Assembly (NCBI GenBank): GCA_020629965.1
Contig: JAHDCG010000003.1
Coordinates: forward strand, 1 to 64,000
Direction: 5' to 3'
Length of the DNA stretch: 64,000 nucleotides
Source: Saprospiraceae bacterium
GTDB lineage: Bacteria; Bacteroidota; Bacteroidia; Chitinophagales; Saprospiraceae
A program made the position numbers and the translations under genes. Of the stretch, positions 1 to 64,000 are shown piece after piece. The notes under the pieces were generated by a model that was not told the DNA's origin, made no database searches, and saw only the letters and a program-made list of their open reading frames with translations. Numbering within the stretch: position 1 is the first letter of the stretch; each line of letters starts with the position of its first letter.

Positions 1-161
1 ATCAGCGTAAAATCTTAAAAAATCCTAACGAATCAGCGTAAAAAATCAATATACAAAAGCCGGCGTCAGACACGTTTCTTGCTTGAATAAATGCTAAACC
101 TAATTTTCCCGTCCTCTCTTGGTATCCGTGTCAGACGCCTAAAAATCAGCGTAAAAAATCC
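1..161. repeat. Intergenic repeats after radC
   Basis: Three copies of a unit close to AATCAGCGTAAAA (about 1-13, 31-44, 144-157) lie downstream of the radC stop. Read in the sense of radC they become TTTTTACGCTGATT. They flank a near-palindromic pair, GGCGTCAGACACG at 62-74 and CGTGTCAGACGCC at 127-139. The same unit recurs at 41.7-41.8 kb and the GCGTC-type palindrome recurs at 15.7-15.8 kb. No gene is visible here. Confidence 0.75.
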
Positions 162-866
162 CTACATCCGTCCCTCATCCCCAAAACTATAATACCCGTT
201 TCCGCCCACGATGATATGGTCTAAAACCCGAATATCCAGCACCTTCCCCGCTTCCGTCAGTTTTTTGGTCAGCGTCACATCCGAGGGCGATGGGTTGAGA
301 TTGCCCGAAGGATGATTATGGCACAAGATGAGAGAAGTCGCGCCGGGTTGGTCGAGTACGCGTTTGAATATCAATTTTGCATCCATAATCGTTCCCGAAG
401 TACCGCCGACGCTCATTTGTGCGCGGGCCAAGACCTTGCTCGCCCGATTGAGTATCAGCATCCAAAATTCCTCGTGCGGCAGGTCGGCGAGCGTCGGACC
501 GAGGATGTTGTACGCATCCCGACTGCTGCGAATGACGGGCTTGACGCGCACGGCGGTCATTTGGCGACGTGCGCCGAGTTCGACGGCGGCGGCAATGGAA
601 ATGGCTTTGGCTTCGCCGATACCTTTAAATTTCATGAGTTCGGCGATGCTTCTCTTTCCCAGTTCATGCAAATTGTTTTCCGCACTATCTAAAATCCTTT
701 TAGCCAATGAAACGGCTGTCTCTCCCGGACTACCTATTCCTATTATGATTGCAATAAGTTCAGCGTCTGTCAAAGCAGATTTGCCTCTATGTAACAACTT
801 TTCGCGCGGTCTGTCCTCTTCTGCCCAAGCATTGATAGTTAAATGTTCTTTAGTATAATCCTGCAT
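162..866 (-). CDS. radC: RadC family JAB/MPN domain protein
   Basis: This 234-aa protein has the usual RadC length and architecture. A helix-hairpin-helix segment lies near residues 72-100 (FKGIGEAKA). A C-terminal JAB1/MPN metalloprotease-like domain carries the JAMM-type motif H183-x-H185-P-S-G followed by D196, all intact. RadC proteins were once called DNA repair proteins, but their physiological role is unsettled; the fold suggests a metal-dependent hydrolase acting in the cytoplasm near DNA. The gene is the last of a minus-strand series but is separated from the gene upstream by a hairpin terminator, so it is probably transcribed alone. The ATG at 866 gives a family-typical N-terminus. 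Confidence 0.95.
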   Translation of the reverse strand: MQDYTKEHLTINAWAEEDRPREKLLHRGKSALTDAELIAIIIGIGSPGETAVSLAKRILDSAENNLHELGKRSIAELMKFKGIGEAKAISIAAAVELGARRQMTAVRVKPVIRSSRDAYNILGPTLADLPHEEFWMLILNRASKVLARAQMSVGGTSGTIMDAKLIFKRVLDQPGATSLILCHNHPSGNLNPSPSDVTLTKKLTEAGKVLDIRVLDHIIVGGNGYYSFGDEGRM

Positions 867-970
867 TTTTTGAAGGTGGAATTGTGATTTTTTAGTTTTC
901 TCAAAAGTGAAGGTAGCGGATTTTTGACGGAATTTACAAACGTCGGTTACATATTTGTTTTGAGCAAATG

Positions 971-1009
971 AAAAAAGGGAAATGCAGCGGTTTGTGCATT
1001 TCCCTTTTT
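971..1009 (-). terminator. Hairpin terminator after the Ppx/GppA-like gene
   Basis: The arms AAAAAAGGGAAATGCA (971-986) and TGCATTTCCCTTTTT (995-1009) pair around a short loop. Read on the minus strand the stem is followed by a T tract, as in an intrinsic terminator, 36 nt past the stop codon at 1045. Confidence 0.8.
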
Positions 1010-1011
1010 AG

Positions 1012-1041
1012 TTCATCGACTGAAGTCGATGCTACGGTGCG
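1012..1041. repeat. REP-like palindrome, CGACTnAAGTCG family
   Basis: The core TCGACTGAAGTCGA is followed by TGCTACGGTGCGG. The same core and tail recur at 3261-3340 (an inverted pair) and 48524-48554, and the core alone at about 5199, 10655 and 40367. This is a dispersed palindromic repeat family. Confidence 0.7.
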
Positions 1042-1044
1042 GAC

Positions 1045-2085
1045 TTACAGCGTCAGTAAGAAACCGATGGTAAAATTCCCTTCCCAGTCAAACACGAAAG
1101 TATCGCAGTTCGTGCCGTCTTTGAGAGCTTTGTAGATGTTCAAACCCGCTTCGATTTTCGCGCCTTCCATGCCGCTGTAGGCACTCGGGTCTTTCAGCAC
1201 GGTGTAGCGTTCTTCGCCTTTGCGCACTTCTTTTGCCAACTGAAACGGCACCCCGCCGAGGATAAAGCAGGTTTTGGTTTTGCCCGCCGGCAGATTCCCT
1301 GACATCTGTCGCACTTCGCGGTACACGGTTTTGTCATCGACATTGTCTTTGTAGTACTTCGCACCGTAACTTTCCAAGGCTTTGACCTGTGCATTTTGGA
1401 TGTAAGAAATTTTGGTATTTCCCGACCCGATATCGACCATAAAAGAGTTGTCGTAATACTGTTTCGGCAGACTCGCCTGCAATGCGTAGCGACCTTCCTG
1501 CTCCGGCGTTACGGTATTTACAAAGTAACCCATACCCTGCAATTCTTTGATAATTTTGGTCGTAGATTCGACTTTCTGCGCACCGGAGCTGACCACAAAG
1601 TGAATATTTTTTCCTTCCACACCATAATCGACCATGTCGCCGATGTAGGCTTTCAGACCGTCACGAATATCACGTGCCGTAGCCATGTTATCGTACACGA
1701 GGCTGTTGCCCCAATCGGCTTTTTGCAGCTTCCAATTTTTGCGATTGTCGATATCGACAACAAAAGAATTGAAGCCCGACGCGCCTAATTCCACCACGCC
1801 TTTCAACGTCCCGTTTTGCGGCATCGGCGGCGCGTAACTAAAGCTGCGCATCGCATTATTATTGTTGCTCGGCGCGGGTTTGGCTTCTTCCGCCGTGTTA
1901 TCATTATCGGAAGTCATACCGCCGTCGGCATCTGCGTCGGTCGTGGTCGTTTCGACATTTTCCGTACCGTCACCGCCGATATTTTGCAGCGCAGGCACAA
2001 AATTGCGAATTAAAAAGAAAGCCCCCACCGCAATCGCCGCCACGATGAGCAGACGAGACAAGGGAGTTAATCTGAATTTTGCCAT
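1045..2085 (-). CDS. Membrane-anchored Ppx/GppA-like ASKHA-fold protein
   Basis: This 346-aa protein has one N-terminal membrane helix (about residues 12-30), an acidic Thr/Asp/Asn-rich linker (about 33-78) and a globular domain. The domain starts with a strand reading VELGASGFNSFVVDID. It later has a VSSGAQKV segment, a TPEQEGRYAL segment and a clear phosphate-2-like motif FMVDIGSGNTKISY, then a glycine-rich CFILGG near residue 270. This order matches Ppx/GppA phosphatases and the wider actin/hsp70 (ASKHA) fold. The family hydrolyses polyphosphate or pppGpp in the cytoplasm; here the anchor and linker suggest presentation on one face of the inner membrane. I see no partner gene. The fold is fairly certain; activity and substrate are not. 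Confidence 0.6.
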   Translation of the reverse strand: MAKFRLTPLSRLLIVAAIAVGAFFLIRNFVPALQNIGGDGTENVETTTTDADADGGMTSDNDNTAEEAKPAPSNNNNAMRSFSYAPPMPQNGTLKGVVELGASGFNSFVVDIDNRKNWKLQKADWGNSLVYDNMATARDIRDGLKAYIGDMVDYGVEGKNIHFVVSSGAQKVESTTKIIKELQGMGYFVNTVTPEQEGRYALQASLPKQYYDNSFMVDIGSGNTKISYIQNAQVKALESYGAKYYKDNVDDKTVYREVRQMSGNLPAGKTKTCFILGGVPFQLAKEVRKGEERYTVLKDPSAYSGMEGAKIEAGLNIYKALKDGTNCDTFVFDWEGNFTIGFLLTL

Positions 2086-2105
2086 GATATTTACGTTTTG
2101 TTATG

Positions 2106-2194
2106 TAAAGGTTGTTTCTAAAGGTTGTAAAGGGGTTGTAAAGGTTGTAGAAAGTTGTAGGAATGGGAAGTTTTGAGGTTGGGGAGTTGGGTGG
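2106..2194. repeat. Leader repeats, GGTTGTAAAGG family
   Basis: On the plus strand this is a run of degenerate GGTTGTAAAGG units. In the sense of the adjoining minus-strand gene it reads ACAACCTTTACAACC immediately before the ATG at 2085. The same family precedes the nucleotidyltransferase gene (12.6-12.7 kb) and follows folB (13.36-13.46 kb). Confidence 0.75.
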
Positions 2195-2254
2195 TTTAGA
2201 TTGTAACACGAAAGCGTAATTTTTTCAAGCCTAAATTCTGTTCTCAAGTTCTAA

Positions 2255-2276
2255 AGACGCGGAAAAACGCGTCTCG
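2255..2276. repeat. REP-like palindrome, GACGCG/CGCGTCTCG
   Basis: AGACGCGGAAAAACGCGTCTC is a near-perfect hairpin. An almost identical copy lies at 51477-51498, within a cluster of related palindromes. Confidence 0.65.
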
Positions 2277-2330
2277 CCCCGAAGCAAAAAATTCGCTCTC
2301 AAGTATATCTGTTCCTCCAAAGAACATCCC

Positions 2331-2361
2331 GCCGTCCACCGTCAACCTTCCACCGTCAACC
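2331..2361. repeat. Trailer repeat overlapping the rlmB stop codon
   Basis: In the sense of rlmB this reads as alternating GGTTGACGG and GGTGGACGG units. The TGA stop codon (2342-2344) and the last codons (Leu-Thr-Val-Glu-Gly) fall inside the repeat, so the repeat supplies the C-terminal residues of the protein. Confidence 0.75.
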
Positions 2362-3094
2362 GCCTTTGCCTATCCGCCTCATACAGCGCAATGCCCGTCG
2401 CCACCGATACATTCAAACTGTCGCCCTCGCCGCGTTGCGGAATGATAAATTTTTCGTCGGCCTCGCGTGCTACGTGGATGCTGACCCCCTCCCACTCCGA
2501 GCCGATAATCAATGCCGTCGGACCGGTCAAGTCCAAATCCGTCAGCGATTTTTCGGCTTTCAAATCGGAGGTAAAGGTCTTAATTCCGTTCATTTTCAGC
2601 CACTCTATTGTACTGACCAAAGATTTTTCTCGACAAACGGGCATTTTCGTCAATGCCCCGGCGGAAGTTTTAATCGCAATGCCGTTAATCTGTGCCGCGC
2701 CTTTATGCGGCACGACAATAGCGTGTACGCCCATAATTTCCGCAGAACGGGCGATAGCACCGAAGTTGCGCACGTCGGTCACGCCGTCGAGCAGGAGAAA
2801 AAGCGGCGTTTCGCCCCGTTCATAGACCATCGGCAACACGTCTTCCAGTTTGTAGTACGGTATTTCGGAGAGCAAACCGATAATGCCCTGATGATTTTTG
2901 CGCGTCCAGCGTTCCAGTCTTTCTTTCGGTACGATTTGCAGCGGAATATCAAAGTCGCGGGTCAAGTGCCGAATCGAGACTTCAAACTCGCCGTGCGTGC
3001 CTTTTTGCAGCAGGACACGGTCGAAACTTTTGCCGTCTTTAATGGCTTCAATCACCGGATGCCGACCGAAAATAAGTTGTGTTTCTTTTCCCAA
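2342..3094 (-). CDS. rlmB: 23S rRNA 2'-O-methyltransferase, TrmH/SpoU family (RlmB type)
   Basis: This 250-aa SPOUT methyltransferase probably methylates the ribose of G2251 in 23S rRNA. The N-terminal substrate-binding domain begins with FGRHPVIEAI. The catalytic knot has the three family motifs: NFGAIARSAEIMG, LIIGSEWEGVS and LNVSVATGIALYE. Length and motif order are those of RlmB rather than of the shorter TrmH. The last five residues are encoded by a low-complexity repeat that runs through the stop codon, so the natural C-terminus has probably been extended or replaced. In the sense direction the leader holds CGTAAATCGTACATCG-type repeats (3142-3180). Confidence 0.93.
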   Translation of the reverse strand: MGKETQLIFGRHPVIEAIKDGKSFDRVLLQKGTHGEFEVSIRHLTRDFDIPLQIVPKERLERWTRKNHQGIIGLLSEIPYYKLEDVLPMVYERGETPLFLLLDGVTDVRNFGAIARSAEIMGVHAIVVPHKGAAQINGIAIKTSAGALTKMPVCREKSLVSTIEWLKMNGIKTFTSDLKAEKSLTDLDLTGPTALIIGSEWEGVSIHVAREADEKFIIPQRGEGDSLNVSVATGIALYEADRQRRLTVEG

Positions 3095-3141
3095 AGGATT
3101 GTTTTATGAAAAGTGAATGTGAGGGCGAAGGTAAGAAAAAA

Positions 3142-3180
3142 GGATTGCGATTTACGAATTACGATGTACGATTTACGAGG
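3142..3180. repeat. Leader repeats before rlmB
   Basis: In the gene sense this is a degenerate run of CGTAAATCG / CGTAATTCG units 48-86 nt upstream of the start codon. It is another G-poor quasi-tandem leader family. Confidence 0.6.
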
Positions 3181-3260
3181 GTCAAGGAAGTTTTCATTTG
3201 TTCTGTTTAGAAACTGATAAGAGTCTTCCGCTTTTGAAATTATTTCAAATCAATGCTTGC

Positions 3261-3340
3261 CCGCACCGTAGCATCGACTTTAGTCGATGAGCTATTTTGA
3301 ATATCCGGGGTAGCATATCGACTAAAGTCGATGCTACGAA
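3261..3340. repeat. Inverted pair of CGACTAAAGTCG REP elements
   Basis: One copy reads CCGCACCGTAGCATCGACTT on the plus strand (3261-3290). The second (3310-3340) is in the opposite orientation, with TCGACTAAAGTCGATGCTACG. They are separated by about 20 nt, an arrangement typical of bacterial interspersed mosaic elements. Confidence 0.75.
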
Positions 3341-3354
3341 AAGGTAACCGGCCG

Positions 3355-4470
3355 CTAAGTCAGCCCCTTCCGCAATTCCGCAAACGCCTTTCGCATCCGA
3401 TTTATCGCCTCCTGCAAAGTGCCTTCCGACTGCGCAAAATTGATGCGATAATGAAACGGCAAGCCGAAAACCTCTCCGTCGGCGATGTGCAAATTGTAGC
3501 GATTTTTGAGATAAGCGGGCAGTTCCGCGCTTTTTTTAAAACCCGCCTTTTCACATAAATCGGTCATATCCGGAAAGAGAAAATACGCGCCGTCGGGCAG
3601 GTAAACGTCGATGTTTGCTTCTTTTTTTAAAAAATCGTACAGCGTTTGGCGACGGTCTTTACCGTGTTGCTGCCATATCAGACCGTAGAGTTTTTCCTTT
3701 TGCAGAGCTGTCCACGCAATGCGCTGCGTGGCAACGGGCAGCCCGTAAGTCATCATTTTATGCAGGTCGGTGAGCCGGGAAATGTAGTCGGCATTGTGCG
3801 AATAAAGGTAAGCAATGCGCCAGCTCGTCAGCCCGAAAGATTTGCTGAAACCGTTGACGGTAATGACTTGCTCGGCGATTGAAGGGAAGAAAGAAAGCGG
3901 ATAAAAATCGTTGTCGCTGAAATTGAGCAGCTCGTAAATTTCGTCGGAGAGAATGAGCAGGTTCGGGTATTTGCGCAGCACCTGCACAATATCAATCATT
4001 TCGGAATGCGTGTAAATGCCGCCGCCCGGATTGCCCGGATTGGTCCAAATCAACATTTTTGTCTCCTCGGAAAGAACCGCGTCGAGTTCCGTTGCCGTGA
4101 TTTTGTATTGGTGTTCGCGTTGCGTCAAAGGCGTTTTCAACGCGACCTTTTTGGCTTTTAATAAATCCGAAAAATAACCCCAGGCGGGCAGCGGCAGCAC
4201 GACTTCATCGCCCGCATTCAGCATTTTTTCGACAATCAGATACAAAGCCTGTGTCGCCCCCTGCGTCACCAAAATATTTTCGGGCGTCAGGTATTGAATG
4301 CCGTTGGCAATCTGCAACTTCGCCGCAATCGCCTCCCGAAAACCCTCCAAACCCTGAAACGGCGCGGGTGTGCCGTATTCCGCATCGGTCAGTTGGTCGG
4401 TGAAGGACAGATTGAGCGCGTGAAAATTGGGGATATCGAGGTAGCCGACGGCGAGGTTGATGGCTTGCAT
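3355..4470 (-). CDS. PLP-dependent class I/II aminotransferase
   Basis: This 371-aa fold-type I aminotransferase has the expected landmarks: the cofactor-binding glycine segment VTQGATQALY (67-76), the NPGNPGG loop near 144-150, Asp176 and Tyr179 in LSDEIYE, the Schiff-base lysine K210 in NGFSKSFGL and the carboxylate-binding R218 in SWRIAY. Close relatives are annotated as aspartate or alanine aminotransferases or as MalY/PatB-like enzymes; the substrate cannot be read from sequence. It is a cytoplasmic enzyme of amino-acid metabolism. A 55-nt palindrome separates it from bcp upstream on the same strand, so co-transcription is uncertain. Confidence 0.9.
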   Translation of the reverse strand: MQAINLAVGYLDIPNFHALNLSFTDQLTDAEYGTPAPFQGLEGFREAIAAKLQIANGIQYLTPENILVTQGATQALYLIVEKMLNAGDEVVLPLPAWGYFSDLLKAKKVALKTPLTQREHQYKITATELDAVLSEETKMLIWTNPGNPGGGIYTHSEMIDIVQVLRKYPNLLILSDEIYELLNFSDNDFYPLSFFPSIAEQVITVNGFSKSFGLTSWRIAYLYSHNADYISRLTDLHKMMTYGLPVATQRIAWTALQKEKLYGLIWQQHGKDRRQTLYDFLKKEANIDVYLPDGAYFLFPDMTDLCEKAGFKKSAELPAYLKNRYNLHIADGEVFGLPFHYRINFAQSEGTLQEAINRMRKAFAELRKGLT

Positions 4471-4499
4471 TTTTTGTTTAATTTCGAAACGGTATGAGC

Positions 4500-4554
4500 C
4501 TTTCGTTTTTACTCACAGGGTGACTCAAAGTCACCTTTTGAGTAAAAGCGAAAG
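4500..4554. repeat. Long imperfect palindrome between bcp and the aminotransferase
   Basis: The outer arms CTTTCGTTTTTACTCA and TGAGTAAAAGCGAAAG pair with one mismatch. The inner arms GGTGACT and AGTCACC pair around CAA. There is no T tract on either side, so it resembles a REP/BIME-type element more than an intrinsic terminator. Confidence 0.75.
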
Positions 4555-4570
4555 ATGACCTAATGTTCAT

Positions 4571-5032
4571 CTAATCCTCTGTCACCAACTCCATAATCTG
4601 CGAAGCGTGCGTTTTCGTTTTCACCTTGCCGATAACGTGCGAAATCACACCGTTTTCGTCAATGATATAAGTCGAGCGCAGCACTCCGTCGTACTCTCTG
4701 CCCATGAATTTTTTGCGCCCCCAGGCCTCGTAGGCTTGCAGCACTTCCTTATTTTCGTCGGCAAGCAGCGGGAAAGGAAACTCATATTTTTTAATAAAAT
4801 TCTCGTGCTTTTTCGGACTGTCGGGACTGACGCCGAGTAACTCGAAACCCATTTTTTGCAACTCCGCATAATTATCGCGCAAATCGCAGGCAGCCGCCGT
4901 ACAGCCCGGCGTATTGTCTTTCGGATAAAAGAAAAGTATCAGTTTTTTGCCCTTGTAATCAGACAGAGAAACAGTTTCGTTTTTTTCGTTCACGCCCGTA
5001 AAATCGGGTGCTTTTTGACCGGATTGCAGCAT
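4571..5032 (-). CDS. bcp: Thioredoxin-dependent peroxiredoxin, BCP/PrxQ type
   Basis: This 153-aa atypical 2-Cys peroxiredoxin reduces hydrogen peroxide and organic hydroperoxides using thioredoxin. The peroxidatic cysteine C44 lies in FYPKDNTPGCTAAACD and the resolving cysteine C49 is five residues later, the BCP arrangement. I chose the ATG at 5032 because it starts with the canonical QSGQKAPDF; the frame stays open to 5194, but those 54 extra residues are translated repeat sequence. In the sense direction the leader holds CTCTCACC/CTCTCTCC repeats (5043-5073). The product is cytoplasmic. Confidence 0.95.
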   Translation of the reverse strand: MLQSGQKAPDFTGVNEKNETVSLSDYKGKKLILFFYPKDNTPGCTAAACDLRDNYAELQKMGFELLGVSPDSPKKHENFIKKYEFPFPLLADENKEVLQAYEAWGRKKFMGREYDGVLRSTYIIDENGVISHVIGKVKTKTHASQIMELVTED

Positions 5033-5042
5033 AGTTTTTTTT

Positions 5043-5073
5043 AGGTGAGAGGGGCGAGGAGAGAGGTGAGAGG
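5043..5073. repeat. Leader repeats before bcp, GAGAGGTGAG family
   Basis: On the plus strand it reads GGTGAGAGGGGCGAGGAGAG and so on, which is CTCTCACC-rich in the sense of bcp. The same family occurs at 62535-62600 upstream of the ABC ATPase and, in trailer polarity, after the Bax-inhibitor-1 gene. Confidence 0.65.
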
Positions 5074-5239
5074 CGTTCTGCTCTTTGCTCTTCATTCTCA
5101 ATTCCCCCGCTGTTAATAGTATTTTTTCAAATAGCGAAACATTGTAGCGGCGCAATAGTTCGCCGTAAAGCGAGAACAGTCTGTCAACCAACAACTGCCC
5201 ACGACTAAAGTCGGGATTTCGCTATCGCTCAACAAACCA

Positions 5240-6286
5240 TCAACCCCGCAAGGGCCTGTACCGCGCCTTATCCAAAATCTCCTGCGCGTCCGATTTTTGC
5301 ATTAATTTGTTCAAAGTGACTTCCGGATTACGCGCCATGTAAGAGCGAATAATTTGCAGACCGATGTAATTCGCGGTTTGTCCGGGGGCGGAAGGCGGCA
5401 TGTCCGAGTTGCCGACCGGCGAGGGATTGATGAGCTTGTTAAACTCCCGATAGTCAGTGCTGTACAGCAGTTCGCGGTCGAGCAGGTAGGCGTAAATTTC
5501 GTACTCATTTTGTTTGAGCCACTGCGTTTTTTCGGCGGATTGCTCCAAAATAATCGAGTCGGCGGTGTAGGGCAGCAGTTTTTCCTGAAAGTAAAGTTGC
5601 TTGCCGTTGTGTACCATAAAATCCAACAGGCGATTACCGGCGAGGCGACCGGCTTTGTCTTCGGCAAGGGTTTTGATTGCTTTGCTGACCAAATGTTCTT
5701 CGTTAAAAGTGCGCGTCAAATATTGCGAAAAAGCCTCGTTTTGCGGATTGTATTGCTGATAAGGGTAATCGTTTCCGAGGAAAAAATCCAAGCCGACGGC
5801 GAGGTCGTTGTCGCCGTAAATAAAAGCCGCCACGCTGTATTCCGAGATGAAAGTGGTCACGGTCGGCGTCTTGTCCTGCGGAAAATAATGCTTATAAAAC
5901 TTAAACGCCCGCTCGAAGTGACCCTTTACTTTTTTCGGGTCTTTATACAAAATCTGCACGGTGTCCTGCAACTTCGTGACCGCCGGGTGCGTGACGAAAC
6001 CCTTCAGGTATTCGATTTCGCCCTGCGGTGCGTAGCGCGGGTCGTTAATTTTCAGAATTTGATTGAAAAAAATATTACCGAAAACGGGGTACTTTTCGTT
6101 CAGTTTTGCCAACTCCGCCGTCATACCGGTCGTATCGACGGAAAAAAGGTCTTGCTCGAAACGACGAAACTCGGTTTCAACCGTTATGTCATCGACATCG
6201 GGGATATTTTTATCTTTGCCGCAATTTACGAACAGCAAAACAATGGAAATAAGTGTCAAATACAGCGAACACTTTACGAGGTTCAT
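5240..6286 (-). CDS. gldB: Gliding motility lipoprotein GldB
   Basis: This 348-aa lipoprotein has a signal peptide ending in a lipobox (LLFVNC, lipidated Cys22). The mature protein matches the GldB family along its length, including the early DITVETEFRRFEQDLF, the aromatic GHFERAFKFYKHYFP and TTFISEYSVAAFIYGDNDLAVGLD, and the C-terminal RPLRG. In Flavobacterium, GldB is needed for gliding and is a cell-envelope lipoprotein associated with the gliding/T9SS machinery; its biochemical role is unknown. It stands alone here, divergent from an outer-membrane barrel gene, although it fits the many T9SS substrates in the window. The ATG at 6286 gives a full signal peptide. Confidence 0.9.
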   Translation of the reverse strand: MNLVKCSLYLTLISIVLLFVNCGKDKNIPDVDDITVETEFRRFEQDLFSVDTTGMTAELAKLNEKYPVFGNIFFNQILKINDPRYAPQGEIEYLKGFVTHPAVTKLQDTVQILYKDPKKVKGHFERAFKFYKHYFPQDKTPTVTTFISEYSVAAFIYGDNDLAVGLDFFLGNDYPYQQYNPQNEAFSQYLTRTFNEEHLVSKAIKTLAEDKAGRLAGNRLLDFMVHNGKQLYFQEKLLPYTADSIILEQSAEKTQWLKQNEYEIYAYLLDRELLYSTDYREFNKLINPSPVGNSDMPPSAPGQTANYIGLQIIRSYMARNPEVTLNKLMQKSDAQEILDKARYRPLRG

Positions 6287-6469
6287 ACTTTTAGAGTTGT
6301 GTTTGAAAGGAAAATTAAACGCCTTTTAAATAACGTTGTTATTCTCAAAAAAATTGACCGCAAAGAAGCAAAAAATTTAATTGCTCGTTACGGTTTTTAC
6401 CAATACCGACCTAAAATACTAATCCGAATCCGCTTAAATTTTCGGCAGCGTATTCGATAAATTAACAAC

Positions 6470-7207
6470 ATGAAAAAAATATTCATACTCTCGCTTTTTC
6501 TCGGCATTTTCTCATTGACCGCGCAGGCGCAAGGCGATTTGCGCTTCGGCATTCAGGTCAGCCCGACCTTTTCCTGGTTGGACAGCGACGATAAATTCGT
6601 CAATTCCAACGGCTCTAATGTCGGTTTGCGCCTCGGTTTGTTCGGCGAATACTACTTTCAGGAAAATTACGCCTTCACCGCCGGTCTCGGTTTTGCTTTC
6701 GGACAGGGCGGCACTTTGCTGTACGACGACCCGGGTACTTTTTGGACAGAAACCGAAGAATTGCCCGTTGCTCTGCAAGGCGTAACTCTGCCCGCCGGCG
6801 CGGAACTCAAACACCGCATTCAATACATCGAAATACCTTTCGGTTTGAAATTGCGTACCCGTGAGTTCGGTTATTTCCGAGGTTTTGCGGAACCGCAATT
6901 CATTTTCGGCATCAATTCGAAAGCCCTCGGCGACCTCACGGCTTCCGGCGGCATCGAAGAAACCGACCTGAATATTCAGGAAGAAGTTAACGCCCTCGCT
7001 TTGGCTTGGGGTTTCGGTATCGGCGGCGAATACAGCGTCAGCACAGCCACGGCAATCATCGGCGGTCTGTACTTTCAGCGCATTTTTACCGACGTGACGG
7101 ACGATAACGGCACCATCGACCGCACCGCTCAAATGCGCGGCATCGTCGATAACGACATTAAAGCCGTCGGAAATTCATTGACCATTAAACTGGGTGTGCG
7201 TTTCTAA
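6470..7207 (+). CDS. Outer-membrane beta-barrel protein
   Basis: This 245-aa protein has a clear signal peptide (MKKIFILSLFLGIFSLTAQAQ). Amphipathic strands with alternating aromatic and glycine residues run to a terminal aromatic residue (LTIKLGVRF), the mark of a small outer-membrane barrel. It resembles the Bacteroidota PorT/OMP_b-brl_2 type of about 200-250 residues. PorT itself is a T9SS component, but the sequence alone does not let me claim that identity. It is divergent from gldB. A strong hairpin terminator follows 26 nt after the stop, so it is monocistronic. Confidence 0.8.
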   Translation: MKKIFILSLFLGIFSLTAQAQGDLRFGIQVSPTFSWLDSDDKFVNSNGSNVGLRLGLFGEYYFQENYAFTAGLGFAFGQGGTLLYDDPGTFWTETEELPVALQGVTLPAGAELKHRIQYIEIPFGLKLRTREFGYFRGFAEPQFIFGINSKALGDLTASGGIEETDLNIQEEVNALALAWGFGIGGEYSVSTATAIIGGLYFQRIFTDVTDDNGTIDRTAQMRGIVDNDIKAVGNSLTIKLGVRF

Positions 7208-7232
7208 AATCGGCATAGTTTAACAAAAAGCT

Positions 7233-7266
7233 ACGGGCGTACCGAATATTTCGGTATGCCCGTTTT
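7233..7266 (+). terminator. Intrinsic terminator after the OM barrel gene
   Basis: The 14-nt arms ACGGGCGTACCGAA (7233-7246) and TTCGGTATGCCCGT (7250-7263), with one G-U pair and a 3-nt loop, are followed by TTTT. Confidence 0.85.
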
Positions 7267-7272
7267 CGTTTA

Positions 7273-7280
7273 TACTTTTG
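7273..7280 (+). promoter_or_regulatory. Possible -7 element upstream of tgt
   Basis: TACTTTTG matches the Bacteroidota -7 consensus TAnnTTTG and lies 62 nt before the tgt start, just past the previous terminator. No convincing -33 TTG is seen at the expected spacing. Confidence 0.35.
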
Positions 7281-7341
7281 CGCACAGTAACGGCGACTTT
7301 CAAGTCGTCCGGAAATAGCGGAACGTAAAAAAAATCCATAC

Positions 7342-8472
7342 ATGAAATTCACCAAACAACACACCGACCCCGCTTCGAAAGCCCGCGCCGGCTTACTCGA
7401 AACGGCGCATGGCAACATCGAAACGCCGATTTTTATGCCCGTCGGTACGATTGGGACGGTGAAAGGTATTCACCAAAAGGAGCTGGAAGACGAAATCAAC
7501 GCGCAGATAATTTTGGGGAATACTTACCATTTGTATCTGCGTCCGCAAACGGATACGCTGCGCGCGGCGGGCGGTCTGCACAAGTTTATGAATTGGAAAC
7601 GCCCGATACTGACCGACAGCGGCGGTTATCAGGTGTATTCTTTGGCACACCGTCGCAAAATTAAAGAAGAAGGCGTGACTTTCGCCTCGCACATCGACGG
7701 CAGTAAACACTTTTTCAGCCCCGAAAAATCCATCGACATCCAGCGCGAAATCGGCGGCGATATCATCATGGCTTTTGACGAATGCACCCCCTACCCCTGC
7801 GAGTACGGCTACGCCAAAAAGTCGCTCGCCATGACCCACCGTTGGCTCAAACGCTGCCTCAAATACCACGCGGAAAACGGCGGCTTATACGGTTACGAGC
7901 AAAATCTTTTTCCGATTGTTCAGGGCAGCACTTTTAAGGATTTGCGCATCGAGTCCGCCAAATTTATCGCCGACCAAGATGCGGTCGGTAATGCCATCGG
8001 CGGTCTCTCGGTCGGCGAGCCTGCTCCCGAAATGTACGCCATGACCGACATCGTGACCGACCACCTGCCCGTCGATAAACCCCGCTACCTGATGGGGGTC
8101 GGCACGCCCGTCAACATCTTAGAGTGCATCGCTTTGGGCGTCGATATGTTTGATTGCGTGCTGCCGAGTCGAAATGCGCGCCACGGTACCATTTACACCG
8201 CCGAGGGATATTATAACGCCAAAAATGCGCGTTTTAAAGATGATTTTAGTCCGATTGATGAAAACGGAGCTTGCTCGACGAGTCGTAATCACACGAAGGC
8301 TTACTTGCGGCATCTTTTTAATGCGAAAGAACTTTTAGCGGGACAAATTGCCACGCTGCACAATTTAAGTTTTTACCTGTGGCTGGTCGGCGAGGCGCGG
8401 CAGCACATTATCGACGGGGATTTTTTGAGCTGGAAGAATGAGATGGTGGTGAAATTGGGAACGAGGATTTAG
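7342..8472 (+). CDS. tgt: Queuine/preQ1 tRNA-guanine transglycosylase
   Basis: This 376-aa enzyme exchanges guanine at position 34 of GUN-anticodon tRNAs for preQ1 during queuosine synthesis. It has the general-base segment LTDSGGYQVYSL, the substrate-binding GGLSVGEP and the nucleophile/RNA-contact segment VDMFDCVLPSRNARHGT. The C-terminal zinc site is unusual. The usual CxCxxC is here GACSTS, leaving one of the three cysteines, while the following RNHTKAYLRHL and LHN are kept. The start MKFTKQHTDPASKARAG is family-typical. The gene is preceded by a candidate -7 element and followed, across a repeat-filled gap, by an LPS-transport permease gene on the same strand. The product is cytoplasmic. 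Confidence 0.95.
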   Translation: MKFTKQHTDPASKARAGLLETAHGNIETPIFMPVGTIGTVKGIHQKELEDEINAQIILGNTYHLYLRPQTDTLRAAGGLHKFMNWKRPILTDSGGYQVYSLAHRRKIKEEGVTFASHIDGSKHFFSPEKSIDIQREIGGDIIMAFDECTPYPCEYGYAKKSLAMTHRWLKRCLKYHAENGGLYGYEQNLFPIVQGSTFKDLRIESAKFIADQDAVGNAIGGLSVGEPAPEMYAMTDIVTDHLPVDKPRYLMGVGTPVNILECIALGVDMFDCVLPSRNARHGTIYTAEGYYNAKNARFKDDFSPIDENGACSTSRNHTKAYLRHLFNAKELLAGQIATLHNLSFYLWLVGEARQHIIDGDFLSWKNEMVVKLGTRI

Positions 8473-8505
8473 GTGGTAGGTGGTGGTTGTTAGGTGGTGG
8501 GTCGC
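8473..8505. repeat. Trailer repeats after tgt
   Basis: The GGTGGTAGGTGGTGGTTG repeat begins at the base after the tgt stop codon. It is a G/T-rich trailer, like those after lptG, the acyl-CoA dehydrogenase gene, rpsF and cdsA. Confidence 0.65.
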
Positions 8506-8544
8506 TGCTCTTAATTTCGGAGTAGAATTGAGTTTTCGGGGAAA

Positions 8545-8681
8545 GGTACGAGGTACTTGTTTTTTGCAAACTCCGGAAGGATGCCAAAATATTGGAGAAA
8601 AGGTACGGGGTACTTGTTTTTGCAAAATTCGGAAATATGTCTAAATACCACGTGTTGTTCGTGTCAAAAGTACCCCGTACC
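8545..8681. repeat. Direct and inverted GGTACGGGGTAC repeats
   Basis: GGTACGAGGTACTTG at 8545 and GGTACGGGGTACTTG at 8602 both continue into a TTTTTGCAAA stretch and a CGGAA end, forming a 57-nt-spaced direct repeat. AAGTACCCCGTACC at 8668-8681, just before the lptG start, is the exact complement of the second copy's first 14 nt. Confidence 0.75.
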
Positions 8682-8704
8682 TAAACCTACTTATAAATAA
8701 TTAA

Positions 8705-9790
8705 ATGAAAAAATTAGACAAATACATTATCGGCAAATATTTGGGCACCTTCCTCTTTACGGTGCTGATTTTTTCGTTGATAACGTTGATTGTCGATTTT
8801 AGTGAAAAGGTCGAGGAGTTTATCCAAAAACCGACGACGGTGCAGGAAATTATCTTAGATTATTATACGACTTTTCTGATTTATATTAACGGGATTTTAT
8901 TTCCGCTGTACGCTTTGGTAGCGGTCATTTTTTTCACTTCGCGTTTGGCTTCCAATTCCGAAATCATTTCCGTACTCAACGCCGGAGTGAGTTTTCGGCG
9001 GTTGCTGCTGCCCTATTTAATGGCGGCGGGGGCGATTGCAACCGTGCATTTTGTCGGTAATCATTTTCTGATTCCGATGGGAAATAAGACGCGGATTGAC
9101 TTTGAAAACAAGTATATCGTCACCGACCATAAGCGGACGATTGACAAGGATATTCACATGTTCATTACGCCGAACGACAAAATTTACGTTCGCTTTTATC
9201 AGGTGCAGGACACCACGATGCGCGACATACGGCTGGAGCATTTTGAAAATAATCAACTGACGGAACTGACGAAGGCGACCAACGCCAAGTTTCTCGGCTA
9301 CCCGAATAAATGGGAACTGAAAAACTATGAAATCAGGACTTTCAACGACATGCAGGAGACTTTAATTTTCGGCAAAGGCAAGAAAATCGACACCACTTTT
9401 AACCTCGTGCCGGAGGATTTTGTGCGTTTTCACAATCAAAAAGAAATGATGACGACGCCCGAATTATACGACTTCATCGACGGCGAAATACAACGCGGCA
9501 TCGGCAATACGCAGATTTATGACATTGAAATTTACCGCCGCAGTGCCGACCCGGTTTCCATAATTATCCTGACGCTCATCGGGGTGGCGGTCGCGGCGCG
9601 GAAGGTGCGCGGCGGCATGGGTCTGCACCTCGCTATGGGCATCGGTATCGGTGCGATTTTTATTTTTCTCTCCCGTTTTACCCAGACTTTTGCCATGAGT
9701 GAGTCGCTGCCCGCCGTCCTCGGGGTCTGGCTGCCGAATATTATTTTTGGGATAATTGCGGCATACCTGATAAGCAAAGCACAGAAATAG
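8705..9790 (+). CDS. LptF/LptG (YjgP/YjgQ) family permease
   Basis: This 361-aa inner-membrane protein has the YjgP/YjgQ layout. Three N-terminal membrane helices lie at about residues 14-34, 55-80 and 100-125, then a soluble beta-rich periplasmic domain (about 135-270), then three C-terminal helices (about 280-360). LptF and LptG form the membrane part of the LptB2FGC transporter, which extracts lipopolysaccharide for transport to the outer membrane. Bacteroidota often carry single unlinked copies; I cannot tell LptF from LptG. It may be co-transcribed with tgt, although a repeat-rich 232-nt gap separates them. Confidence 0.88.
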   Translation: MKKLDKYIIGKYLGTFLFTVLIFSLITLIVDFSEKVEEFIQKPTTVQEIILDYYTTFLIYINGILFPLYALVAVIFFTSRLASNSEIISVLNAGVSFRRLLLPYLMAAGAIATVHFVGNHFLIPMGNKTRIDFENKYIVTDHKRTIDKDIHMFITPNDKIYVRFYQVQDTTMRDIRLEHFENNQLTELTKATNAKFLGYPNKWELKNYEIRTFNDMQETLIFGKGKKIDTTFNLVPEDFVRFHNQKEMMTTPELYDFIDGEIQRGIGNTQIYDIEIYRRSADPVSIIILTLIGVAVAARKVRGGMGLHLAMGIGIGAIFIFLSRFTQTFAMSESLPAVLGVWLPNIIFGIIAAYLISKAQK

Positions 9791-9817
9791 TTGATAGTTG
9801 GTGGTTGGTAGTTGATG
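9791..9817. repeat. Trailer repeats after the LptF/G gene
   Basis: TTGATAGTTGGTGGTTGGTAG and so on follows the stop codon directly. It belongs to the G/T-rich trailer family GTTGRTGG. Confidence 0.65.
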
Positions 9818-9930
9818 GGAGGCTTTCGGTTTTTGCTTCAATGATTTGTTGTTCTTTAATGTCATTTTTTCTTCCGACATTCCTTTTCTCGGGCATTACT
9901 GACAGTTTGGTTTAAATGCAAGTTTGGTGC

Positions 9931-9965
9931 GCCGTCCACCGTAAAACCGTCCACCGTCCACCGTT
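9931..9965. repeat. Trailer repeats (CCACCGTC family) after the small lipoprotein gene
   Basis: On the plus strand this is CCGTCCACCGTAAAACCGTC and so on. In the sense of the minus-strand gene that ends at 9966 it is GGTGGACGG repeated. The same family is a trailer for htrA (51.75 kb) and rlmB (2.33 kb) and a leader at 15.86 kb. Confidence 0.7.
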
Positions 9966-10442
9966 TTAATAAAAAGAATACTCGTTCGACGTCGCAAAGG
10001 TAAAATACACCTCTTCCGCCGTAAGATTAGTGCGGGTTTCCAAATAATTTACCCACCATGCTTTTTCGGCTTCGGTAGGATTTCTGACGTAAAATCTTTG
10101 GTACGTTTCCGTGATGAACGCAGGCAGGTCGGCGCGCATTTCGGCGGTCGGCGGGAGGATGACGTTCGGGTCGCTCATCATTTTGGCGATGACGGTTTCG
10201 TAGGCGACTTGCTTGTCACCGATGGAGTTGACCACGTCGGTCAGGCGCGCCAATTTCGTCGGCGAAAGGGCGGTTTGGTACAGATTAGCGTAAGCGACGT
10301 TGAGAAATTGCTCGGTGCTTTTTTGCTTGGTTTTGCCGCCGTTGTTAGAGGTGACGGTTACCGGATTTACTTCATAAATGACGGTTTCTTCGGTGCAGCC
10401 GAAGGCGAGGAAGACGAGGAGCGAGAAAAAAAAATACTTCAT
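9966..10442 (-). CDS. Small putative lipoprotein of unknown function
   Basis: I do not recognise a family in this 158-aa protein. I start it at the ATG at 10442, which gives a short signal peptide MKYFFFSLLVFLAFGC with a lipobox cysteine at residue 16; the frame is open to 10541, but the extra residues are translated leader repeat. The mature part is mostly helical and polar, with segments such as TKLARLTDVVNSIGDKQVAYETVIAKMM and a C-terminal EAEKAWWVNYLETRTNLTAEEVYFTFATSNEYSFY. The latter recalls short extracellular or anchoring repeats but without a confident match. It is probably lipidated and exported. Divergent from the alpha/beta hydrolase gene. Confidence 0.65.
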   Translation of the reverse strand: MKYFFFSLLVFLAFGCTEETVIYEVNPVTVTSNNGGKTKQKSTEQFLNVAYANLYQTALSPTKLARLTDVVNSIGDKQVAYETVIAKMMSDPNVILPPTAEMRADLPAFITETYQRFYVRNPTEAEKAWWVNYLETRTNLTAEEVYFTFATSNEYSFY

Positions 10443-10447
10443 TTTTG

Positions 10448-10480
10448 AAAGTTTACGGTTTATGAGTTTATGGTTTATCA
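10448..10480. repeat. Leader repeats before the small lipoprotein gene
   Basis: In the gene sense this reads as AAACCATAAACTCATAAACC-type units, a G-poor leader repeat. Confidence 0.55.
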
Positions 10481-10584
10481 AGGAAGCGGACGCCACAAAA
10501 TTACGGTAATTTCCGAAACTGTGGCATTTCTCCCAATCCAAGGTTAATTGCTTCTGTTTACCATAACATCAGGAGCGCAGAAAA

Positions 10585-10705
10585 TTCCCCCGAATCGGGG
10601 GTTAGGGGGCTGAAGACGAGGAGAGCCAAGCGTCTTCAGCCCCCTCCGCCCCTCCACGACTAAAGTCGGGACAGGCTGAATCGGGGGAACCCTGCCGGGA
10701 GCGAC
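10585..10705. repeat. Foldback element, copy 1
   Basis: The element begins TTCCCCCGAATCGGGGG and ends CTGAATCGGGGGAAC then CCTGCCGGGAGCGACT. Internally CTGAAGACG and CGTCTTCAG pair, next to blocks of CCCCCT, and one CGACTAAAGTCGGG core is present. A second copy in similar form lies at 40289-40402, where the CTCCCGGTAGGG end lies on the other side. It has no coding capacity and looks like a small non-autonomous palindromic repeat. The rest of the 10443-10847 gap holds only leader repeats for the two divergent genes. Confidence 0.7.
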
Positions 10706-10740
10706 TTGTGCCCCCGTGTGCTAAACTTTACAAATAATCA

Positions 10741-10845
10741 ATCCAACCGCCCAACCCCTCAACCTCCCAACCCCAAAACCAATCCAAGACGCAAAGCGTT
10801 ACCACTCAAACAAATCTAACATCTCAAACAAAATAAACCTTTTCC
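10741..10845. repeat. C/A-rich leader repeats before the alpha/beta hydrolase
   Basis: CCAACC, CTCAACCTCCCAACCCC and then ATCTAACATCTCAAACA units run almost to the start codon. It is strongly G-depleted. Confidence 0.55.
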
Positions 10846-10847
10846 CT

Positions 10848-11609
10848 TTGCTGCTAAACTACAAAAACTTCGGGCAGGGCGACCCGCTCATCATACTGCA
10901 CGGTCTGTTCGGTACGCTCGATAACTGGCAGACACTCGCCAAACGTTTCGCCGAGGAACATACCGTTTTCATCATCGACCAACGCAATCACGGAAAATCG
11001 CCGCATACTTTAGAGCACAGCTATACACTGATGGCGGAGGATTTGCGGGAGTTTATGGAGTCGCAATTTATGTTTAAAGCCCACATTTTGGGTCACAGCA
11101 TGGGCGGCAAGACGGCGATGAAATTTGCGCTGATGTACCCCGACATGGTCGATAAACTGACGGTGGTCGATATTTCGCCGCGCGGCAATGCCGGCGGTCA
11201 CGAGCTGATTTTCAAAGCCCTTTTCGGATTGGATTTGGATAAAATCGAAAGCAGAAAAGAGGCGGACGCGGCACTGTCGGTGTTGATAAAACAAACGGGC
11301 GTGCGGCAGTTTTTACTGAAAAATTTGACGCGCAAAAAAGAAGGCGGCTACTGCTGGAAAATGAATTTGGAAGCTCTGTTTAATCATTATTCCGAAATAC
11401 TCGCGGGCATTGAAAGCGAAGAAGTTTTTGACGGTGAAGCCCTTTTTATTCGCGGCGGAAAATCGGACTATGTGCCGGATGCGGACATTCCTTTGATTGA
11501 AAAATATTTCCCCGAAGCAAGAGTGGAAACCGTAGCGGACGCGGGGCATTGGGTGCACGCCGAGCAGCCGGATGAGTTGTTTGGTTTGGTAACGGATTTT
11601 TTGAGTTAA
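10848..11609 (+). CDS. Alpha/beta hydrolase, YbfF-like esterase
   Basis: This 253-aa alpha/beta hydrolase has the oxyanion segment LHGLFGTLDNW, the nucleophile S84 in GHSMGGK, an acid in the GGKSDYVPDAD segment and the catalytic histidine near 234 in DAGHWVHAEQP, so the triad is complete. The DQRNHGKSPH stretch is typical of the YbfF/ABHD11 group of small cytoplasmic esterases; the natural substrate is unknown. No ATG is available upstream in frame, and the TTG at 10848 gives the family-typical start LLNYKNFGQGDPL, so a non-ATG start is likely. It is convergent with the nucleotidyltransferase gene across a hairpin. Confidence 0.9.
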   Translation: MLLNYKNFGQGDPLIILHGLFGTLDNWQTLAKRFAEEHTVFIIDQRNHGKSPHTLEHSYTLMAEDLREFMESQFMFKAHILGHSMGGKTAMKFALMYPDMVDKLTVVDISPRGNAGGHELIFKALFGLDLDKIESRKEADAALSVLIKQTGVRQFLLKNLTRKKEGGYCWKMNLEALFNHYSEILAGIESEEVFDGEALFIRGGKSDYVPDADIPLIEKYFPEARVETVADAGHWVHAEQPDELFGLVTDFLS

Positions 11610-11654
11610 GAGATTTGAATGCAGAAACGCGGAGACGCAGAATTTTAAAGCAAA

Positions 11655-11684
11655 GAGCTACTACCTTTAAACAGGCAGTAGCTC
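11655..11684. terminator. Hairpin between convergent genes
   Basis: GAGCTACTACCT (11655-11666) and AGGCAGTAGCTC (11673-11684) pair with one mismatch. The T tract on either side is poor, so this is a weak bidirectional terminator candidate. Confidence 0.45.
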
Positions 11685-11713
11685 TCCGTGCTTTCTCAGA
11701 ATAATCCCTCAAT

Positions 11714-12616
11714 CTACGCCCACAAATCCAACGGATACTCGCCCGCCGCGATTTTAGCCGCCATTGCCTTCTGCACAACCGGCAAATCTTCGCGGTACGT
11801 CATACCGAGCCATTTTTCGTTGCAGGGCAGCACTTCCACTTTTATTTTGCCCGCCTGAATCCAATCATAAATCGACGTCGGCAGCAGATATTCGTCCTTT
11901 TCGGGGTTCGGCGTATTTTTCAAAAAGTCTTTAAATTCGTCTTTCAGCCAACCGATAAGACTCGGATGGTAGCCCCATAGATTCATCGAAACGGGCGTAT
12001 CGTGCGGCACGTCTTTCCACGTTTCGCCGCTGTCGGTCGAAACCTGCGACTGCCCGTCGGTCTTTTGCGCTTTGCTTTCTTCGATGTACTCTAAAAAGTT
12101 ATCGCCGTCCACGCGGCAGACTCCGCGATTGACCGTTCCGTTGTCGGGTACGGTGTTACCGATTTCAAAACCGACCATGGATTGCAGGTCTTCCGATACT
12201 TTATCGCGCAAAAAATCAGCGACGACCTGCATCGAACTTTGCCCGTAATAATCATCCGCATTGATGACCGCAAACGGCTCGTTTACTTTACCGTCGAGGC
12301 AAAGAATGGCATGTGAAGTGCCCCACGGCTTGGGGCGGTCGATTTTGTTTTGCACTTCGGGGTAAGGAAAATCATGCTCCTGAAAAGCATAAACCAATTC
12401 CATTTTTCCTTCCAGCTTGTTGCCGAAATGCTCACGCATATCCGCTTCCATTTCCGGGCGAATAATCAAAACGGCTTTGCCGAATCCGGCTTTCCACGCG
12501 TCATACAGCGAATAATCAATGATGTATTCGTCTTTCAAACCGACGACTGCGGTTTGTTTGTTTCCTCCGAAACGGCTGCCCATTCCGGCGGCGAGTACTA
12601 CTACTGTTGGTTTCAT
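11714..12616 (-). CDS. Sugar-phosphate nucleotidyltransferase-like protein
   Basis: This 300-aa protein has a GT-A nucleotidyltransferase N-terminus with the signature LAAGMGSRFGGNKQ, a PEMEADM segment and the metal-binding INADDYYG near residue 120. Such proteins transfer a nucleotidyl group to a sugar or similar phosphate in cell-surface or cofactor precursor synthesis. The middle holds a less conserved insert (ESKAQKTDGQSQVSTDSG). The C-terminus ends in the conserved LGMTYREDLPVVQKAM. The sugar specificity cannot be read. C/A-rich repeats occupy the gap upstream. It may share a transcript with the four-helix-bundle gene upstream on the same strand. Confidence 0.8.
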   Translation of the reverse strand: MKPTVVVLAAGMGSRFGGNKQTAVVGLKDEYIIDYSLYDAWKAGFGKAVLIIRPEMEADMREHFGNKLEGKMELVYAFQEHDFPYPEVQNKIDRPKPWGTSHAILCLDGKVNEPFAVINADDYYGQSSMQVVADFLRDKVSEDLQSMVGFEIGNTVPDNGTVNRGVCRVDGDNFLEYIEESKAQKTDGQSQVSTDSGETWKDVPHDTPVSMNLWGYHPSLIGWLKDEFKDFLKNTPNPEKDEYLLPTSIYDWIQAGKIKVEVLPCNEKWLGMTYREDLPVVQKAMAAKIAAGEYPLDLWA

Positions 12617-12623
12617 ATATTTA

Positions 12624-12724
12624 AAGGTTGTATGTCAATGGTTGTAAAGGTTTCAAAGGTTGTAGGTTAGTGGTTGTAAGGGTTTTAAAGGTTGTAGGTC
12701 GATGGTTGTAAAGGTTTTAGAGGT
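12624..12724. repeat. Leader repeats, GGTTGTAAAGG family
   Basis: On the plus strand about five units of GGTTGTA(A/T)(A/G)(G/T) are interspersed with TCAATGGTTG and TCGATGGTTG. In the sense of the nucleotidyltransferase gene this is CAACCTTTACAACCATCGAC repeated, directly before its ATG. Confidence 0.75.
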
Positions 12725-12748
12725 GTAACTCATAAAGTTTGTGAAGTG

Positions 12749-13141
12749 TTAGCTTCGATAGTTAGGACCTTTTCTGTCTGATTGATTCAGAGTGTCGATT
12801 AGCTTTTTTAGCCCCATACTGATTCTTCCGCAAAGGTCATAAATTTCTTTGCATTCTTCGCGTGTAATGTATTCTTTATCGAGCGAACGAATAATTTGCG
12901 ACTTAACTTCTTCGCAAGAACCTCTTGCATAGCGCAAAAAATTTACGAACTCTGTATTGCCGCCGCGACCAAATCCTTCCGCTATATTATCCATAATCGA
13001 ACCGCTTGCAGACTCTATTTGACTTTTAAAACGGTAATCATTCTTCCAAGGTTGCCGAGAAGTCAGCTTATGTATCAATTTACACACGTCTCGCGCCAAC
13101 TGCCAAATCATAATGTCTTCGAAGCGTTTGAATTTAGCCAT
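12749..13141 (-). CDS. Four-helix bundle protein (23S rRNA IVP-like family)
   Basis: This 130-aa protein begins KFKRFEDIMIWQLARDVC and matches the four-helix-bundle family first noticed as 23S rRNA intervening-sequence proteins. The diagnostic internal segment SGSIMDNIAEGFGRGGNTEFVNFLRYARGSC is intact. These small proteins form pentamers in known structures and have no settled function. Here the gene is not inside an rRNA. I chose the ATG at 13141 to match the family start; an in-frame ATG at 13174 would add 11 residues. The 338-nt gap upstream holds no gene, only trailer repeats of folB. Confidence 0.88.
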   Translation of the reverse strand: MAKFKRFEDIMIWQLARDVCKLIHKLTSRQPWKNDYRFKSQIESASGSIMDNIAEGFGRGGNTEFVNFLRYARGSCEEVKSQIIRSLDKEYITREECKEIYDLCGRISMGLKKLIDTLNQSDRKGPNYRS

Positions 13142-13355
13142 AGCGGTCTTGGTTTTTATTGTCCGTTTGCTCAAATAAATTACCGAAAGTCAGCAAAGTA
13201 GTTAATTTTGACAACTTTCACAGATTATATCTCCGGTTTTATCCTTGACAAAAGCTATACTCCACAAAATTTATTAAAAATTCGCGACGCTTGGTAATCC
13301 TGACCACTCAAAGTTCCGTCATGAAATTTTGCCCTATGAGCAGTCCTCATCCAAC

Positions 13356-13456
13356 CTTTAGAACCTTTTGCAAACTTTATGAATTACAACCTTTAAAACA
13401 CTTACAACCTTTGACGTACAACCTTTAAAACCCCTTAAAACCTTTCAACCTTCACA
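13356..13456. repeat. Trailer repeats after folB, CAACCTTTAAAAC family
   Basis: On the plus strand this is a run of (T)ACAACCTTTAAAAC(C) units. In the sense of the minus-strand folB it becomes GGTTTTAAAGGTTGTA, the trailer polarity. The stretch 13142-13355 between it and the four-helix-bundle start shows nothing recognisable. Confidence 0.7.
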
Positions 13457-13479
13457 AGTTCAAAAACCATCCACTCTCT

Positions 13480-13995
13480 TCAACTCACATAAAAAGCAAG
13501 GCATTCTTTACACAGACATTGATTCCCAAACTGCAACTGCAACTGCTCCAGCGTTTTCTGAAAAACGTGCGTCTCCATGCACCAACACGAGCGGTCGCCG
13601 TAGCACAGCAGCGGGCGCGAGCAACGCCCGCAGCGTTTAGAGAACGTACCGTCCGACTCCACGTAAGAGCTGTGTACCTTGCCGGGCAGCGGCGGATTGA
13701 GTTTACGCACCCGCACTTTCATTTCTTTAATTGTGCCGTATTGATGCTTGATACCCATACTGATGCGCTCGGCGACATTTTCAATTAACTTCGATTTTTT
13801 GCGCATTTCTCGCTGACAGATGTGATAGATGCTTTCGTAATTTATCGTCTGACTCAAATCGTCTTTTATTGCCGCTTTTTGAATGGAAGACTCGATGTAC
13901 ACGTCCACGACGTACTTGCCGCCGACGATGCGCTCTTCTTCGTAGAAACCGTGATAAGCGTAAAATTCCATGCCTTCGAGAGCGATTTTTCCCAT
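13480..13995 (-). CDS. folB: Dihydroneopterin aldolase fused to a cysteine-rich CWC domain
   Basis: Residues 1-115 are a complete dihydroneopterin aldolase, which makes 6-hydroxymethyl-dihydropterin in folate synthesis. It has the AYHGFYEEER start, Tyr53 in INYESIY, the ENVAERI segment and Lys98 in RVRKLNPPLPG. Residues 120-170 form a second, compact domain with eight cysteines (122, 125, 131, 137, 139, 160, 162, 165). Its pattern CxxC-CxxxxxCWC-CLCxxC matches the small cysteine-rich CWC family, probably metal-binding. The two are in one uninterrupted frame with no linker break. The function of the added domain is unknown; redox sensing or a structural role are guesses. AAACG-rich leader repeats precede the gene. 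Confidence 0.9.
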   Translation of the reverse strand: MGKIALEGMEFYAYHGFYEEERIVGGKYVVDVYIESSIQKAAIKDDLSQTINYESIYHICQREMRKKSKLIENVAERISMGIKHQYGTIKEMKVRVRKLNPPLPGKVHSSYVESDGTFSKRCGRCSRPLLCYGDRSCWCMETHVFQKTLEQLQLQFGNQCLCKECLAFYVS

Positions 13996-14007
13996 GATTT
14001 TCTTGCT

Positions 14008-14036
14008 GTTTAAGCGTTTAGGCGTTTAATCGTTTA
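14008..14036. repeat. Leader repeats before folB
   Basis: On the plus strand GTTTAAGCGTTTAGGCGTTTAATCGTTTAG; in the sense of folB these are four AAACG-spaced units just before the ATG. The rest of the gap to 14385 holds a promoter-like element and a second leader repeat. Confidence 0.6.
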
Positions 14037-14232
14037 GTTACTGCACTTTCTCTAAATCTGCGAAATGCTTAATCTTGTGAATGCGAAAGTCAAAACAGCA
14101 GTTTCAAAAATCCTCTAAACTTGTCTGACGCTCAAGGTCTAAACTTTGTCAAACGCAAGTAAACAATTCAACCGCTGCGCGTAAATTACTTTTTAAACAA
14201 AAAACGACAATATATCGTAAAATTAAATCCCG

Positions 14233-14240
14233 TATCTTTG
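14233..14240 (+). promoter_or_regulatory. -7 promoter element of the acyl-CoA dehydrogenase gene
   Basis: TATCTTTG is a perfect Bacteroidota -7 element (TAnnTTTG) in an AT-rich stretch 146 nt before the start. A -33 TTG is not evident. Confidence 0.5.
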
Positions 14241-14338
14241 CACAAAGAAAAGGATAATATCCTAACCAAATTCAACAAAATATTTCGGATCTTAGAAAGC
14301 AGATTTAAGAGATAGAAACGCGCACAAGTCAGTACAGC

Positions 14339-14373
14339 AATCTAACGTCTAAAGTCTAACATCTAAAATCTCA
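14339..14373. repeat. Leader repeats, TCTAACGTCTAAAATC family
   Basis: Units of TCTAACGTC / TCTAAAGTC / TCTAACATC / TCTAAAATC end 13 nt before the ATG. Near-identical leaders precede porP, htrA and dtd, and the complement follows the ABC ATPase stop. Confidence 0.8.
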
Positions 14374-14385
14374 AAAAAATACAAT

Positions 14386-15621
14386 ATGCACACTCCCGTT
14401 CAGGAAAAAACAGCCGCCGCACCACAACAGGCGCACAAATCGGTAAAAACCGACCAATATCAGGGACACGACTACTACCTCGTCGATGACCTGCTCGAAG
14501 ACGACCACAAAATGGCGCGCGATGCCGTGCGCGATTGGGTCAAGTCGGAAGTTTCGCCGATTATCGAAGACTACTCCGACCGCGGCGAATGCCCGACGCA
14601 CCTTTTCAAAGGTCTCGCGGAAATCGGTGCTTACGGCCCCTCGTTGCCCGAAAAATACGGCTGCGGCGGTATGGACGAAATCGCTTACGGTATCATCATG
14701 CAGGAGTTGGAGCGCGGCGACAGCGGCATCCGCTCGATGGCGTCGGTGCAAGGCTCGTTGGTGATGTACCCGATTTATAAATTCGGCTCGGAAGAGCAAC
14801 GCATGAAGTACCTGCCCAAGTTGGCATCGGGTGAGTTTATCGGCTGTTTCGGTCTGACGGAACCCGACCACGGTTCTAATCCGGGCGGTATGGTCACCAA
14901 CATCAAAGACGACGGCGACCACGTCATTTTGAACGGCGCAAAAATGTGGATTACCAACTCCCCGGTGGCGGATATCGCCGTCGTATGGGCAAAAGACGAG
15001 ACCGGCAGAATACGCGGTGTCATCGTCGAGCGCGACATGGAAGGCTTCACGACCCCGAAAATCAACGGTAAATTATCCCTCCGTGCCTCGATTACGGGCG
15101 AGTTGGTTTTTGAAGATGTGCGCGTCCCGAAAAAGAACATTTTGCCGAACATCGACGGACTGAAAGGTCCCTTGATGTGTTTGTCCAAAGCCCGTTACGG
15201 CATCGCTTGGGGTGCGGTCGGTGCGGCTTTGGATTGCTACGACTCGGCTTTGCGTTACTCCTTGCAGCGCGAGCAATTCGGCAAGCCCATCGGCGGTTTT
15301 CAGCTTACGCAAAAGAAATTGGCGGAGATGATTACCGAGATCACTAAAGCCCAACTCCTCTCGTGGCGACTCGGTACTTTGGCGAATAAAGGCAACGCGA
15401 CTTCCGCACAAATTTCGATGGCAAAGCGCAACAACGTTCACATGGCATTGGAAATCGCACGCGAAGCCCGTCAAATACACGGCGGTATGGGCATCACCAA
15501 CGAGTACCCGATTATGCGCCACATGATGAACTTAGAAACCGTCCTGACTTACGAAGGCACCCACGACATTCACCTGTTGATTACGGGTATGGATGTGACG
15601 GGATTGAATGCTTTTAAGTAG
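14386..15621 (+). CDS. Acyl-CoA dehydrogenase, glutaryl-CoA dehydrogenase-like
   Basis: This 411-aa flavoprotein has the full acyl-CoA dehydrogenase fold. Specific marks of glutaryl-CoA dehydrogenase are the SGIRSMASVQGSLVMYPI segment, whose Arg-Ser contacts the substrate carboxylate, and the catalytic Glu390 in LTYEGTHDIHLLITG. The FAD/acyl signatures CFGLTEPDHGSNPGG and RQIHGGMGI are intact. The enzyme would oxidise and decarboxylate glutaryl-CoA to crotonyl-CoA in lysine/tryptophan breakdown, passing electrons to ETF. About 25 N-terminal residues, rich in Ala/Gln/Lys, precede the conserved start and look like an extra tail. Single-gene unit with its own promoter-like element and leader repeat. 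Confidence 0.88.
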   Translation: MHTPVQEKTAAAPQQAHKSVKTDQYQGHDYYLVDDLLEDDHKMARDAVRDWVKSEVSPIIEDYSDRGECPTHLFKGLAEIGAYGPSLPEKYGCGGMDEIAYGIIMQELERGDSGIRSMASVQGSLVMYPIYKFGSEEQRMKYLPKLASGEFIGCFGLTEPDHGSNPGGMVTNIKDDGDHVILNGAKMWITNSPVADIAVVWAKDETGRIRGVIVERDMEGFTTPKINGKLSLRASITGELVFEDVRVPKKNILPNIDGLKGPLMCLSKARYGIAWGAVGAALDCYDSALRYSLQREQFGKPIGGFQLTQKKLAEMITEITKAQLLSWRLGTLANKGNATSAQISMAKRNNVHMALEIAREARQIHGGMGITNEYPIMRHMMNLETVLTYEGTHDIHLLITGMDVTGLNAFK

Positions 15622-15651
15622 TTAGTGGTTGCCGGTTGGTAGTTGGTGGGA
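15622..15651. repeat. Trailer repeats after the acyl-CoA dehydrogenase gene
   Basis: TTAGTGGTTGCCGGTTGGTAG and so on starts immediately after the stop codon. It is nearly the same as the trailer at 9791. A weak hairpin (ATGCCCGAAA at 15690, TTTCGGGCAT at 15716) lies further down. Confidence 0.65.
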
Positions 15652-15734
15652 GGCTTGTGGTCTTTTGCTTGACTGCTCGACTGATTATGATGCCCGAAAT
15701 TTTTCATTTGAAGAGTTTCGGGCATTGTCATAAA

Positions 15735-15813
15735 GGCGTCTGACGCTGAACTCAATAAATGACGATAAATTACTAAACACCAAATAATTAAGCAAAAAAA
15801 AGCGTCTGACGCC
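15735..15813. repeat. Pair of GCGTCTGACGC palindromes
   Basis: GGCGTCTGACGC (15735-15746) and GCGTCTGACGCC (15802-15813) are inverted relative to each other across 55 nt of AT-rich DNA. They are related to the pair at 62-139. Confidence 0.65.
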
Positions 15814-15856
15814 GGCTCTTCTATCCGAAAAAATATATACCGTAAAGCAAGAGCGA

Positions 15857-15884
15857 CCTTCCACCGTAAACCGTCCACCGTCAA
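15857..15884. repeat. Leader repeats, CCACCGTC family
   Basis: CTTCCACCGTAAACCGTCCACCGTC ends about 5 nt before the ATG at 15889. It is the same unit as the trailers at 2331, 9931 and 51752, in the opposite polarity. Confidence 0.7.
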
Positions 15885-15888
15885 AACA

Positions 15889-16299
15889 ATGCCGCAAAAC
15901 TACAATATCCTCGACCTCCCGCCCACACCCGAAAACGCTTTTTTCTGCACGCTGACTTTTATCTTTTTAGAAAATATTCCGCGTGCCGAGGAGCGGTTTT
16001 CGGGCGTTTATTTTCAAGACCTGAAAGCCAAATGTCTGAAAATCGAAAACCGAGAAATATCTTTCAACGTCAAAGAATTTATCTACTTTGCCAAAATTAT
16101 CGACTACGTGTGCAAAGCCCTAATCGGTGAAGATAGTACGGCGATTAAAGAAAATATGGCGCGGACTTATGCCGATTTCGACTTTAAAAGCTACCGCAGC
16201 ACTTACTTGGAGCGCAGTACCGCTTTCTTTGCGGCGTTTAAAAAAGGCTGTCGGGATGCGGAGGTTTTGACGCGGATTGAGCGGGAGTTGAATTGGTAA
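15889..16299 (+). CDS. Hypothetical protein, 136 aa
   Basis: I do not recognise this protein. It is acidic-basic mixed, probably alpha-helical and soluble, with no signal peptide or membrane helix. Notable segments are PTPENAFFCTLTFIFLENIPRAEERF near the N-terminus and the aromatic-rich TYADFDFKSYRSTYLERSTAFFAAFKKGC in the C-terminal half. The codon use and the ATG right after a leader repeat support a real gene. A perfect 38-bp palindrome follows 8 nt after the stop and separates it from the YhcG-type nuclease gene; the two may be functionally linked, but that is only positional. Confidence 0.65.
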   Translation: MPQNYNILDLPPTPENAFFCTLTFIFLENIPRAEERFSGVYFQDLKAKCLKIENREISFNVKEFIYFAKIIDYVCKALIGEDSTAIKENMARTYADFDFKSYRSTYLERSTAFFAAFKKGCRDAEVLTRIERELNW

Positions 16300-16307
16300 A
16301 ATGTCGG

Positions 16308-16345
16308 CTATGTTTGAATCCGGACGCGTCCGGATTCAAACATAG
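16308..16345. terminator. Perfect 38-bp palindrome
   Basis: CTATGTTTGAATCCGGACG is followed directly by its exact reverse complement, giving a 19+19 palindrome with no spacer. Downstream is a T-rich run (TTTGTTTATTATTTTG), so it could act as a terminator for the upstream gene. The absence of any loop and its perfection would also fit a protein-binding dyad. Confidence 0.6.
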
Positions 16346-16383
16346 GTTTGTTTATTATTTTGTTTTTGACTGAAACTTTTGAA

Positions 16384-17409
16384 ATGAAACCGGAAAAAAA
16401 GAACAAAATTTTTAGTGATTTTATAAACGCCGTTATGCTTATTCACGGAGCATCACAAGACAACATTGTGCGTAATGTGAACGAGACCATGCTGTTTAAT
16501 CATTGGCAAATCGGTAAAATGATTATGGATTCTTTCAACGGTAACGGTACGAAAAGAACCGTGACAGAGGAAGTGTCAAAAGTTCTCTCCGAAAAACTCG
16601 GACGCGGATATTCAAGGACAAATCTGTACAATATGCGTTTGTTTCACTTACGCTACCCTGATTTTAATACTGTACCGAAAAATATTACATGGAGTCATCT
16701 GTGTGAAATTTTAGTAATTGAAGATGACCACAAAAGGAGTTTATATGCAAAAGAAATTGAAAATGCTAAGTGGTCGGTAAGAGAATTAAAAAGACAACTC
16801 GAAACCTCTCTCTTTGAAAGATTGCTGTTGTCAAAAGGCGAATTAAATAAAAAAGAGGTTTTAAAGTTAGCTAAGGAAGGTCAATCTATTGAAAAACCCG
16901 AAGACATTCTATGCGAACCCTACGTGCTCGAATTTTTGGGTATTCCCGAAAATAAACCCCTGCTCTTTGAAAAGGATTTGGAGTCGCGACTGATTCGATA
17001 CATCGAAAATTTTCTCTTGGAACTCGGCAAAGGGTTTATGTACGTCGGGTCACAGCAACGCATCACTATCGGCAACAAACACGATTACGTCGATATGGTT
17101 TTTTACAATAAAATTTTGCGGGCTTATGTACTGATAGATTTAAAAATGCAAAAACTAAAACCGAGTTATGTCGGACAAATGAATTCCTATTTAAATTACT
17201 ACAAAAAAGAAATCAACGAAGACATCGACAACGACCCGATCGGTATAATTTTGTGTTCGGAAAAAGACAAAATCGTTGCCGAGTACGCACTCGGCGGACT
17301 GACTAATCAGATTTTTGCTTCTCGCTACACTTACTATCTGCCCGAAAGAAAGGCGTTGATACATCAGGTAAAAAGAGCAATCGAAGACTTTTCTAACGAA
17401 GAAGAATAA
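16384..17409 (+). CDS. YhcG/DUF1016-type PDDEXK nuclease family protein
   Basis: This 341-aa protein has the two-part YhcG/DUF1016 layout. The helical N-terminal domain carries NHWQIGKMI and the LSEKLGRGYSRTNLYNMRLFH helix-turn-helix-like segment, then WSVRELKRQLETSLFERL. The C-terminal domain of the PDDEXK nuclease superfamily has GSQQRITIG, DYVDMVFYN and the catalytic-type YVLIDLK. Such proteins are common accessory genes, suspected to be nucleases, often strain-variable. The ATG at 16384 matches the family start; the frame is open from 16348. The gene is more AT-rich than its neighbours in its first half, which fits horizontal acquisition. It is followed 12 nt later by a small gene. Confidence 0.88.
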   Translation: MKPEKKNKIFSDFINAVMLIHGASQDNIVRNVNETMLFNHWQIGKMIMDSFNGNGTKRTVTEEVSKVLSEKLGRGYSRTNLYNMRLFHLRYPDFNTVPKNITWSHLCEILVIEDDHKRSLYAKEIENAKWSVRELKRQLETSLFERLLLSKGELNKKEVLKLAKEGQSIEKPEDILCEPYVLEFLGIPENKPLLFEKDLESRLIRYIENFLLELGKGFMYVGSQQRITIGNKHDYVDMVFYNKILRAYVLIDLKMQKLKPSYVGQMNSYLNYYKKEINEDIDNDPIGIILCSEKDKIVAEYALGGLTNQIFASRYTYYLPERKALIHQVKRAIEDFSNEEE

Positions 17410-17421
17410 ACAAAAAACAAC

Positions 17422-17700
17422 ATGCGAATCATAGGCTACATTCCTCACAATTCCTTCAAAATCACCGTCTTTAAAGACGGCGGGCGCGTCTCCGTCAAGT
17501 TTGAAAACGGTATGTACGAGCAGGTTTACAAATTCCGTGACGGCAGCGGCGTAGAAAATTTAAACGAAGCTGCGGAATTTGTCGATGCTCTGTTTTTGGC
17601 AGAAGTGCAAAAAACTTTCACCTTCATGCACCGCAGCAAAATGCAAACCTTCGGGCGACGCGAACCGGGGCAGGAAGACGAATTCGATGTCATAATTTGA
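17422..17700 (+). CDS. Hypothetical protein, 92 aa
   Basis: This small soluble protein is not recognised. It starts MRIIGYIPHNSFKITVFKDGGRVSVKFENG, which reads as two or three beta strands, then a helix (LNEAAEFVDALFLAEVQKTF), and ends in an acidic tail. The 12-nt spacing after the YhcG-type gene and the same orientation suggest co-transcription. No signal peptide or cysteine motif is present. The next gene starts 147 nt downstream, after an AT-rich stretch that is probably its promoter. Confidence 0.65.
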   Translation: MRIIGYIPHNSFKITVFKDGGRVSVKFENGMYEQVYKFRDGSGVENLNEAAEFVDALFLAEVQKTFTFMHRSKMQTFGRREPGQEDEFDVII

Positions 17701-17846
17701 TAAAGTCGCTGAACTTTGCCGAAGCAATTTTCGTTTTATTGTTCCGAAAGAGTTATTTTTTCAAAAAAAATTATTTCATATTTGCATTTTAACATTTTTT
17801 CCCCTAAATTGCTATCTCTATCTCTCGACAATCTAAAAACGACGAC

Positions 17847-18239
17847 ATGAAGCAGCTTTTACTCAATTTTTTCTTTGCCTTAACGCTCTCTTTTGCTTTT
17901 GCCCAGGGCGGCAGGAGTTGCTTTGACTGCTATTCCGGCGGCGACGAAACTTTTAATAACGAACAGGGTAACGTCAATGTCGGTCAAATCGCCGATGCAC
18001 AGTTAAACCGCACCATGGTATATCCCAATCCCGCCACGGATTATATCAAACTCAAAAAATCCGACGGTGTCGCCGAGGTCCGCATTTTTAACGTAGTCGG
18101 CAGACAAGTCGAAGCGTACCGTATCGTCGAAAAAGACCAGTCTTTCGACATCAATAATCTGCCGAACGGTATGTATTTAGTACAGTTAATCAGCCCCGGC
18201 GGCAAAATCATCGGTACCCACCGCATGAACAAAAGATAA
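17847..18239 (+). CDS. Minimal T9SS type A sorting-domain protein
   Basis: This 130-aa protein consists of a signal peptide (residues 1-20, ending FAFAQ), about 35 residues of linker with a single Cys-x-x-Cys (CFDC), and a T9SS type A C-terminal sorting domain from about residue 56. The domain has MVYPNPATDYIKL, VRIFNVVGRQV, LPNGMYLVQL and a basic end. Such domains direct export across the outer membrane and then cleavage and anchoring. There is almost no cargo, so either the sorting domain itself is the product or this is a remnant of a larger protein. A strong terminator follows. Confidence 0.85.
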   Translation: MKQLLLNFFFALTLSFAFAQGGRSCFDCYSGGDETFNNEQGNVNVGQIADAQLNRTMVYPNPATDYIKLKKSDGVAEVRIFNVVGRQVEAYRIVEKDQSFDINNLPNGMYLVQLISPGGKIIGTHRMNKR

Positions 18240-18274
18240 TTTTTCCGGTGTATTTTATTGTTCGAGATAAGAAC

Positions 18275-18310
18275 AAAAAAGGCGAAAACCGTAATTGGTT
18301 TTCGCCTTTT
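18275..18310 (+). terminator. Intrinsic terminator after the minimal T9SS gene
   Basis: AAAAGGCGAAAACC and GGTTTTCGCCTTTT pair around a 6-nt loop, ending in a T run. Confidence 0.85.
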
Positions 18311-18404
18311 CTGTTTGCGAACCATAACACAGGCATAAAATTTCGTTCTGTTTCGGCATACAAGTTTGCTGTGTAATAACGCCTAAAATTGCGACTTTCC
18401 ACAT

Positions 18405-18473
18405 ACAAGTGCCACCGGCACGGGGCACTTCAGCCCGGTATGTAAATGCCGGGGGAATGTAAATGCCGGGGTA
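18405..18473. repeat. GGGCACTTCAGCCCGG repeat, copy 1
   Basis: AAGTGCCACCGGCACGGGGC, then ACTTCAGCCCGGTATG, then two tandem TGTAAATGCCGGGG units. Related copies lie at 51161-51200 (opposite strand) and 62610-62710. Confidence 0.65.
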
Positions 18474-18521
18474 TTTAAATTTTCGCACATAACTAATGCC
18501 GGCAGTCTCGCCAACGCCGAA

Positions 18522-21002
18522 TTAAAAGAAAACCGCATTCCCCATCAGCAATTTCCCCTCCTCCCAAAACCCGCGAAACAGCGGATTATCAATCAAATAA
18601 ATCATCTTACCGCGTCCTTTGCGCTCCGTGCCGAATGCCAGTGAGTTCTTAATTTTCCGCTTCGCCTTATAACCCGTAAAACCAATCGAGCGCGGCTTTT
18701 CGTCAAAATGTCCGACATTCCAACCGTTATCCAAATAATCGTAAGCCGCCGAGGAGACTTTGAGCGCAAAATAACGGTCGCCCAAACCAAATCCCAGAGG
18801 GTGCGTCTCATCGACTTTCACCTCATAAATCGCACCCGGTATCGACGAAGAAATCGACCGACGCTCGCGGTCGCCGTAGGTTTTCAGCGGGTCTTCGTCG
18901 CTGCTTTCTCCGCCGCTGACGCGCGACAAGCCAAAATTCGCCTTGTCTGCGAATACCGCATTCGCGCCGCCGAGGGCAATCACCCGACCGCCGCCGCCGA
19001 CCCATTCCGCGATTTCTTCGAGTTGCTCTTCCGAAAATCCGTATCTGCCGTCGGGCAGCACCAAGACATTAAAATCCGTGAGTCTCCGGGGGCTGAAATC
19101 TTCGACTTTGACCACCGTCACCGGATATTCCAAATCACGCTCAAAGTAATGCCAAGCGTGACCGAAACTGTTGGCGTCCGTTTTTTCGCCGCCCAGCAGG
19201 GCAATCGTCGGGCGTTTGATAAACTTCACGGCATCCGCGCCGAGGTCGTGCCCCGAGTCCGCAAAACCGGTTTTTGTGGTTTCCAAAGCAATCTCCGCTT
19301 CTTTTGCCAAGCGGCGCACCGTTGCGTGAAAATCGTCGGTAAATTCATTATCCGCCCGCAAAATTACCAAAGTACCCGCCGCGTATTTTTTGCCGTTGAT
19401 CGCAAAATTTTCTTCCGCGTAGCGCACTTTGATGTCGTTTTGCAGCAGCTTGCCGAGAAAACGCAAATCACGCGCACTCCCCCGCTGCGCGAAGTAAGCG
19501 TAAGGCGTCGCATCTTCCAAATCATTATCAATCACCGCAAAAGTATAATCGCCGCTCGGGTCGAGACGCGATTGCATTGCGTAAGCCTTCAAACCGTATG
19601 CGTAAGGCAATGCCCAAGCCGTGATGTCGTAAGTCAGGCTGTCTTCGAGTGCCGACTCGGGTTCAAAAAGCACCTGCGTCAGCAGGCCCATCGGTTGGTG
19701 TGCGCTGATAATCAGGTCGCCCTCCGTAGTATTAAAATTGACCGACTGCCCTGTGCGGTACGCAAATCCGCGCATGCCGCGTCCCGCCTCCGTGCTGCCG
19801 TAGCGAATGTTGTGTTTGTCCAAAAGTTCGGTCAGGGCTTTGATTTTTCCGCGCGGATTATCGCCGCTGATGAGGTAGGTTTTATAATCGCCGGGGGGGT
19901 TATTTTGGGCATTTTTAAAATAGTTGACAAACTCTCGGTTGAGGGTTTGCGCATTGGCAGCCGCCGTTTCTACCGTGGCGAGCGCCGTCGTTTTGTGGTG
20001 GTCGATGCGGTCGTGCAGGTGCAGCGTGTCACCGTTTTCGAGGTTAATCGCTCTGCCCGAAATGCCGTGCCCCGCCTGCTCGTAAGTCATGCCCACCGCG
20101 CCGTTGAAGGTCGGATAGGTGTCGCCGTAGGAAGGATAAAAGAGATCGAAAATCTCGCGGGTGAAATACAGCCAACCTTCTTTATCGAAATAAGAGGCGT
20201 TATTTTTCCCGATTTCCGTCTGAAAATCATATTGAAACGGTGTGATGTGTTTGTGTAAAGGCGCCGCCGCCGGCGCGAAATAATAAGGATTGTCGGGGTA
20301 CTGCTCGTGCAAATCGACATGAATGTGCGGCATCCATTGCTGATAGACTTCGAGGCGTTGCTGCGTTTCCGTTTGCGTTGCCCAGGCCCAGTCGCGGTTG
20401 AGGTCGAAGAGGTAATGATTGACGCGACCGCCCGGCCACGGCTCGCGGTGCTCGCGGGCAATGTAGCGCGGGTCGGGCGTTTCGTTGGCGACGCCCCGGT
20501 ACCAGTGCGAGTAACGCGAGTAGCCGTCCGGATTGAGCGAAGGGTCGAGGATGACCACGGTATTTTCGAGATATTTTTGTCCGCGTGCGGTCGTGACGAG
20601 TTCGTACAGCGTCTGCATCGACGACTCGGATGCACCGGCTTCGTTGCCGTGTACGCCGAAAGAAAGCCACACGATGGCTGGTGCGTTTTCGGTGTCGGCG
20701 GTGCCGGTCACCATACCCGTTTGCCGCAGATTATTCAAGCGAATATCCTCCAAACGCTGCATATTTTCGGGCGAGGTCACGACGGCCATTGTCAGCGGGC
20801 GGTCTTCGTTGGTGCGACCGTACTCCGAGTAAACGACGCGCTCGCTGTTATCGGCGACGTATTGAAAATAATCGACGACCTCGTGGTGCGGGGTAAAATT
20901 TTCGGTGTAGTCGGTCGGCAGGTAGGCTTGCGGAGATTTGATTTGTGCTTGCACTGCCGCAAGACCGCTTATTGTAAAAAAGCAGAGGAAAAGAAATCGC
21001 AT
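18522..21002 (-). CDS. Secreted M14 zinc carboxypeptidase-like protein with GATase-like domain
   Basis: This 826-aa exported protein has a signal peptide (residues 1-20, AAVQAQ). The M14 domain has zinc ligands H118 and E121 in GVHGNEAG, then H232 in HVDLHEQ, with LDPSLNPDGYSRY between them. A glutamate in MTYEQAGHG is the candidate catalytic base. After about residue 390 there is a second region with a class I glutamine-amidotransferase-like fold (ALLGGEKTDANSFGHAW, VLVLPDGRYG, GGGGRVIALGG). This combination is known in Bacteroidota M14 proteins. It probably trims peptides in the periplasm or outside the cell. No T9SS sorting domain is present. The start of the 15-kb secreted-protein region. 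Confidence 0.9.
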   Translation of the reverse strand: MRFLFLCFFTISGLAAVQAQIKSPQAYLPTDYTENFTPHHEVVDYFQYVADNSERVVYSEYGRTNEDRPLTMAVVTSPENMQRLEDIRLNNLRQTGMVTGTADTENAPAIVWLSFGVHGNEAGASESSMQTLYELVTTARGQKYLENTVVILDPSLNPDGYSRYSHWYRGVANETPDPRYIAREHREPWPGGRVNHYLFDLNRDWAWATQTETQQRLEVYQQWMPHIHVDLHEQYPDNPYYFAPAAAPLHKHITPFQYDFQTEIGKNNASYFDKEGWLYFTREIFDLFYPSYGDTYPTFNGAVGMTYEQAGHGISGRAINLENGDTLHLHDRIDHHKTTALATVETAAANAQTLNREFVNYFKNAQNNPPGDYKTYLISGDNPRGKIKALTELLDKHNIRYGSTEAGRGMRGFAYRTGQSVNFNTTEGDLIISAHQPMGLLTQVLFEPESALEDSLTYDITAWALPYAYGLKAYAMQSRLDPSGDYTFAVIDNDLEDATPYAYFAQRGSARDLRFLGKLLQNDIKVRYAEENFAINGKKYAAGTLVILRADNEFTDDFHATVRRLAKEAEIALETTKTGFADSGHDLGADAVKFIKRPTIALLGGEKTDANSFGHAWHYFERDLEYPVTVVKVEDFSPRRLTDFNVLVLPDGRYGFSEEQLEEIAEWVGGGGRVIALGGANAVFADKANFGLSRVSGGESSDEDPLKTYGDRERRSISSSIPGAIYEVKVDETHPLGFGLGDRYFALKVSSAAYDYLDNGWNVGHFDEKPRSIGFTGYKAKRKIKNSLAFGTERKGRGKMIYLIDNPLFRGFWEEGKLLMGNAVFF

Positions 21003-21191
21003 GAGCAGAAGTTTAGTTTTTCGCTGTACGGAGCAGAGGTATTGATTTTGTTATTGCGCAAAACTAAATCTTTTGACGGAATATATATTTTTTACGGTAA
21101 AATTTGCTCGAAGACGACGCAAAAAAGCAGTTTATAACAGAAATCCAGTGGATTTCGCGCCAAGAAAAAGCAAAAAAGACCAAATCTTTTT

Positions 21192-22751
21192 TTACCTACT
21201 CACAATAAACGAAACCGCTTCCTGTCGCTCCGAGCAAGACAAATAATATATGCCCGCGGGGAACTCGCTGACCGACAACATCAAAGTCGTTTCTGCGGAG
21301 ACGGAGGTGAAAGTACGATAGACTTTACCGTTGCTGTCGGTAATTACAAATCGGGGCGGTAAGGCAGGGTCGAAATTTGGATTGGCATACCAAATATTCA
21401 GAATATCGGAAGCGGGGTTAGGATACAAAGACAGGTCGAGGAACGATGTATTTATTTCCTCAGTCGGTGTAATGTGACAGCCGGGAACGAGACAGCCGTA
21501 AGAGTCCGTTTTAAGCATCCATGCTTGTACGGCAAGAGTGTCGGTATCGAAATCTCGGATGTAACCTACTGCAACAAAACCACCATCTTGAGTTTCTTTT
21601 ATATCAAAAAGCTCTTGTTTCCGGTTTCCAGTTTCGAGCCACGAGTAACTTCTTTCCCATAATACGTCTCCGTCTTGGTTTAATTTTGCTATCCATCCCT
21701 TCATAGAAAACTCATCTCCCCCCTCGTAACGATTATCCATACCTACCACGTAAATATCCATACTATTTTCCAATTTTCTTATACGCCACAATTTAGTATC
21801 CTGTGACGGAATAACTGCGGGAAATTCCTTTTCCCATAACAACTCTCCCTCTGCCGATATTTTGTAGATATATTTCTCCCAATCTATCCAAGTGGTATTT
21901 CCGTTTTGCCCTTCGTAACCGATTTCCGTACCGATAATCAAGCTGCCGTCTTCATTTTCTATCAGACCGGTGGGTAATCCCAGTAAACCTTGCTCGGTCG
22001 GAGTGATATGTTGCCACAAAACTACTCCGGCGGTATCTATTTTAGTAATTTGATTTTGGTACTCTTTTATCGGATTGTATCCTAATTCGTCATCTCTGCG
22101 CACACTAACCCATAAATTCCCGTCATTTGCCAAACTTATTTGTCCCGGAATTTCATTTCTCGACATTGCTCCGTAAGCCTTTTGCCAAAGAGTATTGCCC
22201 AATGAGTCAATTTTTATAACAGATACGTTATTGTTAGGAGTTGAAGAATTTCCGTATTGAACAGAATTTAGTGTATAAATATTTCTTTCGCTATCTACTG
22301 CCAAATCTAATGCACCTATGTAGTCATTACCTGCATTATGAAAAATACTTTTGGTAGAATTTTCCGTTACCACCTCTCCTTCTGTGTCATAAACTATTGC
22401 TAAAGAGTAATAATCATCGCCCGGAATTAATCTTTGCCCTGCTACAAAGAATTTTCCGTTTAGTTCTTCTATAGTCGGATAGGATGTATATCGAGTATCG
22501 TCATCGCTTCCCGAATTTTTGAGAAAACCAATGTTTCCCTCTGCATCTACAGTGCCGAAAAATGTGCGTGGTAAATAAGGAGCAACAGAGTCTATCCGCG
22601 TTCCGGTTATGTAATAAATCGAGTCTGTACTAATTACATCAGAAATTAAGGAAGAAGGCGAGTCTAAATTGGTTCTTTTATTAAAATAGGTCTGTGCCTT
22701 AGTATTTGTATATATAAATACAAGCACAAAAATGAACATAAAATTTTTCAT
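21192..22751 (-). CDS. T9SS type A protein with propeller-like repeats
   Basis: This 519-aa secreted protein has a signal peptide (residues 1-19, ending TNTKAQ). About 400 residues of regularly spaced repeats follow, of the kind GNTLWQKAYG, GVVLWQHITP, GELLWEKEFP and GDVLWERSY. These are the outer strands of a beta-propeller seen in Bacteroidota proteins described as PQQ- or WD40-like. The T9SS type A sorting domain starts near residue 435 with LSLYPNPASDILNIWY. It is probably a cell-surface or released protein; ligand unknown. It lies 63 nt downstream of the subtilase gene, with a perfect hairpin between them. GC is lower than in the housekeeping genes nearby. Confidence 0.82.
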   Translation of the reverse strand: MKNFMFIFVLVFIYTNTKAQTYFNKRTNLDSPSSLISDVISTDSIYYITGTRIDSVAPYLPRTFFGTVDAEGNIGFLKNSGSDDDTRYTSYPTIEELNGKFFVAGQRLIPGDDYYSLAIVYDTEGEVVTENSTKSIFHNAGNDYIGALDLAVDSERNIYTLNSVQYGNSSTPNNNVSVIKIDSLGNTLWQKAYGAMSRNEIPGQISLANDGNLWVSVRRDDELGYNPIKEYQNQITKIDTAGVVLWQHITPTEQGLLGLPTGLIENEDGSLIIGTEIGYEGQNGNTTWIDWEKYIYKISAEGELLWEKEFPAVIPSQDTKLWRIRKLENSMDIYVVGMDNRYEGGDEFSMKGWIAKLNQDGDVLWERSYSWLETGNRKQELFDIKETQDGGFVAVGYIRDFDTDTLAVQAWMLKTDSYGCLVPGCHITPTEEINTSFLDLSLYPNPASDILNIWYANPNFDPALPPRFVITDSNGKVYRTFTSVSAETTLMLSVSEFPAGIYYLSCSERQEAVSFIVSR

Positions 22752-22767
22752 ATAGCTACAATTTAAA

Positions 22768-22801
22768 ATGTCTGATGAACAGTTTCCTGTTCATCAGACA
22801 T
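22768..22801 (-). terminator. Perfect 15-bp hairpin between subtilase and propeller genes
   Basis: ATGTCTGATGAACAG and CTGTTCATCAGACAT pair perfectly around TTTC. On the minus strand the stem is followed by TTTTAAATT, so it is likely a terminator or attenuator after the subtilase gene. Confidence 0.75.
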
Positions 22802-22814
22802 GATTTGAAAAACA

Positions 22815-25800
22815 TTACTTTACAATAATGATTTTTCCGTTATGAAGAATTGTTCCACCCGATGTAATATTATAAATATATACGCCGGCAGTAACTCCCG
22901 AGGTATCCCAACGGTAGTTTTTTGAGAGTTTATTCAAATCTACATTCTTTACTTCTCTCCCGTTCATATCGATAACTGTCAAAGTTGTAACTTCGACTTT
23001 TTCGGACAAGTCATACGTAAAATTTGTGAAACTGTGGACAGGATTAGGAAATACACTAAACGTTAAACCCTCTGTCTCGCTGTTTTTCTCAGACCTTTCA
23101 ATAACATCTGTGGCAGGAAGTTCAATAGGATTGTGTACAAACGCACCTGTTTGTTTGGAAACAGCATCTTGAATAAAGTAATAAGCTTGAGAAGCAGCCG
23201 GTCCGTAACGATTGTCGGCCAATTCTTCTAGGATAGTACCGTAATCAGACAGAAGTATTTCGTCGGATATATTATCCGAAATTGCAGCAATTTGAATATT
23301 CTTTAATTGTACAAATCGCAAATAATCTTCCAGCTTTTCTCCGTCTAAAGCGATTTTCACCGGAATTTCTCCTAAAGCAAGTATCGCATCAAGAGGTAGT
23401 CTTTCCTGTATGTAACTATCTACAATAGCTTGTAAAGAGCGGTAGTCTCCGTATTCATCCAAATATTGACGGATTTGGTTGAAGTTCAAGTTTTCTGCGT
23501 CATGCTTTGTATCTTTAACCAGAATATTGAGAGCCTCAACTGTTTCCTCAATATTCGGAGAATCTTGTAAAATGTTTTCTAATTCTTCTCTGTCTTCCTG
23601 CGTTAAACCCTCGCTGTCTCCGTCAGGAAAGGAAGAAAAGCAACTATTCGAGGAGATAGTAAACTGAGGAAATACATTTCCTGATGTGTTTGTGGGCATT
23701 TCGTCATTTCCGTTGGAGTAAAAATAACTTATATTTGACGCCTGATTGAAAAAATGAGAAGTTGCAAAAAGAGGGCTCTCGGTAAATGTATTACCTGCAG
23801 ATAAACTACTATTTCCCTGTTGCATTGCAACACCATCCGCATCAAATATAATCGGCACGGCAAAATCGTAAGCATTATCATTGTTCTCGTTACAAAAATA
23901 ACTCAAGCCTGCATTTGGCGCAGAAGTTCCTCTGTTATCGCCGTTCGACACATTCGCAAATGTCAAGCCTTCGTAAGTATTATTATATACCTCGTTAATT
24001 TGGTTTCCGCTGTTGCGGATTACCGTACCTATCGCATCTTCACTGACAGGGTCGAGCGTCGATGAAACAGAAAAAGTATTATCTTCTACTCTGAAGCCTG
24101 TTGCTCCGCTTAGTAACACACCAACGTAAGGATTAGTAACAGTAGGTAGTTCCGTACCTATAGAAAAGTCAGAACGGGTAATACGACACTGATCGGAAGA
24201 GTATCCCGCTACTCCGAAATGATTATCTATGAAAACTGCTCGATCGACGGTAAAAGTATTTATGCCGCCTTTATTGCCTGACAAAACAGCATTATTAAAA
24301 CCTCTGAATTCGGAAAGAGTTAATTCTTCACAGGACGACCCGGGCGTCGGTTGATTACACAAAGCGGTTATCTTAAATTCCGAATCTAAACTTTTAACAC
24401 CTGCCCCTCTTTCTTCAATATCAGCAGAAGAGGCAAAATCTCGGTCATTGGCAAAAGTACAGCCCGTTATTCGAAGTCCTGTAATACTGCGCATACTGAT
24501 ATGACTGCGAAAGCCCAAAGGTGACTCGTTCATTTCATCATCGACAATAAAATTACAAAGAGAGAAACGACTCGCATTTCCTTTAGGGTTTCCGCTAAAA
24601 AAATCGAAGTTTTGATAGGGTGCAAAATCTACCGAATAAGTACAATTTATAAAATTTGAATTAGACGCAGAAATAATTCCGCCGTGGTCTGTGATAACGC
24701 CGTCGGAAGGATTATATAATCTTACTCCGTAAGTTGCATTAGCGATTGTCGCGTCATTACGCATGCGTAAATAACCTTGCTCACGGCGTTGGGAAAACAA
24801 GTTATAATCCTGACTCTCGGCAGAGTTACCCGTTACAACTATACCGTCCCATTTCTCACCTGCACAGTCGTTAGTAAGAATGGCTCCGTCTAAAATTAAT
24901 CTTGCGTTGGGTTCAACGATTATTTTTACTCCCTGTGCTATCCTCACCTGACTCGTAATCGTTAATTCAACACCGTCGGTAACGACTACATCACCGCTTA
25001 AATGTAGAGGGTCATTCCATGTTCTGTCGCGGTCGACAAAAGTAGTATAGCCTGCCGCCATTCTGACTGCATTATTCGTATTCAGTTTTCCTGTGCCGTG
25101 AGGTGCGGTATCTCCGTTTGAAACGGCTTCGGTCGTACTTTTTATGATTCCTTCTATCTCCGGAACGGTAGCGCAATCATCTACGGACATTACTAAAGCA
25201 ACAGTACCGGAGACGATAGGCGCAGAAAAAGATGTTCCTGCTACTATTGCTGTACTATTACCAACTCGCAGACTACGTAAACTTGCGGGAGCAACCAAGT
25301 CATTAAACTGATTGTAAGGGCGATTAGATGATAAAACTTCTCCGAAATTGAGCCATGCAACATTGATAACTCCCGGTACATCAGAAATCGCGCTATGATT
25401 ATTAGGACTGTTTAAAGAATTTCCGCCGCTAACTACTAATACAGACCCATTTTGTGTAATATATTCCGCTGCATCCTTTTGAGTATTTATTGGAGTACCA
25501 TCCGGTAGGTTGATTGTTCCAAAACCAATGCCCGACCAACTCAAATTGATAACAGGTCTTCCGTCTAAAAAAGCTCTCCACATAGCCCGCCAAGGACTTC
25601 CTGCACATCCTCGAAAAATTCCTTCATCATCGTATAACGCAAAATGAGGCGTAGTATAACCTGCTATTGTGGTATTGTAACCTACACCTGCCATACCTGT
25701 TGCATTATTCGTATCTGCTGACGCAGCTCCTGCTACGCTCGTACCGTGTTGACATTCGGGTACAATATCCACTTCGTCCTCAACAAAAATTAAATTTTGT

Positions 25801-26333
25801 TGCAAATCGGAATGACTCTCGTCAAATTCAATATCAGCGATTCCGATTGTAATACCGGGGTCACCCGTAGTTATTTCCCAAGCACAAAATGCGTCTATCG
25901 ACTCTAAATGCCACGTTCCTTGTACATCGGTTTGAGATGCAACTATAGGGTCGTTTACGTCAATCGGGCAAGTCGCAAGTTCATCAAAGTAGTAATCTTG
26001 AATGCAACTAAACTTGCCGGTAGCCCACAAAGAAGTTGCAAAATTTTCAATGTTACCTTCGAGGTAAATTTCGTAAGCATTACTGATGCTTGCCGTCGCA
26101 GCCGCTCCGGGAAAAGACTGACTGTAAGATGTAACTGAATAATTCTCAAATAATTGATTAATTTGAGCATTATTTGTTTGATTGCTTCCAACTGCATTAT
26201 CGACAGGGTAGGCATCCGACTCACTCGGATACACATACAGAAACCTATCGTTTTGAGCGTGCACATTGGCTGTTGAAGTCAAAACAAGCGCAAGTAAAAA
26301 CGCTTGTATTGAACGAACAAAAATTGTTTTCAT
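22815..26333 (-). CDS. Secreted S8 subtilisin-like protease with T9SS type A sorting domain
   Basis: This 1172-aa protein has a signal peptide (to about residue 26, NVHAQ) and a pro-region. The S8 catalytic domain has D167 (IGIADIEFD), H196 (QHGTSVAG), oxyanion N305 and S368 (GTSFSAP), all intact. Residues about 430-870 form a parallel beta-helix-like region of short repeats (FRGFNNAVLSGNKGG, FIDNHFGVAGYS). A helical segment of about 150 residues precedes the T9SS type A sorting domain (FSVFPNPVHSFTNFTYDL). It is a cell-surface or extracellular endopeptidase. GC is lower than in the flanking housekeeping genes and close to the propeller gene, which suggests a shared origin. Confidence 0.92.
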   Translation of the reverse strand: MKTIFVRSIQAFLLALVLTSTANVHAQNDRFLYVYPSESDAYPVDNAVGSNQTNNAQINQLFENYSVTSYSQSFPGAAATASISNAYEIYLEGNIENFATSLWATGKFSCIQDYYFDELATCPIDVNDPIVASQTDVQGTWHLESIDAFCAWEITTGDPGITIGIADIEFDESHSDLQQNLIFVEDEVDIVPECQHGTSVAGAASADTNNATGMAGVGYNTTIAGYTTPHFALYDDEGIFRGCAGSPWRAMWRAFLDGRPVINLSWSGIGFGTINLPDGTPINTQKDAAEYITQNGSVLVVSGGNSLNSPNNHSAISDVPGVINVAWLNFGEVLSSNRPYNQFNDLVAPASLRSLRVGNSTAIVAGTSFSAPIVSGTVALVMSVDDCATVPEIEGIIKSTTEAVSNGDTAPHGTGKLNTNNAVRMAAGYTTFVDRDRTWNDPLHLSGDVVVTDGVELTITSQVRIAQGVKIIVEPNARLILDGAILTNDCAGEKWDGIVVTGNSAESQDYNLFSQRREQGYLRMRNDATIANATYGVRLYNPSDGVITDHGGIISASNSNFINCTYSVDFAPYQNFDFFSGNPKGNASRFSLCNFIVDDEMNESPLGFRSHISMRSITGLRITGCTFANDRDFASSADIEERGAGVKSLDSEFKITALCNQPTPGSSCEELTLSEFRGFNNAVLSGNKGGINTFTVDRAVFIDNHFGVAGYSSDQCRITRSDFSIGTELPTVTNPYVGVLLSGATGFRVEDNTFSVSSTLDPVSEDAIGTVIRNSGNQINEVYNNTYEGLTFANVSNGDNRGTSAPNAGLSYFCNENNDNAYDFAVPIIFDADGVAMQQGNSSLSAGNTFTESPLFATSHFFNQASNISYFYSNGNDEMPTNTSGNVFPQFTISSNSCFSSFPDGDSEGLTQEDREELENILQDSPNIEETVEALNILVKDTKHDAENLNFNQIRQYLDEYGDYRSLQAIVDSYIQERLPLDAILALGEIPVKIALDGEKLEDYLRFVQLKNIQIAAISDNISDEILLSDYGTILEELADNRYGPAASQAYYFIQDAVSKQTGAFVHNPIELPATDVIERSEKNSETEGLTFSVFPNPVHSFTNFTYDLSEKVEVTTLTVIDMNGREVKNVDLNKLSKNYRWDTSGVTAGVYIYNITSGGTILHNGKIIIVK

Positions 26334-27178
26334 AACTAAGAAGAATTATGGATTTCCCTACTCTTTTAAAAACAGGCTTTTCGGGAATACGCCTTTAAAG
26401 TCAAAACAGCATCTCTTCTTTTGAGAATTAGACACTCTTTAGAAATTAAATTTTGGCAGTACGTTAATCGGCGATTAGTAACAGAAAGCAAGTAAGCAGC
26501 AATTCCTGCTTTATTTTATTATTTCTGCTTTTGTAGTACAATAATACAGGAAAAGAAAGGACAAATATCTGAAATCTGATTCCGGAGAAGATATGAGGAA
26601 AGAAATAAAGTCGAAAAAGTGTATATTCTCTGCATGACCGGAAACCGCTTCTTCACAATACCTACAAATAGGGATTAAACCCAATACCAAAACGCCGTAT
26701 CTTTGTCCTGTAATTGAGAACATCCTGTTTATACATCCCACGGACATTCAAAAAAATAGCGCACGTTGCTTACCCTTCACGGCGTCGCGTTGTGTGACTT
26801 TTAGACTTTTTCAATCTAAAATCACCGCTGTATCGAAGTAACCTTCGATGCTTTGAATTTCCCCTCTTATATCTTCATCTACCGATTTATTACACTCTCC
26901 AAACACACGCAGTTACACTTTTACAGTCAGTCAGGTTTCTGAAACACTTTACACAATAATTTTTCCCTTTCTCTTTTTTGCCTCTGGGTAAGAAGAGATT
27001 CGCTGTTTATGATTCGTTCATAATCCGCACGGAGATTTTATTGCTTTCGCCGAAAATACTGATAAAATATAACCGACTCGGGCATTCTGCCGGCTACACT
27101 GCCGGTTAGATAACAATACCCTTATGCGGTTTTATATGAAAATAAATTTTACTGTTAACTTTTTTTAATCCAAAACTT
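26334..27178. other. Long divergent intergenic region, no gene
   Basis: This 845-nt AT-rich region separates the subtilase gene from the first giant surface-protein gene. I find no convincing coding frame; a 78-codon frame at 26511-26747 has no supporting context. Unlike most gaps here it holds no boundary repeats. It contains one good -7 element and small hairpins such as ATCGAAG...CTTCGAT near 26835. Confidence 0.6.
26675..26705 (+). promoter_or_regulatory. Candidate promoter for the giant HYR/cohesin gene
   Basis: The -7 element TATCTTTG at 26698-26705 has a TTA at 26675, 20 nt upstream, close to the -33 TTG consensus. It would give a leader of about 470 nt before the ATG at 27179. Confidence 0.4.
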
Positions 27179-30100
27179 ATGTTCCGTAGATTTACCTCTC
27201 GGTCAGAAAACCAAGTCCGTTCCCGCGTTTTCTCCCCGACAAAAAACACCTCCGGTTTGCAAAAAATCGGGATTTCCTGTCTCTTTTTGCTCGCCTTTTT
27301 ATTAGGGCAAAATATCGCGCAGGCGCAATGCTCAATCGGCTGCGACAGCAACCCCAACTCTGTCGTCTTACCGTTAGATGCGACCGGCAACGAGATGATT
27401 ACCGAGCAGTTTTTCAGTCCGTTCTACAGCTCTGACGACTGCAGCAACGGACAGGTAAACCTCTACGCCGACGCAACTCTGCTGACGCCTTACGTCTCGC
27501 CCAATTTCAACTGCAACAACATCGGCGACACAGAACAGGTGTGGCTCACCGTCAGCGACGGCAACGGCAATAATGAAAGCGCATTTTGCGAATTCGTAGT
27601 CACCATCGCCGACACCTACGTGCCCGATTTGACTTGCCCCGCCAACGTCAGCCAACCGCTGACCGCTAATAACTGCAACGGCGTCGTCAACAACATCGCG
27701 CCCCTACTCGCTTACGACAACTGCGCGGGTCTGAACGTCACCTACACCCTTTCGGGTGCGACGACGGGCAGCGGCAGCACCGACGCAAGCGGCACGACTT
27801 TCAACCCCGGCGTCACGACCCTGATGTACACCGCAACGGATAACGTCGGCAACTCTACTTTCTGCTCTTCTACCGTCGCTTTGACCTTTCCGCAGGGCGC
27901 AGTCATCAACAACTGCCCCGCCGATACGACCGTACCGACCGACCCGGGCACTTGTAATTATACACTCAATTATTCCGCCCCGAATATGGTCGATAACTGC
28001 CCCGTTACTTTCACGGCGGCAGCGGGCAACACGCCTTCGGGTACTGTCGTCGCACCCGGCGATTACAATTTGGAATTTACTTTCAATAACGGTGCGGATA
28101 ACTTGTCTTGCATGTACACCGTCAGTGTACGCGACCAAGAAGACCCGACAATGATTACGGCGGATCAGTCGATTACCACTTCGGGCTGTACCGCAAATTA
28201 TTCTTACAATGCAGCCTCCGATATCTCCGACAACTGCTCGGCAAATGCGGATTTGACCATCAACTATACCTTGAGCGGTAACGGCGCATTCGTAGTCGGC
28301 ACCGGCGCGAATATTACCAATCAGGTACTGAACGTCGGAGTATATACCATCGCTTTCACCGTCACCGACGAGGCGGGTAATTCCGTGAATCACTCTTGGG
28401 AATTGGAAGTTTTGGAAAATATTTTACCTGTGGCGCAGGCGATGGATATTACCGTAGAATTAGACCTCAACGGCGATGTCACCGTCAACGCGGAAGATGT
28501 GGACGACGGCAGCTCGGATAACTGTTCGGCTTTGACTTATGAAATTGCACAAGATGAAAACAACGACAACATGCCCGACAACGTACCGGGGGCGGATTGG
28601 CGTGCATCTTTCGATTACGATTGCAGCGATGTGACCGGCACCCGCCGCGTTTTGCTCCGCGTTATCGACGCCAACGGCAATATCAGCAGCCCCGTTGCGG
28701 CGGCAAATATCACCGTAGAAGACAACTTGACTCCCGTGGCACAGTGCCAGGACATTACCGTTACTTTGATGAACGGCGGCAACGTCACCGTCGATGCGGA
28801 TGATTTGGACTCGGGCAGCAGCGACAATTGCAACACGATTACCAACTACGAAATTACCGTAGATACCAACGGCGACGGCGTTTATGACAGCGGCTATGCG
28901 GCGAATTACACCGTGATGTGTCCGACTCCGAGCACCGGCTTTTTGCGCGCAAAAATGCGTGTCACCGACTCTTCCGGCAGCATGACCGAGTGTTTGGCAA
29001 AAATCAATACGCTCGATAACACGCCGCCCGTGGCGATGGCGATGAATTTCACGGCAAATATCGGAGCCAACGGCACGGTAACGGTCAGCGCGGCCGGTTT
29101 TGACAACGGCAGCAGCGAAGACTGTAACGCTTTTAACTTCACTTTTGCACTTTCACAAAACGGAGTTTACACCGCAGGCAAGACTTTCGATTGCTCACAA
29201 ATCGGCACTTACAACGATGTTTACCTGCGCGTCACCAACACCTCGGGCATGTCCGACACGGCCGGTCCGGTGACTTTAACCGTTCAAGACAATACGGCGC
29301 CGACCGCCGACTGTGTCACGTCGTTGACCCTCGGCTACGACGCTTCCGGCAATATCAGCGTACCCGCTGCGATGTTGAACAACAACAGCAGCGACAACTG
29401 CGCGGGTTTGAGTTTCGCCGCTACAAGTACCACGACCGGCACTTTCGGCACGAGTGTCGATACCATGTGTGCTTTTGCTCCGAGCACGGATTTGATTTTG
29501 CGTGTGCGCGATGCCTCGAATAACACTTCTTTCTGTACCGTCAGCGGCGGCAACATCACCGTTATCGACACCATTCCGCCGACGGCGGCTTGTAACTCTT
29601 TCAGCGTTGCTTTAGTTTCGAGTACGGTTGTCGTTTTCAAAAATCAAGTCAACGCACAATCCGTCGATGCCTGTAACGGCACCGTGCCGAGTGCAAACAT
29701 CAGCATTGCCCGCGTCGAAAACGGCACGGTCGGCACTTACGGCAACAATGTCACCTTCGACTGCGACGACACCGGTATGCAAATCGTCAAACTCCGCGCT
29801 ATGGACAGTGCCGGTTTGATGTCAACCTGCGACGCGACTATCACCATACAGGAGACACAACCGCCCGTTTTCACCGGTACACCCGCCAACCCGACCACGG
29901 TAGAATGCAGCGACTACACCGTCAACGGCGCACAGTCATTCGATGCACAAGCAACGGCAACCGACAACTGCGGCACACCCGTGATTACTTTTTCCGACAA
30001 CGCGAGTTTATCTTCTTGCCAAGTCGGTACCGTCATTCGTACTTACACCGCAACCGACGCCAACGGCAATACCGCTACCGCTTCGATTACTTTAAATATC

Positions 30101-32986
30101 GTCGATACCACCGCACCGACTTTCACCGCACCCGCCGATTTTAACGGCGAATGCGCGGCGGGCGGCAGCGGTTTCGGCTTAGCAAACGCCGGCGAGGTAA
30201 CGGACGAGGCGGATAACTGCGACCCGCAGGCAACGGACGGCGGTCTGCGCGAAGCTACGGAAAGCACGTTGCACGGTTATTTCGATTTCATGTCACACAC
30301 GAATACAACGGCACCGAACTACGATTTTTCTCCTTCTACATGGACTTCCGGCGGCACACCCGATGTAACGGGCGCACCCGCTTCGATTTTCATCAATACG
30401 GGTGATACTTTTGTAAAAGCTGCACCGGCGACCGGTTTCTACTCTTTTGATTTTGTCAAAACCGGCAGCAACAATGATATTTTCCAATACTACGACAACA
30501 ACGTTTTCACGGCAGCAACGGGCAACTCCGGCAGAATTACGGTAGCCGTCACGGCGGGTCAAAATATCGGTTTCCGCGTCATCAATGCGGGCAGCGGTAC
30601 GACTAATGTGACTATCAGCAACTTCACTTTCGCTGACTCTTCGGTTGCGCCGGCATCTATCGGTTGCGCAAATAATTTCGACGTGGCACGGGTTTGGGAA
30701 ATGACCGACTGCCAAGGCAACAGCGCGGAACCGCAGTTGCAGCGCGTGCGCGTACAGGACACGACGGCGCCGGCTTTCAATTTCACGGTACCGGCGGTTA
30801 TTTCTTCACCGGATGACAACTGCTCTCCTTTTGTAGATTTGGATATGAGTATAGTCGGTCGTCTGATTGAAGAATGCAATTTGGACAGTGTCAGAAATAC
30901 CGCAGCGGTTGATTACGGAAAAGGAAACGGCGAAGAAGATGCGAGCGGATTTTACGCTCCGGGTACTTATTCCGTAACTTTTACGGCTTATGACGGATGC
31001 AATTCGCCGACTGTATTCACGATAGATTTCGTTGTCGAAGACGACACCAACCCGACTTTGGTTTGCCATGATTTGGTAAATGTCACGATTGACAATACCG
31101 GCTCGGTGACCTTAACGCCGAGTACCTTTATCAGCAGCGTAACGGACAACTGCGGCTTGAACAACACCGCTTTCACCGTCACACCGAATATGTTTACCAA
31201 TGACGATTTCGGTCTCAACGGCGTGGTCGTTTCGGTGGAAGATGCGTCGGGTAATGCCACGACTTGTAACTCGGTTGCCAATGTAGTCGGCAGCGTAGAA
31301 TACGACGCGGCGGAAGTCAGCGGTGCGGCAACAAGCACCATCACTTTACCGATTATCACGCGTCACTTTACCGACATCAATTCTTTCCAAATGACGGTCA
31401 ACGTCACCGACACCACGGTAGCGAAAATCGTCGGTATTTCGGGTTTCAATCCGGCTCTGACGGGTACGGGCAACTCGAATATCCTCAACGGCGGCGAGGC
31501 GGACGTCTCTTACTTCGACGGCAATTTTAACCTGCCCGATTTGGACGATGCGGTGCTTTTCAACGTAGAAATCGAACTGCAAAACGCAGCGACCGGCTCG
31601 ATTACTCCGGTTACTCTGACCGATGTACTGAGCTTCCGCGACGATGCCGGCGGCACCCCGCAGTCCGTACCGACTTTGACTTTCGACGGTTCGGCGGAAA
31701 TCTCTGCGGCGGCAAGTTTGCGTCTGCTTGCGGGTAATATTATGACCATCGAAACGGCGGAAAACATGGACAGCGTCACCGTTAATTTGACGGGCACGAC
31801 GACCAATTCTTTCCTCACCACAACCGACGGTAACTACTCGTTCAGCGTACCGGCGGGTGCCGACCAAACGGTGACACCTTTTAAAGATACCAACTGGCGC
31901 AACGGCGGAAACGTCAATATTCTCGACGTACTGCAACTGCACCGTTTGTCTTTGGGCATCGACAGTTACATCAGCGGTCAGCAGCAAATCGCGGCGGACT
32001 CCGACGGCGACAACACCGTGAATATTCTCGACGTACTTTTGGCACACCGCATCAGTTTGGGTACGATTTCGGAAATTCCGAGTAACACCTCTTGGCGTTT
32101 TATTTCAACTGAAAATCCCGTGCCCGCTGCGCCTTTGACTTCGGGTTTCCCCGAGTCGCGTACTTACACCAACATTTTGAGCGATATCAGCAACGCTCAT
32201 TTTGCGGGTATCAAAATCTGTGACGTCGCCGCACCTTACGCCTCGGGCATCGGCTTCACGAGCGACGACGAAGACGAAGCACGCGACAGCGAGACTTTGA
32301 TTTTCGAGACGGAAAATGCAAGCGTAAATGCGGGCGAAGAAATGAGCGTGTCTTTAACGGCGAAGGATTTCAACTCGATTTCCGCTTACCAATTCGACGT
32401 GCTTTTCGATGCGGAATACCTGCAACTCAACTCGGTCACACCGGGTACCATCGACAACATGGATGCCGAAAATTTCAATGCTAACCAAAGCACAAACGGC
32501 ATCTTGAAAACGGACTGGTACAACCTGCACCCCGTCGCTCTGACGGACGGCGAAGTGTTGTTTACTTTGAATTTCACGGCGTTGCAAAGCGGCGTACAGT
32601 TGAGCGATATTTTCTCGGTGAATGCCGACGAAAGCACGGCTTTCCACTACACCGCAGCGAACGAAATCGGTGACATCGACCTCGACTTCGGCACGAGCAC
32701 TTCCGTCGCGCCGACTCCGGACAGCGGTTTTGCCTTATTGCAAAATAAGCCGAATCCTTTCGCCGGTCGCACCTTGATACCTTTCGTATTACCCGAAAAC
32801 GGCACGGCGACTTTAACGATTTTCGATGCAGCCGGTAAGGCGATTTTCTTAGAAGAAATCGACGGACAGCGCGGCTACAATGAGTTCGACATCGACGCCG
32901 AAGCCTTACCCGCTACGGGTATTTTCCACTACCGTCTCGACAGCGAGGCCGGCAGTGCGGTGCGCAAAATGGTAATCTTACGCTAA
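27179..32986 (+). CDS. Giant T9SS surface protein with HYR-like, cohesin-like and dockerin-like modules
   Basis: This 1935-aa protein has a signal peptide with a long N-region (hydrophobic core about residues 30-45, cleavage near AQAQ). Residues about 55-1360 are HYR/Ig-like repeats, many with the paired cysteines and DNC core (TCPANVSQPL, NCPADTTVP, SDNCS). At about 1367-1500 lies a cohesin-like beta domain (SFQMTVNVTD, ADVSYFDGN). At about 1565-1635 lies a dockerin dyad whose second loop, DSDGDNTVNILD, is canonical; the first has a two-residue insertion. At about 1705-1840 a second cohesin-like domain (AYQFDVLFDAEYLQL, ILKTDWYN) follows. The end is a T9SS type A sorting domain (NKPNPFAGRTLIPF). 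A large adhesive or scaffold role is inferred. Strong terminator downstream. Confidence 0.85.
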   Translation: MFRRFTSRSENQVRSRVFSPTKNTSGLQKIGISCLFLLAFLLGQNIAQAQCSIGCDSNPNSVVLPLDATGNEMITEQFFSPFYSSDDCSNGQVNLYADATLLTPYVSPNFNCNNIGDTEQVWLTVSDGNGNNESAFCEFVVTIADTYVPDLTCPANVSQPLTANNCNGVVNNIAPLLAYDNCAGLNVTYTLSGATTGSGSTDASGTTFNPGVTTLMYTATDNVGNSTFCSSTVALTFPQGAVINNCPADTTVPTDPGTCNYTLNYSAPNMVDNCPVTFTAAAGNTPSGTVVAPGDYNLEFTFNNGADNLSCMYTVSVRDQEDPTMITADQSITTSGCTANYSYNAASDISDNCSANADLTINYTLSGNGAFVVGTGANITNQVLNVGVYTIAFTVTDEAGNSVNHSWELEVLENILPVAQAMDITVELDLNGDVTVNAEDVDDGSSDNCSALTYEIAQDENNDNMPDNVPGADWRASFDYDCSDVTGTRRVLLRVIDANGNISSPVAAANITVEDNLTPVAQCQDITVTLMNGGNVTVDADDLDSGSSDNCNTITNYEITVDTNGDGVYDSGYAANYTVMCPTPSTGFLRAKMRVTDSSGSMTECLAKINTLDNTPPVAMAMNFTANIGANGTVTVSAAGFDNGSSEDCNAFNFTFALSQNGVYTAGKTFDCSQIGTYNDVYLRVTNTSGMSDTAGPVTLTVQDNTAPTADCVTSLTLGYDASGNISVPAAMLNNNSSDNCAGLSFAATSTTTGTFGTSVDTMCAFAPSTDLILRVRDASNNTSFCTVSGGNITVIDTIPPTAACNSFSVALVSSTVVVFKNQVNAQSVDACNGTVPSANISIARVENGTVGTYGNNVTFDCDDTGMQIVKLRAMDSAGLMSTCDATITIQETQPPVFTGTPANPTTVECSDYTVNGAQSFDAQATATDNCGTPVITFSDNASLSSCQVGTVIRTYTATDANGNTATASITLNIVDTTAPTFTAPADFNGECAAGGSGFGLANAGEVTDEADNCDPQATDGGLREATESTLHGYFDFMSHTNTTAPNYDFSPSTWTSGGTPDVTGAPASIFINTGDTFVKAAPATGFYSFDFVKTGSNNDIFQYYDNNVFTAATGNSGRITVAVTAGQNIGFRVINAGSGTTNVTISNFTFADSSVAPASIGCANNFDVARVWEMTDCQGNSAEPQLQRVRVQDTTAPAFNFTVPAVISSPDDNCSPFVDLDMSIVGRLIEECNLDSVRNTAAVDYGKGNGEEDASGFYAPGTYSVTFTAYDGCNSPTVFTIDFVVEDDTNPTLVCHDLVNVTIDNTGSVTLTPSTFISSVTDNCGLNNTAFTVTPNMFTNDDFGLNGVVVSVEDASGNATTCNSVANVVGSVEYDAAEVSGAATSTITLPIITRHFTDINSFQMTVNVTDTTVAKIVGISGFNPALTGTGNSNILNGGEADVSYFDGNFNLPDLDDAVLFNVEIELQNAATGSITPVTLTDVLSFRDDAGGTPQSVPTLTFDGSAEISAAASLRLLAGNIMTIETAENMDSVTVNLTGTTTNSFLTTTDGNYSFSVPAGADQTVTPFKDTNWRNGGNVNILDVLQLHRLSLGIDSYISGQQQIAADSDGDNTVNILDVLLAHRISLGTISEIPSNTSWRFISTENPVPAAPLTSGFPESRTYTNILSDISNAHFAGIKICDVAAPYASGIGFTSDDEDEARDSETLIFETENASVNAGEEMSVSLTAKDFNSISAYQFDVLFDAEYLQLNSVTPGTIDNMDAENFNANQSTNGILKTDWYNLHPVALTDGEVLFTLNFTALQSGVQLSDIFSVNADESTAFHYTAANEIGDIDLDFGTSTSVAPTPDSGFALLQNKPNPFAGRTLIPFVLPENGTATLTIFDAAGKAIFLEEIDGQRGYNEFDIDAEALPATGIFHYRLDSEAGSAVRKMVILR

Positions 32987-32996
32987 TGTTTCAGCA

Positions 32997-33041
32997 GCAG
33001 ACGATGCACCGATTTTTATCGGTGTATCCTCTGCCTTTTTT
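32997..33041 (+). terminator. Intrinsic terminator after the first giant gene
   Basis: The nested stem GCAGA / GATGCACCGAT with ATCGGTGTATC / TCTGC is followed by CTTTTTTG. Confidence 0.85.
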
Positions 33042-33047
33042 GTTTTT

Positions 33048-33240
33048 GTTGAATTGTTGAATCGTTGAATTGTTGAGCGCACTTGTTCGCAATATTGTAT
33101 TTCAATGCAAGATTTCACAGTCTTTTCTCTTAAGAAGAGAAAGAGTCGAATATCATAAAAATTTTGCATTTGTGTAAAGTCCTCAACGATTCAACAACTC
33201 AACGATTCAACAAAAAATAACAATTCAACAAAAAATAAAA
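33048..33240. repeat. Inverted GTTGAATCG repeat blocks between the giant genes
   Basis: GTTGAATTGTTGAATCG units (33048-33078) follow the first gene, and CAACGATTCAACAACTC units (33182-33231) precede the second. The two blocks are complementary and could form one long stem of about 30 bp around a loop of about 100 nt. The 344-nt gap otherwise contains only the terminator and an AT-rich stretch. Confidence 0.75.
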
Positions 33241-33330
33241 GCCTGAAATTCCGCAATTACTGCTCTTAGAAAATCAACCCCGCGCCAACCTCGATAACCC
33301 TACGGTAAAAAAATCTTTCCAACAAATATT

Positions 33331-36300
33331 ATGAAAAACAAATTATATACCCTGCTCATCCTGCTGCTCTGCGGCACCTCCGTCTTCGGTCAGGTGACTT
33401 TTACGGCCGTCGATGTGTTCTCCTGCACCGACAGCGGCACGGCCGTTATGGACTTTACGATAAATACCGACGAAAATCTCGGGGCTTTTCAATTTGCCGT
33501 TATTTGGGACACCAACGTTTTGGATAATGCGGTCTTGGAAGATGTCAGCCTCGGTAACAGCTACGACTCGGCGGACGGCGCGACTATCACGGACGGCGAG
33601 CTGCGCGTGGGTTGGTTTAACGCCGGCAATGACGGAATTTTTGCTCCCGACCAAGTGCTTTTTCGCCTGACGTTCGACCACGTATCCGGCAGCGCGAACA
33701 CGGCAATCGTCGATATTACCGACCTGCCCGGCTATCAGGTTTTGGTGGCGCGTGATGATTTCAGCAACATCCCCGCCGACCAAATTACGCTCGACGACGG
33801 CACGATGTCTTTTACCGATACGGAAAGCCCCGTTATCAATAACTGCCCGGCGGATATTACCGTCACCGTGCCTTTCGGCAGCAGCGGCGGCGCCGCAACT
33901 TGGGCGGATGTCGATGCAACGGACAACTGCACAACACCCGTATTGACCAACTCTCACAACAGCGGCGACACCTTTCCGCTCGGCACGACGGCGGTAACGA
34001 TTACGGCGAGCGATGCAATGAATAATGTGTCTGCGCCCTGCGAATTTACCGTGACCGTGGAGGAAGAAGCGAACCCCGACCCCTTCGTCATTTCGATTTC
34101 GGACGAAGAAACGGGCTGTGAAGATTTGACGGTGACATTTGATTTTACGACCGATAATTTTACGAATATGTCGGCAACGCAATACGGCATCACTTGGAAT
34201 CCGGCGGTGTTGGAATACGTCGGTAACAGCGATGTTTTTTCCGGCGTCAATAATTTTAACGAAAGCGAAGCCGCTAACGGCGAACTGCGCGTCGGTTGGT
34301 TCGACGGCAACGGTTTTACCTTGCCCGACGGCTCCTTGCTGTACCGCCTGACCTTCAACTTTTTGGGCGCGACGGGACAAACGGCAAATATTCAAATCGC
34401 GGCTTTGTCCGACTACCCGATTATTTTTGTCAACCAAAACGGACAGATTGACGCAGCAAATTATACCTTAAACCCCGGCTCTGCGGTGCGCGTACAAAAC
34501 AACCCGCCGACCTTTACCGACTGCCCGGCCAACTTAACCGTCGATAACGACGCGGGTATCTGCGGCGCGGTTGTCAACTTCGCATTGCCGACCGTTAATG
34601 AAGATTGCGACGCGGATATTGAAATTTTACAAACTTCCACTTTGGGCAGCGGCGACACCTTTGCCGTCGGCACGGAAACCGTCACCTACGAAGCCACCGA
34701 CAACGTCAATCAAACCGCGACCTGCACTTTCACCGTCACCGTCAACGACGCGGAAGCACCTGTAGTCAGCGACTGCCCCGCCAACATCACCTTAGCGGCA
34801 CCGGCGGGTGAATGCGCAGCAACCGCGACCTGGACTCCGCCGACCGCGACCGATAACTGCGGCACGGTAACGCTGACCTCCTCTCACGCCCCGGGCGACT
34901 CCTTCCCCGTAGGCGACCCGACCGACGTGGTGTACAGCGCAACGGACGACGCGGGACAAACCACGGTTTGCGCCTTTATGATTACTGTCATCGACGACGA
35001 AAGCCCCGTATTCAGCGGCTGCCTCGAAGACATCAGTCAGCCGACCGACAGCGATGCCTGCACAACGAGCGTCACTTGGACGGCACCGACCGCGACCGAT
35101 AACTGCGGCAATGTGACGGTCACGACAAATATTTCTCCCGATACGGATTTCGCCCTCGGCACGACACAAGTCACTTACACTGCGACCGACGACGTAAACA
35201 ACAGTTCATTTTGCTCTTTCAACGTGACGGTTTTCGATAACGTTTTTCCGCAAATTACCTGCCCCGACGACACAGCAGTGCAACCGACGGATGATTGCGA
35301 AGGTATTGCAACCTGGACGGCACCGACGCCGACCGACAACTGCACGATTGCAACTTTCAGCTCGACGCACGACTCGGGTGATATTTTCCCCGCCGGTACC
35401 ACGACCGTGACCTACACGACGAGCGACGGCGCGAACAACGAAAGCACCTGCTCCTTCGATGTCACCGTCGAAGCTGTGAATAACTTGATTTTCGGGGCTT
35501 GCCCGCCCGACCAAACCGGCGACGCGGGCGCGGAATGCAGCGCGACCGCAACTTGGACGCCCCCGACCGCAATGAATACGTGCAACGGCGAACCGACTCT
35601 GTCATCAAATTATAATCCCGGAGATGATTTTCCGCTCGGTTCGACCGTTGTCGTTTATACGGCGGAAAATGCGGACGGACAGACCGCGAGTTGCTCTTTT
35701 ACTGTCACGATAACGGGCACCGGCGAAGTCATTTTGTCAGACTGCCCGGCGGATATTACGGTGACGGCAGTACCGGGCGCAGACAGCGCAACGGCAAGCT
35801 GGACACCGCCGACGGCGACCAATTCCTGCGACGGCAGCACCGTCACGGCTAACGGTACGCACGCCCCGGGTGATGCTTTTCCGATCGGCACGACGGAGGT
35901 GACTTACTCGACGAGCGATGCGGACGGCAACGTGATTTCCTGCTCATTTAACGTGACCGTCGAGGCGGGCGCAGAACCCGTTGACCCTTTGATTTGCCCC
36001 GAAAATGTTACGGTGAATACCAACCCCGGTTTGTGTTCTGCGGTGACGGGCGATTTGTCGGCGATGACTGCGGACTCGATTACGACTTTGACTTACGAAC
36101 TCGACGGCGCGATGGTCGGCAGCGGAAACGGTCAACTCATCGGCATGACTTTCGTCGAAGGCGAAACGACCGTGACCTACACGGCGGGCACCGATGCGGG
36201 CAGCACTTTTACCTGCTCCTTTACGGTGACGGTGACGGATGCGGAAAACCCCGTTTTAACTTGTCCGGCGGACATTGACATCGAACTGCCGGAGGGCGAA

Positions 36301-39300
36301 ACCGAAACACCGGTGACTTGGGATTTGGCGACGGTAACGGATAATTGTTCGACGGCTTTAACGCCGACTTCCGACTCGATTTCGGGTAATGTGTATGCGC
36401 TCGGTTTGTACCAAATTACTTTCACGGCGACCGACGAAGCGGGGAACGACGGTACATGTGTCTTTTCTTTGAACATTGAAACGGAAGAAAATACCGGCGG
36501 CAATGATTGCACGGCGGCGGCGGGTACGCTTGCTTTGGCGCAGGTAAATTATCTGCTCGACGAGACGACCGGCACGGTAACAGTCACGGGAACGGATAAC
36601 GACGACTCGACCGTACCGACGGATTACGAAGTGATTTACGTCTTGACGACGGGCGCGGATTTTACAATTGCTGCCTTAACTACGGACAATCCCGAATTTA
36701 CCATCGACGCGGAAGGTGATTATGCGATGCACATTTTGGTCGCGGAAACTTCCGACTCGAACAGCGATGATTTCTTAGATTTATCGGTTATTGAAATCGA
36801 CACGACAACGGCGGCGGATGTAGTTGCTTTGATAAACGGCAGCGACATTTGCGCGGCATTAAATGCAAACGGAACACCGTTTACGGTCAGCGCGGAAGCG
36901 AACGAAGATTGCACGATTGAGTTTACCGATTGCCCGACGACGATTGTACAGACGACCGATACCGGCATCTGCGGGGCGGCGGTCGAGTGGGAAGTACCGG
37001 GCGTGACGGGCGATTGCAACTACGTCATTTTTGAACCCGAATTCAGTCCCGGCGATACTTTGCCCGTAGGCAATACGACGCTGACTTATGTTTTAACGGA
37101 CGAAAATAATAATTCGACCGGCTGTACTTTTACCATTACGGTGACGGACGACGAAATGCCGACGGTAGATTTTTGCCCCGCGCCGATTACGGTAGGTAAT
37201 ATGGCGGGCGAATGTCAAGCGAGTGTGGTGTGGATGGAGCCGCAATTCAGCGATAACTGCGCAATTACCCAAAACAACGCGACGCACGACAACGGAGATA
37301 TTTTCACCGTCGGCAGTCACCTCGTCATTTACACGGCGAGCGATGCGGCGGGAAATACAGTGACTTGCAACATTAACATCACGGTAGAAGACAACGAGAT
37401 GCCCGTCATTTTGAACGTACCGAACGACATTATCGTCGATACCGATGCGGGCGAATGCGGGGCGATTGTGGCTTTTGCCGCACCGTCTTATTTCGATAAT
37501 TGCCAAATTACCAACAGCTTCTGCTCGCGTACTTCGGGCGAATTTTTCGACAAAGGCACGACGACTGTGACCTGTACTGCCTTTGACGAAGCGGGTAACA
37601 TGACGACGGAAACCTTTACGATTACCGTCGTCGACAATGAAGCACCCGAGTTTGCCTGTTCCTCTCCTGTCGCAGTTAATGCAGACGGAACGATTATCAG
37701 CGACCCGAGCAATATTTTGGACGGGGTGAGTAATGCGGGTTGCAACGAAATTGAAATTAACTTCACTCTACCCGAGGCAACGGACGCATGTTCGCCGCCG
37801 GTCACGGTGACACAGACGGCGGGTGTTTTCCAAAACGGCGATGTTTTTCCCGTGGGTATGCACATCTTAGAATATACGGCAACCGATTTTGATAACAACG
37901 ATAAAGTCTGCACGCTGAACATCACCGTGGAAGAAGAAGCGGGGCCGCAGATTGCTCCCGATTTCGAGAATGGCCTCTGTGAAGGGACGAGCGGAAAGCT
38001 GTGCGTAGATGCGACAGCGGGTTCGACTTTTGCTTGGTTCAGTCCGCAGGGTGAGTTGGTTTCCTCTTTAAACTGTGCGGAAATCGACAACGCAAACGAA
38101 GCCGACGCGGGCGAATACTCGGTCAACATCATTTCACCGTCGGGCTGCGTGACGCAATCGACTTACAACTTAATCATCTTCTCGGATGCGCAATTAGTCG
38201 TCGAGGTCGAGCCGATTTTGTGTGCGACGGGCGAAGAGAACTTGGAATTTACGGTGACGGACGTTGAAAATACCAATGTACAAAGCTACGATTGGACGGG
38301 ACCGAACAGCCTGACTTCTAACGTGCAAAACCTGGTCGTGCCGAACGTCGGTACGCAAAGCGCGGGCATTTACGAACTGACGGTCGTCAACGCCAACGGT
38401 TGTACCACGCAGGTTTCTACGGAAGCCATCGTAACCGAAGCCCCCGACGCGCCCGGCATTACGACGGCAACGCAGTTGATTTGTGTGGGCGAAACGGCGA
38501 TTTTGAACGCGAACACCGACGCGCCCGCCAATGCGACTTACACTTGGACGGCAACGCCTCCCGAAGGTGCGGGACTGCCTGCAATGTCCGACAGCCCGCA
38601 GATTACCGTAGCCCCGACGACGGGCGCGAACGTGACTTACTTTTTGACGGTCACGACGGACGGCTGTGTCTCGGAACCGGGCAATTTGACTTTGATACAA
38701 GAGTCGGCCCCGACGACTTCCATCGAGGCGGAAGGCGATAATTTGTGTGTGACCGGCGACGAAGATTTCACGCTGACGGAAACGGGCGGCGAAGCGGCGG
38801 CATGGAACTGGACCGGTCCGAACGGATTTTCGGCGACGGGCAGCAGCATCACTTTGAGCGGATTGACGGCAGCGGATGCGGGTTCGTACACGGTGACGGC
38901 GGCGAGTTCTATCGGTTGCGAAACGGCGGCGAGTTACCAACTCAACGTAACGGAAGTACCGACGGGCCTGACGGCGGCTTTTGCGGATGCGGAATTGTGT
39001 GAAAACGAAAGCGCGACTTTGCAAATCAGCGGCTTCACCGGCAACGGCGTGACTTACATTTATAACGACGGCAACGCGGATGTGACAACAACCAACACGA
39101 CGGTTAATCTCGGCTTATTTGACGCGGCAAATTACAGCTACACCGTCACGGCAACGGCCGACGGTTGTACCTCCGAACCGACGGAGGCAACCCTTTCCGT
39201 ACAGGCGGCACCGACGGCAAATATTACGCAAACGGGCGACGAAAACTGTGTGAAAGACGGCACGACCGTGACCCTGACGGGCGGCGGTGACGCGGCGACT

Positions 39301-40275
39301 TATACATGGCAGCGCAACGGCAACAGCACCGTCATCAGCGACGCGTCGGCTTTAACTTTTGAAAATATCGACGAAAACGACTCGGGCATTTACACTTTGA
39401 CGGCGGCGAGTTCCTTCGGTTGTACGACGACGGTTTCGGAAGAGTTGACTGTCTCGGAAGCGGTGGAACCGGTGAGCGTCAATTTCAGCAACGACGGTTG
39501 TATGGGTGAGGTTTTGCAGTTGCAGGCGGAAGACGACAACGTAGGTTTGAGTTACCGTTGGTTGCTCGACGGCACGGTGCGCTACACCGAGCAAAATCCG
39601 ACAATCGACTTTCTCTCGGCGACGGATGCGGGTGATTATCAGGTCATTGCTTTCGACCCGGAATCAGGCTGTGCGGATACTTCGGAAGTCAGAAAACTCA
39701 ATATTTTGACCGAACCGATTACCGCGCCGGACATGGCATTCATCTTTCTGCCGACCACACACATCGAAATTATCGTCACGGAAAACGACGATTTGCCGCT
39801 GAACACGGATTACACGGTGACTATTTTTCAGCAACCGGAATTCGGGCGCATCGAGGTTATCGACGCGACGAAGGGTCACTTCGACTACATCCGCGAGACC
39901 GACCGCGCGCGCACCGACCGCTTTTTCTACGAAATTTGCTACGATGACTGCGACCGCGCCTGTGAACGCGAAATGGTCACGGTGGAGATTTTGTACAACG
40001 ACGAGGAGTGCGTAACGACTAATCTGATTTCTCCGAACGGCGACGGTACGAACGACGAGTTCACGATTTACTGTCTGGAAAACGGAGATTTCCCCGATAA
40101 CGAAGTCAGCATTTACAATCAATGGGGCGACCGCGTCTTCCGCGCTGCACCGTATATGAACGACTGGACGGGTACTTTTGAAGGCGAAGATTTGCCGGAC
40201 GGTACCTACTTTTACACGTTCAGAAGAGATGCAAACTCGGAGATGAAGAAGGGGAGTTTGACGATATTCAGGTAG
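33331..40275 (+). CDS. Giant HYR-repeat adhesin with cohesin-like domains and T9SS type B sorting domain
   Basis: This 2314-aa protein has a signal peptide (residues 1-21, SVFGQ). Two cohesin-like domains lie at about 22-155 and 250-385, sharing the signature GELRVGWF and a YRLTF/FRLTF strand. About a dozen HYR modules follow (CPADITV, CPANITLA, DNCGTVTLTSSHAPGD) to about residue 1540. Then come Ig/PKD-like modules with WTGPNG and DAGxYTVTAAS motifs, a cadherin-like module and a type B (CHU_C) sorting domain from about 2225 (LISPNGDGTNDEF, NQWGDRVF, DGTYFYTF). Type B cargo such as SprB needs a PorP/SprF partner, which is the next gene. It is a likely surface adhesin or filament. Confidence 0.9.
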   Translation: MKNKLYTLLILLLCGTSVFGQVTFTAVDVFSCTDSGTAVMDFTINTDENLGAFQFAVIWDTNVLDNAVLEDVSLGNSYDSADGATITDGELRVGWFNAGNDGIFAPDQVLFRLTFDHVSGSANTAIVDITDLPGYQVLVARDDFSNIPADQITLDDGTMSFTDTESPVINNCPADITVTVPFGSSGGAATWADVDATDNCTTPVLTNSHNSGDTFPLGTTAVTITASDAMNNVSAPCEFTVTVEEEANPDPFVISISDEETGCEDLTVTFDFTTDNFTNMSATQYGITWNPAVLEYVGNSDVFSGVNNFNESEAANGELRVGWFDGNGFTLPDGSLLYRLTFNFLGATGQTANIQIAALSDYPIIFVNQNGQIDAANYTLNPGSAVRVQNNPPTFTDCPANLTVDNDAGICGAVVNFALPTVNEDCDADIEILQTSTLGSGDTFAVGTETVTYEATDNVNQTATCTFTVTVNDAEAPVVSDCPANITLAAPAGECAATATWTPPTATDNCGTVTLTSSHAPGDSFPVGDPTDVVYSATDDAGQTTVCAFMITVIDDESPVFSGCLEDISQPTDSDACTTSVTWTAPTATDNCGNVTVTTNISPDTDFALGTTQVTYTATDDVNNSSFCSFNVTVFDNVFPQITCPDDTAVQPTDDCEGIATWTAPTPTDNCTIATFSSTHDSGDIFPAGTTTVTYTTSDGANNESTCSFDVTVEAVNNLIFGACPPDQTGDAGAECSATATWTPPTAMNTCNGEPTLSSNYNPGDDFPLGSTVVVYTAENADGQTASCSFTVTITGTGEVILSDCPADITVTAVPGADSATASWTPPTATNSCDGSTVTANGTHAPGDAFPIGTTEVTYSTSDADGNVISCSFNVTVEAGAEPVDPLICPENVTVNTNPGLCSAVTGDLSAMTADSITTLTYELDGAMVGSGNGQLIGMTFVEGETTVTYTAGTDAGSTFTCSFTVTVTDAENPVLTCPADIDIELPEGETETPVTWDLATVTDNCSTALTPTSDSISGNVYALGLYQITFTATDEAGNDGTCVFSLNIETEENTGGNDCTAAAGTLALAQVNYLLDETTGTVTVTGTDNDDSTVPTDYEVIYVLTTGADFTIAALTTDNPEFTIDAEGDYAMHILVAETSDSNSDDFLDLSVIEIDTTTAADVVALINGSDICAALNANGTPFTVSAEANEDCTIEFTDCPTTIVQTTDTGICGAAVEWEVPGVTGDCNYVIFEPEFSPGDTLPVGNTTLTYVLTDENNNSTGCTFTITVTDDEMPTVDFCPAPITVGNMAGECQASVVWMEPQFSDNCAITQNNATHDNGDIFTVGSHLVIYTASDAAGNTVTCNINITVEDNEMPVILNVPNDIIVDTDAGECGAIVAFAAPSYFDNCQITNSFCSRTSGEFFDKGTTTVTCTAFDEAGNMTTETFTITVVDNEAPEFACSSPVAVNADGTIISDPSNILDGVSNAGCNEIEINFTLPEATDACSPPVTVTQTAGVFQNGDVFPVGMHILEYTATDFDNNDKVCTLNITVEEEAGPQIAPDFENGLCEGTSGKLCVDATAGSTFAWFSPQGELVSSLNCAEIDNANEADAGEYSVNIISPSGCVTQSTYNLIIFSDAQLVVEVEPILCATGEENLEFTVTDVENTNVQSYDWTGPNSLTSNVQNLVVPNVGTQSAGIYELTVVNANGCTTQVSTEAIVTEAPDAPGITTATQLICVGETAILNANTDAPANATYTWTATPPEGAGLPAMSDSPQITVAPTTGANVTYFLTVTTDGCVSEPGNLTLIQESAPTTSIEAEGDNLCVTGDEDFTLTETGGEAAAWNWTGPNGFSATGSSITLSGLTAADAGSYTVTAASSIGCETAASYQLNVTEVPTGLTAAFADAELCENESATLQISGFTGNGVTYIYNDGNADVTTTNTTVNLGLFDAANYSYTVTATADGCTSEPTEATLSVQAAPTANITQTGDENCVKDGTTVTLTGGGDAATYTWQRNGNSTVISDASALTFENIDENDSGIYTLTAASSFGCTTTVSEELTVSEAVEPVSVNFSNDGCMGEVLQLQAEDDNVGLSYRWLLDGTVRYTEQNPTIDFLSATDAGDYQVIAFDPESGCADTSEVRKLNILTEPITAPDMAFIFLPTTHIEIIVTENDDLPLNTDYTVTIFQQPEFGRIEVIDATKGHFDYIRETDRARTDRFFYEICYDDCDRACEREMVTVEILYNDEECVTTNLISPNGDGTNDEFTIYCLENGDFPDNEVSIYNQWGDRVFRAAPYMNDWTGTFEGEDLPDGTYFYTFRRDANSEMKKGSLTIFR

Positions 40276-40288
40276 AGGCGGCGAGGTC

Positions 40289-40402
40289 GAGTCGCTCCCG
40301 GTAGGGTTCCCCCGATTCGGGGGCTGAAAACGCGGGTTCCTGCTCGTCTTCAGCCCCCTAACCCTCCGCGACTAAAGTCGGGACAGGCCGAATCGGGGGA
40401 AC
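40289..40402. repeat. Foldback element, copy 2
   Basis: It starts GTCGCTCCCGGTAGGGTTCC, continues CCCGATTCGGGGGCTGAA, and ends CGACTAAAGTCGGGACAGG and CCGAATCGGGGGAAC. It shares its ends and inner CGTCTTCAGCCCCCT with 10585-10705. The rest of the 40276-40603 gap holds only the porP leader repeat. Confidence 0.7.
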
Positions 40403-40548
40403 TTTCTCCGGGCTTGAGTTTTGGATAACTCTTAATTTTTTTGCTCCGTGACTTATGAAATTGAGGTCACAAAACATTCAACAAATCCTTCTTTGCAAAA
40501 AGAAGGAAAATATAAGAAACAGAATTTGAGATTTTGGTAAAGGCAGCA

Positions 40549-40595
40549 GTCTAACGTCTATCGTCTAATATCTAACATCTCAAATCTCAAAATCT
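40549..40595. repeat. Leader repeats before porP, TCTAACGTCTATCG family
   Basis: TCTAACGTCTATCGTCTAAT followed by ATCTAACATCTCAAATCTC runs to within 9 nt of the ATG. It is the same family as at 14339, 53265 and 59990. Confidence 0.75.
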
Positions 40596-40603
40596 ATACA
40601 AAA

Positions 40604-41548
40604 ATGAAATACATTTTAACCCTGTCCTTACTCATTTGCACGGCACTACTTTTGCAGGCACAACAAGAGCCGCAGAACAGTTTTTTCATGTACAATCAAG
40701 CGATGTACAACCCCGGTTCGGTGGGCAGCAAAGACTACGCTTCGGTAAATGCGATTTATCGGCAGCAGTGGGTCGGCTTCGAGGGGGCACCCGTTTCGCA
40801 GATGCTGACTTTCGATGCGCCTCTGGTGGGTGACCGTGTGGGTATCGGCATTTCGGTGCGTCACTATACGATTGGTTTGACGACGGACTGGCGGGCGTCG
40901 ATGGCGTATTCTTACAAAATGCAGATTACGCCGGATGCGACTTTGCGCTTCGGAATTCAAGGCTCGGTGCATTACTTGGGTATGGATTTTAACGGAAATG
41001 ACGTCATTACGGATAAAGACAACGACCAATCTTTCGTTAATCAGCCGGCGAATAAATACACAGGAAATGTGGGCGCGGGTCTGTATTTCAACCTCAAAAA
41101 TGTGCTGTGGGCGGGAATTTCCACCCCGGCTTTTTATCCGGTGACTTTAGGAAATAACGACGATGTACTCGTGACGGCGACGGAAGCACCGCACTTTTAC
41201 GGGGCCTTCGGCGGGCTGTTGGATATGTCGGAAACCATTCAATTCAAACCTTCCGTGCTGCTGAAATACACGCCGGATGCGCCTTTGGATATGGACGTGA
41301 ACGCAAGCGTGGTTTTTAATCGCTCGTTTATGGTCGGCGCGACTTACGGTCTCGGCGGTGACGGCGGCGGCGACGATGCAGTCTTTTTGGCGGGCTACCA
41401 AATTTTACACAATCTGATGTTGGGTGTTTCTTACGGGCTGCCGTTGTCGGGTTTGAGTGAGACGAATGACGGGAGTTTTGAGGTGCTGCTGCGCTATGAT
41501 GTGAAGAGTGAGAAGGATGATTTGGAAAACCCGAGGTTTTTTAATTGA
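40604..41548 (+). CDS. PorP/SprF family T9SS outer-membrane protein
   Basis: This 314-aa outer-membrane protein has a signal peptide (to about residue 20, LLLQAQ) and the PorP/SprF signature start: QNSFFMYNQAMYNPGSVG, then YRQQWVGFEGAP and DRVGIGISV. The rest is a beta-barrel with aromatic-edged strands. SprF-like proteins are required for secretion or surface attachment of type B-sorted cargo, each usually encoded next to its own adhesin, as here after the 2314-aa protein. The adjacency is the main evidence for partnership. A foldback element lies in the gap to the adhesin gene, so separate transcription is possible; the leader repeat points the same way. Confidence 0.92.
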   Translation: MKYILTLSLLICTALLLQAQQEPQNSFFMYNQAMYNPGSVGSKDYASVNAIYRQQWVGFEGAPVSQMLTFDAPLVGDRVGIGISVRHYTIGLTTDWRASMAYSYKMQITPDATLRFGIQGSVHYLGMDFNGNDVITDKDNDQSFVNQPANKYTGNVGAGLYFNLKNVLWAGISTPAFYPVTLGNNDDVLVTATEAPHFYGAFGGLLDMSETIQFKPSVLLKYTPDAPLDMDVNASVVFNRSFMVGATYGLGGDGGGDDAVFLAGYQILHNLMLGVSYGLPLSGLSETNDGSFEVLLRYDVKSEKDDLENPRFFN

Positions 41549-41827
41549 GAAACTTTTTACGCGGAGTGATTTTTCTTTTACGCTGATTGATACCTGTCCC
41601 GTACTTCAGTCGGGATGATTCAGTATGATTTTCGCTGAATACTTCTATGACTCGGACGCTGAAGCTTTTTTTGAATTTTCGTGAATAAAATTTACAACGA
41701 AGTAAAATGAGGCAGGAAAAGAACAGCGTAAAACCTTAAAAATCATAAAGGACAGCGTAAAAAGAATCAGCGTAAAATCTTAAAAAATCATAACAAATCA
41801 GCGTAAAAAGAACAGCGCAAAAATCCC
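41549..41827. repeat. Trailer and leader repeats, TTTTTACGC / AATCAGCGTAAAA family
   Basis: After the porP stop come TTTTTACGCGGAGTG and TTTTACGCTGATTG. Toward the OmpA gene (41712-41827) come five units of the complementary form (ACAGCGTAAAA, AATCAGCGTAAAATC). Between them is CCCGTACTTCAGTCGGG (41586-41602), a REP-like core. No gene is seen in this 344-nt gap. Confidence 0.75.
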
Positions 41828-41892
41828 CTGTTCCCGTAACCGATTTACACGACCGAAAAACATTTTTAAGCCACGTCGTGACAACCGAGAAA

Positions 41893-44202
41893 ATGATGAA
41901 ACATTTGAAAATAATAATTTGCTGGTCTTTGTGCAGCCTTGCCGTCTCGGTAATGCAGGCGCAGATTGTCCTGTCGGACAGTCGCGTGACGGTGCGCAAC
42001 GAGGCGGAGGTAAACAGTGCGGATTTGGAGTATAGTCCGGCTTTTTACGAGGACGGAATTGTCTTTGTGACCAACCGACACGAAAGTCTGAAAGCAACGG
42101 TAACGGACACACGCATCGACGAAAACATCATGTCGCTGTACGAAGCGCGGCGCGACGATGCGGGATTTTTGGGTAACGGCAGCCTTTTTTCCGCCGAACT
42201 GCTGGAGCGGGTACACGAAGGGCCGGTGACTTTTAACCGCACGGGCGACAAGATTTTTTTTACACGGAATATTTTGGATAAGAAGCAACGGGCGAGCGAC
42301 GGTAAGCGCAAATTGATGATTTATGCGGCGGAGAAAAAAGGGAATGAGTGGACGAAACCGGAGCTTTTGCCTTTCAACAATGCAGAGTTTAACAGTGTGC
42401 ATCCGGTGGTCGGCGCGACGGACTCTATCCTCTATTTTGCGAGTGACCGACCGGGCGGTTTCGGCGGCATGGACTTGTATCGTACCGAAAAAATGAACGG
42501 TGACTGGACGGAACCCGAAAATTTGGGAGAGAGCATAAACACCGGCGGCAACGAAGTTTTCCCGTTTTTTCACCCCGACGGCACGCTGTATTTTTCTTCG
42601 GACAATCACGGCAGCTTGGGCGGTTTGGATATTTTCATGACGCGCAAGAGCAGTGAGTCTTGGGAGCAACCACAAAATTTATTACCGCCTTTTAACAGCA
42701 GCGACGACGATTTCGGCTTTATTGCAGACCTACAAAATCGTAACGGTTATTTTTCTTCCAATCGACCGGGCGGCGCGGGCGAAGACGACATTTATTCCTT
42801 CAAAGCCTTCGGCGAAAACAGAAGTACGGCAGACAACAAAAAGGAAAAAATCGAAACCGAAGAAATCGAAGTGACCGACGCGGAGGGGATGCCTTTAGAA
42901 AATGTGCGGCTTTCGCTCGTAGGTCTGAATGATATTTTTGTCGGAAAAACCAATGACGGCAAAGGTACGGTGCGCCTCGTGCCGAGCGGAAAACCGGGAG
43001 AATTTACCCTGCAAATCGACGAAAACGATAACCTCTACGCCGAGGCGACAACGGACATCAACGGCAATGCCGCCTTGACTTTCGACAAAAACGGCAACTA
43101 CATTTTATCCGTTGAAAAAGACGGCTACATCCCCAAGCAAATCCTCGTCGATGCGAATACGGATTGGGAAAATTTGGATTTCACTTTGCAAAAACAATCG
43201 GAGTGCGTCGCTCTCAGCGGCTACGTGCGCGTAGCGGGTAAAGCGGACGGCGCGGGCAACACGGAAGTCCTCTTCACCGACACGGAAACGGGCGCGGAAA
43301 CGAAGGTATATACCAAACCCGACGGCACTTATGTACACTGTTTGCCCTGCGGAAAATCGTTTTCCGTCTATGCAATGAAAAACGGCGTTTACACTCCGGG
43401 GCAGATTATCAAAGTCGATGCGGCAGACTGCACCGTAGGAAAAAACATGCAGCAGGATTTCACTTTCCCGACCGACCCGGGCGTGGCTTTACGCGAAAAC
43501 GACATCGTGGAATTGCGGAATATTTACTTCAATTTCAACGACGCAAGCATTCGCCCCGACGCGGAAAACGACCTTTACGCCGTACTGCAAATGCTGCAAA
43601 ACTTCCCGGGGCTTGCCATCGAACTCGGCTCGCACACCGACGCACGCGGCAGTGCCGGTTACAATCTCGACCTCTCCCGCCGTCGCTCGCAGAGTGTGCG
43701 CAATTGGCTGACAAACAAAGGAATAGACATCAACAGAACGGCGGCGGTCGGCTACGGCGAGTCGCTGATACGCAACGGCTGCACGGACGGCGTACCCTGC
43801 ACGGAGGCAGAGCATCAGGAAAATCGCCGCACGGAATTTAAAGTCATCTCGGCGGACAGTCCGCTGCTCGGCAAGGTTAATCCGCCCGTTTTTCGGGAAA
43901 ATAATAAAGCACAAATCAACGTCAGTCCGACGGATAATGCCGCGAATGCCTACCGGATTATTTCGATTAAAAAAGATGCACCGTATTTGCCGCACAGCGT
44001 GATTGCGGGCACCTTCGGCAGTTATGCGAATGCGGAGAAAAGATTGCGTCAGTTGCGCGATTTCGGTTGCGCCGAAGCGGTCATCAAAGGGCGTGCGGAC
44101 GGTATGCACGTGGTGGAAGCGGAACGATTTGCGGAGCGTGAAAAGGCGGAACGATTGGCGGAGAAACTGGAAGAAATCGGGATTGGCACCTATGTTTTAT
44201 AG
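41893..44202 (+). CDS. OmpA-family envelope protein with PD40, carboxypeptidase-regulatory-like and SPOR regions
   Basis: I start this 769-aa protein at the ATG at 41893 (GTG at 41878 is also open), giving a signal peptide to about residue 22 (SVMQAQ). WD40-like PD40 repeats follow, to about 270 (YFASDRPGGFGGMDLYR, YFSSDNHGSLGGLDIF). Two carboxypeptidase-regulatory-like modules lie at about 285-520 and an OmpA peptidoglycan-binding domain at about 535-650 (IYFNFNDASIRPDA, SHTDARGS, NRRTEFKV). An SPOR-like C-terminus (AGTFGSYANAEKRLRQL) ends the protein. This is the usual third gene of adhesin-PorP-OmpA sets; it probably ties the secreted surface structure or its translocon to peptidoglycan. 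Confidence 0.92.
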   Translation: MMKHLKIIICWSLCSLAVSVMQAQIVLSDSRVTVRNEAEVNSADLEYSPAFYEDGIVFVTNRHESLKATVTDTRIDENIMSLYEARRDDAGFLGNGSLFSAELLERVHEGPVTFNRTGDKIFFTRNILDKKQRASDGKRKLMIYAAEKKGNEWTKPELLPFNNAEFNSVHPVVGATDSILYFASDRPGGFGGMDLYRTEKMNGDWTEPENLGESINTGGNEVFPFFHPDGTLYFSSDNHGSLGGLDIFMTRKSSESWEQPQNLLPPFNSSDDDFGFIADLQNRNGYFSSNRPGGAGEDDIYSFKAFGENRSTADNKKEKIETEEIEVTDAEGMPLENVRLSLVGLNDIFVGKTNDGKGTVRLVPSGKPGEFTLQIDENDNLYAEATTDINGNAALTFDKNGNYILSVEKDGYIPKQILVDANTDWENLDFTLQKQSECVALSGYVRVAGKADGAGNTEVLFTDTETGAETKVYTKPDGTYVHCLPCGKSFSVYAMKNGVYTPGQIIKVDAADCTVGKNMQQDFTFPTDPGVALRENDIVELRNIYFNFNDASIRPDAENDLYAVLQMLQNFPGLAIELGSHTDARGSAGYNLDLSRRRSQSVRNWLTNKGIDINRTAAVGYGESLIRNGCTDGVPCTEAEHQENRRTEFKVISADSPLLGKVNPPVFRENNKAQINVSPTDNAANAYRIISIKKDAPYLPHSVIAGTFGSYANAEKRLRQLRDFGCAEAVIKGRADGMHVVEAERFAEREKAERLAEKLEEIGIGTYVL

Positions 44203-44237
44203 TTGATGGTTGACGGTTGACGGTTGACGGTTGACGG
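44203..44237. repeat. Trailer repeats after the OmpA gene, GGTTGACGG tandem
   Basis: TTGATGGTTGACGGTTGACGG continues for four exact GGTTGACGG steps, beginning at the base after the stop codon. It is the cleanest tandem of this family, with that at 58391. Confidence 0.8.
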
Positions 44238-44362
44238 AAAGTTCTCGCTTTAAGATTTCGGCAGTCTTTGCAGACGTAATTTTTCTTTGTGATTTCGCGG
44301 TAACGCGCAGCGCGATTCCGTCGAGAAAAGTAATACTTTTTCCGAGTAAAAAAGAAAGGGAA

Positions 44363-44422
44363 AGTCGTTGAATTGTGAAGCGAAACGTGTCGATTCAACA
44401 ATTCAACGATTCAACATCTCAA
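44363..44422. repeat. Trailer repeats after the response-regulator gene, CAACGATTCAAC family
   Basis: On the plus strand this ends with ATTCAACAATTCAACGATTC and CAACATCTCAACAT. In the sense of the minus-strand gene it is GTTGAATCGTTGAATTG, directly after the stop. Confidence 0.7.
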
Positions 44423-44424
44423 CA

Positions 44425-45063
44425 TTATACCAAGCCTTGCTGTACCGCAAAACGCACCAGCTCCGTACTGGAATTAAAGTCGAGTTTACGCAAAATATTC
44501 TTGCGGTGTGTCTCGACGGTATGCTTGCTGATGAAGAGCGTTTGACCGATAAGATTGCTGGTCAGACCTTTGGAGATGAGTTCCAAAATTTCCTGTTCGC
44601 GCTTCGACAGACCGAGGCGTTTGCGGAAATCATCCTGAAATTTGGGTAACTCCTTACTCGCGCCCGGCTCGGCAAAACTGACCGAGTTGTGCACATAACG
44701 CTCGCCTTTATAAACGGTCGTGATGGCCTCGTAAAGGTCTTCTTTGGTCGATGCTTTCGGCAAAAACCCGAGAACACCCTCGCGCAGCAGGCGACGAATG
44801 AGGTCGGGTTCGCAATATTGTGTGTAAGCGATGACTTTCAGCCACGGAAACTGCTCCTTAATCATCTGCACGTTCAGCGAAAAATCGTCGCCGGGCATGT
44901 TGAGGTCTAAAAGCAGGACATTGGGGCGGGCGTCGGGCAGGGCATCCATGAGTTCTGCGGAAGAAGCCGCCGTACCGGCGAGTTCCATGTGCGCATTTTG
45001 ACGGATGAGTCCGGCTACGCCGAAAGTGACGATAGGGTGGTCGTCGGCTATGAATACTTTCAT
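44425..45063 (-). CDS. NarL/FixJ-type response regulator
   Basis: This 212-aa protein has an N-terminal receiver domain with the acidic pair D7-D8, phospho-acceptor D53 (LLLDLNMPGDD) and the conserved lysine in GFLPKAS. A C-terminal LuxR/GerE helix-turn-helix begins near residue 147 (LSKREQEILELISKGLTSNLIG, ISKHTVETHRKNILRKL). It would be a DNA-binding regulator phosphorylated by a histidine kinase, but no kinase gene is in the window. It is divergent from a second LuxR-type regulator whose helix-turn-helix is similar. The start at 45063 gives the standard MKVFIADDHPIV. Confidence 0.93.
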   Translation of the reverse strand: MKVFIADDHPIVTFGVAGLIRQNAHMELAGTAASSAELMDALPDARPNVLLLDLNMPGDDFSLNVQMIKEQFPWLKVIAYTQYCEPDLIRRLLREGVLGFLPKASTKEDLYEAITTVYKGERYVHNSVSFAEPGASKELPKFQDDFRKRLGLSKREQEILELISKGLTSNLIGQTLFISKHTVETHRKNILRKLDFNSSTELVRFAVQQGLV

Positions 45064-45700
45064 AACTATTGTGTTCTGACGGGGGGATTATAATTAATTT
45101 GTTTCGTTCAAGGGGGTATTTTGTCTTGATTGCGAAAGCGAAGTTTCACAAAAAGACGCATACCTAAAGTAGTCTCTTTAGCAGTTCAAAAAAGTAAAAA
45201 AGTGTTTCCGGAAAAAAGTAAAAAAAATGACTTGCTCGTTTTTCAACAAGCAAAATCAGTCCGTTTAGGGGGGCAAACGTTAATTACGTGACGGGTAGAT
45301 GCTGCGGTATATTCGACCGAAAAAATGAAGGGAGGTACGATTATACGCGACAGATAATTCAGAGTTAAATACCTGATTGACGGGAAGTTTTAGTTTATAT
45401 ATATTTTTAATATTGACTAAAATTAACCTTTTTTAGTTCCCGTAAAAGCGGGATGACTTACCGGTATTTAGGTAGTTACAAGGACGAAAGTAAGCATTTT
45501 TTCCGGAGTTTGCAAATTGCGGGAAAAGTCAAAGTGAAATTCAGCGGAAATTTATCGCCGTAAAAGCAGAATAAAGCAGCGAACCGCAGATAAATGACAA
45601 GGGTTTTAGTTTCACAAATTTAAAAAAGTTGTGTAACGAGAAAACTACTACTGAAAGCCGAAGACCGACATTACAGAAAACAACTAAAAAGCAACAAATT
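45064..45700. other. Divergent regulator intergenic region, no gene
   Basis: This 637-nt AT-rich gap between two LuxR-type regulator genes holds poly-A/T tracts and three G runs (near 45083, 45111 and 45269). A small CCCGTAAAAGCGGG hairpin lies at 45438-45451. I see no boundary repeats, no coding frame and no tRNA. Its length suggests regulatory DNA for both genes. Confidence 0.5.
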
Positions 45701-46111
45701 ATGAATCCGCAAATGCAAAATCATCAACAACTGCAAAATGAAATAGAATTTTTACGCAGCGAAAACAAAAAACTCTCCGCGCAACTGTCCTTTCACCGCC
45801 GCGTTTTTCGCAACGTACACGACGCCCTCGAAAACGCGGAAAACCTGCCCGATGCCGTCGAAAATAACAACCTGCTGCGCACCCTTTTAGAAGAAAACGA
45901 AGACCTCAAAATGCGGATGAGAGTCGCCAAACTCAGCACCCGCGAGCGCGAAATCATGGAACTGGTCAAAGAAGGCATGACTTCCAAAGAAATCGGTATG
46001 CGACTGAATATCAGCAAATTAACCGTCGATACGCACCGCAAGAATATGATGAATAAATTGGAAGTGAACAATACGGCGGAGTTGATACGGTTTGCTCTGG
46101 CGGTGTCTTGA
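45701..46111 (+). CDS. LuxR-type DNA-binding protein with coiled coil instead of receiver
   Basis: This 136-aa protein has a predicted coiled coil at residues about 5-60 (LQNEIEFLRSENKKLSAQL). The C-terminal GerE helix-turn-helix follows (LSTREREIMELVKEGMTSKEIG, ISKLTVDTHRKNMMNKL). There is no receiver domain, so control would come from oligomerisation or partner proteins rather than phosphorylation. I chose the ATG at 45701; the frame is open from 45629. The helix-turn-helix closely resembles that of the divergent response regulator (shared TVxTHRKN and EL(I/V)RFA). One may have arisen by duplication with loss of the receiver. Confidence 0.85.
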   Translation: MNPQMQNHQQLQNEIEFLRSENKKLSAQLSFHRRVFRNVHDALENAENLPDAVENNNLLRTLLEENEDLKMRMRVAKLSTREREIMELVKEGMTSKEIGMRLNISKLTVDTHRKNMMNKLEVNNTAELIRFALAVS

Positions 46112-46245
46112 GAGGTCGAGGAGTCGTGAGGTTGGGGAGTTTTGCTCCGATTTCTTCTTTTGGTATGATTTAATAAGGTGTGCAGCATCTTACGCACCGT
46201 GAGGAACCAATCATTCTAACAACTCAAACAATTCTAACAAAAGCA
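46112..46245. repeat. Trailer and leader repeats between the LuxR gene and rpsF
   Basis: GAGGTCGAGGAGTCGTGAGG (G-rich) follows the stop codon. ATTCTAACAACTCAAACAATTC (C/A-rich, in two pieces) lies at 46212-46238, upstream of the rpsF promoter. The remaining part of the 318-nt gap is the rpsF leader. Confidence 0.55.
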
Positions 46246-46267
46246 ATATTTTTCAAAGAAAAATCCT

Positions 46268-46275
46268 TACCTTTG
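46268..46275 (+). promoter_or_regulatory. -7 promoter element of the rpsF operon
   Basis: TACCTTTG, with GCGCCCG after it, lies 155 nt before the rpsF ATG. The same extended form (TATCTTTGCGCCCG) occurs before the S1 gene, which supports both. Confidence 0.55.
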
Positions 46276-46429
46276 CGCCCGCTTTCGAGGAATCGAGAGT
46301 TTTCACAATTTTATCACGAGGATTTGTTCGGTTTCACATTTTGGAACAGCCAAAAATACCGACCCACGGAAAGACTTGCTCCTTTATCAGACCGGTCTTT
46401 CGACAAATCCGCAAAAAGAGTCTGATTAT

Positions 46430-47218
46430 ATGAGAAGTTACGAAGTAACGTACATCGTTGATTCCACTCTCGACAACAACGCAATTAAGGACACCGCGAA
46501 AAAGTACCAAAATACTTTGACCGACGGTAACGCCGAGATTGTCGCCGTTGACGAAATAGGTTTGAGACAACTCGCCTACCCTATCAATCGCCGCAACTCC
46601 GGCGTTTATTACTGCGTCGAATTTAAAACGGACACTCCCGACCTCATCAACCGCATGGAATTGAACATGCGCCGCGATGACTCCATCCTCCGTTTTTTGA
46701 CCGTCAGCCTGAACAAATTCGGTGTAAAATACAACGCCGACAAACGCGACGGTAAAATCGGTACGGCACGCAAGATTGTCAAAGAAGAAATTAAAGAAGA
46801 GAAAAACAGCGCACGTCGCAGCAAACGCCGTGACCAAAAGTCGCGCGACAAATCGACGACCCGCCCTTCTAACGCCGTAAAAGCGGAAGGCAAAGTAGCC
46901 AAAGATGCGCCGAAGCCCGTCAAAGAAGCAGCACCGAAAAAAGTAGAGAAAGACGATTTGACAAAAATCGAAGGCATCGGCCCGAAAATTCAGGACATCC
47001 TGTACTCTTCGGAGATGACCACTTTCCAAGCCCTGTCCGAGTGCAAGCCGGAAACCATTCGCAAATGGTTGAGCGCAGCGGGCGGTCGTTTTGCGACCCA
47101 CAACCCGGAAACTTGGCCGAAGCAAGCAAAATTGGCTGCCGACGGCAAATGGGACGAGTTGAAAAAATGGCAAGAAGAGCACGACGGCGGCAAGCCGAAT
47201 GTCGGTGAGGAAGAGTAG
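46430..47218 (+). CDS. rpsF: Ribosomal protein bS6 with C-terminal helix-hairpin-helix extension
   Basis: Residues 1-100 are a normal bS6 (MRSYEVTYIVDSTLDNN, PINRRNSGVYYCVEF, RRDDSILRFLTVSL), a 30S platform protein that binds 16S rRNA with bS18. After a basic Lys/Arg linker (about 105-170) comes an 80-residue domain with a helix-hairpin-helix core (LTKIEGIGPKIQDIL) and a conserved tail (HNPETWPKQAKLAADGKW). By eye about 38 of 81 positions match the C-terminal domain of the protein encoded at 62781. At 262 aa it is about twice the usual bS6. I start at the ATG at 46430; the frame is open from 46376. First gene of rpsF-rpsR-rplI. Confidence 0.93.
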   Translation: MRSYEVTYIVDSTLDNNAIKDTAKKYQNTLTDGNAEIVAVDEIGLRQLAYPINRRNSGVYYCVEFKTDTPDLINRMELNMRRDDSILRFLTVSLNKFGVKYNADKRDGKIGTARKIVKEEIKEEKNSARRSKRRDQKSRDKSTTRPSNAVKAEGKVAKDAPKPVKEAAPKKVEKDDLTKIEGIGPKIQDILYSSEMTTFQALSECKPETIRKWLSAAGGRFATHNPETWPKQAKLAADGKWDELKKWQEEHDGGKPNVGEEE

Positions 47219-47252
47219 AGTTGGTTGACGGTTGTCAGTTGTCGGTTGCCCG
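47219..47252. repeat. Trailer repeats after rpsF
   Basis: AGTTGGTTGACGGTTGTCAG and TTGTCGGTTG follow the stop codon directly. This G/T-rich trailer lies inside the ribosomal-protein operon. Confidence 0.6.
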
Positions 47253-47495
47253 TGCGTGACTTCTGCATAGGCGATTTGATGAATTGAATACCGTTTGCAC
47301 TTTTCTTTTGTTTTTTTAATCTTTTTTTGAATTTCCGAGTCGCGCATTTTTTTTGCCGACTTTTAAAATATACATTTTTTAAAAAATCCTGTGATAGAGA
47401 AAAATTTAAAAATCAAAGTCAAATAACAGCTTGGTTTTAAAATTTTTCTGTATCACTTGAATAGGATTTATTAAAAAATCATAAACTAAAATATT

Positions 47496-47762
47496 ATGGC
47501 ATCAAGAGATGACATCAAGTTTTTGTCCAATCCGAAAATCGGTTCACGTCGTGACAAATACTGCCGTTTTCGCAAATACGGGATTAAGTACATCGACTAC
47601 AAAGACCCCGATTTCTTATTACAATTCATCAACGAGCAAGGTAAAATTTTGCCGCGCCGTATCACCGGCAACTCGCTGAAGTACCAACGTAAAGTCGCTA
47701 CCGCCGTCAAACGCGCGCGCCACCTCGCGATGCTGCCTTACCTGGCGGATTTGTTGAAATAA
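47496..47762 (+). CDS. rpsR: Ribosomal protein bS18
   Basis: This 88-aa protein has the bS18 core: [61 protein letters not shown], read in parts across residues 19-82. It binds with bS6 on the 30S platform near the anti-SD end of 16S rRNA. The gap of 277 nt from rpsF is long for this operon and is partly filled by a G/T-rich trailer repeat. No SD sequence precedes the start (AAACTAAAATATTATG). Confidence 0.95.
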
Positions 47763-47774
47763 TTGCTTCGCAAG

Positions 47775-47803
47775 TTGATAGTTGTTGGTTGGTAGTTGAT
47801 AGA
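47775..47803. repeat. Trailer repeats after rpsR
   Basis: AAGTTGATAGTTGTTGGTTGG and TAGTTGATAG lie 12 nt after the stop, the same family as at 9791 and 15622. Confidence 0.6.
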
Positions 47804-47978
47804 CCTTACGTCTCAGTCACACTCGATTGACAATTCTTTTTTATCAATCTTGAAGCAGTTTTTGAATTGTAAAAACGAATCGGAAAACTCTTTTTTTCGA
47901 TTTCATTTAATAATAATCGTTCTTTAAAATGCTTCTTGCGGGAAGTTTTCTAAAGAACTCTCAATAAAATCTTTAAAG

Positions 47979-48425
47979 ATGAATATCATTCTTTTAGAAG
48001 ATGTAGATAAATTGGGGGACAAGTTCGAGGTCGTAACCGTTAAGCCCGGTTATGCACGCAACTACTTGATTCCCAACGGTAAAGCGTTGATTGCCAACGA
48101 TACCAATAATCGCCGTTTGGAAGACTACCGCCGCCGCGAAGAGCGCGCCGAGTCTAAAAAATTGAGCGTTTACCAAGACGTAGCGGACAAACTGAAAGGC
48201 AAAACCCTCAAAATCGGTGCGAAGGCCGGTACGAGCGGCAAGATTTTCGGTTCCGTGACCAACGTCCAAATCATCGCTGCGCTCAAAGAGCAATTCGGCG
48301 TTGAGGTAGAGCGTAAAAAAGTAGAACTGCCCGAGGAAGTGAAAACTTTGGGCACTTACACTTTGAACCTCAATTTGCACAAAGAGGTGATTGCACCCGT
48401 AGAATTTGAAGTGGTAGCTGAATAA
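47979..48425 (+). CDS. rplI: Ribosomal protein bL9
   Basis: This 148-aa protein has the bL9 N-terminal domain (MNIILLEDVDKLGDKFEVVTVKPGYARNYLIPNGKA in residues 1-36), the long connecting helix and the C-terminal RNA-binding domain (GKIFGSVTNVQIIAALK). It binds 23S rRNA near the L1 stalk base. Length is typical. It is the third gene of the rpsF-rpsR-rplI order found in many bacteria, 216 nt after rpsR, and is followed by a strong terminator. No SD sequence precedes the start. Confidence 0.96.
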   Translation: MNIILLEDVDKLGDKFEVVTVKPGYARNYLIPNGKALIANDTNNRRLEDYRRREERAESKKLSVYQDVADKLKGKTLKIGAKAGTSGKIFGSVTNVQIIAALKEQFGVEVERKKVELPEEVKTLGTYTLNLNLHKEVIAPVEFEVVAE

Positions 48426-48440
48426 GCTGCACCGAGGGAT

Positions 48441-48482
48441 AAAAAAGCCGCTTGCACTTGAAGTGTGAGCGGCTTTTTTTTT
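48441..48482 (+). terminator. Intrinsic terminator after rplI
   Basis: AAAAAAGCCGCT...AGCGGCTTTTTTTTT with inner CACTT/AAGTG; a long T tract follows. Confidence 0.92.
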
Positions 48483-48523
48483 GCATGACGGTCGAAATGC
48501 TTTTCCTGACTTATGCTTTTAGC

Positions 48524-48554
48524 AAGTCGGTTAAAACCGACGCTACGGTGCAGG
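48524..48554. repeat. REP-like palindrome before the S1 promoter
   Basis: AAGTCGGTTAAAACCGACGC then TACGGTGCAGG. It shares the GCTACGGTGC tail with 1012-1041 and 3261-3290. Confidence 0.6.
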
Positions 48555-48595
48555 AAACAAATCAAACAAAAGTTTACTTTTCACAATAAAAACCT

Positions 48596-48603
48596 TATCT
48601 TTG
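48596..48603 (+). promoter_or_regulatory. -7 promoter element of the S1 gene
   Basis: TATCTTTG followed by CGCCCGT, 161 nt before the S1 ATG. It matches the extended element before rpsF. It implies a leader of about 150 nt that includes an SD and a short ORF. Confidence 0.55.
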
Positions 48604-48676
48604 CGCCCGTTTTGCCGGTACTCCGTCAAAGCGAATAATTTGTAAACCGTCATTTTGACGGAATTTTTTAACTAAA

Positions 48677-48684
48677 AAGGAGGT
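48677..48684 (+). promoter_or_regulatory. Perfect SD sequence in the S1 leader
   Basis: AAGGAGGT is fully complementary to a standard 16S anti-SD sequence. It lies 8 nt before a GTG codon (48693), not before the S1 start, which is 79 nt away. The other ribosomal-protein starts here have no SD. Confidence 0.6.
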
Positions 48685-48692
48685 AGCAAAAA

Positions 48693-48746
48693 GTGCATTT
48701 TGTGCTTTTCGTATTTTCGATACACAGAAAATATTGCCCTCTGTAA
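48693..48746 (+). CDS. Possible 17-codon leader ORF upstream of S1
   Basis: A GTG at the optimal distance from the SD opens a 17-codon frame, (M)HFVLFVFSIHRKYCPL, ending at a TAA 17 nt before the S1 ATG and out of frame with it. It is too short for coding statistics, and a GTG start is a mild point against it. The case rests on the SD, which is exceptional in this genome. It would be a candidate for translational control of S1 by ribosome state. Alternatively the SD may act without translation. Confidence 0.35.
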   Translation: MHFVLFVFSIHRKYCPL

Positions 48747-48763
48747 AAAAAGACATTCATTTG

Positions 48764-51016
48764 ATGTCAGAAGAAAATAAGAACGAAGAAACTCCGGAAG
48801 TAGTCGAAGCGACTACCGAAGAGACTACGGCACCCGCCGTAGAAACTGCCGTTAAAGCCGAAGACGCTGATGCCGCCGTTAAAAAAACCTCTCACACGCC
48901 CGTTCCCGAAACGAAAAAAGCCGTCGAAGACGACAGCGAAGAAGAAGAGGAGGACGATGTAGATGAAATCGAAGAGGAAGAAGAAGTCGAAGACCGCGGC
49001 GCGCACGATGATTTTAACTGGGACATGAGCAACAAGGTCGGCCCGGTTTACAATGACTCGGAGCGCGAGCAAATGGAAGAGCAGTACGACAGCACCCTGA
49101 GCGCAGTGCGCGAAGGCGAAATCGTCGATGCCCTCGTCCGTTCGATTCAAAACGGTGACGTGGTCTTGGATTTGAACTACAAATCCGACGGATTGGTAGC
49201 TATCAACGAGTTCCGCGACATGGGCGAACTGCAAGCCGGCGACCACGTAAAAGTTTACGTCGAGCAGCAGGAAGACGACCGCGGTCAGTTGGTGTTGAGC
49301 CGCCGCAAAGCCAAATTATTATTGGCTTGGGAAGATATTAAAGACAGCTTTACCAACGGTACGGTTATCAAAGGTGTGGTCATCAGCAAAACCAAAGGCG
49401 GTCTTATCGTGGACTGCGGCGGTTTGGAGACTTTCCTTCCGGGTTCTCAAATTGATATTAAGCCCATTATCGACTACGATGCGTATGTCGGTCGTGAAAT
49501 GGAGTTTAAAGTCGTCAAAATCAACGAGCAGATTAAAAATGCCGTCGTTTCTCACAAAGCGCTCATCGAAAGCGACTTGGCGGAGCAACGCGAGCAAATC
49601 ATCGCCGGTCTGGAAAAAGGACAGGTACTCGAAGGTTTGGTCAAAAACATCACGGACTTCGGTGCCTTCTTGGACCTCGGTGGTGTGGACGGTCTGTTGT
49701 ACATTACGGACATCTCTTGGGGACGTATCAACCACCCGAGCGAAGTGTTGTCACTCAACCAAAAAATCAACGTCGTTGTACTCGATTTCGACGAGAACAA
49801 AAAACGTATTTCTCTCGGTCTCAAGCAACTCCAACCCCACCCGTGGGAGGTTTTGGAAGAAACCATCGAGGAAGGCGCAACCGTCAAAGGGAAAGTTGTC
49901 AACATCGAAGATTACGGTGCTTTCTTGGAGATTATGCCGGGCGTAGAGGGTTTGATTCACGTCAGCGAAGTCAGTTGGAGCAACCAACCAATCAACGCGC
50001 GTGAGTTCTTCAAAGTAGGCTCTACCATCGACGCGAAAGTGGTAACCATCAACCGCGCCGACCGCAAAATGTCGCTCTCGGTCAAGCAACTGTCGGAAGA
50101 TCCGTGGAATGTCATTCAAGACAAATTTCCGTTGGAAAGCCGTCACACCGGTCTCGTTAAAAACATTACGCCTTACGGTGTATTTGTCGAGTTGGAAGAA
50201 GGCATCGGCGGCATGATTCACGTGAGTGATTTGAGCTGGACGAAGCGTATCAACCACCCGAACGAGTTTACGAAAGTAGGCAACAACATCGACATCACTA
50301 TCTTGGATATCGATAAGAAAAACCGCAAACTTTCTCTCGGTCACAAGCAGTTGGAAGAAAACCCGTGGGATACTTTCGAGAATGTATTCCCAATCGGTTC
50401 TTACCACGAAGCTACGGTTATCCGTCGCGACGACCGCGGTGCTATCGTTCAGTTGCCTTACGGTTTGGAGGCTTACGCGCCTATCAAGCACATTCGTAAG
50501 GAGAACAACCAATTGGCGGACGTCGATGAGGTACTGACGGTAAAAGTTATCGAATTTAACCGCGATGACAAACGCATCATGGTGTCTCACCTGCGCTACC
50601 TCGACGACATTCGTCGGGAAGCTGCGGGCGAAGAACGCAAAGAGCAAGACCGCGAGCGTAAAGAAACACGCCAAGCCGTGAAGAAAACGCAATCGAGCGT
50701 ACAACAGACCACCCTCGGTGATTTGTCTGCTTTCGCTGACCTGAAATTGAGCGATGCACCTGCAAAGCCGAAGAAGGAAAAGAAAGCCGCTAAGCCAAAG
50801 GCAGAGAAAAAGGACGACGCAGCCAACACAGCAGCGGCAAGCCCTAAATCTACCGAGGCGGAAGAAGCGTTTGAAAACAAAACCGAAGCGTTGAAAGCTC
50901 AAGGCAACGAACCCGAAATTGACAACAAAGTACCGGAAGAAGTCATCGAGACTGCGAAAGGTAAAGTTGCTCAATTGAACGACGAAGGCTTTGAGAAAAA
51001 CGAAGAGGAAGAGTAG
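48764..51016 (+). CDS. rpsA: Ribosomal protein bS1, six S1 domains
   Basis: This 750-aa protein has an acidic N-terminal tail of about 100 residues (EDDSEEEEEDDVDEIEEEEE) and six S1 RNA-binding domains between about 120 and 630. Domains 3-5 are the most canonical (LVKNITDFGAFLDLGGVDGL, GLIHVSEVSW, GMIHVSDLSW). A basic then acidic Lys/Glu/Ala-rich tail ends it. bS1 recruits mRNA to the 30S subunit and is central where SD pairing is rare, as in Bacteroidota. I start at the ATG at 48764; a TTG at 48734 in frame lies within the leader ORF region. It has its own promoter element and terminator. Confidence 0.94.
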   Translation: MSEENKNEETPEVVEATTEETTAPAVETAVKAEDADAAVKKTSHTPVPETKKAVEDDSEEEEEDDVDEIEEEEEVEDRGAHDDFNWDMSNKVGPVYNDSEREQMEEQYDSTLSAVREGEIVDALVRSIQNGDVVLDLNYKSDGLVAINEFRDMGELQAGDHVKVYVEQQEDDRGQLVLSRRKAKLLLAWEDIKDSFTNGTVIKGVVISKTKGGLIVDCGGLETFLPGSQIDIKPIIDYDAYVGREMEFKVVKINEQIKNAVVSHKALIESDLAEQREQIIAGLEKGQVLEGLVKNITDFGAFLDLGGVDGLLYITDISWGRINHPSEVLSLNQKINVVVLDFDENKKRISLGLKQLQPHPWEVLEETIEEGATVKGKVVNIEDYGAFLEIMPGVEGLIHVSEVSWSNQPINAREFFKVGSTIDAKVVTINRADRKMSLSVKQLSEDPWNVIQDKFPLESRHTGLVKNITPYGVFVELEEGIGGMIHVSDLSWTKRINHPNEFTKVGNNIDITILDIDKKNRKLSLGHKQLEENPWDTFENVFPIGSYHEATVIRRDDRGAIVQLPYGLEAYAPIKHIRKENNQLADVDEVLTVKVIEFNRDDKRIMVSHLRYLDDIRREAAGEERKEQDRERKETRQAVKKTQSSVQQTTLGDLSAFADLKLSDAPAKPKKEKKAAKPKAEKKDDAANTAAASPKSTEAEEAFENKTEALKAQGNEPEIDNKVPEEVIETAKGKVAQLNDEGFEKNEEEE

Positions 51017-51085
51017 ATAAAATTTATTTCGATACGATAGTCGCGTAATTTTTTCGGCGCCTGTGGTGTGAAATATTTTAAATAT

Positions 51086-51125
51086 AAAAAGTCCCGAGTG
51101 CTTAGGTGCTCGGGGCTTTTTTTTT
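51086..51125 (+). terminator. Intrinsic terminator after the S1 gene
   Basis: AAAAAGTCCCGAG and CTCGGGGCTTTTTTTTT pair around a 10-nt loop. Confidence 0.9.
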
Positions 51126-51160
51126 AGCCGTGAATGAAACCGGCACTAACGTACCATAAG

Positions 51161-51200
51161 AGGCAAGCCGGGCTGAAGTGCCCCATGCCGTTGGCTTTTA
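51161..51200. repeat. GGGCACTTCAGCCCGG repeat, copy 2
   Basis: On the minus strand it reads AAAGCCAACGGCATGGGGCA then CTTCAGCCCGGCTTGCC, matching the copies at 18405 and 62610. Confidence 0.65.
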
Positions 51201-51215
51201 CAGGAATGCGAATTT

Positions 51216-51257
51216 AAAAAGCCTCGAATACGGTTGTATTCGAGGCTTTTGTTTTTT
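51216..51257. terminator. Second hairpin terminator without an obvious gene
   Basis: AAAAAGCCTCGAATAC and GTATTCGAGGCTTTT pair around GGTT, then TTTTTTG. It lies 200 nt past the S1 gene with no gene between it and the S1 terminator. It may back up the S1 terminator, end an unseen small RNA, or belong to the mobile repeat cluster. Confidence 0.7.
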
Positions 51258-51290
51258 GAGTTTACAGGATTCGGTTTTTTTCTCCGGGGA

Positions 51291-51684
51291 AGACGTCGCA
51301 GTACAACGTCTCTACGCGGTAATTACTTTTCGGCGTTGTCGGAATGCGGAAAAACACATTTCGCTCGTAAGAATAAAATTATTCCTGCCTCCTTTCGTCG
51401 GCTTTGTGGTCTTGCTATGAAAAAATTACAGAATTGCTTTTATCGAAAAATCAAAAAGCGACAACCGAATTTGTACAGACGCGGGAAAACGCGTCTCGTC
51501 CTTGAGGAGGAAATTTCATTATTTTACTGAAAGGAAGCAGCCCGTGTGACTTTAGACGTGCAGTTGCACGTCTCTACAACGCCAGAGGTTTGTGATTAAC
51601 GGAGCAGCAGGTTTTATTTTCTGAATGTAACTGTCGGAAGGTTGCCCGCAGTGTCTTAGACGTGCAGTTGCACGTCTCTACAAC
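51291..51684. repeat. Cluster of GACGT-type REP palindromes
   Basis: Four palindromes of one type: AGACGTCGCAGTACAACGTC (51291), AGACGCGGGAAAACGCGTCTC (51477), and AGACGTGCAGTTGCACGTCT followed by CTACAAC twice (51554-51580 and 51657-51684). They share the AGACG...CGTCTC frame with different cores. The 792-nt gap 51017-51808 contains no gene, only these, two terminators and the htrA trailer. Confidence 0.75.
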
Positions 51685-51751
51685 ACGGAGGGATGAAAAT
51701 TGAAAAAGACTTAATATTGATTTTTACAAGATATTTCGGAAAATAAATCTG

Positions 51752-51806
51752 CCGCCCGTCCACCGTCCACCGTAAAACCGTCCGTCGTCAAAAAAACCGT
51801 CCGTCG
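51752..51806. repeat. Trailer repeats after htrA, CCACCGTC/CCGTCCGTCG family
   Basis: On the plus strand: CCGTCCACCGTCCACCGT, AAAACCGTCCGTCGTC, AAAAAAACCGTCCGTCG. In the sense of htrA this is GACGGACGG/GGTGGACGG, immediately after the stop. Confidence 0.75.
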
Positions 51807-51808
51807 TT

Positions 51809-53251
51809 TTATTTCTTAAAAGTATAATAATACTCCCCCGGATAGTTTTCATAAAAACCCTCCAGCAGTACTTTTCCTTCCGTTTTTCTCAACTCCTGCA
51901 AGATGTCCGAAACCGTATTCACGCGGGTATCATTGACTTTGGTGATGATGTAGCCGGGATCCATTTCCGTGCGTTCGATTTTAGAATTACGCAGTACGCT
52001 GACCACATATACGCCCTCGGTGCGGAGTCTGCGCTTTTCGTCGGTACTGAGATTGCGCAGTTCGAAGCCGATTTCTTCAGCGGGAGACTTGTCTTCTTTG
52101 ACATCCGCCGCCACTTTGTTGTAGCGATTTTTGAGAGTAACGTTGGTCTTATAGCGTTTGCCGTCACGGATGTATTCGATGCGCAGCACATTGCCGGGGC
52201 GAAATCTGCCGACGACCTCTTGTAAGGCAGGAACAGTCTTGATGCCCGTACCGTTGATGGCGACGACCACATCGTTTTTGCGCAAGCCGCCTTCGTCCGC
52301 GCCGCTGTCTGCCGTAACGCGGGTAATGATGACGCCCTCGACGCGCTCCAAACCGAGTTGTTTGGCGCGAGCGTTGGTCACTTCGCCGATGCCGACGCCG
52401 AGCATGCCGCGCTGCACGATGCCGTGGTTACGCAAATCCCAAACGATTTTTTGTACCAGACCAGAAGGTACGGCAAAAGAGTAGCCTTCGTAGCGACCCG
52501 AACGGGTGATGATGGCGGTGTTGATGCCGACGAGTTCGCCGTTAGTATTGACGAGGGCACCGCCGCTGTTACCGGGATTGACGGCAGCGTCGGTTTGAAT
52601 GAAACTTTCGATCCGGTATTCGCCTTCGAGAATGTCGATGCTGCGCCCTTTAGCACTCACAATGCCGGCGGTGACGGTGCTTTCGAGGTTAAAGGGATTG
52701 CCGACGGCAAGTACCCATTCGCCGACGCGGAGGCTGTCGGAGTTACCGATTTGCATGACGGGCAGGGGTTCGTCGGGTTCGATTTTGAGGAGAGCGATGT
52801 CAGTGTTGGTGTCTTTACCGATGAGGGTGGCGATAAATTCGCGTTTGTCGTTGAGCGTTACTTCGTACTGCGAGCCGTCTTCGATGACGTGATTGTTAGT
52901 CACGATATAGCCGTCGGCGGAGATGATAACGCCGCTGCCGCTGCTGCTGCCGTAGCTGCCTGTGTCAAACCAACCGCCCAAACCCGTGCCTTCGGTGGCT
53001 TTAATATTAACGACGGCGGGCGTGCTGATTTCTGCTGCCGAGGTAAAATCAGTCGGCGCGCTGCTGACCCAACGACGCATATAATTAACGGAAGTCGCGG
53101 CATCGGGTGCTTCGTTCATACCGGCGTATTTGGTCAGTCCGCCGTTTTCGCGGATAATAATCTGTTGCGGTTCGGAAAAATAAGCGTAACCGACCACGGC
53201 GAGAAAAGCACTGACGAGACAGGCGGCGGTCATTTTAAAAAAGCTCCTCAT
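51809..53251 (-). CDS. HtrA/DegP-type serine protease with PDZ domains
   Basis: This 480-aa envelope protease has an N-terminal hydrophobic segment (about residues 8-25) that may be an uncleaved anchor or signal. The trypsin-like domain has the triad H121 (TNNHVIEDG), D151 (TNTDIALLKI) and S229 (NPGNSGGALVN). Two PDZ domains follow, about 295-385 (LGVGIGEV, GLRKNDVVVAINGTGI) and 395-478 (GYIITKVNDTRVN). The family degrades or refolds damaged proteins in the periplasm under stress, with PDZ domains sensing unfolded C-termini. The second PDZ is shorter than usual. In the sense direction the leader has TCTAACGTC repeats. Confidence 0.95.
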   Translation of the reverse strand: MRSFFKMTAACLVSAFLAVVGYAYFSEPQQIIIRENGGLTKYAGMNEAPDAATSVNYMRRWVSSAPTDFTSAAEISTPAVVNIKATEGTGLGGWFDTGSYGSSSGSGVIISADGYIVTNNHVIEDGSQYEVTLNDKREFIATLIGKDTNTDIALLKIEPDEPLPVMQIGNSDSLRVGEWVLAVGNPFNLESTVTAGIVSAKGRSIDILEGEYRIESFIQTDAAVNPGNSGGALVNTNGELVGINTAIITRSGRYEGYSFAVPSGLVQKIVWDLRNHGIVQRGMLGVGIGEVTNARAKQLGLERVEGVIITRVTADSGADEGGLRKNDVVVAINGTGIKTVPALQEVVGRFRPGNVLRIEYIRDGKRYKTNVTLKNRYNKVAADVKEDKSPAEEIGFELRNLSTDEKRRLRTEGVYVVSVLRNSKIERTEMDPGYIITKVNDTRVNTVSDILQELRKTEGKVLLEGFYENYPGEYYYTFKK

Positions 53252-53264
53252 GTATTTTTTTTGA

Positions 53265-53300
53265 GACGTTAGATTTTAGATATCAGACGTTAGACTCCGC
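53265..53300. repeat. Leader repeats before htrA, TCTAACGTC family
   Basis: In the sense of htrA this is AGTCTAACGTCTGATATC then TAAAATCTAACGTCTC, up to about 10 nt from the ATG. The rest of the 444-nt divergent gap has AT-rich DNA, a few TCTAAAGTC units near 53634, and a palindrome at 53651. Confidence 0.7.
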
Positions 53301-53650
53301 ACGTCTTTAGGTCAAACCTTCAATCTTAAACGACAATTTGTTTGCGTTGTTGCGGCGTATTTGCGCAGCGAAATGAAGCGTAAATTACTACCGTTTTGGC
53401 GTTCCGACAACATTTGAGGGAGAAAACGCTGTGAATACGTCAAATTTTTCTCACAAAAACCTCGCTTGTCTGTTATCATGCAGGCAAAACAAAAGAAAAG
53501 TTTTATCTTCGTTTTTTACAATTCCGATAACCTCAAAAAATTTTAATCTACAAACAAGCAAAAGGAATTTACCAAATATTCATCTGTAATATCAGTCTTC
53601 AGACGTAAAAGGTTCCAATCAATGAGCGGCAATCTAAAGTCTATAATCTA

Positions 53651-53668
53651 CCCCGATAATTATCGGGG
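53651..53668. repeat. Perfect 18-bp palindrome in the amylase leader
   Basis: CCCCGATAATTATCGGGG, inserted between TCTATAATCTA and CTAAAGTC, 28 nt before the start codon. It could be an operator or a REP-like insertion into the leader repeat. Confidence 0.55.
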
Positions 53669-53695
53669 CTAAAGTCTTACTAAATCAATAACTGT

Positions 53696-56503
53696 ATGAA
53701 AATCACCTTACAACTTTTATTTTTACTGTGCTCGACGGTAACAGCTCTCGCGCAGGTCGTTTATACCGACCCGGTTTTTCCGCGTGCCACCGACGACGTC
53801 ACCCTCTTTTTCGATGCGACGCAGGGTACCGGCGGCTTGGCGGATTGCGGCTGCGATGTTTATATTCATACGGGTGTGATTACCGACGAAAGTACGGGAC
53901 CTTCGGATTGGCAAAACGTGGCAATGACCTGGGGCGTGGAAAATCCGGATTGGCAACTGCAACCGGTGCCGGGTGTACCGAACTTGTATTCTTACAATTT
54001 AGGGCCTTCGATTAACGAATATTACAACCTGACTAATGATCAGGAAGCGCTCGAAATTGCGGTCGTTTTTCGCAACGGTGACGGTAGTTTAGAAGGAAAA
54101 GGCGACGGCGGTACGGATATTTACTATCCGATTTATCCCGAAGATTTGCCGTTCAGCGACATTCTTTTGGCACCGGACAACAGTTCTTTGGTGACACAAA
54201 TCGGCGATGAAATCGAGGTGCGCTACGCGACTTCGGAAGAAGCGACTTTGACATTGACGGAAGATGGTGAAGAGCTTTTCACGACGACAGGCAATACTTT
54301 GGAGTTTAACATCGAAGTCACCGAAGCGGGCAATCACGTCGTGGTCGTAGAGGCGGAAGCCAACGGTGAAACTTTGTCCCGGACGTTTTCTTACGTCGTG
54401 CCCGTTGCCACGAATATCGCCCCCCTGCCCGACGACGCGGAAATCGGCATCAATATCATCGACGAAACGGAGGTGACTTTGGTCATACGCGCCCCGGGCA
54501 AAGAGAATATTTTTGTTTTCGGAACTTTCAGCGACTACGAATTATCGACGGAATACCAAATGAACCGCACGGCGGACGGCGAGTATTTTTGGTTAAATAT
54601 CACGGGACTTTCTCCCGACGAAAATTATTTTTATCAGTACCTCGTGGACGGTGAAACTTCGGTTGCCGACCCGTTGAGTCTCTTGATTTTAGACCCGCAG
54701 GCCGACTCCGGTATCGACGCGGAAACCTTCCCGAATCTGCCCGACTACCCCGAGCAAATGAACGGACGGGTAACATGGCTGCAAACCGCGCCGGAGGCAT
54801 ACGAATGGCAGGTCAACGATTTCGAGCGTCCGGACAATGAGGAAATGGTGGTGTACGAACTATTGGTACGCGATTTCGTAGCGGCGCATAATTACGCAAC
54901 GCTCATCGACACTTTGGATTATTTGACGCGTTTGGGTGTCGATGCCATTGAATTGATGCCCGTGCAAGAGTTTGAAAACAACAACTCTTGGGGCTACAAC
55001 CCTAACTATCACAAGGCTTTGGACAAATATTACGGTACGCCGCAGGAGTTTAAGCGTTTTGTGGATGAGTGCCACGGTCGCGGCATTGCGGTGATCGTGG
55101 ATGTGGTTTACAACCATGCTTTCGGGCAAAACCCGTTTGTGCAGATGTGGTTTGACGGCAAACCGACGGACGACAATCCGTATTTTAACCGCGACGCGAA
55201 GCACCCGTTTAACGTAGGTTACGACATGAATCACGAGAGCGCGGCAACGCAAGAATATGTGAACAACATCATGCGCTACTGGATTGAAGAGTTCCGTTTG
55301 GACGGTTTCCGCTTTGATTTGTCAAAAGGATTTACGCAGACCGACAACCCCGACGACGTGGGCGCCTGGGGCAATTACGACCAAAGCCGCGTCGATATTT
55401 TGGAAGACTACGCGGATGTTTGTTGGGACGCGGGCGGCGATGATTTTTACGTCATTTTGGAGCACCTCGGCGACAACGACGAGGAGCAGGTGTTGGCAAA
55501 CTACGGCATGATGCTGTGGGGAAATATGCACAGCAGCTACACGCAGGCGGCACGCGGCGGCAACAACAACAACATCTACGGCGTAACGCACTTCTCGCGC
55601 AATTTTGAAGATCCGCACCTCGTCGGCTACATGGAAAGCCACGATGAGGAGCGACTGATGGTGACAAATTTGGAAAGCGGCGCGTCGAGTTCGGAGTTTG
55701 ATTACAACATTCAGGCACTCGGTACGGCGCTGCGTCGTCAGGAGCTGGTGAGCAATTTCTTTTACCCGATTGTCGGTCCGAAAATGCTGTGGCAATTCGG
55801 CGAAATCGGCTACGATGTCAGCATCAACTTTAACGGCAGAACGGGTCCGAAACCTATTTTGTGGGAATACTACGATGAAGAGCCGCGCCGTCGTTTGTAT
55901 GATGTGACCCGCAGTTTGATTCACCTGCGCAACGAATATCCGGTCTTTTTGGAAGGCGAACCGGACTACCCGACGTCGAGCGGTATTCGCAAGCGCATCG
56001 GTATCGAAGGCGATGACATGGATGTCGTTATTCTCGGAAATTTTGCGGTGACACCGCGCGACATCGACCCCGAATTTTACGAAACGGGCACGTGGTACGA
56101 ATACTGGTCGGGCAATACTTTGGAAGTCTCCGACGTCAACGAAATGATAGAATTGCAGCCGGGCGAATACCGCCTTTATACCACCGCCGAACTGCCGGAA
56201 CCCTTCTCGGGCTACATCGACACTTCGACGGGCGTGAAGCTGGTGAACGCGGATTTCAGTACGCAAATCTCACCGAATCCGAGTGCGGGCAGCGCGGTTT
56301 TGACTTACACTTTGACCGATGCGGCGGAGGTGACTCTGGAACTGTACGACTTTACGGGCAGGCTGTTGAGCGTTCCGTTCAGCGGAAATCAAACGGCGGG
56401 TGCGCAATCTTTTACTTTCGATAACCTGACGAGCGGCACTTATTTGGTACGCGTGCGGGCGGATAACGGGGTGCAGGCAGTAAAGTTGATTGTGGCGGAG
56501 TAG
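53696..56503 (+). CDS. Secreted GH13 alpha-amylase-family enzyme with T9SS type A sorting domain
   Basis: This 935-aa protein has a signal peptide (to about residue 19, TALAQ). A beta-rich N-terminal domain (VFPRATDDVTLFFDATQG) is followed by Ig-like and CBM48-like modules (VFGTFSDYELS, YQYLVDGETSVADP, about 280-330). The GH13 barrel at about 385-790 has the four conserved regions: DVVYNH, GFRFDLSKG (nucleophile D541), VILEHLGD (acid E589) and MESHDEERL (D650). The T9SS type A sorting domain begins near 860 (QISPNPSAGSAVLTYTL). It would cleave alpha-glucans at the cell surface. A strong terminator follows. No Sus genes are adjacent. Confidence 0.93.
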   Translation: MKITLQLLFLLCSTVTALAQVVYTDPVFPRATDDVTLFFDATQGTGGLADCGCDVYIHTGVITDESTGPSDWQNVAMTWGVENPDWQLQPVPGVPNLYSYNLGPSINEYYNLTNDQEALEIAVVFRNGDGSLEGKGDGGTDIYYPIYPEDLPFSDILLAPDNSSLVTQIGDEIEVRYATSEEATLTLTEDGEELFTTTGNTLEFNIEVTEAGNHVVVVEAEANGETLSRTFSYVVPVATNIAPLPDDAEIGINIIDETEVTLVIRAPGKENIFVFGTFSDYELSTEYQMNRTADGEYFWLNITGLSPDENYFYQYLVDGETSVADPLSLLILDPQADSGIDAETFPNLPDYPEQMNGRVTWLQTAPEAYEWQVNDFERPDNEEMVVYELLVRDFVAAHNYATLIDTLDYLTRLGVDAIELMPVQEFENNNSWGYNPNYHKALDKYYGTPQEFKRFVDECHGRGIAVIVDVVYNHAFGQNPFVQMWFDGKPTDDNPYFNRDAKHPFNVGYDMNHESAATQEYVNNIMRYWIEEFRLDGFRFDLSKGFTQTDNPDDVGAWGNYDQSRVDILEDYADVCWDAGGDDFYVILEHLGDNDEEQVLANYGMMLWGNMHSSYTQAARGGNNNNIYGVTHFSRNFEDPHLVGYMESHDEERLMVTNLESGASSSEFDYNIQALGTALRRQELVSNFFYPIVGPKMLWQFGEIGYDVSINFNGRTGPKPILWEYYDEEPRRRLYDVTRSLIHLRNEYPVFLEGEPDYPTSSGIRKRIGIEGDDMDVVILGNFAVTPRDIDPEFYETGTWYEYWSGNTLEVSDVNEMIELQPGEYRLYTTAELPEPFSGYIDTSTGVKLVNADFSTQISPNPSAGSAVLTYTLTDAAEVTLELYDFTGRLLSVPFSGNQTAGAQSFTFDNLTSGTYLVRVRADNGVQAVKLIVAE

Positions 56504-56528
56504 AGAGTGGAGAGTGAAGAGTTGAGAG

Positions 56529-56568
56529 CAGCCGAATCGTCTTTTGGGACGGTTCGGCTGTTTTTTGT
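56529..56568 (+). terminator. Intrinsic terminator after the amylase gene
   Basis: CAGCCGAATCGTC and GGACGGTTCGGCTG pair with one G-U, then TTTTTTG. A G-rich trailer repeat (GAGAGTGGAGAGTGAAGAG) precedes it. Confidence 0.88.
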
Positions 56569-56618
56569 TCCGGCATTTTGATGGCATTTATAGGGGAATT
56601 TCCTTTACCTTTACCCCT

Positions 56619-57539
56619 ATGTCAAACGATATTTTCAAATTTCATGCAGGCGAAAGACCGGCGATGACACTACTCGTCGAGGCGGTGCTTTTGTTGTTGG
56701 CGGTTATGCTCGGTATTATGCTCGGGTTGGGCTTAAATGCGGTGTGGGCTTCGGTTTTCGGCTTTGAAGCGGCAAATATTTCGGAACTGATTACCGATAA
56801 CCCGCCGGCGCGGGTGCGTAATTTTTTGCGGCTGAATGCGCTGACTTCCAACGGGTTCATGTTCATTTTTCCCGCTTTGCTTTTTTCCGTTTTTTTCTAT
56901 CGGCGAAACCGGGCGCGGGAACTGAAGCTGACGACGGAATTTCGAGCGGAGTGGCTGCCCGGTCTGCTCGTTTTTGTGTTTGCGGGCTTCTTTTTTTCGC
57001 AGTTTACCTATTGGCTAAATCAAATGCTGCCGTTGCCCGCCGTCGCCGCCGAACTGGAAGAGCGGACGGGCAAACTCGTCGAGGCGATTATCACCATGGA
57101 AAGCGTACCGGAGTTTTTGTTCGCCCTGTTTACCGTGGCGGTCATCCCGGCGGTGGGCGAAGAATTATTGTTTCGCGGTACGATACAGCGGCGCGCCGAG
57201 GAGGTTTTGGGCAGTCCGCACACGGCAATTATCGGCACGGCGATACTCTTCAGTTTTATTCATTTTCAGTTTGCGGGATTTCTGCCGCGCGTGGTTTTGG
57301 GGCTGCTGTTGGGGTATCTTTTTTATTGGACGCGCAATCTTTGGGTCTCGATTTTGGCGCATTTCATTATCAACGGTTTTCAGGTGGCGGCGGCATTTTT
57401 TGCCGCAGACCAAATCGAAAACCTCGAAAAGCCCGATTTAACGCAATTACCGGCAAGTCAAATGCTCACGACGGCGATAATCTCGTTAATTTTTATTTAT
57501 TTAGCGGGAAATTGGTTTCACAAAAACAGGATACTCTAA
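56619..57539 (+). CDS. CPBP/CAAX-type intramembrane metalloprotease
   Basis: This 306-aa membrane protein has six or more helices and the three CPBP motifs: EELLFRGTIQRR (EExxxR, near residue 190), FSFIHFQF (FxxxH) and HFIINGF (HxxxN). Relatives include Rce1 and bacteriocin-immunity proteins; the bacterial substrate is usually unknown. I start at the ATG at 56619, just past the amylase terminator; a frame open from 56544 would run through that terminator. The stop lies 10 nt before the cdsA ATG, so the two genes form an operon. Confidence 0.9.
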   Translation: MSNDIFKFHAGERPAMTLLVEAVLLLLAVMLGIMLGLGLNAVWASVFGFEAANISELITDNPPARVRNFLRLNALTSNGFMFIFPALLFSVFFYRRNRARELKLTTEFRAEWLPGLLVFVFAGFFFSQFTYWLNQMLPLPAVAAELEERTGKLVEAIITMESVPEFLFALFTVAVIPAVGEELLFRGTIQRRAEEVLGSPHTAIIGTAILFSFIHFQFAGFLPRVVLGLLLGYLFYWTRNLWVSILAHFIINGFQVAAAFFAADQIENLEKPDLTQLPASQMLTTAIISLIFIYLAGNWFHKNRIL

Positions 57540-57549
57540 TTTGCAAACT

Positions 57550-58389
57550 ATGAAAGGACTACTGCGCCGCGCCTCTACCGCTGCCATTTTCGTACTCATC
57601 ATGCTCGGCGGTTTGTACGGCGGTTACTACTCGTTTATCCTGCTTTTCGCGCTCATCACGGGTTTATGTTTGTGGGAATTTCTCTACATGACCATCGACC
57701 ACGGCAAGCGACGGGACTGGCTGCGCCGTATTTTGGGCGTGGCTTTCGGCTTGACACCCTTTGCCCTCGCCGTGATGATTCATCTGAATTGGATAAAAAT
57801 CAACGACACTTTTGTCATCATTACCGCGCTGCTGTTTTTCCCTTTCATTTTTATGGCTTTTATCTACGAACTCATCGCACAGTCGGAAAGTCCGTTCGGC
57901 AATGTGGCTTTCATCGTCCTCGGAATGGTCTATATCGGTGCACCGTTTGCCTTGTTGGATTTCATTGCTTTTGAAGGAAATACCTTTTACGCCAACACCA
58001 TTTTCGGGTTGCTGCTGATGACTTGGTTCAACGATACGGGCGCGTATATTGTCGGTTCAAAATTCGGAAAGACAAAATTATTGCCGCGCATTTCTCCCAA
58101 CAAAACGTGGGAAGGCAGTCTCGGCGGGGTGTTTTTTACTTTCTTGACGGCTTTGGTTTTGTGTCAAATTTTTCCCGAAAGACATGCCGTAGATTGGTTT
58201 GTACTGGCGGCAATCGTAGCGGTTTTCGGCTCGGTCGGCGACCTGATAGAAAGCATGCTCAAACGCAGCGTCGGCGTCAAAGACAGCGGTAATTTACTGC
58301 CCGGTCACGGCGGCGTTTTGGATAGGTTCGATGCTTTTATTTTTCAGTTACCGTTTGCGGCGGCGTATTTGTTGTGGGTCAGAGGATAA
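57550..58389 (+). CDS. cdsA: Phosphatidate cytidylyltransferase
   Basis: This 279-aa inner-membrane enzyme makes CDP-diacylglycerol from phosphatidic acid and CTP, the branch point of phospholipid synthesis. It has about eight helices, the SPNKTWEGSLGG loop and the C-terminal family signature SMLKRSVGVKDSGNLLPGHGG followed by VLDRFD. I start at the ATG at 57550; a TTG at 57541 is also in frame. It lies 10 nt after the CPBP protease gene, on the same transcript. A GGTTGATGG repeat and a bidirectional terminator follow. Confidence 0.95.
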   Translation: MKGLLRRASTAAIFVLIMLGGLYGGYYSFILLFALITGLCLWEFLYMTIDHGKRRDWLRRILGVAFGLTPFALAVMIHLNWIKINDTFVIITALLFFPFIFMAFIYELIAQSESPFGNVAFIVLGMVYIGAPFALLDFIAFEGNTFYANTIFGLLLMTWFNDTGAYIVGSKFGKTKLLPRISPNKTWEGSLGGVFFTFLTALVLCQIFPERHAVDWFVLAAIVAVFGSVGDLIESMLKRSVGVKDSGNLLPGHGGVLDRFDAFIFQLPFAAAYLLWVRG

Positions 58390-58390
58390 T

Positions 58391-58433
58391 TGGTTGATGG
58401 TTGATGGTTGATGGTTGATGGTTGATGGTTGAA
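58391..58433. repeat. Trailer tandem repeat after cdsA, GGTTGAT
   Basis: A pure tandem of GGTTGAT (TGGTTGATGGTTGATGG..., five steps) starts one base after the stop codon. It is the most regular of the trailer repeats. Confidence 0.85.
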
Positions 58434-58506
58434 AATTCACAATAGCAATTATTTTTCAAACGGTTTTGACGGATATATTTTTTGCTTTAAAAAAAAAATT
58501 TATTAA

Positions 58507-58547
58507 ATAAAAAAGCCGCATTTCCTTTTCGGAAATGCGGCTTTTTT
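58507..58547. terminator. Bidirectional terminator between cdsA and the Bax-inhibitor gene
   Basis: AAAAAAGCCGCATTTCC and GGAAATGCGGCTTTTTT pair around TTTTC, with A and T tracts on both sides, so it can serve both convergent genes. A trailer repeat for the minus-strand gene (CTCGACTCTCGACTCTCTCC) lies at 58618-58655. Confidence 0.92.
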
Positions 58548-58659
58548 ATTTTTAGAATACTGTACGAAAAGCGAGTCCGATTTTTAGAAAAAGAACAGAA
58601 AATCGAAATTTATTCTGACTCGACTCTCGACTCTCTCCTGACTCCTCTCTCCTCAAATC

Positions 58660-59433
58660 TTAATCACTCGAAGACAACTTCGCCAACAAGCGCAGCAACT
58701 CGATGTACAACCAAACGAGGGTAATCAACAGTCCCATTGCGCTGTACCATTCGTAGTATTTCGGGGCGCCGTATTGCTCGCCTTTTTCAAAATTATCGAA
58801 ATCCAACAGCAAATTCATGCAGGCGATAACGATGATGAAAAGACTGATACCGATGCCCAACATACCCGTGTCGTGAATGAACGGCATTTGAATACCGAAG
58901 AAGCTCAACACCCAGGTCAGCAGATAAACCAACATGATACCGCCCGTTGCCATGACGACACCCGTGCGAAATTTGCTCGTTACTTTGATGATTTCGGTCT
59001 TGTAAATGAACAGCATCGCAAAGAGCAACGCCACGGTCAAGGATACCGCGCTGAACACGATGCCTTGCCCGAAAGCGTAAGCGTATTTTGCCGTGACCGT
59101 ACCGACAAACAAACCTTCGAGGGCTGCGTAAAGCGGTGCCAAAGTCGGCGACAAATGTTGCTTAAAAGAAGCCCAAATCACCACGCCCAGACCGCCGAAG
59201 AGACCGCCGTAGAGGAATAAATTGCTCGGCATCACAAAAGCAATCGCCGAGGTCAACAACATAATTCCCAACAAAATGAAGGACTTGTTAATCGCGCCCT
59301 GCACGGTCATTTTTTCGCGTACCGTGATAAAATCACCGTCTAAAGTATCGGTTTGCGTGCGGGCTGCATCGCGGAATTTATCTTCATTGAGAAACGGATT
59401 TCCGCCGCCGCTAAACATATTTTTTCTTGCCAT
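58660..59433 (-). CDS. Bax inhibitor-1/YccA family membrane protein
   Basis: This 257-aa membrane protein has seven predicted helices from about residue 50 and the BI-1/YccA features of the Bacteroidota type: an N-terminal NPFLNEDKF segment, TVQGAINKSFILLGIML near the first helix and a C-terminal WYSAMGLLITLVWLYIELLRLL. The family forms Ca2+-leak-type channels in structures of bacterial members; YccA in Escherichia coli modulates FtsH. The role here is unknown. It has a clear promoter and is monocistronic, ending at a bidirectional terminator. Confidence 0.93.
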   Translation of the reverse strand: MARKNMFSGGGNPFLNEDKFRDAARTQTDTLDGDFITVREKMTVQGAINKSFILLGIMLLTSAIAFVMPSNLFLYGGLFGGLGVVIWASFKQHLSPTLAPLYAALEGLFVGTVTAKYAYAFGQGIVFSAVSLTVALLFAMLFIYKTEIIKVTSKFRTGVVMATGGIMLVYLLTWVLSFFGIQMPFIHDTGMLGIGISLFIIVIACMNLLLDFDNFEKGEQYGAPKYYEWYSAMGLLITLVWLYIELLRLLAKLSSSD

Positions 59434-59485
59434 GAGTCTAATTAATTTAAAGAAATCCCGGTTGGGGTTTCGGTTTTAGAAGTAA

Positions 59486-59516
59486 CAAAGATACGAAATC
59501 ATTAGTTGTACGGCAA
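59486..59516 (-). promoter_or_regulatory. Promoter of the Bax-inhibitor gene
   Basis: On the minus strand TTG (59514-59516), a 20-nt spacer and TATCTTTG (59486-59493) match the Bacteroidota sigma-ABfr promoter. It is the best promoter seen in the window, 53 nt before the ATG. Confidence 0.7.
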
Positions 59517-59530
59517 CGATTAAAGTTATG

Positions 59531-59983
59531 TTACTCCCTGTTTTTGCTGTCGATAATAATCGTAACCGGCCCGTCATTCAGCAATTCCACTTTCATGTCC
59601 GCGCCGAATTCACCCGTTTGCACTTCCCGCCCGCTGACGAATGCTAATTGCTTCACAAATTTTCCGTAAAGCGGCACGGCAATCTCGGGCTTAGCCGCTC
59701 GGATGTAAGACGGACGATTTCCCTTTTTGGTACTCGCGTGCAATGTAAATTGACTGACCACGATTATTTCGCCGCCGACGTCCCGCACCGACTTATTCAT
59801 CACGCCGTTTGCGTCGTTGAATATCCGCAAGCCGCTGATTTTCTTACACAACCATTCGAGGTCTTCGGATGCGTCGGCGGGTTCTATGCCGAGCAAAATG
59901 AGTAATCCCTGACCGATTTCGGATTTGACTTTGCCTTCGATAGTAACGGAGGCACGGGTGACTCTTTGGATGACGGAGCGCAT
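59531..59983 (-). CDS. dtd: D-aminoacyl-tRNA deacylase
   Basis: This 150-aa protein is a full-length DTD, which removes D-amino acids (and glycine from tRNA-Ala) from mischarged tRNAs. It has the start MRSVIQRVTRASVTIEG, the active-site VVSQFTLHAST and the Gly-Pro motif NDGPVTI. It is a cytoplasmic proofreading enzyme. It lies downstream of the ABC exporter genes on the same strand, but the gap has both a trailer repeat (for the permease gene) and a TCTAACGTC leader repeat, so it may be separately expressed. Confidence 0.96.
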   Translation of the reverse strand: MRSVIQRVTRASVTIEGKVKSEIGQGLLILLGIEPADASEDLEWLCKKISGLRIFNDANGVMNKSVRDVGGEIIVVSQFTLHASTKKGNRPSYIRAAKPEIAVPLYGKFVKQLAFVSGREVQTGEFGADMKVELLNDGPVTIIIDSKNRE

Positions 59984-59989
59984 TTTTTG

Positions 59990-60074
59990 AGATTTTAGAC
60001 GTTAGATTTTAGATGTTAGACCGCTTACCAATTATACTTCGCATCGGGCAACCGGCAACTGACAACCGGCAACT
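59990..60074. repeat. Trailer plus leader repeats between the ABC permease gene and dtd
   Basis: In the sense of the genes, GTTGCCGGTTGTCAGTTGCC follows the permease stop, then TCTAACATCTAAAATC and TAACGTCTAAAATCTC precede the dtd ATG. Both polarities are seen in a single 94-nt gap. Confidence 0.8.
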
Positions 60075-60077
60075 AAA

Positions 60078-61433
60078 CTATTCCTTCGAAAACAACCACT
60101 TCCCAATCTCCTTAAAACTCACCTTCTTGCCGTACATCAAAATACCGACGCGGTAAATTCTGCCCGCCAGCCAAATAAAAAACAACGCCGACACAATCAG
60201 AATGCCGCCCGACAGCAGCACCTCCCACAGCGGCGGGTCGAAAGGCAGACGCGCGGGCATCAAAATCGGGGAGAAAAACGGAATCATCGACAGCCAAAAT
60301 GCGAGGCTGCCGTCCGGATTATCAATGACCGGTCCCATAAAACTGATGGCCAAAATGACCGGTATCATAATCGGAAAAGTCAGGGTCTGACTCTCGCCGA
60401 GGTCATCACCGACCGCACTGCCGACCGCCGCAAACAACGAAGCGTAAATAAAATAGCCGCCCAAAAAATACACCAAAAAGACGGGAATAATAAAACTCCA
60501 ATCCTGCTCCGCCAAGCTGTTAACGATGCCGAAAGCCATTTCCGTCACCTCTTCCTGCTCGGCGGCGGAAAGGTCGCCGCTCATGCTCTGCGACTGCGCG
60601 GGGTCAACGCCGAAAACGAGCTGCGCCCCGACAGCCACCAACGGAATGAGAATTATCCAAATTGTCAACTGCAAAATACCGACCGCGCTGACGCCCAAAA
60701 TTTTGCCGAGCATCAGTTGAAACGGCTTGACGGAAGAAATGACGACCTCGACGATGCGGTTCATTTTTTCTTCCATGACCGAGCGCATAACTTGCATACC
60801 GTACACGATGAGGATGATGTAGATAATCAACGCCATCACAAAACCCATAGCCGTGGCGATTTCCGCACCGTTTTTCTTTTCTTTTTCGACGATATTTCCG
60901 TCTTCATCCACGCTGATTTGCTTTTGCGTCAGTGCAACATCGGCGGAAAATTTCTCCAATATTTTGTCGTCAAAGCCCGCATCTTTTATTTTTCTGCTCT
61001 CGAATTTCTTTTCTATTTTATCTTCAATCGCCCGCTTGTCTCCCAATGAAAGCTGCCCGTCGGAAAAATACTGCGCCCGCACCGGAGCATCGGCGTTCGG
61101 CACCTGCGGAATGTAAACGATGCCGTCGTAGCCCATCTCTCCGTAGCCTTTTTGCAGCGTAGAAAGCGGCCCGGTGACGGCTTTAAAATTCAGACTTTTA
61201 CTGTCCGAAATCGGCGCGATGACCTTACCGCCCGCGTCGCGCTCCATCACGATGCCCGACTCGTCCAGCACGGCAATGCGCTTCGAGCCGTTGTCCCCCA
61301 TCCCGCCGATGAGCGGCGGCACTATCATCAGCAGACCGAATGCCAAAGGCGTCAGCAGCGTCGTCAGAATAAAGGATTTTTTCTTGACACGCACCAAAAA
61401 TTCACGCTGTATAATGAGCCAAAGTTTATTCAT
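60078..61433 (-). CDS. ABC transporter permease, NatB/ABC-2 type
   Basis: This 451-aa membrane protein has an N-terminal helix (about residues 18-40), a large extracytoplasmic domain (about 45-210) and five or six C-terminal helices from about 215, the ABC-2/NatB exporter layout. The start MNKLWLIIQREFLVRVKKKSFILTT is typical. I use the ATG at 61433; the frame is open to 61475. With the ATPase encoded just upstream it would form an exporter, possibly of sodium, lipids or antimicrobials; the substrate is not readable. The gap of 90 nt from the ATPase holds a TTTTAGACGTTAGA trailer repeat. Confidence 0.9.
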   Translation of the reverse strand: MNKLWLIIQREFLVRVKKKSFILTTLLTPLAFGLLMIVPPLIGGMGDNGSKRIAVLDESGIVMERDAGGKVIAPISDSKSLNFKAVTGPLSTLQKGYGEMGYDGIVYIPQVPNADAPVRAQYFSDGQLSLGDKRAIEDKIEKKFESRKIKDAGFDDKILEKFSADVALTQKQISVDEDGNIVEKEKKNGAEIATAMGFVMALIIYIILIVYGMQVMRSVMEEKMNRIVEVVISSVKPFQLMLGKILGVSAVGILQLTIWIILIPLVAVGAQLVFGVDPAQSQSMSGDLSAAEQEEVTEMAFGIVNSLAEQDWSFIIPVFLVYFLGGYFIYASLFAAVGSAVGDDLGESQTLTFPIMIPVILAISFMGPVIDNPDGSLAFWLSMIPFFSPILMPARLPFDPPLWEVLLSGGILIVSALFFIWLAGRIYRVGILMYGKKVSFKEIGKWLFSKE

Positions 61434-61477
61434 TTTGTTTAGTTTTTTTTTGTCATAAGCCGCAATCCGTTCCAATC

Positions 61478-61522
61478 AAAAGGGCAGTCTAAAATCTAAA
61501 ATCTAACGTCTAAAATCTGTCG
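61478..61522. repeat. Trailer repeats after the ABC ATPase gene, GATTTTAGACGTTAGA family
   Basis: On the plus strand it reads GTCTAAAATCTAAAATC then TAACGTCTAAAATCTG. In the gene sense it follows the ATPase stop as AGATTTTAGACGTTAGATTT. This is the trailer polarity of the unit that forms leaders at 14339, 40549, 53265 and 59990. Confidence 0.8.
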
Positions 61523-61523
61523 T

Positions 61524-62435
61524 TCACCCCCTCACCTGCCGGATAAAAATCTCATTCAAAGTCGGTAAAATCTCGTGAAACGAGCGGATATGCACGCCTT
61601 TTTGTATCAAAAATTGCAGCAAAGCATTGGAGGCGGCATCGTCGTCGATTTTCACCAAAATTTCCTGCTCGCGGTGTTCCTGAATGGTAAATCTGCTGTT
61701 TTGCAAGTCCTCCTGCTCCAATTCCGCCGGCAACTCTCCGCCGTAACCGATACTGAATACGTGCTGTTTAAATTGCTGTTTGACGTCGGCGACTTTGCCG
61801 TTGAGTACGTTTTTTCCCTTGTTAATGAGCGTGATGTACTCACAAATTTCCTCGACCTGTTCCATGCGGTGCGTCGAAAAAATGATGCTGATGCCTTCCT
61901 GATTGAGTTGGTAGATTTCGTCTTTGATGAGGTTGGCGTTAATCGGGTCGAGACCGGAGAAGGGTTCGTCCAAAATCAACAACTTCGGGCGGTGCACGAC
62001 CGTTGCCACGAACTGAATTTTCTGCTGCATTCCCTTCGAGAGTTCCTCCACTTTTTTATCCCACCAGTCGAGTATTTGAAATTTTTCCATCCACTCGCGC
62101 AGATTTTTCTTTGCCTCCGCTTTCGACATACCTTTGAGCTGCGCGAGATACATCAGTTGCTCGCCGACCTTCATTTTTTTGTACAATCCGCGCTCTTCGG
62201 GCATGTAACCGATTTGTCCCGGATGGTCGGTGTTGAGTTTTTCTCCGTCAAGATAAACCTGTCCGCTGTCCGCCCGCGTAATGGTCGTGATGATACGAAT
62301 GAGCGAAGTTTTGCCCGCTCCGTTGGGACCGAGCAGTCCGTAAATCGAGCCTTTCGGCACCGAAAAACTGACATCATCGACGGCGCGGTGCTTGTCGTAA
62401 TTTTTAACTACATTTTCCAAAGTCAGAATGCTCAT
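61524..62435 (-). CDS. ABC transporter ATP-binding protein
   Basis: This 303-aa nucleotide-binding subunit has Walker A GPNGAGKTS (about residue 35), the Q-loop region IGYMPEERGLY, the signature VEELSKGMQQK in which LSKGM replaces LSGGQ, Walker B LLILDEPFSGLDP and the switch histidine STHRM. The LSKGM variant is common in the NatA-type subfamily. A C-terminal extension of about 90 residues ends in RSFHEILPTLNEIFIRQVRG. It powers the permease encoded downstream. Confidence 0.94.
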   Translation of the reverse strand: MSILTLENVVKNYDKHRAVDDVSFSVPKGSIYGLLGPNGAGKTSLIRIITTITRADSGQVYLDGEKLNTDHPGQIGYMPEERGLYKKMKVGEQLMYLAQLKGMSKAEAKKNLREWMEKFQILDWWDKKVEELSKGMQQKIQFVATVVHRPKLLILDEPFSGLDPINANLIKDEIYQLNQEGISIIFSTHRMEQVEEICEYITLINKGKNVLNGKVADVKQQFKQHVFSIGYGGELPAELEQEDLQNSRFTIQEHREQEILVKIDDDAASNALLQFLIQKGVHIRSFHEILPTLNEIFIRQVRG

Positions 62436-62780
62436 AAGCTATTGTTGTTGGTTTGGTAACTTTCGTCGGGCGAATATCCGAAAAAAGGCGGAGACGGTGC
62501 GGGTTTTTCTATGATTGCGGGTTTTATTTCGATGAATGGAGAGGTGAGAGGTGAGAGGAGAGAGGAGAGAGGTGAAAGGAGAGAGCGGAAAGTGAGGGAA
62601 CAGGTACCTCAAATGCCAACGGCATGAAGCACATCAGCCCGGTATGCAGTTCCGGAGGAACGGAATGCCGGGGGAGAACGAAATGCCCGGGGGGGGGAGG
62701 AACGAAGTATCCACAAAAAAAAGCGAATTACCGACCGAAATCGACAACCCGCTTCCAATGTAAACTGCACTTTGCAGATT
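62436..62780. repeat. Repeat-filled gap: GAGAGGTGAG tract and GGGCACTTCAGCCCGG copy 3
   Basis: Positions 62535-62600 are GGAGAGGTGAGAGGTGAGAG and so on, which is CTCTCACC in leader polarity for the ABC ATPase gene. Positions 62610-62710 hold a degenerate copy of the repeat at 18405 (AAATGCCAACGGCATGAAGC, ATCAGCCCGGTATGC, then TGCCGGGGG) plus a G8 tract. No gene is visible in this 345-nt gap. Confidence 0.7.
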
Positions 62781-64000
62781 TTAACCCGCGACGTCTTTCC
62801 CGCCGACGAGATAGTCTTGATATTCTTTCAGTTTTTTCCAGTTGCGGTTAGCGGCAAATTGCGCCTGCTGCGGCCAGGTCGAAGGGTCGTGAATTTTGTA
62901 GCGATTGCCCGCTTTGTGCAAAATTTCCTTGATTTCCTCCGCTTGCGTTTCCGCCAGTTTTTCCCAGGTAGTAATACCCGCGTCCGCCAAGACCTGTGAT
63001 ATTTTCGGGCCGATACCTTCGATAATTTTTAGGTCGTCCTGCTCGTATTTGTCGAAAGGATTGATTTCGATGCGCTCACTGAAATCTAAAGTTTCTTCGC
63101 CTTCCGACAGCTCGACAATCGTCTCCGCGTAAGCACCTTCTTCCGCGTCGCTTGTTGTTTCCTCGTTGTCGTCATTTTGAGCTTCGACCGCTTCTTCTTG
63201 TGCTTCGGCTGCGGCGTTTGCTCTGTCGGTTTCTTCGGTTTCTTCCAAAATTTCTTCTACCGCGTCTTCCGCTGCCGCAGTCGTTGCGTCGTCGGAATTA
63301 TCGGCATCCAAAATTTCCTCGTTCAGCACATCTTCTTCTTTAGTGACCGGTCTGACCGTCGTAAAACCGACCCGCGCCTGTATTACTCTGCCTGCTTCGG
63401 GCAGTTTGCGCGACTGCCCCATCAGTTTTTTTGCCTGTCCTTTCCAGTCGTCTTTTTCGATGCGTCCGGGGAAAAATTCGATGGCTTCCGTCACCGCTTC
63501 GATGGCTTCGGGCGAGAGTTCGCTGATTTGTGCGTAGGTGTAAATACCGATATTATTCAGCTTTTTTTCCAAAAACGGACCGACACCGTTGATTAAAGTC
63601 AAATCGTCTTTCGCGCCCGCTTCCGCCTCCGGAATGCCCGACCCGATGAGCGCGGTCGCTTTTTTCTGTGCGTCGGTCAATACGACGACTTCCTGTAAGA
63701 CTTCCTCGCCGTTATCCGTCGTATTTTGCACCCCTAAATCAGGTGTCACGGCGGGCGCGGTTTCGCTCAATATCAGTTTTGTGCCGCTCTTCATTTTATC
63801 CAACTCCGCTTTCAGCATCTCGTTTTCGCTGTCGATTTCGCTTAGCTTAGCTTCCATCCGGTTCAGACGCTGCAAGGTTAAGTTGTGCGTGCTTTGCATT
63901 TTGCTGATTTGCTGCAAGGCATTTTGGTCTAAGTTTACCTCGTCGCTCGCCCCGAAAGTTTCGGAGTAGTCGTTGCTCTTCGTTTTCAGACCGATTATTT
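62781..64000 (-). CDS. Helix-hairpin-helix protein sharing the domain fused to bS6 (5' end outside the window)
   Basis: The frame is open to the right edge, so the N-terminus is missing; about 405 residues are visible. A coiled coil (LQRLNRMEAKLSEIDSENEMLKAEL) precedes two helix-hairpin-helix modules. The first is near DLTLINGVGPFLEKKLNNIGIY and the second near DDLKIIEGIGPKISQVLADAG. They are separated by an acidic Glu/Ala-rich stretch. The last 80 residues (HDPSTWPQQAQFAANRNWKKL) match the bS6 C-terminal extension encoded at about 46950-47190. The family is often called helix-hairpin-helix or DUF4332-like; function unknown. TTG at 63917 is an internal codon, not a necessary start. Confidence 0.8.
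   Translation of the reverse strand, partial: IIGLKTKSNDYSETFGASDEVNLDQNALQQISKMQSTHNLTLQRLNRMEAKLSEIDSENEMLKAELDKMKSGTKLILSETAPAVTPDLGVQNTTDNGEEVLQEVVVLTDAQKKATALIGSGIPEAEAGAKDDLTLINGVGPFLEKKLNNIGIYTYAQISELSPEAIEAVTEAIEFFPGRIEKDDWKGQAKKLMGQSRKLPEAGRVIQARVGFTTVRPVTKEEDVLNEEILDADNSDDATTAAAEDAVEEILEETEETDRANAAAEAQEEAVEAQNDDNEETTSDAEEGAYAETIVELSEGEETLDFSERIEINPFDKYEQDDLKIIEGIGPKISQVLADAGITTWEKLAETQAEEIKEILHKAGNRYKIHDPSTWPQQAQFAANRNWKKLKEYQDYLVGGKDVAG

What the first reader, a model, noticed from the sequence alone, without database searches (positions are those of the whole stretch)
27179..44202. Cohesin-like and dockerin-like modules in a T9SS adhesin locus with PorP/SprF and OmpA
Two adjacent giant secreted proteins carry cohesin-like domains (two in each), and the first also carries a dockerin dyad with one canonical loop (DSDGDNTVNILD). 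The second has a type B sorting domain and is followed by its PorP/SprF partner gene and an OmpA/PD40/SPOR gene. Neither giant protein has a recognisable catalytic domain. A cohesin-dockerin interaction could therefore build an extracellular, non-cellulosomal scaffold: one protein anchored by type A sorting, the other by type B, tied to peptidoglycan by the OmpA protein. I infer the assembly; the modules and gene order are seen.
Basis: partly seen in the sequence, partly recalled or inferred. Interest (0 to 1): 0.7.

Follow-up and report, generated by a model that had tools for sequence, protein, structure and literature searches.

The report
Self-clasping cohesin-dockerin module in surface proteins
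Two neighbouring giant surface proteins of a Saprospiraceae bacterium carry the lock-and-key modules known from cellulosomes; here the key (dockerin) is probably matched to a lock (cohesin) in its own protein chain, in a cassette repeated about twenty times in the genome and found in most members of the family.

Summary
P1 (27179-32986) has cohesin, CnaB-like X module, dockerin, cohesin and a type A T9SS tail. P2 (33331-40275) has two divergent cohesins, HYR and Ig repeats and a type B tail, followed by a PorP/SprF gene and a PorE-like OmpA gene. The host belongs to Saprospiraceae. X-dockerin-cohesin-type A tail is a fixed cassette there: 20 of 24 X-dockerins in this genome are followed by a cohesin. 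The genome also encodes an 8-cohesin, SprB-repeat, type B scaffoldin. The proposed P1-P2 scaffold is only partly supported. In 177 cassettes the canonical dockerin recognition positions of one binding mode co-vary with the binding face of the cohesin in the same chain (z = 10; phylogeny-aware p = 2e-7; the alternative mode shows nothing). AlphaFold2 gives pTM 0.87 for P1's X-dockerin-cohesin across a disordered linker, which implies docking within the chain. Best reading: a cohesin-dockerin clasp inside each protein, just before the anchoring signal. Separately, multi-cohesin type B scaffoldins and tail-less free-dockerin proteins could form true trans assemblies. No description of this was found in the open-access library. 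New variant of a known kind; binding is untested.

The parts
27179..32986 (+). P1, 1935 aa: HYR-like repeats, cohesin 1, X module, dockerin, extension, cohesin 2, type A T9SS tail
31301..31663 (+). P1 cohesin 1 (scaffold-clade type), residues 1375-1495
   Evidence: 19.4 bits PF00963, below cut-off; 26 bits with relatives' scaffold-cohesin HMM; groups with scaffold cohesins in the tree; not confidently folded by AF2
31724..31891 (+). X module (CnaB / CarboxypepD_reg-like), residues 1516-1571
   Evidence: 66 bits with the X HMM (the training alignment included P1); CarboxypepD_reg in 79 of 107 relatives; AF2 pLDDT about 92-98
31892..32074 (+). Dockerin, residues 1572-1632; recognition residues I1581, L1582 (repeat 1, positions 10 and 11), H1623 (repeat 2, position 17), G1628 (position 22)
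   Evidence: PF00404 22.9 bits in the excised fragment, 107 of 107 relatives match; helices at AF2 pLDDT 94-97; 84% identity to the congeneric ortholog; co-variation positions
32075..32239 (+). Extension closing the X-dockerin unit (NTSWRF ... FAGIKICDV), residues 1633-1687
   Evidence: conserved in the cassettes; DOC-EXT coupling z 11.7
32276..32707 (+). P1 cohesin 2 (cassette-clade type), residues 1700-1843; binding-face residues D1779, Y1781, F1822, Y1824
   Evidence: PF00963 42.7 bits; Foldseek best hits are cohesins, E 7.7e-8; co-variation with the dockerin
32729..32983 (+). Type A T9SS sorting domain
   Evidence: TIGR04183 35.4 bits, cut-off 23
33331..40275 (+). P2, 2314 aa: cohesin A, HYR, cohesin B, HYR repeats, Ig domains, type B T9SS tail
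33391..33795 (+). P2 cohesin A, residues 21-155
   Evidence: 33 bits with relatives' scaffold-cohesin HMM; conserved in ortholog; joint profile of P1/P2 cohesins hits PDB cohesin 3l8q, E 2.4e-4
34072..34476 (+). P2 cohesin B, residues 248-382
   Evidence: 75 bits with relatives' scaffold-cohesin HMM; ortholog 69 bits
40015..40266 (+). Type B T9SS sorting domain (CHU_C)
   Evidence: PF13585 E 8.1e-24; TIGR04131 45.2 bits
40604..41548 (+). PorP/SprF-like outer-membrane anchor of the type B protein
   Evidence: TIGR03519 207 bits; one of 21 paralogs in the genome
41878..44202 (+). PorE-like protein: PD40, CarboxypepD_reg, OmpA, SPOR
   Evidence: NF052230 PorE 287.6 bits, below the 600 cut-off

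Best explanation
P1 is one of about 20 Saprospiraceae surface proteins in this genome that end in a fixed cassette: X module, dockerin, extension, cohesin, type A T9SS tail. In this cassette the dockerin is most likely bound to the cohesin that follows it in the same chain, through a canonical single-mode dockerin-cohesin interface (helix 1 of the dockerin on the cohesin 8-3-6-5 sheet). The result is a compact, probably calcium-dependent clasp just before the membrane-anchoring signal. I propose that it folds after secretion, locks the base of the adhesin into a mechanically strong stalk and spaces the long HYR arm from the outer membrane. P2 is a separate type B adhesin held by its PorP-like protein and tied to peptidoglycan by the PorE-like protein; its two cohesins and P1's first cohesin belong to the scaffold clade and could receive free dockerins. 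Shown by computation: modules, cassette, genome-wide spread, co-variation within the chain. Predicted: docking in cis (AF2). Inferred: calcium dependence, stalk role, timing, and what P2's cohesins bind.
For: Cassette order is invariant in 124 cassettes, and 224 of 237 dockerins have a cohesin right behind them (many loci were picked for the cassette). In the own genome, an unselected set, it is 20 of 24. Mean-field DCA on 177 cassettes: the strongest dockerin-cohesin couplings fall on canonical recognition positions of one binding mode (repeat 1 positions 10 and 11, repeat 2 positions 17 and 22) and on cohesin strands 6 and 8; z = 10.2 for that mode and 1.6 for the other, 8.7 and 1.7 without P1 and its ortholog. 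Phylogeny-aware: 9 independent losses of Thr10, 8 of them on lineages that also lost the facing Ser of the cohesin (background 0.113, p = 2e-7); control position in repeat 2 p = 0.48. AF2 of P1 1511-1850: pLDDT 90.5, pTM 0.87 across a linker of pLDDT about 47; independent domains would give about 0.53-0.56. The coupled strand-6 residue aligns with CipA Leu83 (CipA sequence from memory), the site that I take to match Leu-79 in the single-mode R. flavefaciens complexes (PMC5429695). Foldseek best hits are cohesins. A PorE-PorP-type B CTD complex is known (PMC9143113).
Against: Co-variation within a protein cannot separate docking in cis from pairing between two copies of the same protein. AF2 coordinates and PAE were not available, so the interface was not seen; docking is inferred from pTM. 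Meff is only 171, and control pairs also rise above shuffles (X-COH z 6.1, COH-TAIL 8.2), so part of the signal is shared ancestry. Most dockerins in the family carry the common T10 with S and E combination, so cross-binding among paralogs and scaffoldins is possible. P1's own recognition residues (IL and HR) belong to a class of only two sequences here. The mechanical role is untested.
Confidence: 0.62

Rival explanations
1. Trans scaffold: P1's dockerin binds the cohesins of P2, or P1's cohesin 1, linking type A and type B surface proteins into an extracellular network.
For: P1-P2 adjacency is conserved in a congeneric genome. P1's dockerin is internally symmetric and the best conserved P1 module measured, and differs from the other dockerins of the genome at recognition positions. 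P1 Coh1 and P2 cohesins form a weak subclade with two own-genome proteins that also have divergent dockerins (support 0.66).
Against: Dockerin recognition residues co-vary with the cassette cohesin and AF2 docks P1 Coh2 on X-dockerin. P2's cohesins lack the Ser and Glu found at the coupled positions in most cohesins. Nothing shows P1-P2 contact.
Confidence: 0.2
2. Domain-swapped homotypic assembly: the dockerin of one P1 copy binds cohesin 2 of another copy, giving dimers or chains of the same protein on the surface.
For: It gives the same co-variation as docking in cis; the linker between dockerin unit and cohesin is flexible (pLDDT about 47).
Against: The AF2 single-chain model already docks the modules in cis; anchoring of each copy at its C-terminus makes cis docking the local event.
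Confidence: 0.12
3. The dockerin and cohesins are inherited structural spacers: calcium-binding and beta-sandwich folds kept only for stability, with no specific partner.
For: The first calcium loop is degenerate in P1; cohesin folds resemble other beta sandwiches; neither protein has enzymes.
Against: Specific co-variation at canonical recognition positions in one mode only; AF2 docking; a family-wide scaffoldin locus exists.
Confidence: 0.06

Closest known systems
Cellulosome cohesin-dockerin system (Clostridium, Ruminococcus)
   Same: Cohesin and type I dockerin folds; recognition positions and cohesin 8-3-6-5 face; X-dockerin dyad; single binding mode as in R. flavefaciens group 1 dockerins (PMC5429695).
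   Different: No glycoside hydrolase or CBM in P1 or P2; dockerin and partner cohesin in one chain; T9SS anchoring; partner is most likely the own chain.
Cellulosome-like system of Ca. Stygibacter (Cloacimonadota, PMC8542988)
   Same: Gram-negative cohesin scaffoldin with a T9SS-type C-terminal domain and dockerin proteins.
   Different: Its dockerins sit on enzymes and the passages read describe no dockerin-cohesin cassette; here the cassette dominates and the scaffoldin is a type B, SprB-repeat protein.
Noncellulosomal cohesin and dockerin proteins (Archaeoglobus, ANME archaea PMC9012536, Peer et al. 2009, the last known only through citing papers)
   Same: Cohesins and dockerins in organisms without cellulosomes, sometimes in one protein.
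   Different: In the passages read the partner was not assigned; here co-variation and AF2 point to the own chain, in a conserved cassette with a sorting signal.
PorE-PorP-type B CTD complex and SprB/SprF (PMC9143113)
   Same: P2, P3 and P4 have the same parts and gene neighbourhood: type B cargo, PorP-like barrel, OmpA/PD40 protein.
   Different: P2 carries cohesins; P4 scores below the PorE cut-off and has a SPOR domain.

Membership tests
Dockerin type I (PF00404) | Profile score at or above the curated cut-off | tested here: inconclusive
   18.0 bits in whole P1 (cut-off 22.9), exactly 22.9 in the excised fragment; all 107 relatives match at E <= 0.01
Dockerin type I (PF00404) | Duplicated loop-helix with two calcium loops | tested here: inconclusive
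   Duplicated helices predicted with pLDDT 94-97; loop 2 canonical, loop 1 lacks acidic ligands (sequence)
Dockerin type I (PF00404) | Binds a cohesin | not testable with these tools
   Indirect only: co-variation with the cassette cohesin and AF2 pTM 0.87
Cohesin (PF00963), P1 Coh2 | Profile score and fold | tested here: met
   42.7 bits, cut-off 24.1; Foldseek best hits are cohesins, E 7.7e-8, TMt 0.68
Cohesin (PF00963), P1 Coh1 and P2 CohA/CohB | Profile score at or above the curated cut-off | tested here: not met
   19.4 bits for P1 Coh1; 21.8 bits for the P2 fragment. Related by a scaffold-cohesin HMM (26, 33, 75 bits), tree and PDB profile hit: cohesin homologs, not Pfam-grade members
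Cellulosome | Scaffoldin with CBM plus dockerin-bearing carbohydrate enzymes | tested here: not met
   No catalytic or CBM domain in P1 or P2; genome scaffoldin has 8 cohesins, 8 SprB repeats, type B tail and no CBM hit
T9SS type A and type B cargo | C-terminal sorting domain above the curated cut-off | tested here: met
   TIGR04183 35.4 bits (P1), TIGR04131 45.2 bits (P2)
PorP/SprF | TIGR03519 above cut-off | tested here: met
   207 bits against 90.55
PorE (P4) | NF052230 score above the curated cut-off | tested here: not met
   287.6 bits against 600; shares propeller-type PD40, CarboxypepD_reg and OmpA, so it is PorE-like only

The most novel reading that the evidence does not exclude
Saprospiraceae run a two-tier cohesin-dockerin surface system. 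Most X-dockerins are locked to a cohesin in their own chain before a type A tail, while a conserved type B scaffoldin (3-10 cohesins plus SprB repeats, with a small one-cohesin type A protein beside it) captures a minority of free-dockerin proteins that have a Sec signal but no recognised T9SS tail, such as trypsin-like peptidases. These could reach the surface by riding on a T9SS cargo.
Probability: 0.25. Interest if true: 0.85.

Novelty: new variant of a known kind. Interest (0 to 1): 0.68.

Why it matters
Cohesin-dockerin pairs are known as the glue between different proteins. Here the same pair appears to be used inside one protein, as a clasp next to the anchor, in hundreds of T9SS proteins of a family that is abundant in sewage plants and the sea. 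If true it gives a large natural set of orthogonal cohesin-dockerin pairs, a testable role in T9SS surface display, and a new place to look for non-cellulosomal scaffolds. It also warns that finding both modules in one genome does not by itself mean a scaffold.

Tried and rejected
P1-P2 trans scaffold as the leading mechanism: demoted after the co-variation and AF2 results. A shared scaffoldin as partner of all cassette dockerins: fits the higher within-genome conservation of dockerins (0.54 mean identity against 0.32 for the cohesins) but not the per-chain co-variation. Free dockerins as frameshift artefacts: no cohesin or tail reading frame follows in the two checked downstream. AF2 of P1 Coh1 was of low confidence (pLDDT about 40-65). 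Promoter and terminator scan gave no clear excess over shuffles. Peer et al. 2009 is not held in the library.
Full report
What is there. The window lies in a 6.5 Mb genome. The loci encoding the cassette in named records are almost all Saprospiraceae. P1 and P2 are as described: P1 has HYR-like repeats, a weak cohesin, an X module, a dockerin, a strong cohesin and a type A T9SS tail; P2 has cohesin, HYR, cohesin, many HYR and Ig domains, and a type B tail, followed by PorP/SprF and a PorE-like PD40/OmpA/SPOR gene. In the only congeneric genome sampled, P1 and P2 orthologs are adjacent, and the dockerin is the best conserved P1 module measured: 84% identity against 52% for the HYR part, 68% for Coh1 and 55% for Coh2.

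It is not a lone oddity. The same genome has 18 dockerin matches at E <= 0.001 and 25 cohesin matches. Aligning them shows a fixed C-terminal cassette: X module, dockerin, an extension with the motif NTSWRFVDADYVFP...FPE...FxAVKIGDVN, cohesin, type A tail. Profile search finds 24 X-dockerins in the genome; 20 are followed by a cohesin and 4 end in a stop right after the extension. In the family 37 of 41 sampled genomes have cohesins above cut-off and 39 of 41 have dockerins. In a phylum-wide sample of 297 genomes the cassette was found in 5 genomes of the same family and in only 2 of other families.

A scaffoldin exists, elsewhere. C133:58407-65372 encodes 8 cohesins, 8 SprB repeats and a type B tail, preceded by a 259-aa one-cohesin type A protein and followed by its own PorP gene. 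The same pair of genes (one-cohesin protein, then a giant with 3-10 cohesins) recurs in about a dozen sampled genomes, several times with a cassette protein directly upstream. Cohesins fall into two groups: those of the cassettes and those of scaffoldins and type B adhesins. P1 Coh1 and both P2 cohesins belong to the second; support values are moderate (0.84 for the cassette clade, which also takes in three divergent cohesins; 0.66 for the P1/P2 subclade).

Who binds the dockerin? I aligned 177 cassettes and ran direct-coupling analysis. Of the seven dockerin-cohesin couplings in the top 100, six fall on canonical dockerin recognition positions of one binding mode: repeat 1 positions 10 and 11, repeat 2 positions 17 and 22. 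They mostly face cohesin strand 6 (KTDWYN in P1) and strand 8 (AFHY). Against 40 shuffles the mode-1 score has z = 10.2 and the mirror mode z = 1.6; without P1 and its ortholog 8.7 and 1.7. Module pairs used as controls give X-COH 6.1, EXT-COH 2.6, DOC-TAIL 2.0 and COH-TAIL 8.2, with smaller absolute scores than DOC-COH, so shared ancestry contributes but does not explain the focus on one binding mode. On a tree built without the tested columns, Thr10 was lost 9 times, 8 of them where the facing cohesin Ser was also lost (p = 2e-7), while the equivalent position in repeat 2 shows nothing (p = 0.48). The pairs make chemical sense: Arg17 mostly faces Asn or Asp, Gln17 mostly Phe or Tyr.

Structure. 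AF2 on P1 1511-1850 gave pLDDT 90.5 and pTM 0.87, although the linker between the dockerin unit and the cohesin has pLDDT about 47. Two independently placed domains of these sizes would give about 0.53-0.56, so the model places the cohesin firmly on the X-dockerin unit. I could not see PAE or coordinates. The best structural matches are cellulosomal cohesins. The coupled strand-6 residue aligns with CipA Leu83 (CipA sequence and numbering from memory), which I take to correspond to Leu-79 of the R. flavefaciens complexes, where helix 1 of the dockerin binds the 8-3-6-5 sheet in a single mode (PMC5429695).

Mechanism. The most economical reading is a cohesin-dockerin clasp inside each protein, next to the anchoring signal, giving a firm calcium-dependent base for long adhesive arms. 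Steps shown: modules, cassette, co-variation. Step predicted: docking in cis. Steps inferred: calcium dependence, mechanical role, order of folding. P2 is held by PorP and PorE-like proteins, as known for type B cargo (PMC9143113). What P2's cohesins bind is open. Candidates are free dockerins: besides the four in this genome, relatives have them on trypsin-like peptidases and sortilin/BNR propellers, without any recognised T9SS tail.

Novelty. Searches of the open-access library for cohesin and dockerin with Saprospiraceae, T9SS, SprB or the genus names found no description. The nearest are Ca. Stygibacter (PMC8542988) and ANME archaea (PMC9012536). Subscription papers, among them Peer et al. 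2009, could not be read. I rate it a new variant of a known kind.

Noticed in passing
G000 C117:21871-25218, C133:24287-27490, C185 (L253:2589-4526), C272:78163-79680: Four own-genome proteins end right after X-dockerin-extension, with no cohesin and no recognised T9SS tail (free dockerins); similar free dockerins in relatives sit on trypsin-like peptidases or sortilin/BNR propellers (L167, L254, L255, L164, L257).
   Followed up: partly
G000 C133:57112-65372 (L141): Scaffoldin locus: one-cohesin type A protein, then a protein with 8 cohesins, 8 SprB repeats and a type B tail, then a PorP/SprF gene; the two cohesin genes are conserved side by side in about a dozen sampled Saprospiraceae genomes.
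   Followed up: yes
G000 C236:17912-20815 (L033): An animal-type haem peroxidase carries the X-dockerin-cohesin cassette: a rare enzyme among the cassette proteins.
   Followed up: no
G000 C6:18892-24489 (L038): Type B adhesin with four or more N-terminal cohesins, SprB and PKD repeats, with a PorP gene directly before it (C6:17800-18690).
   Followed up: partly
window 22815-26333, minus strand: Subtilase-like (S8) protein with a type A T9SS tail, transcribed divergently from P1.
   Followed up: no
window 26355-26395, minus strand: Rfam match DUF805b RNA (RF02914, 38.9 bits), just upstream of the subtilase-like gene.
   Followed up: no
G000 C133:48282-54044 and C236:60139-64413: Two different proteins with nearly identical C-terminal cassettes, as if copied by recent recombination.
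   Followed up: no
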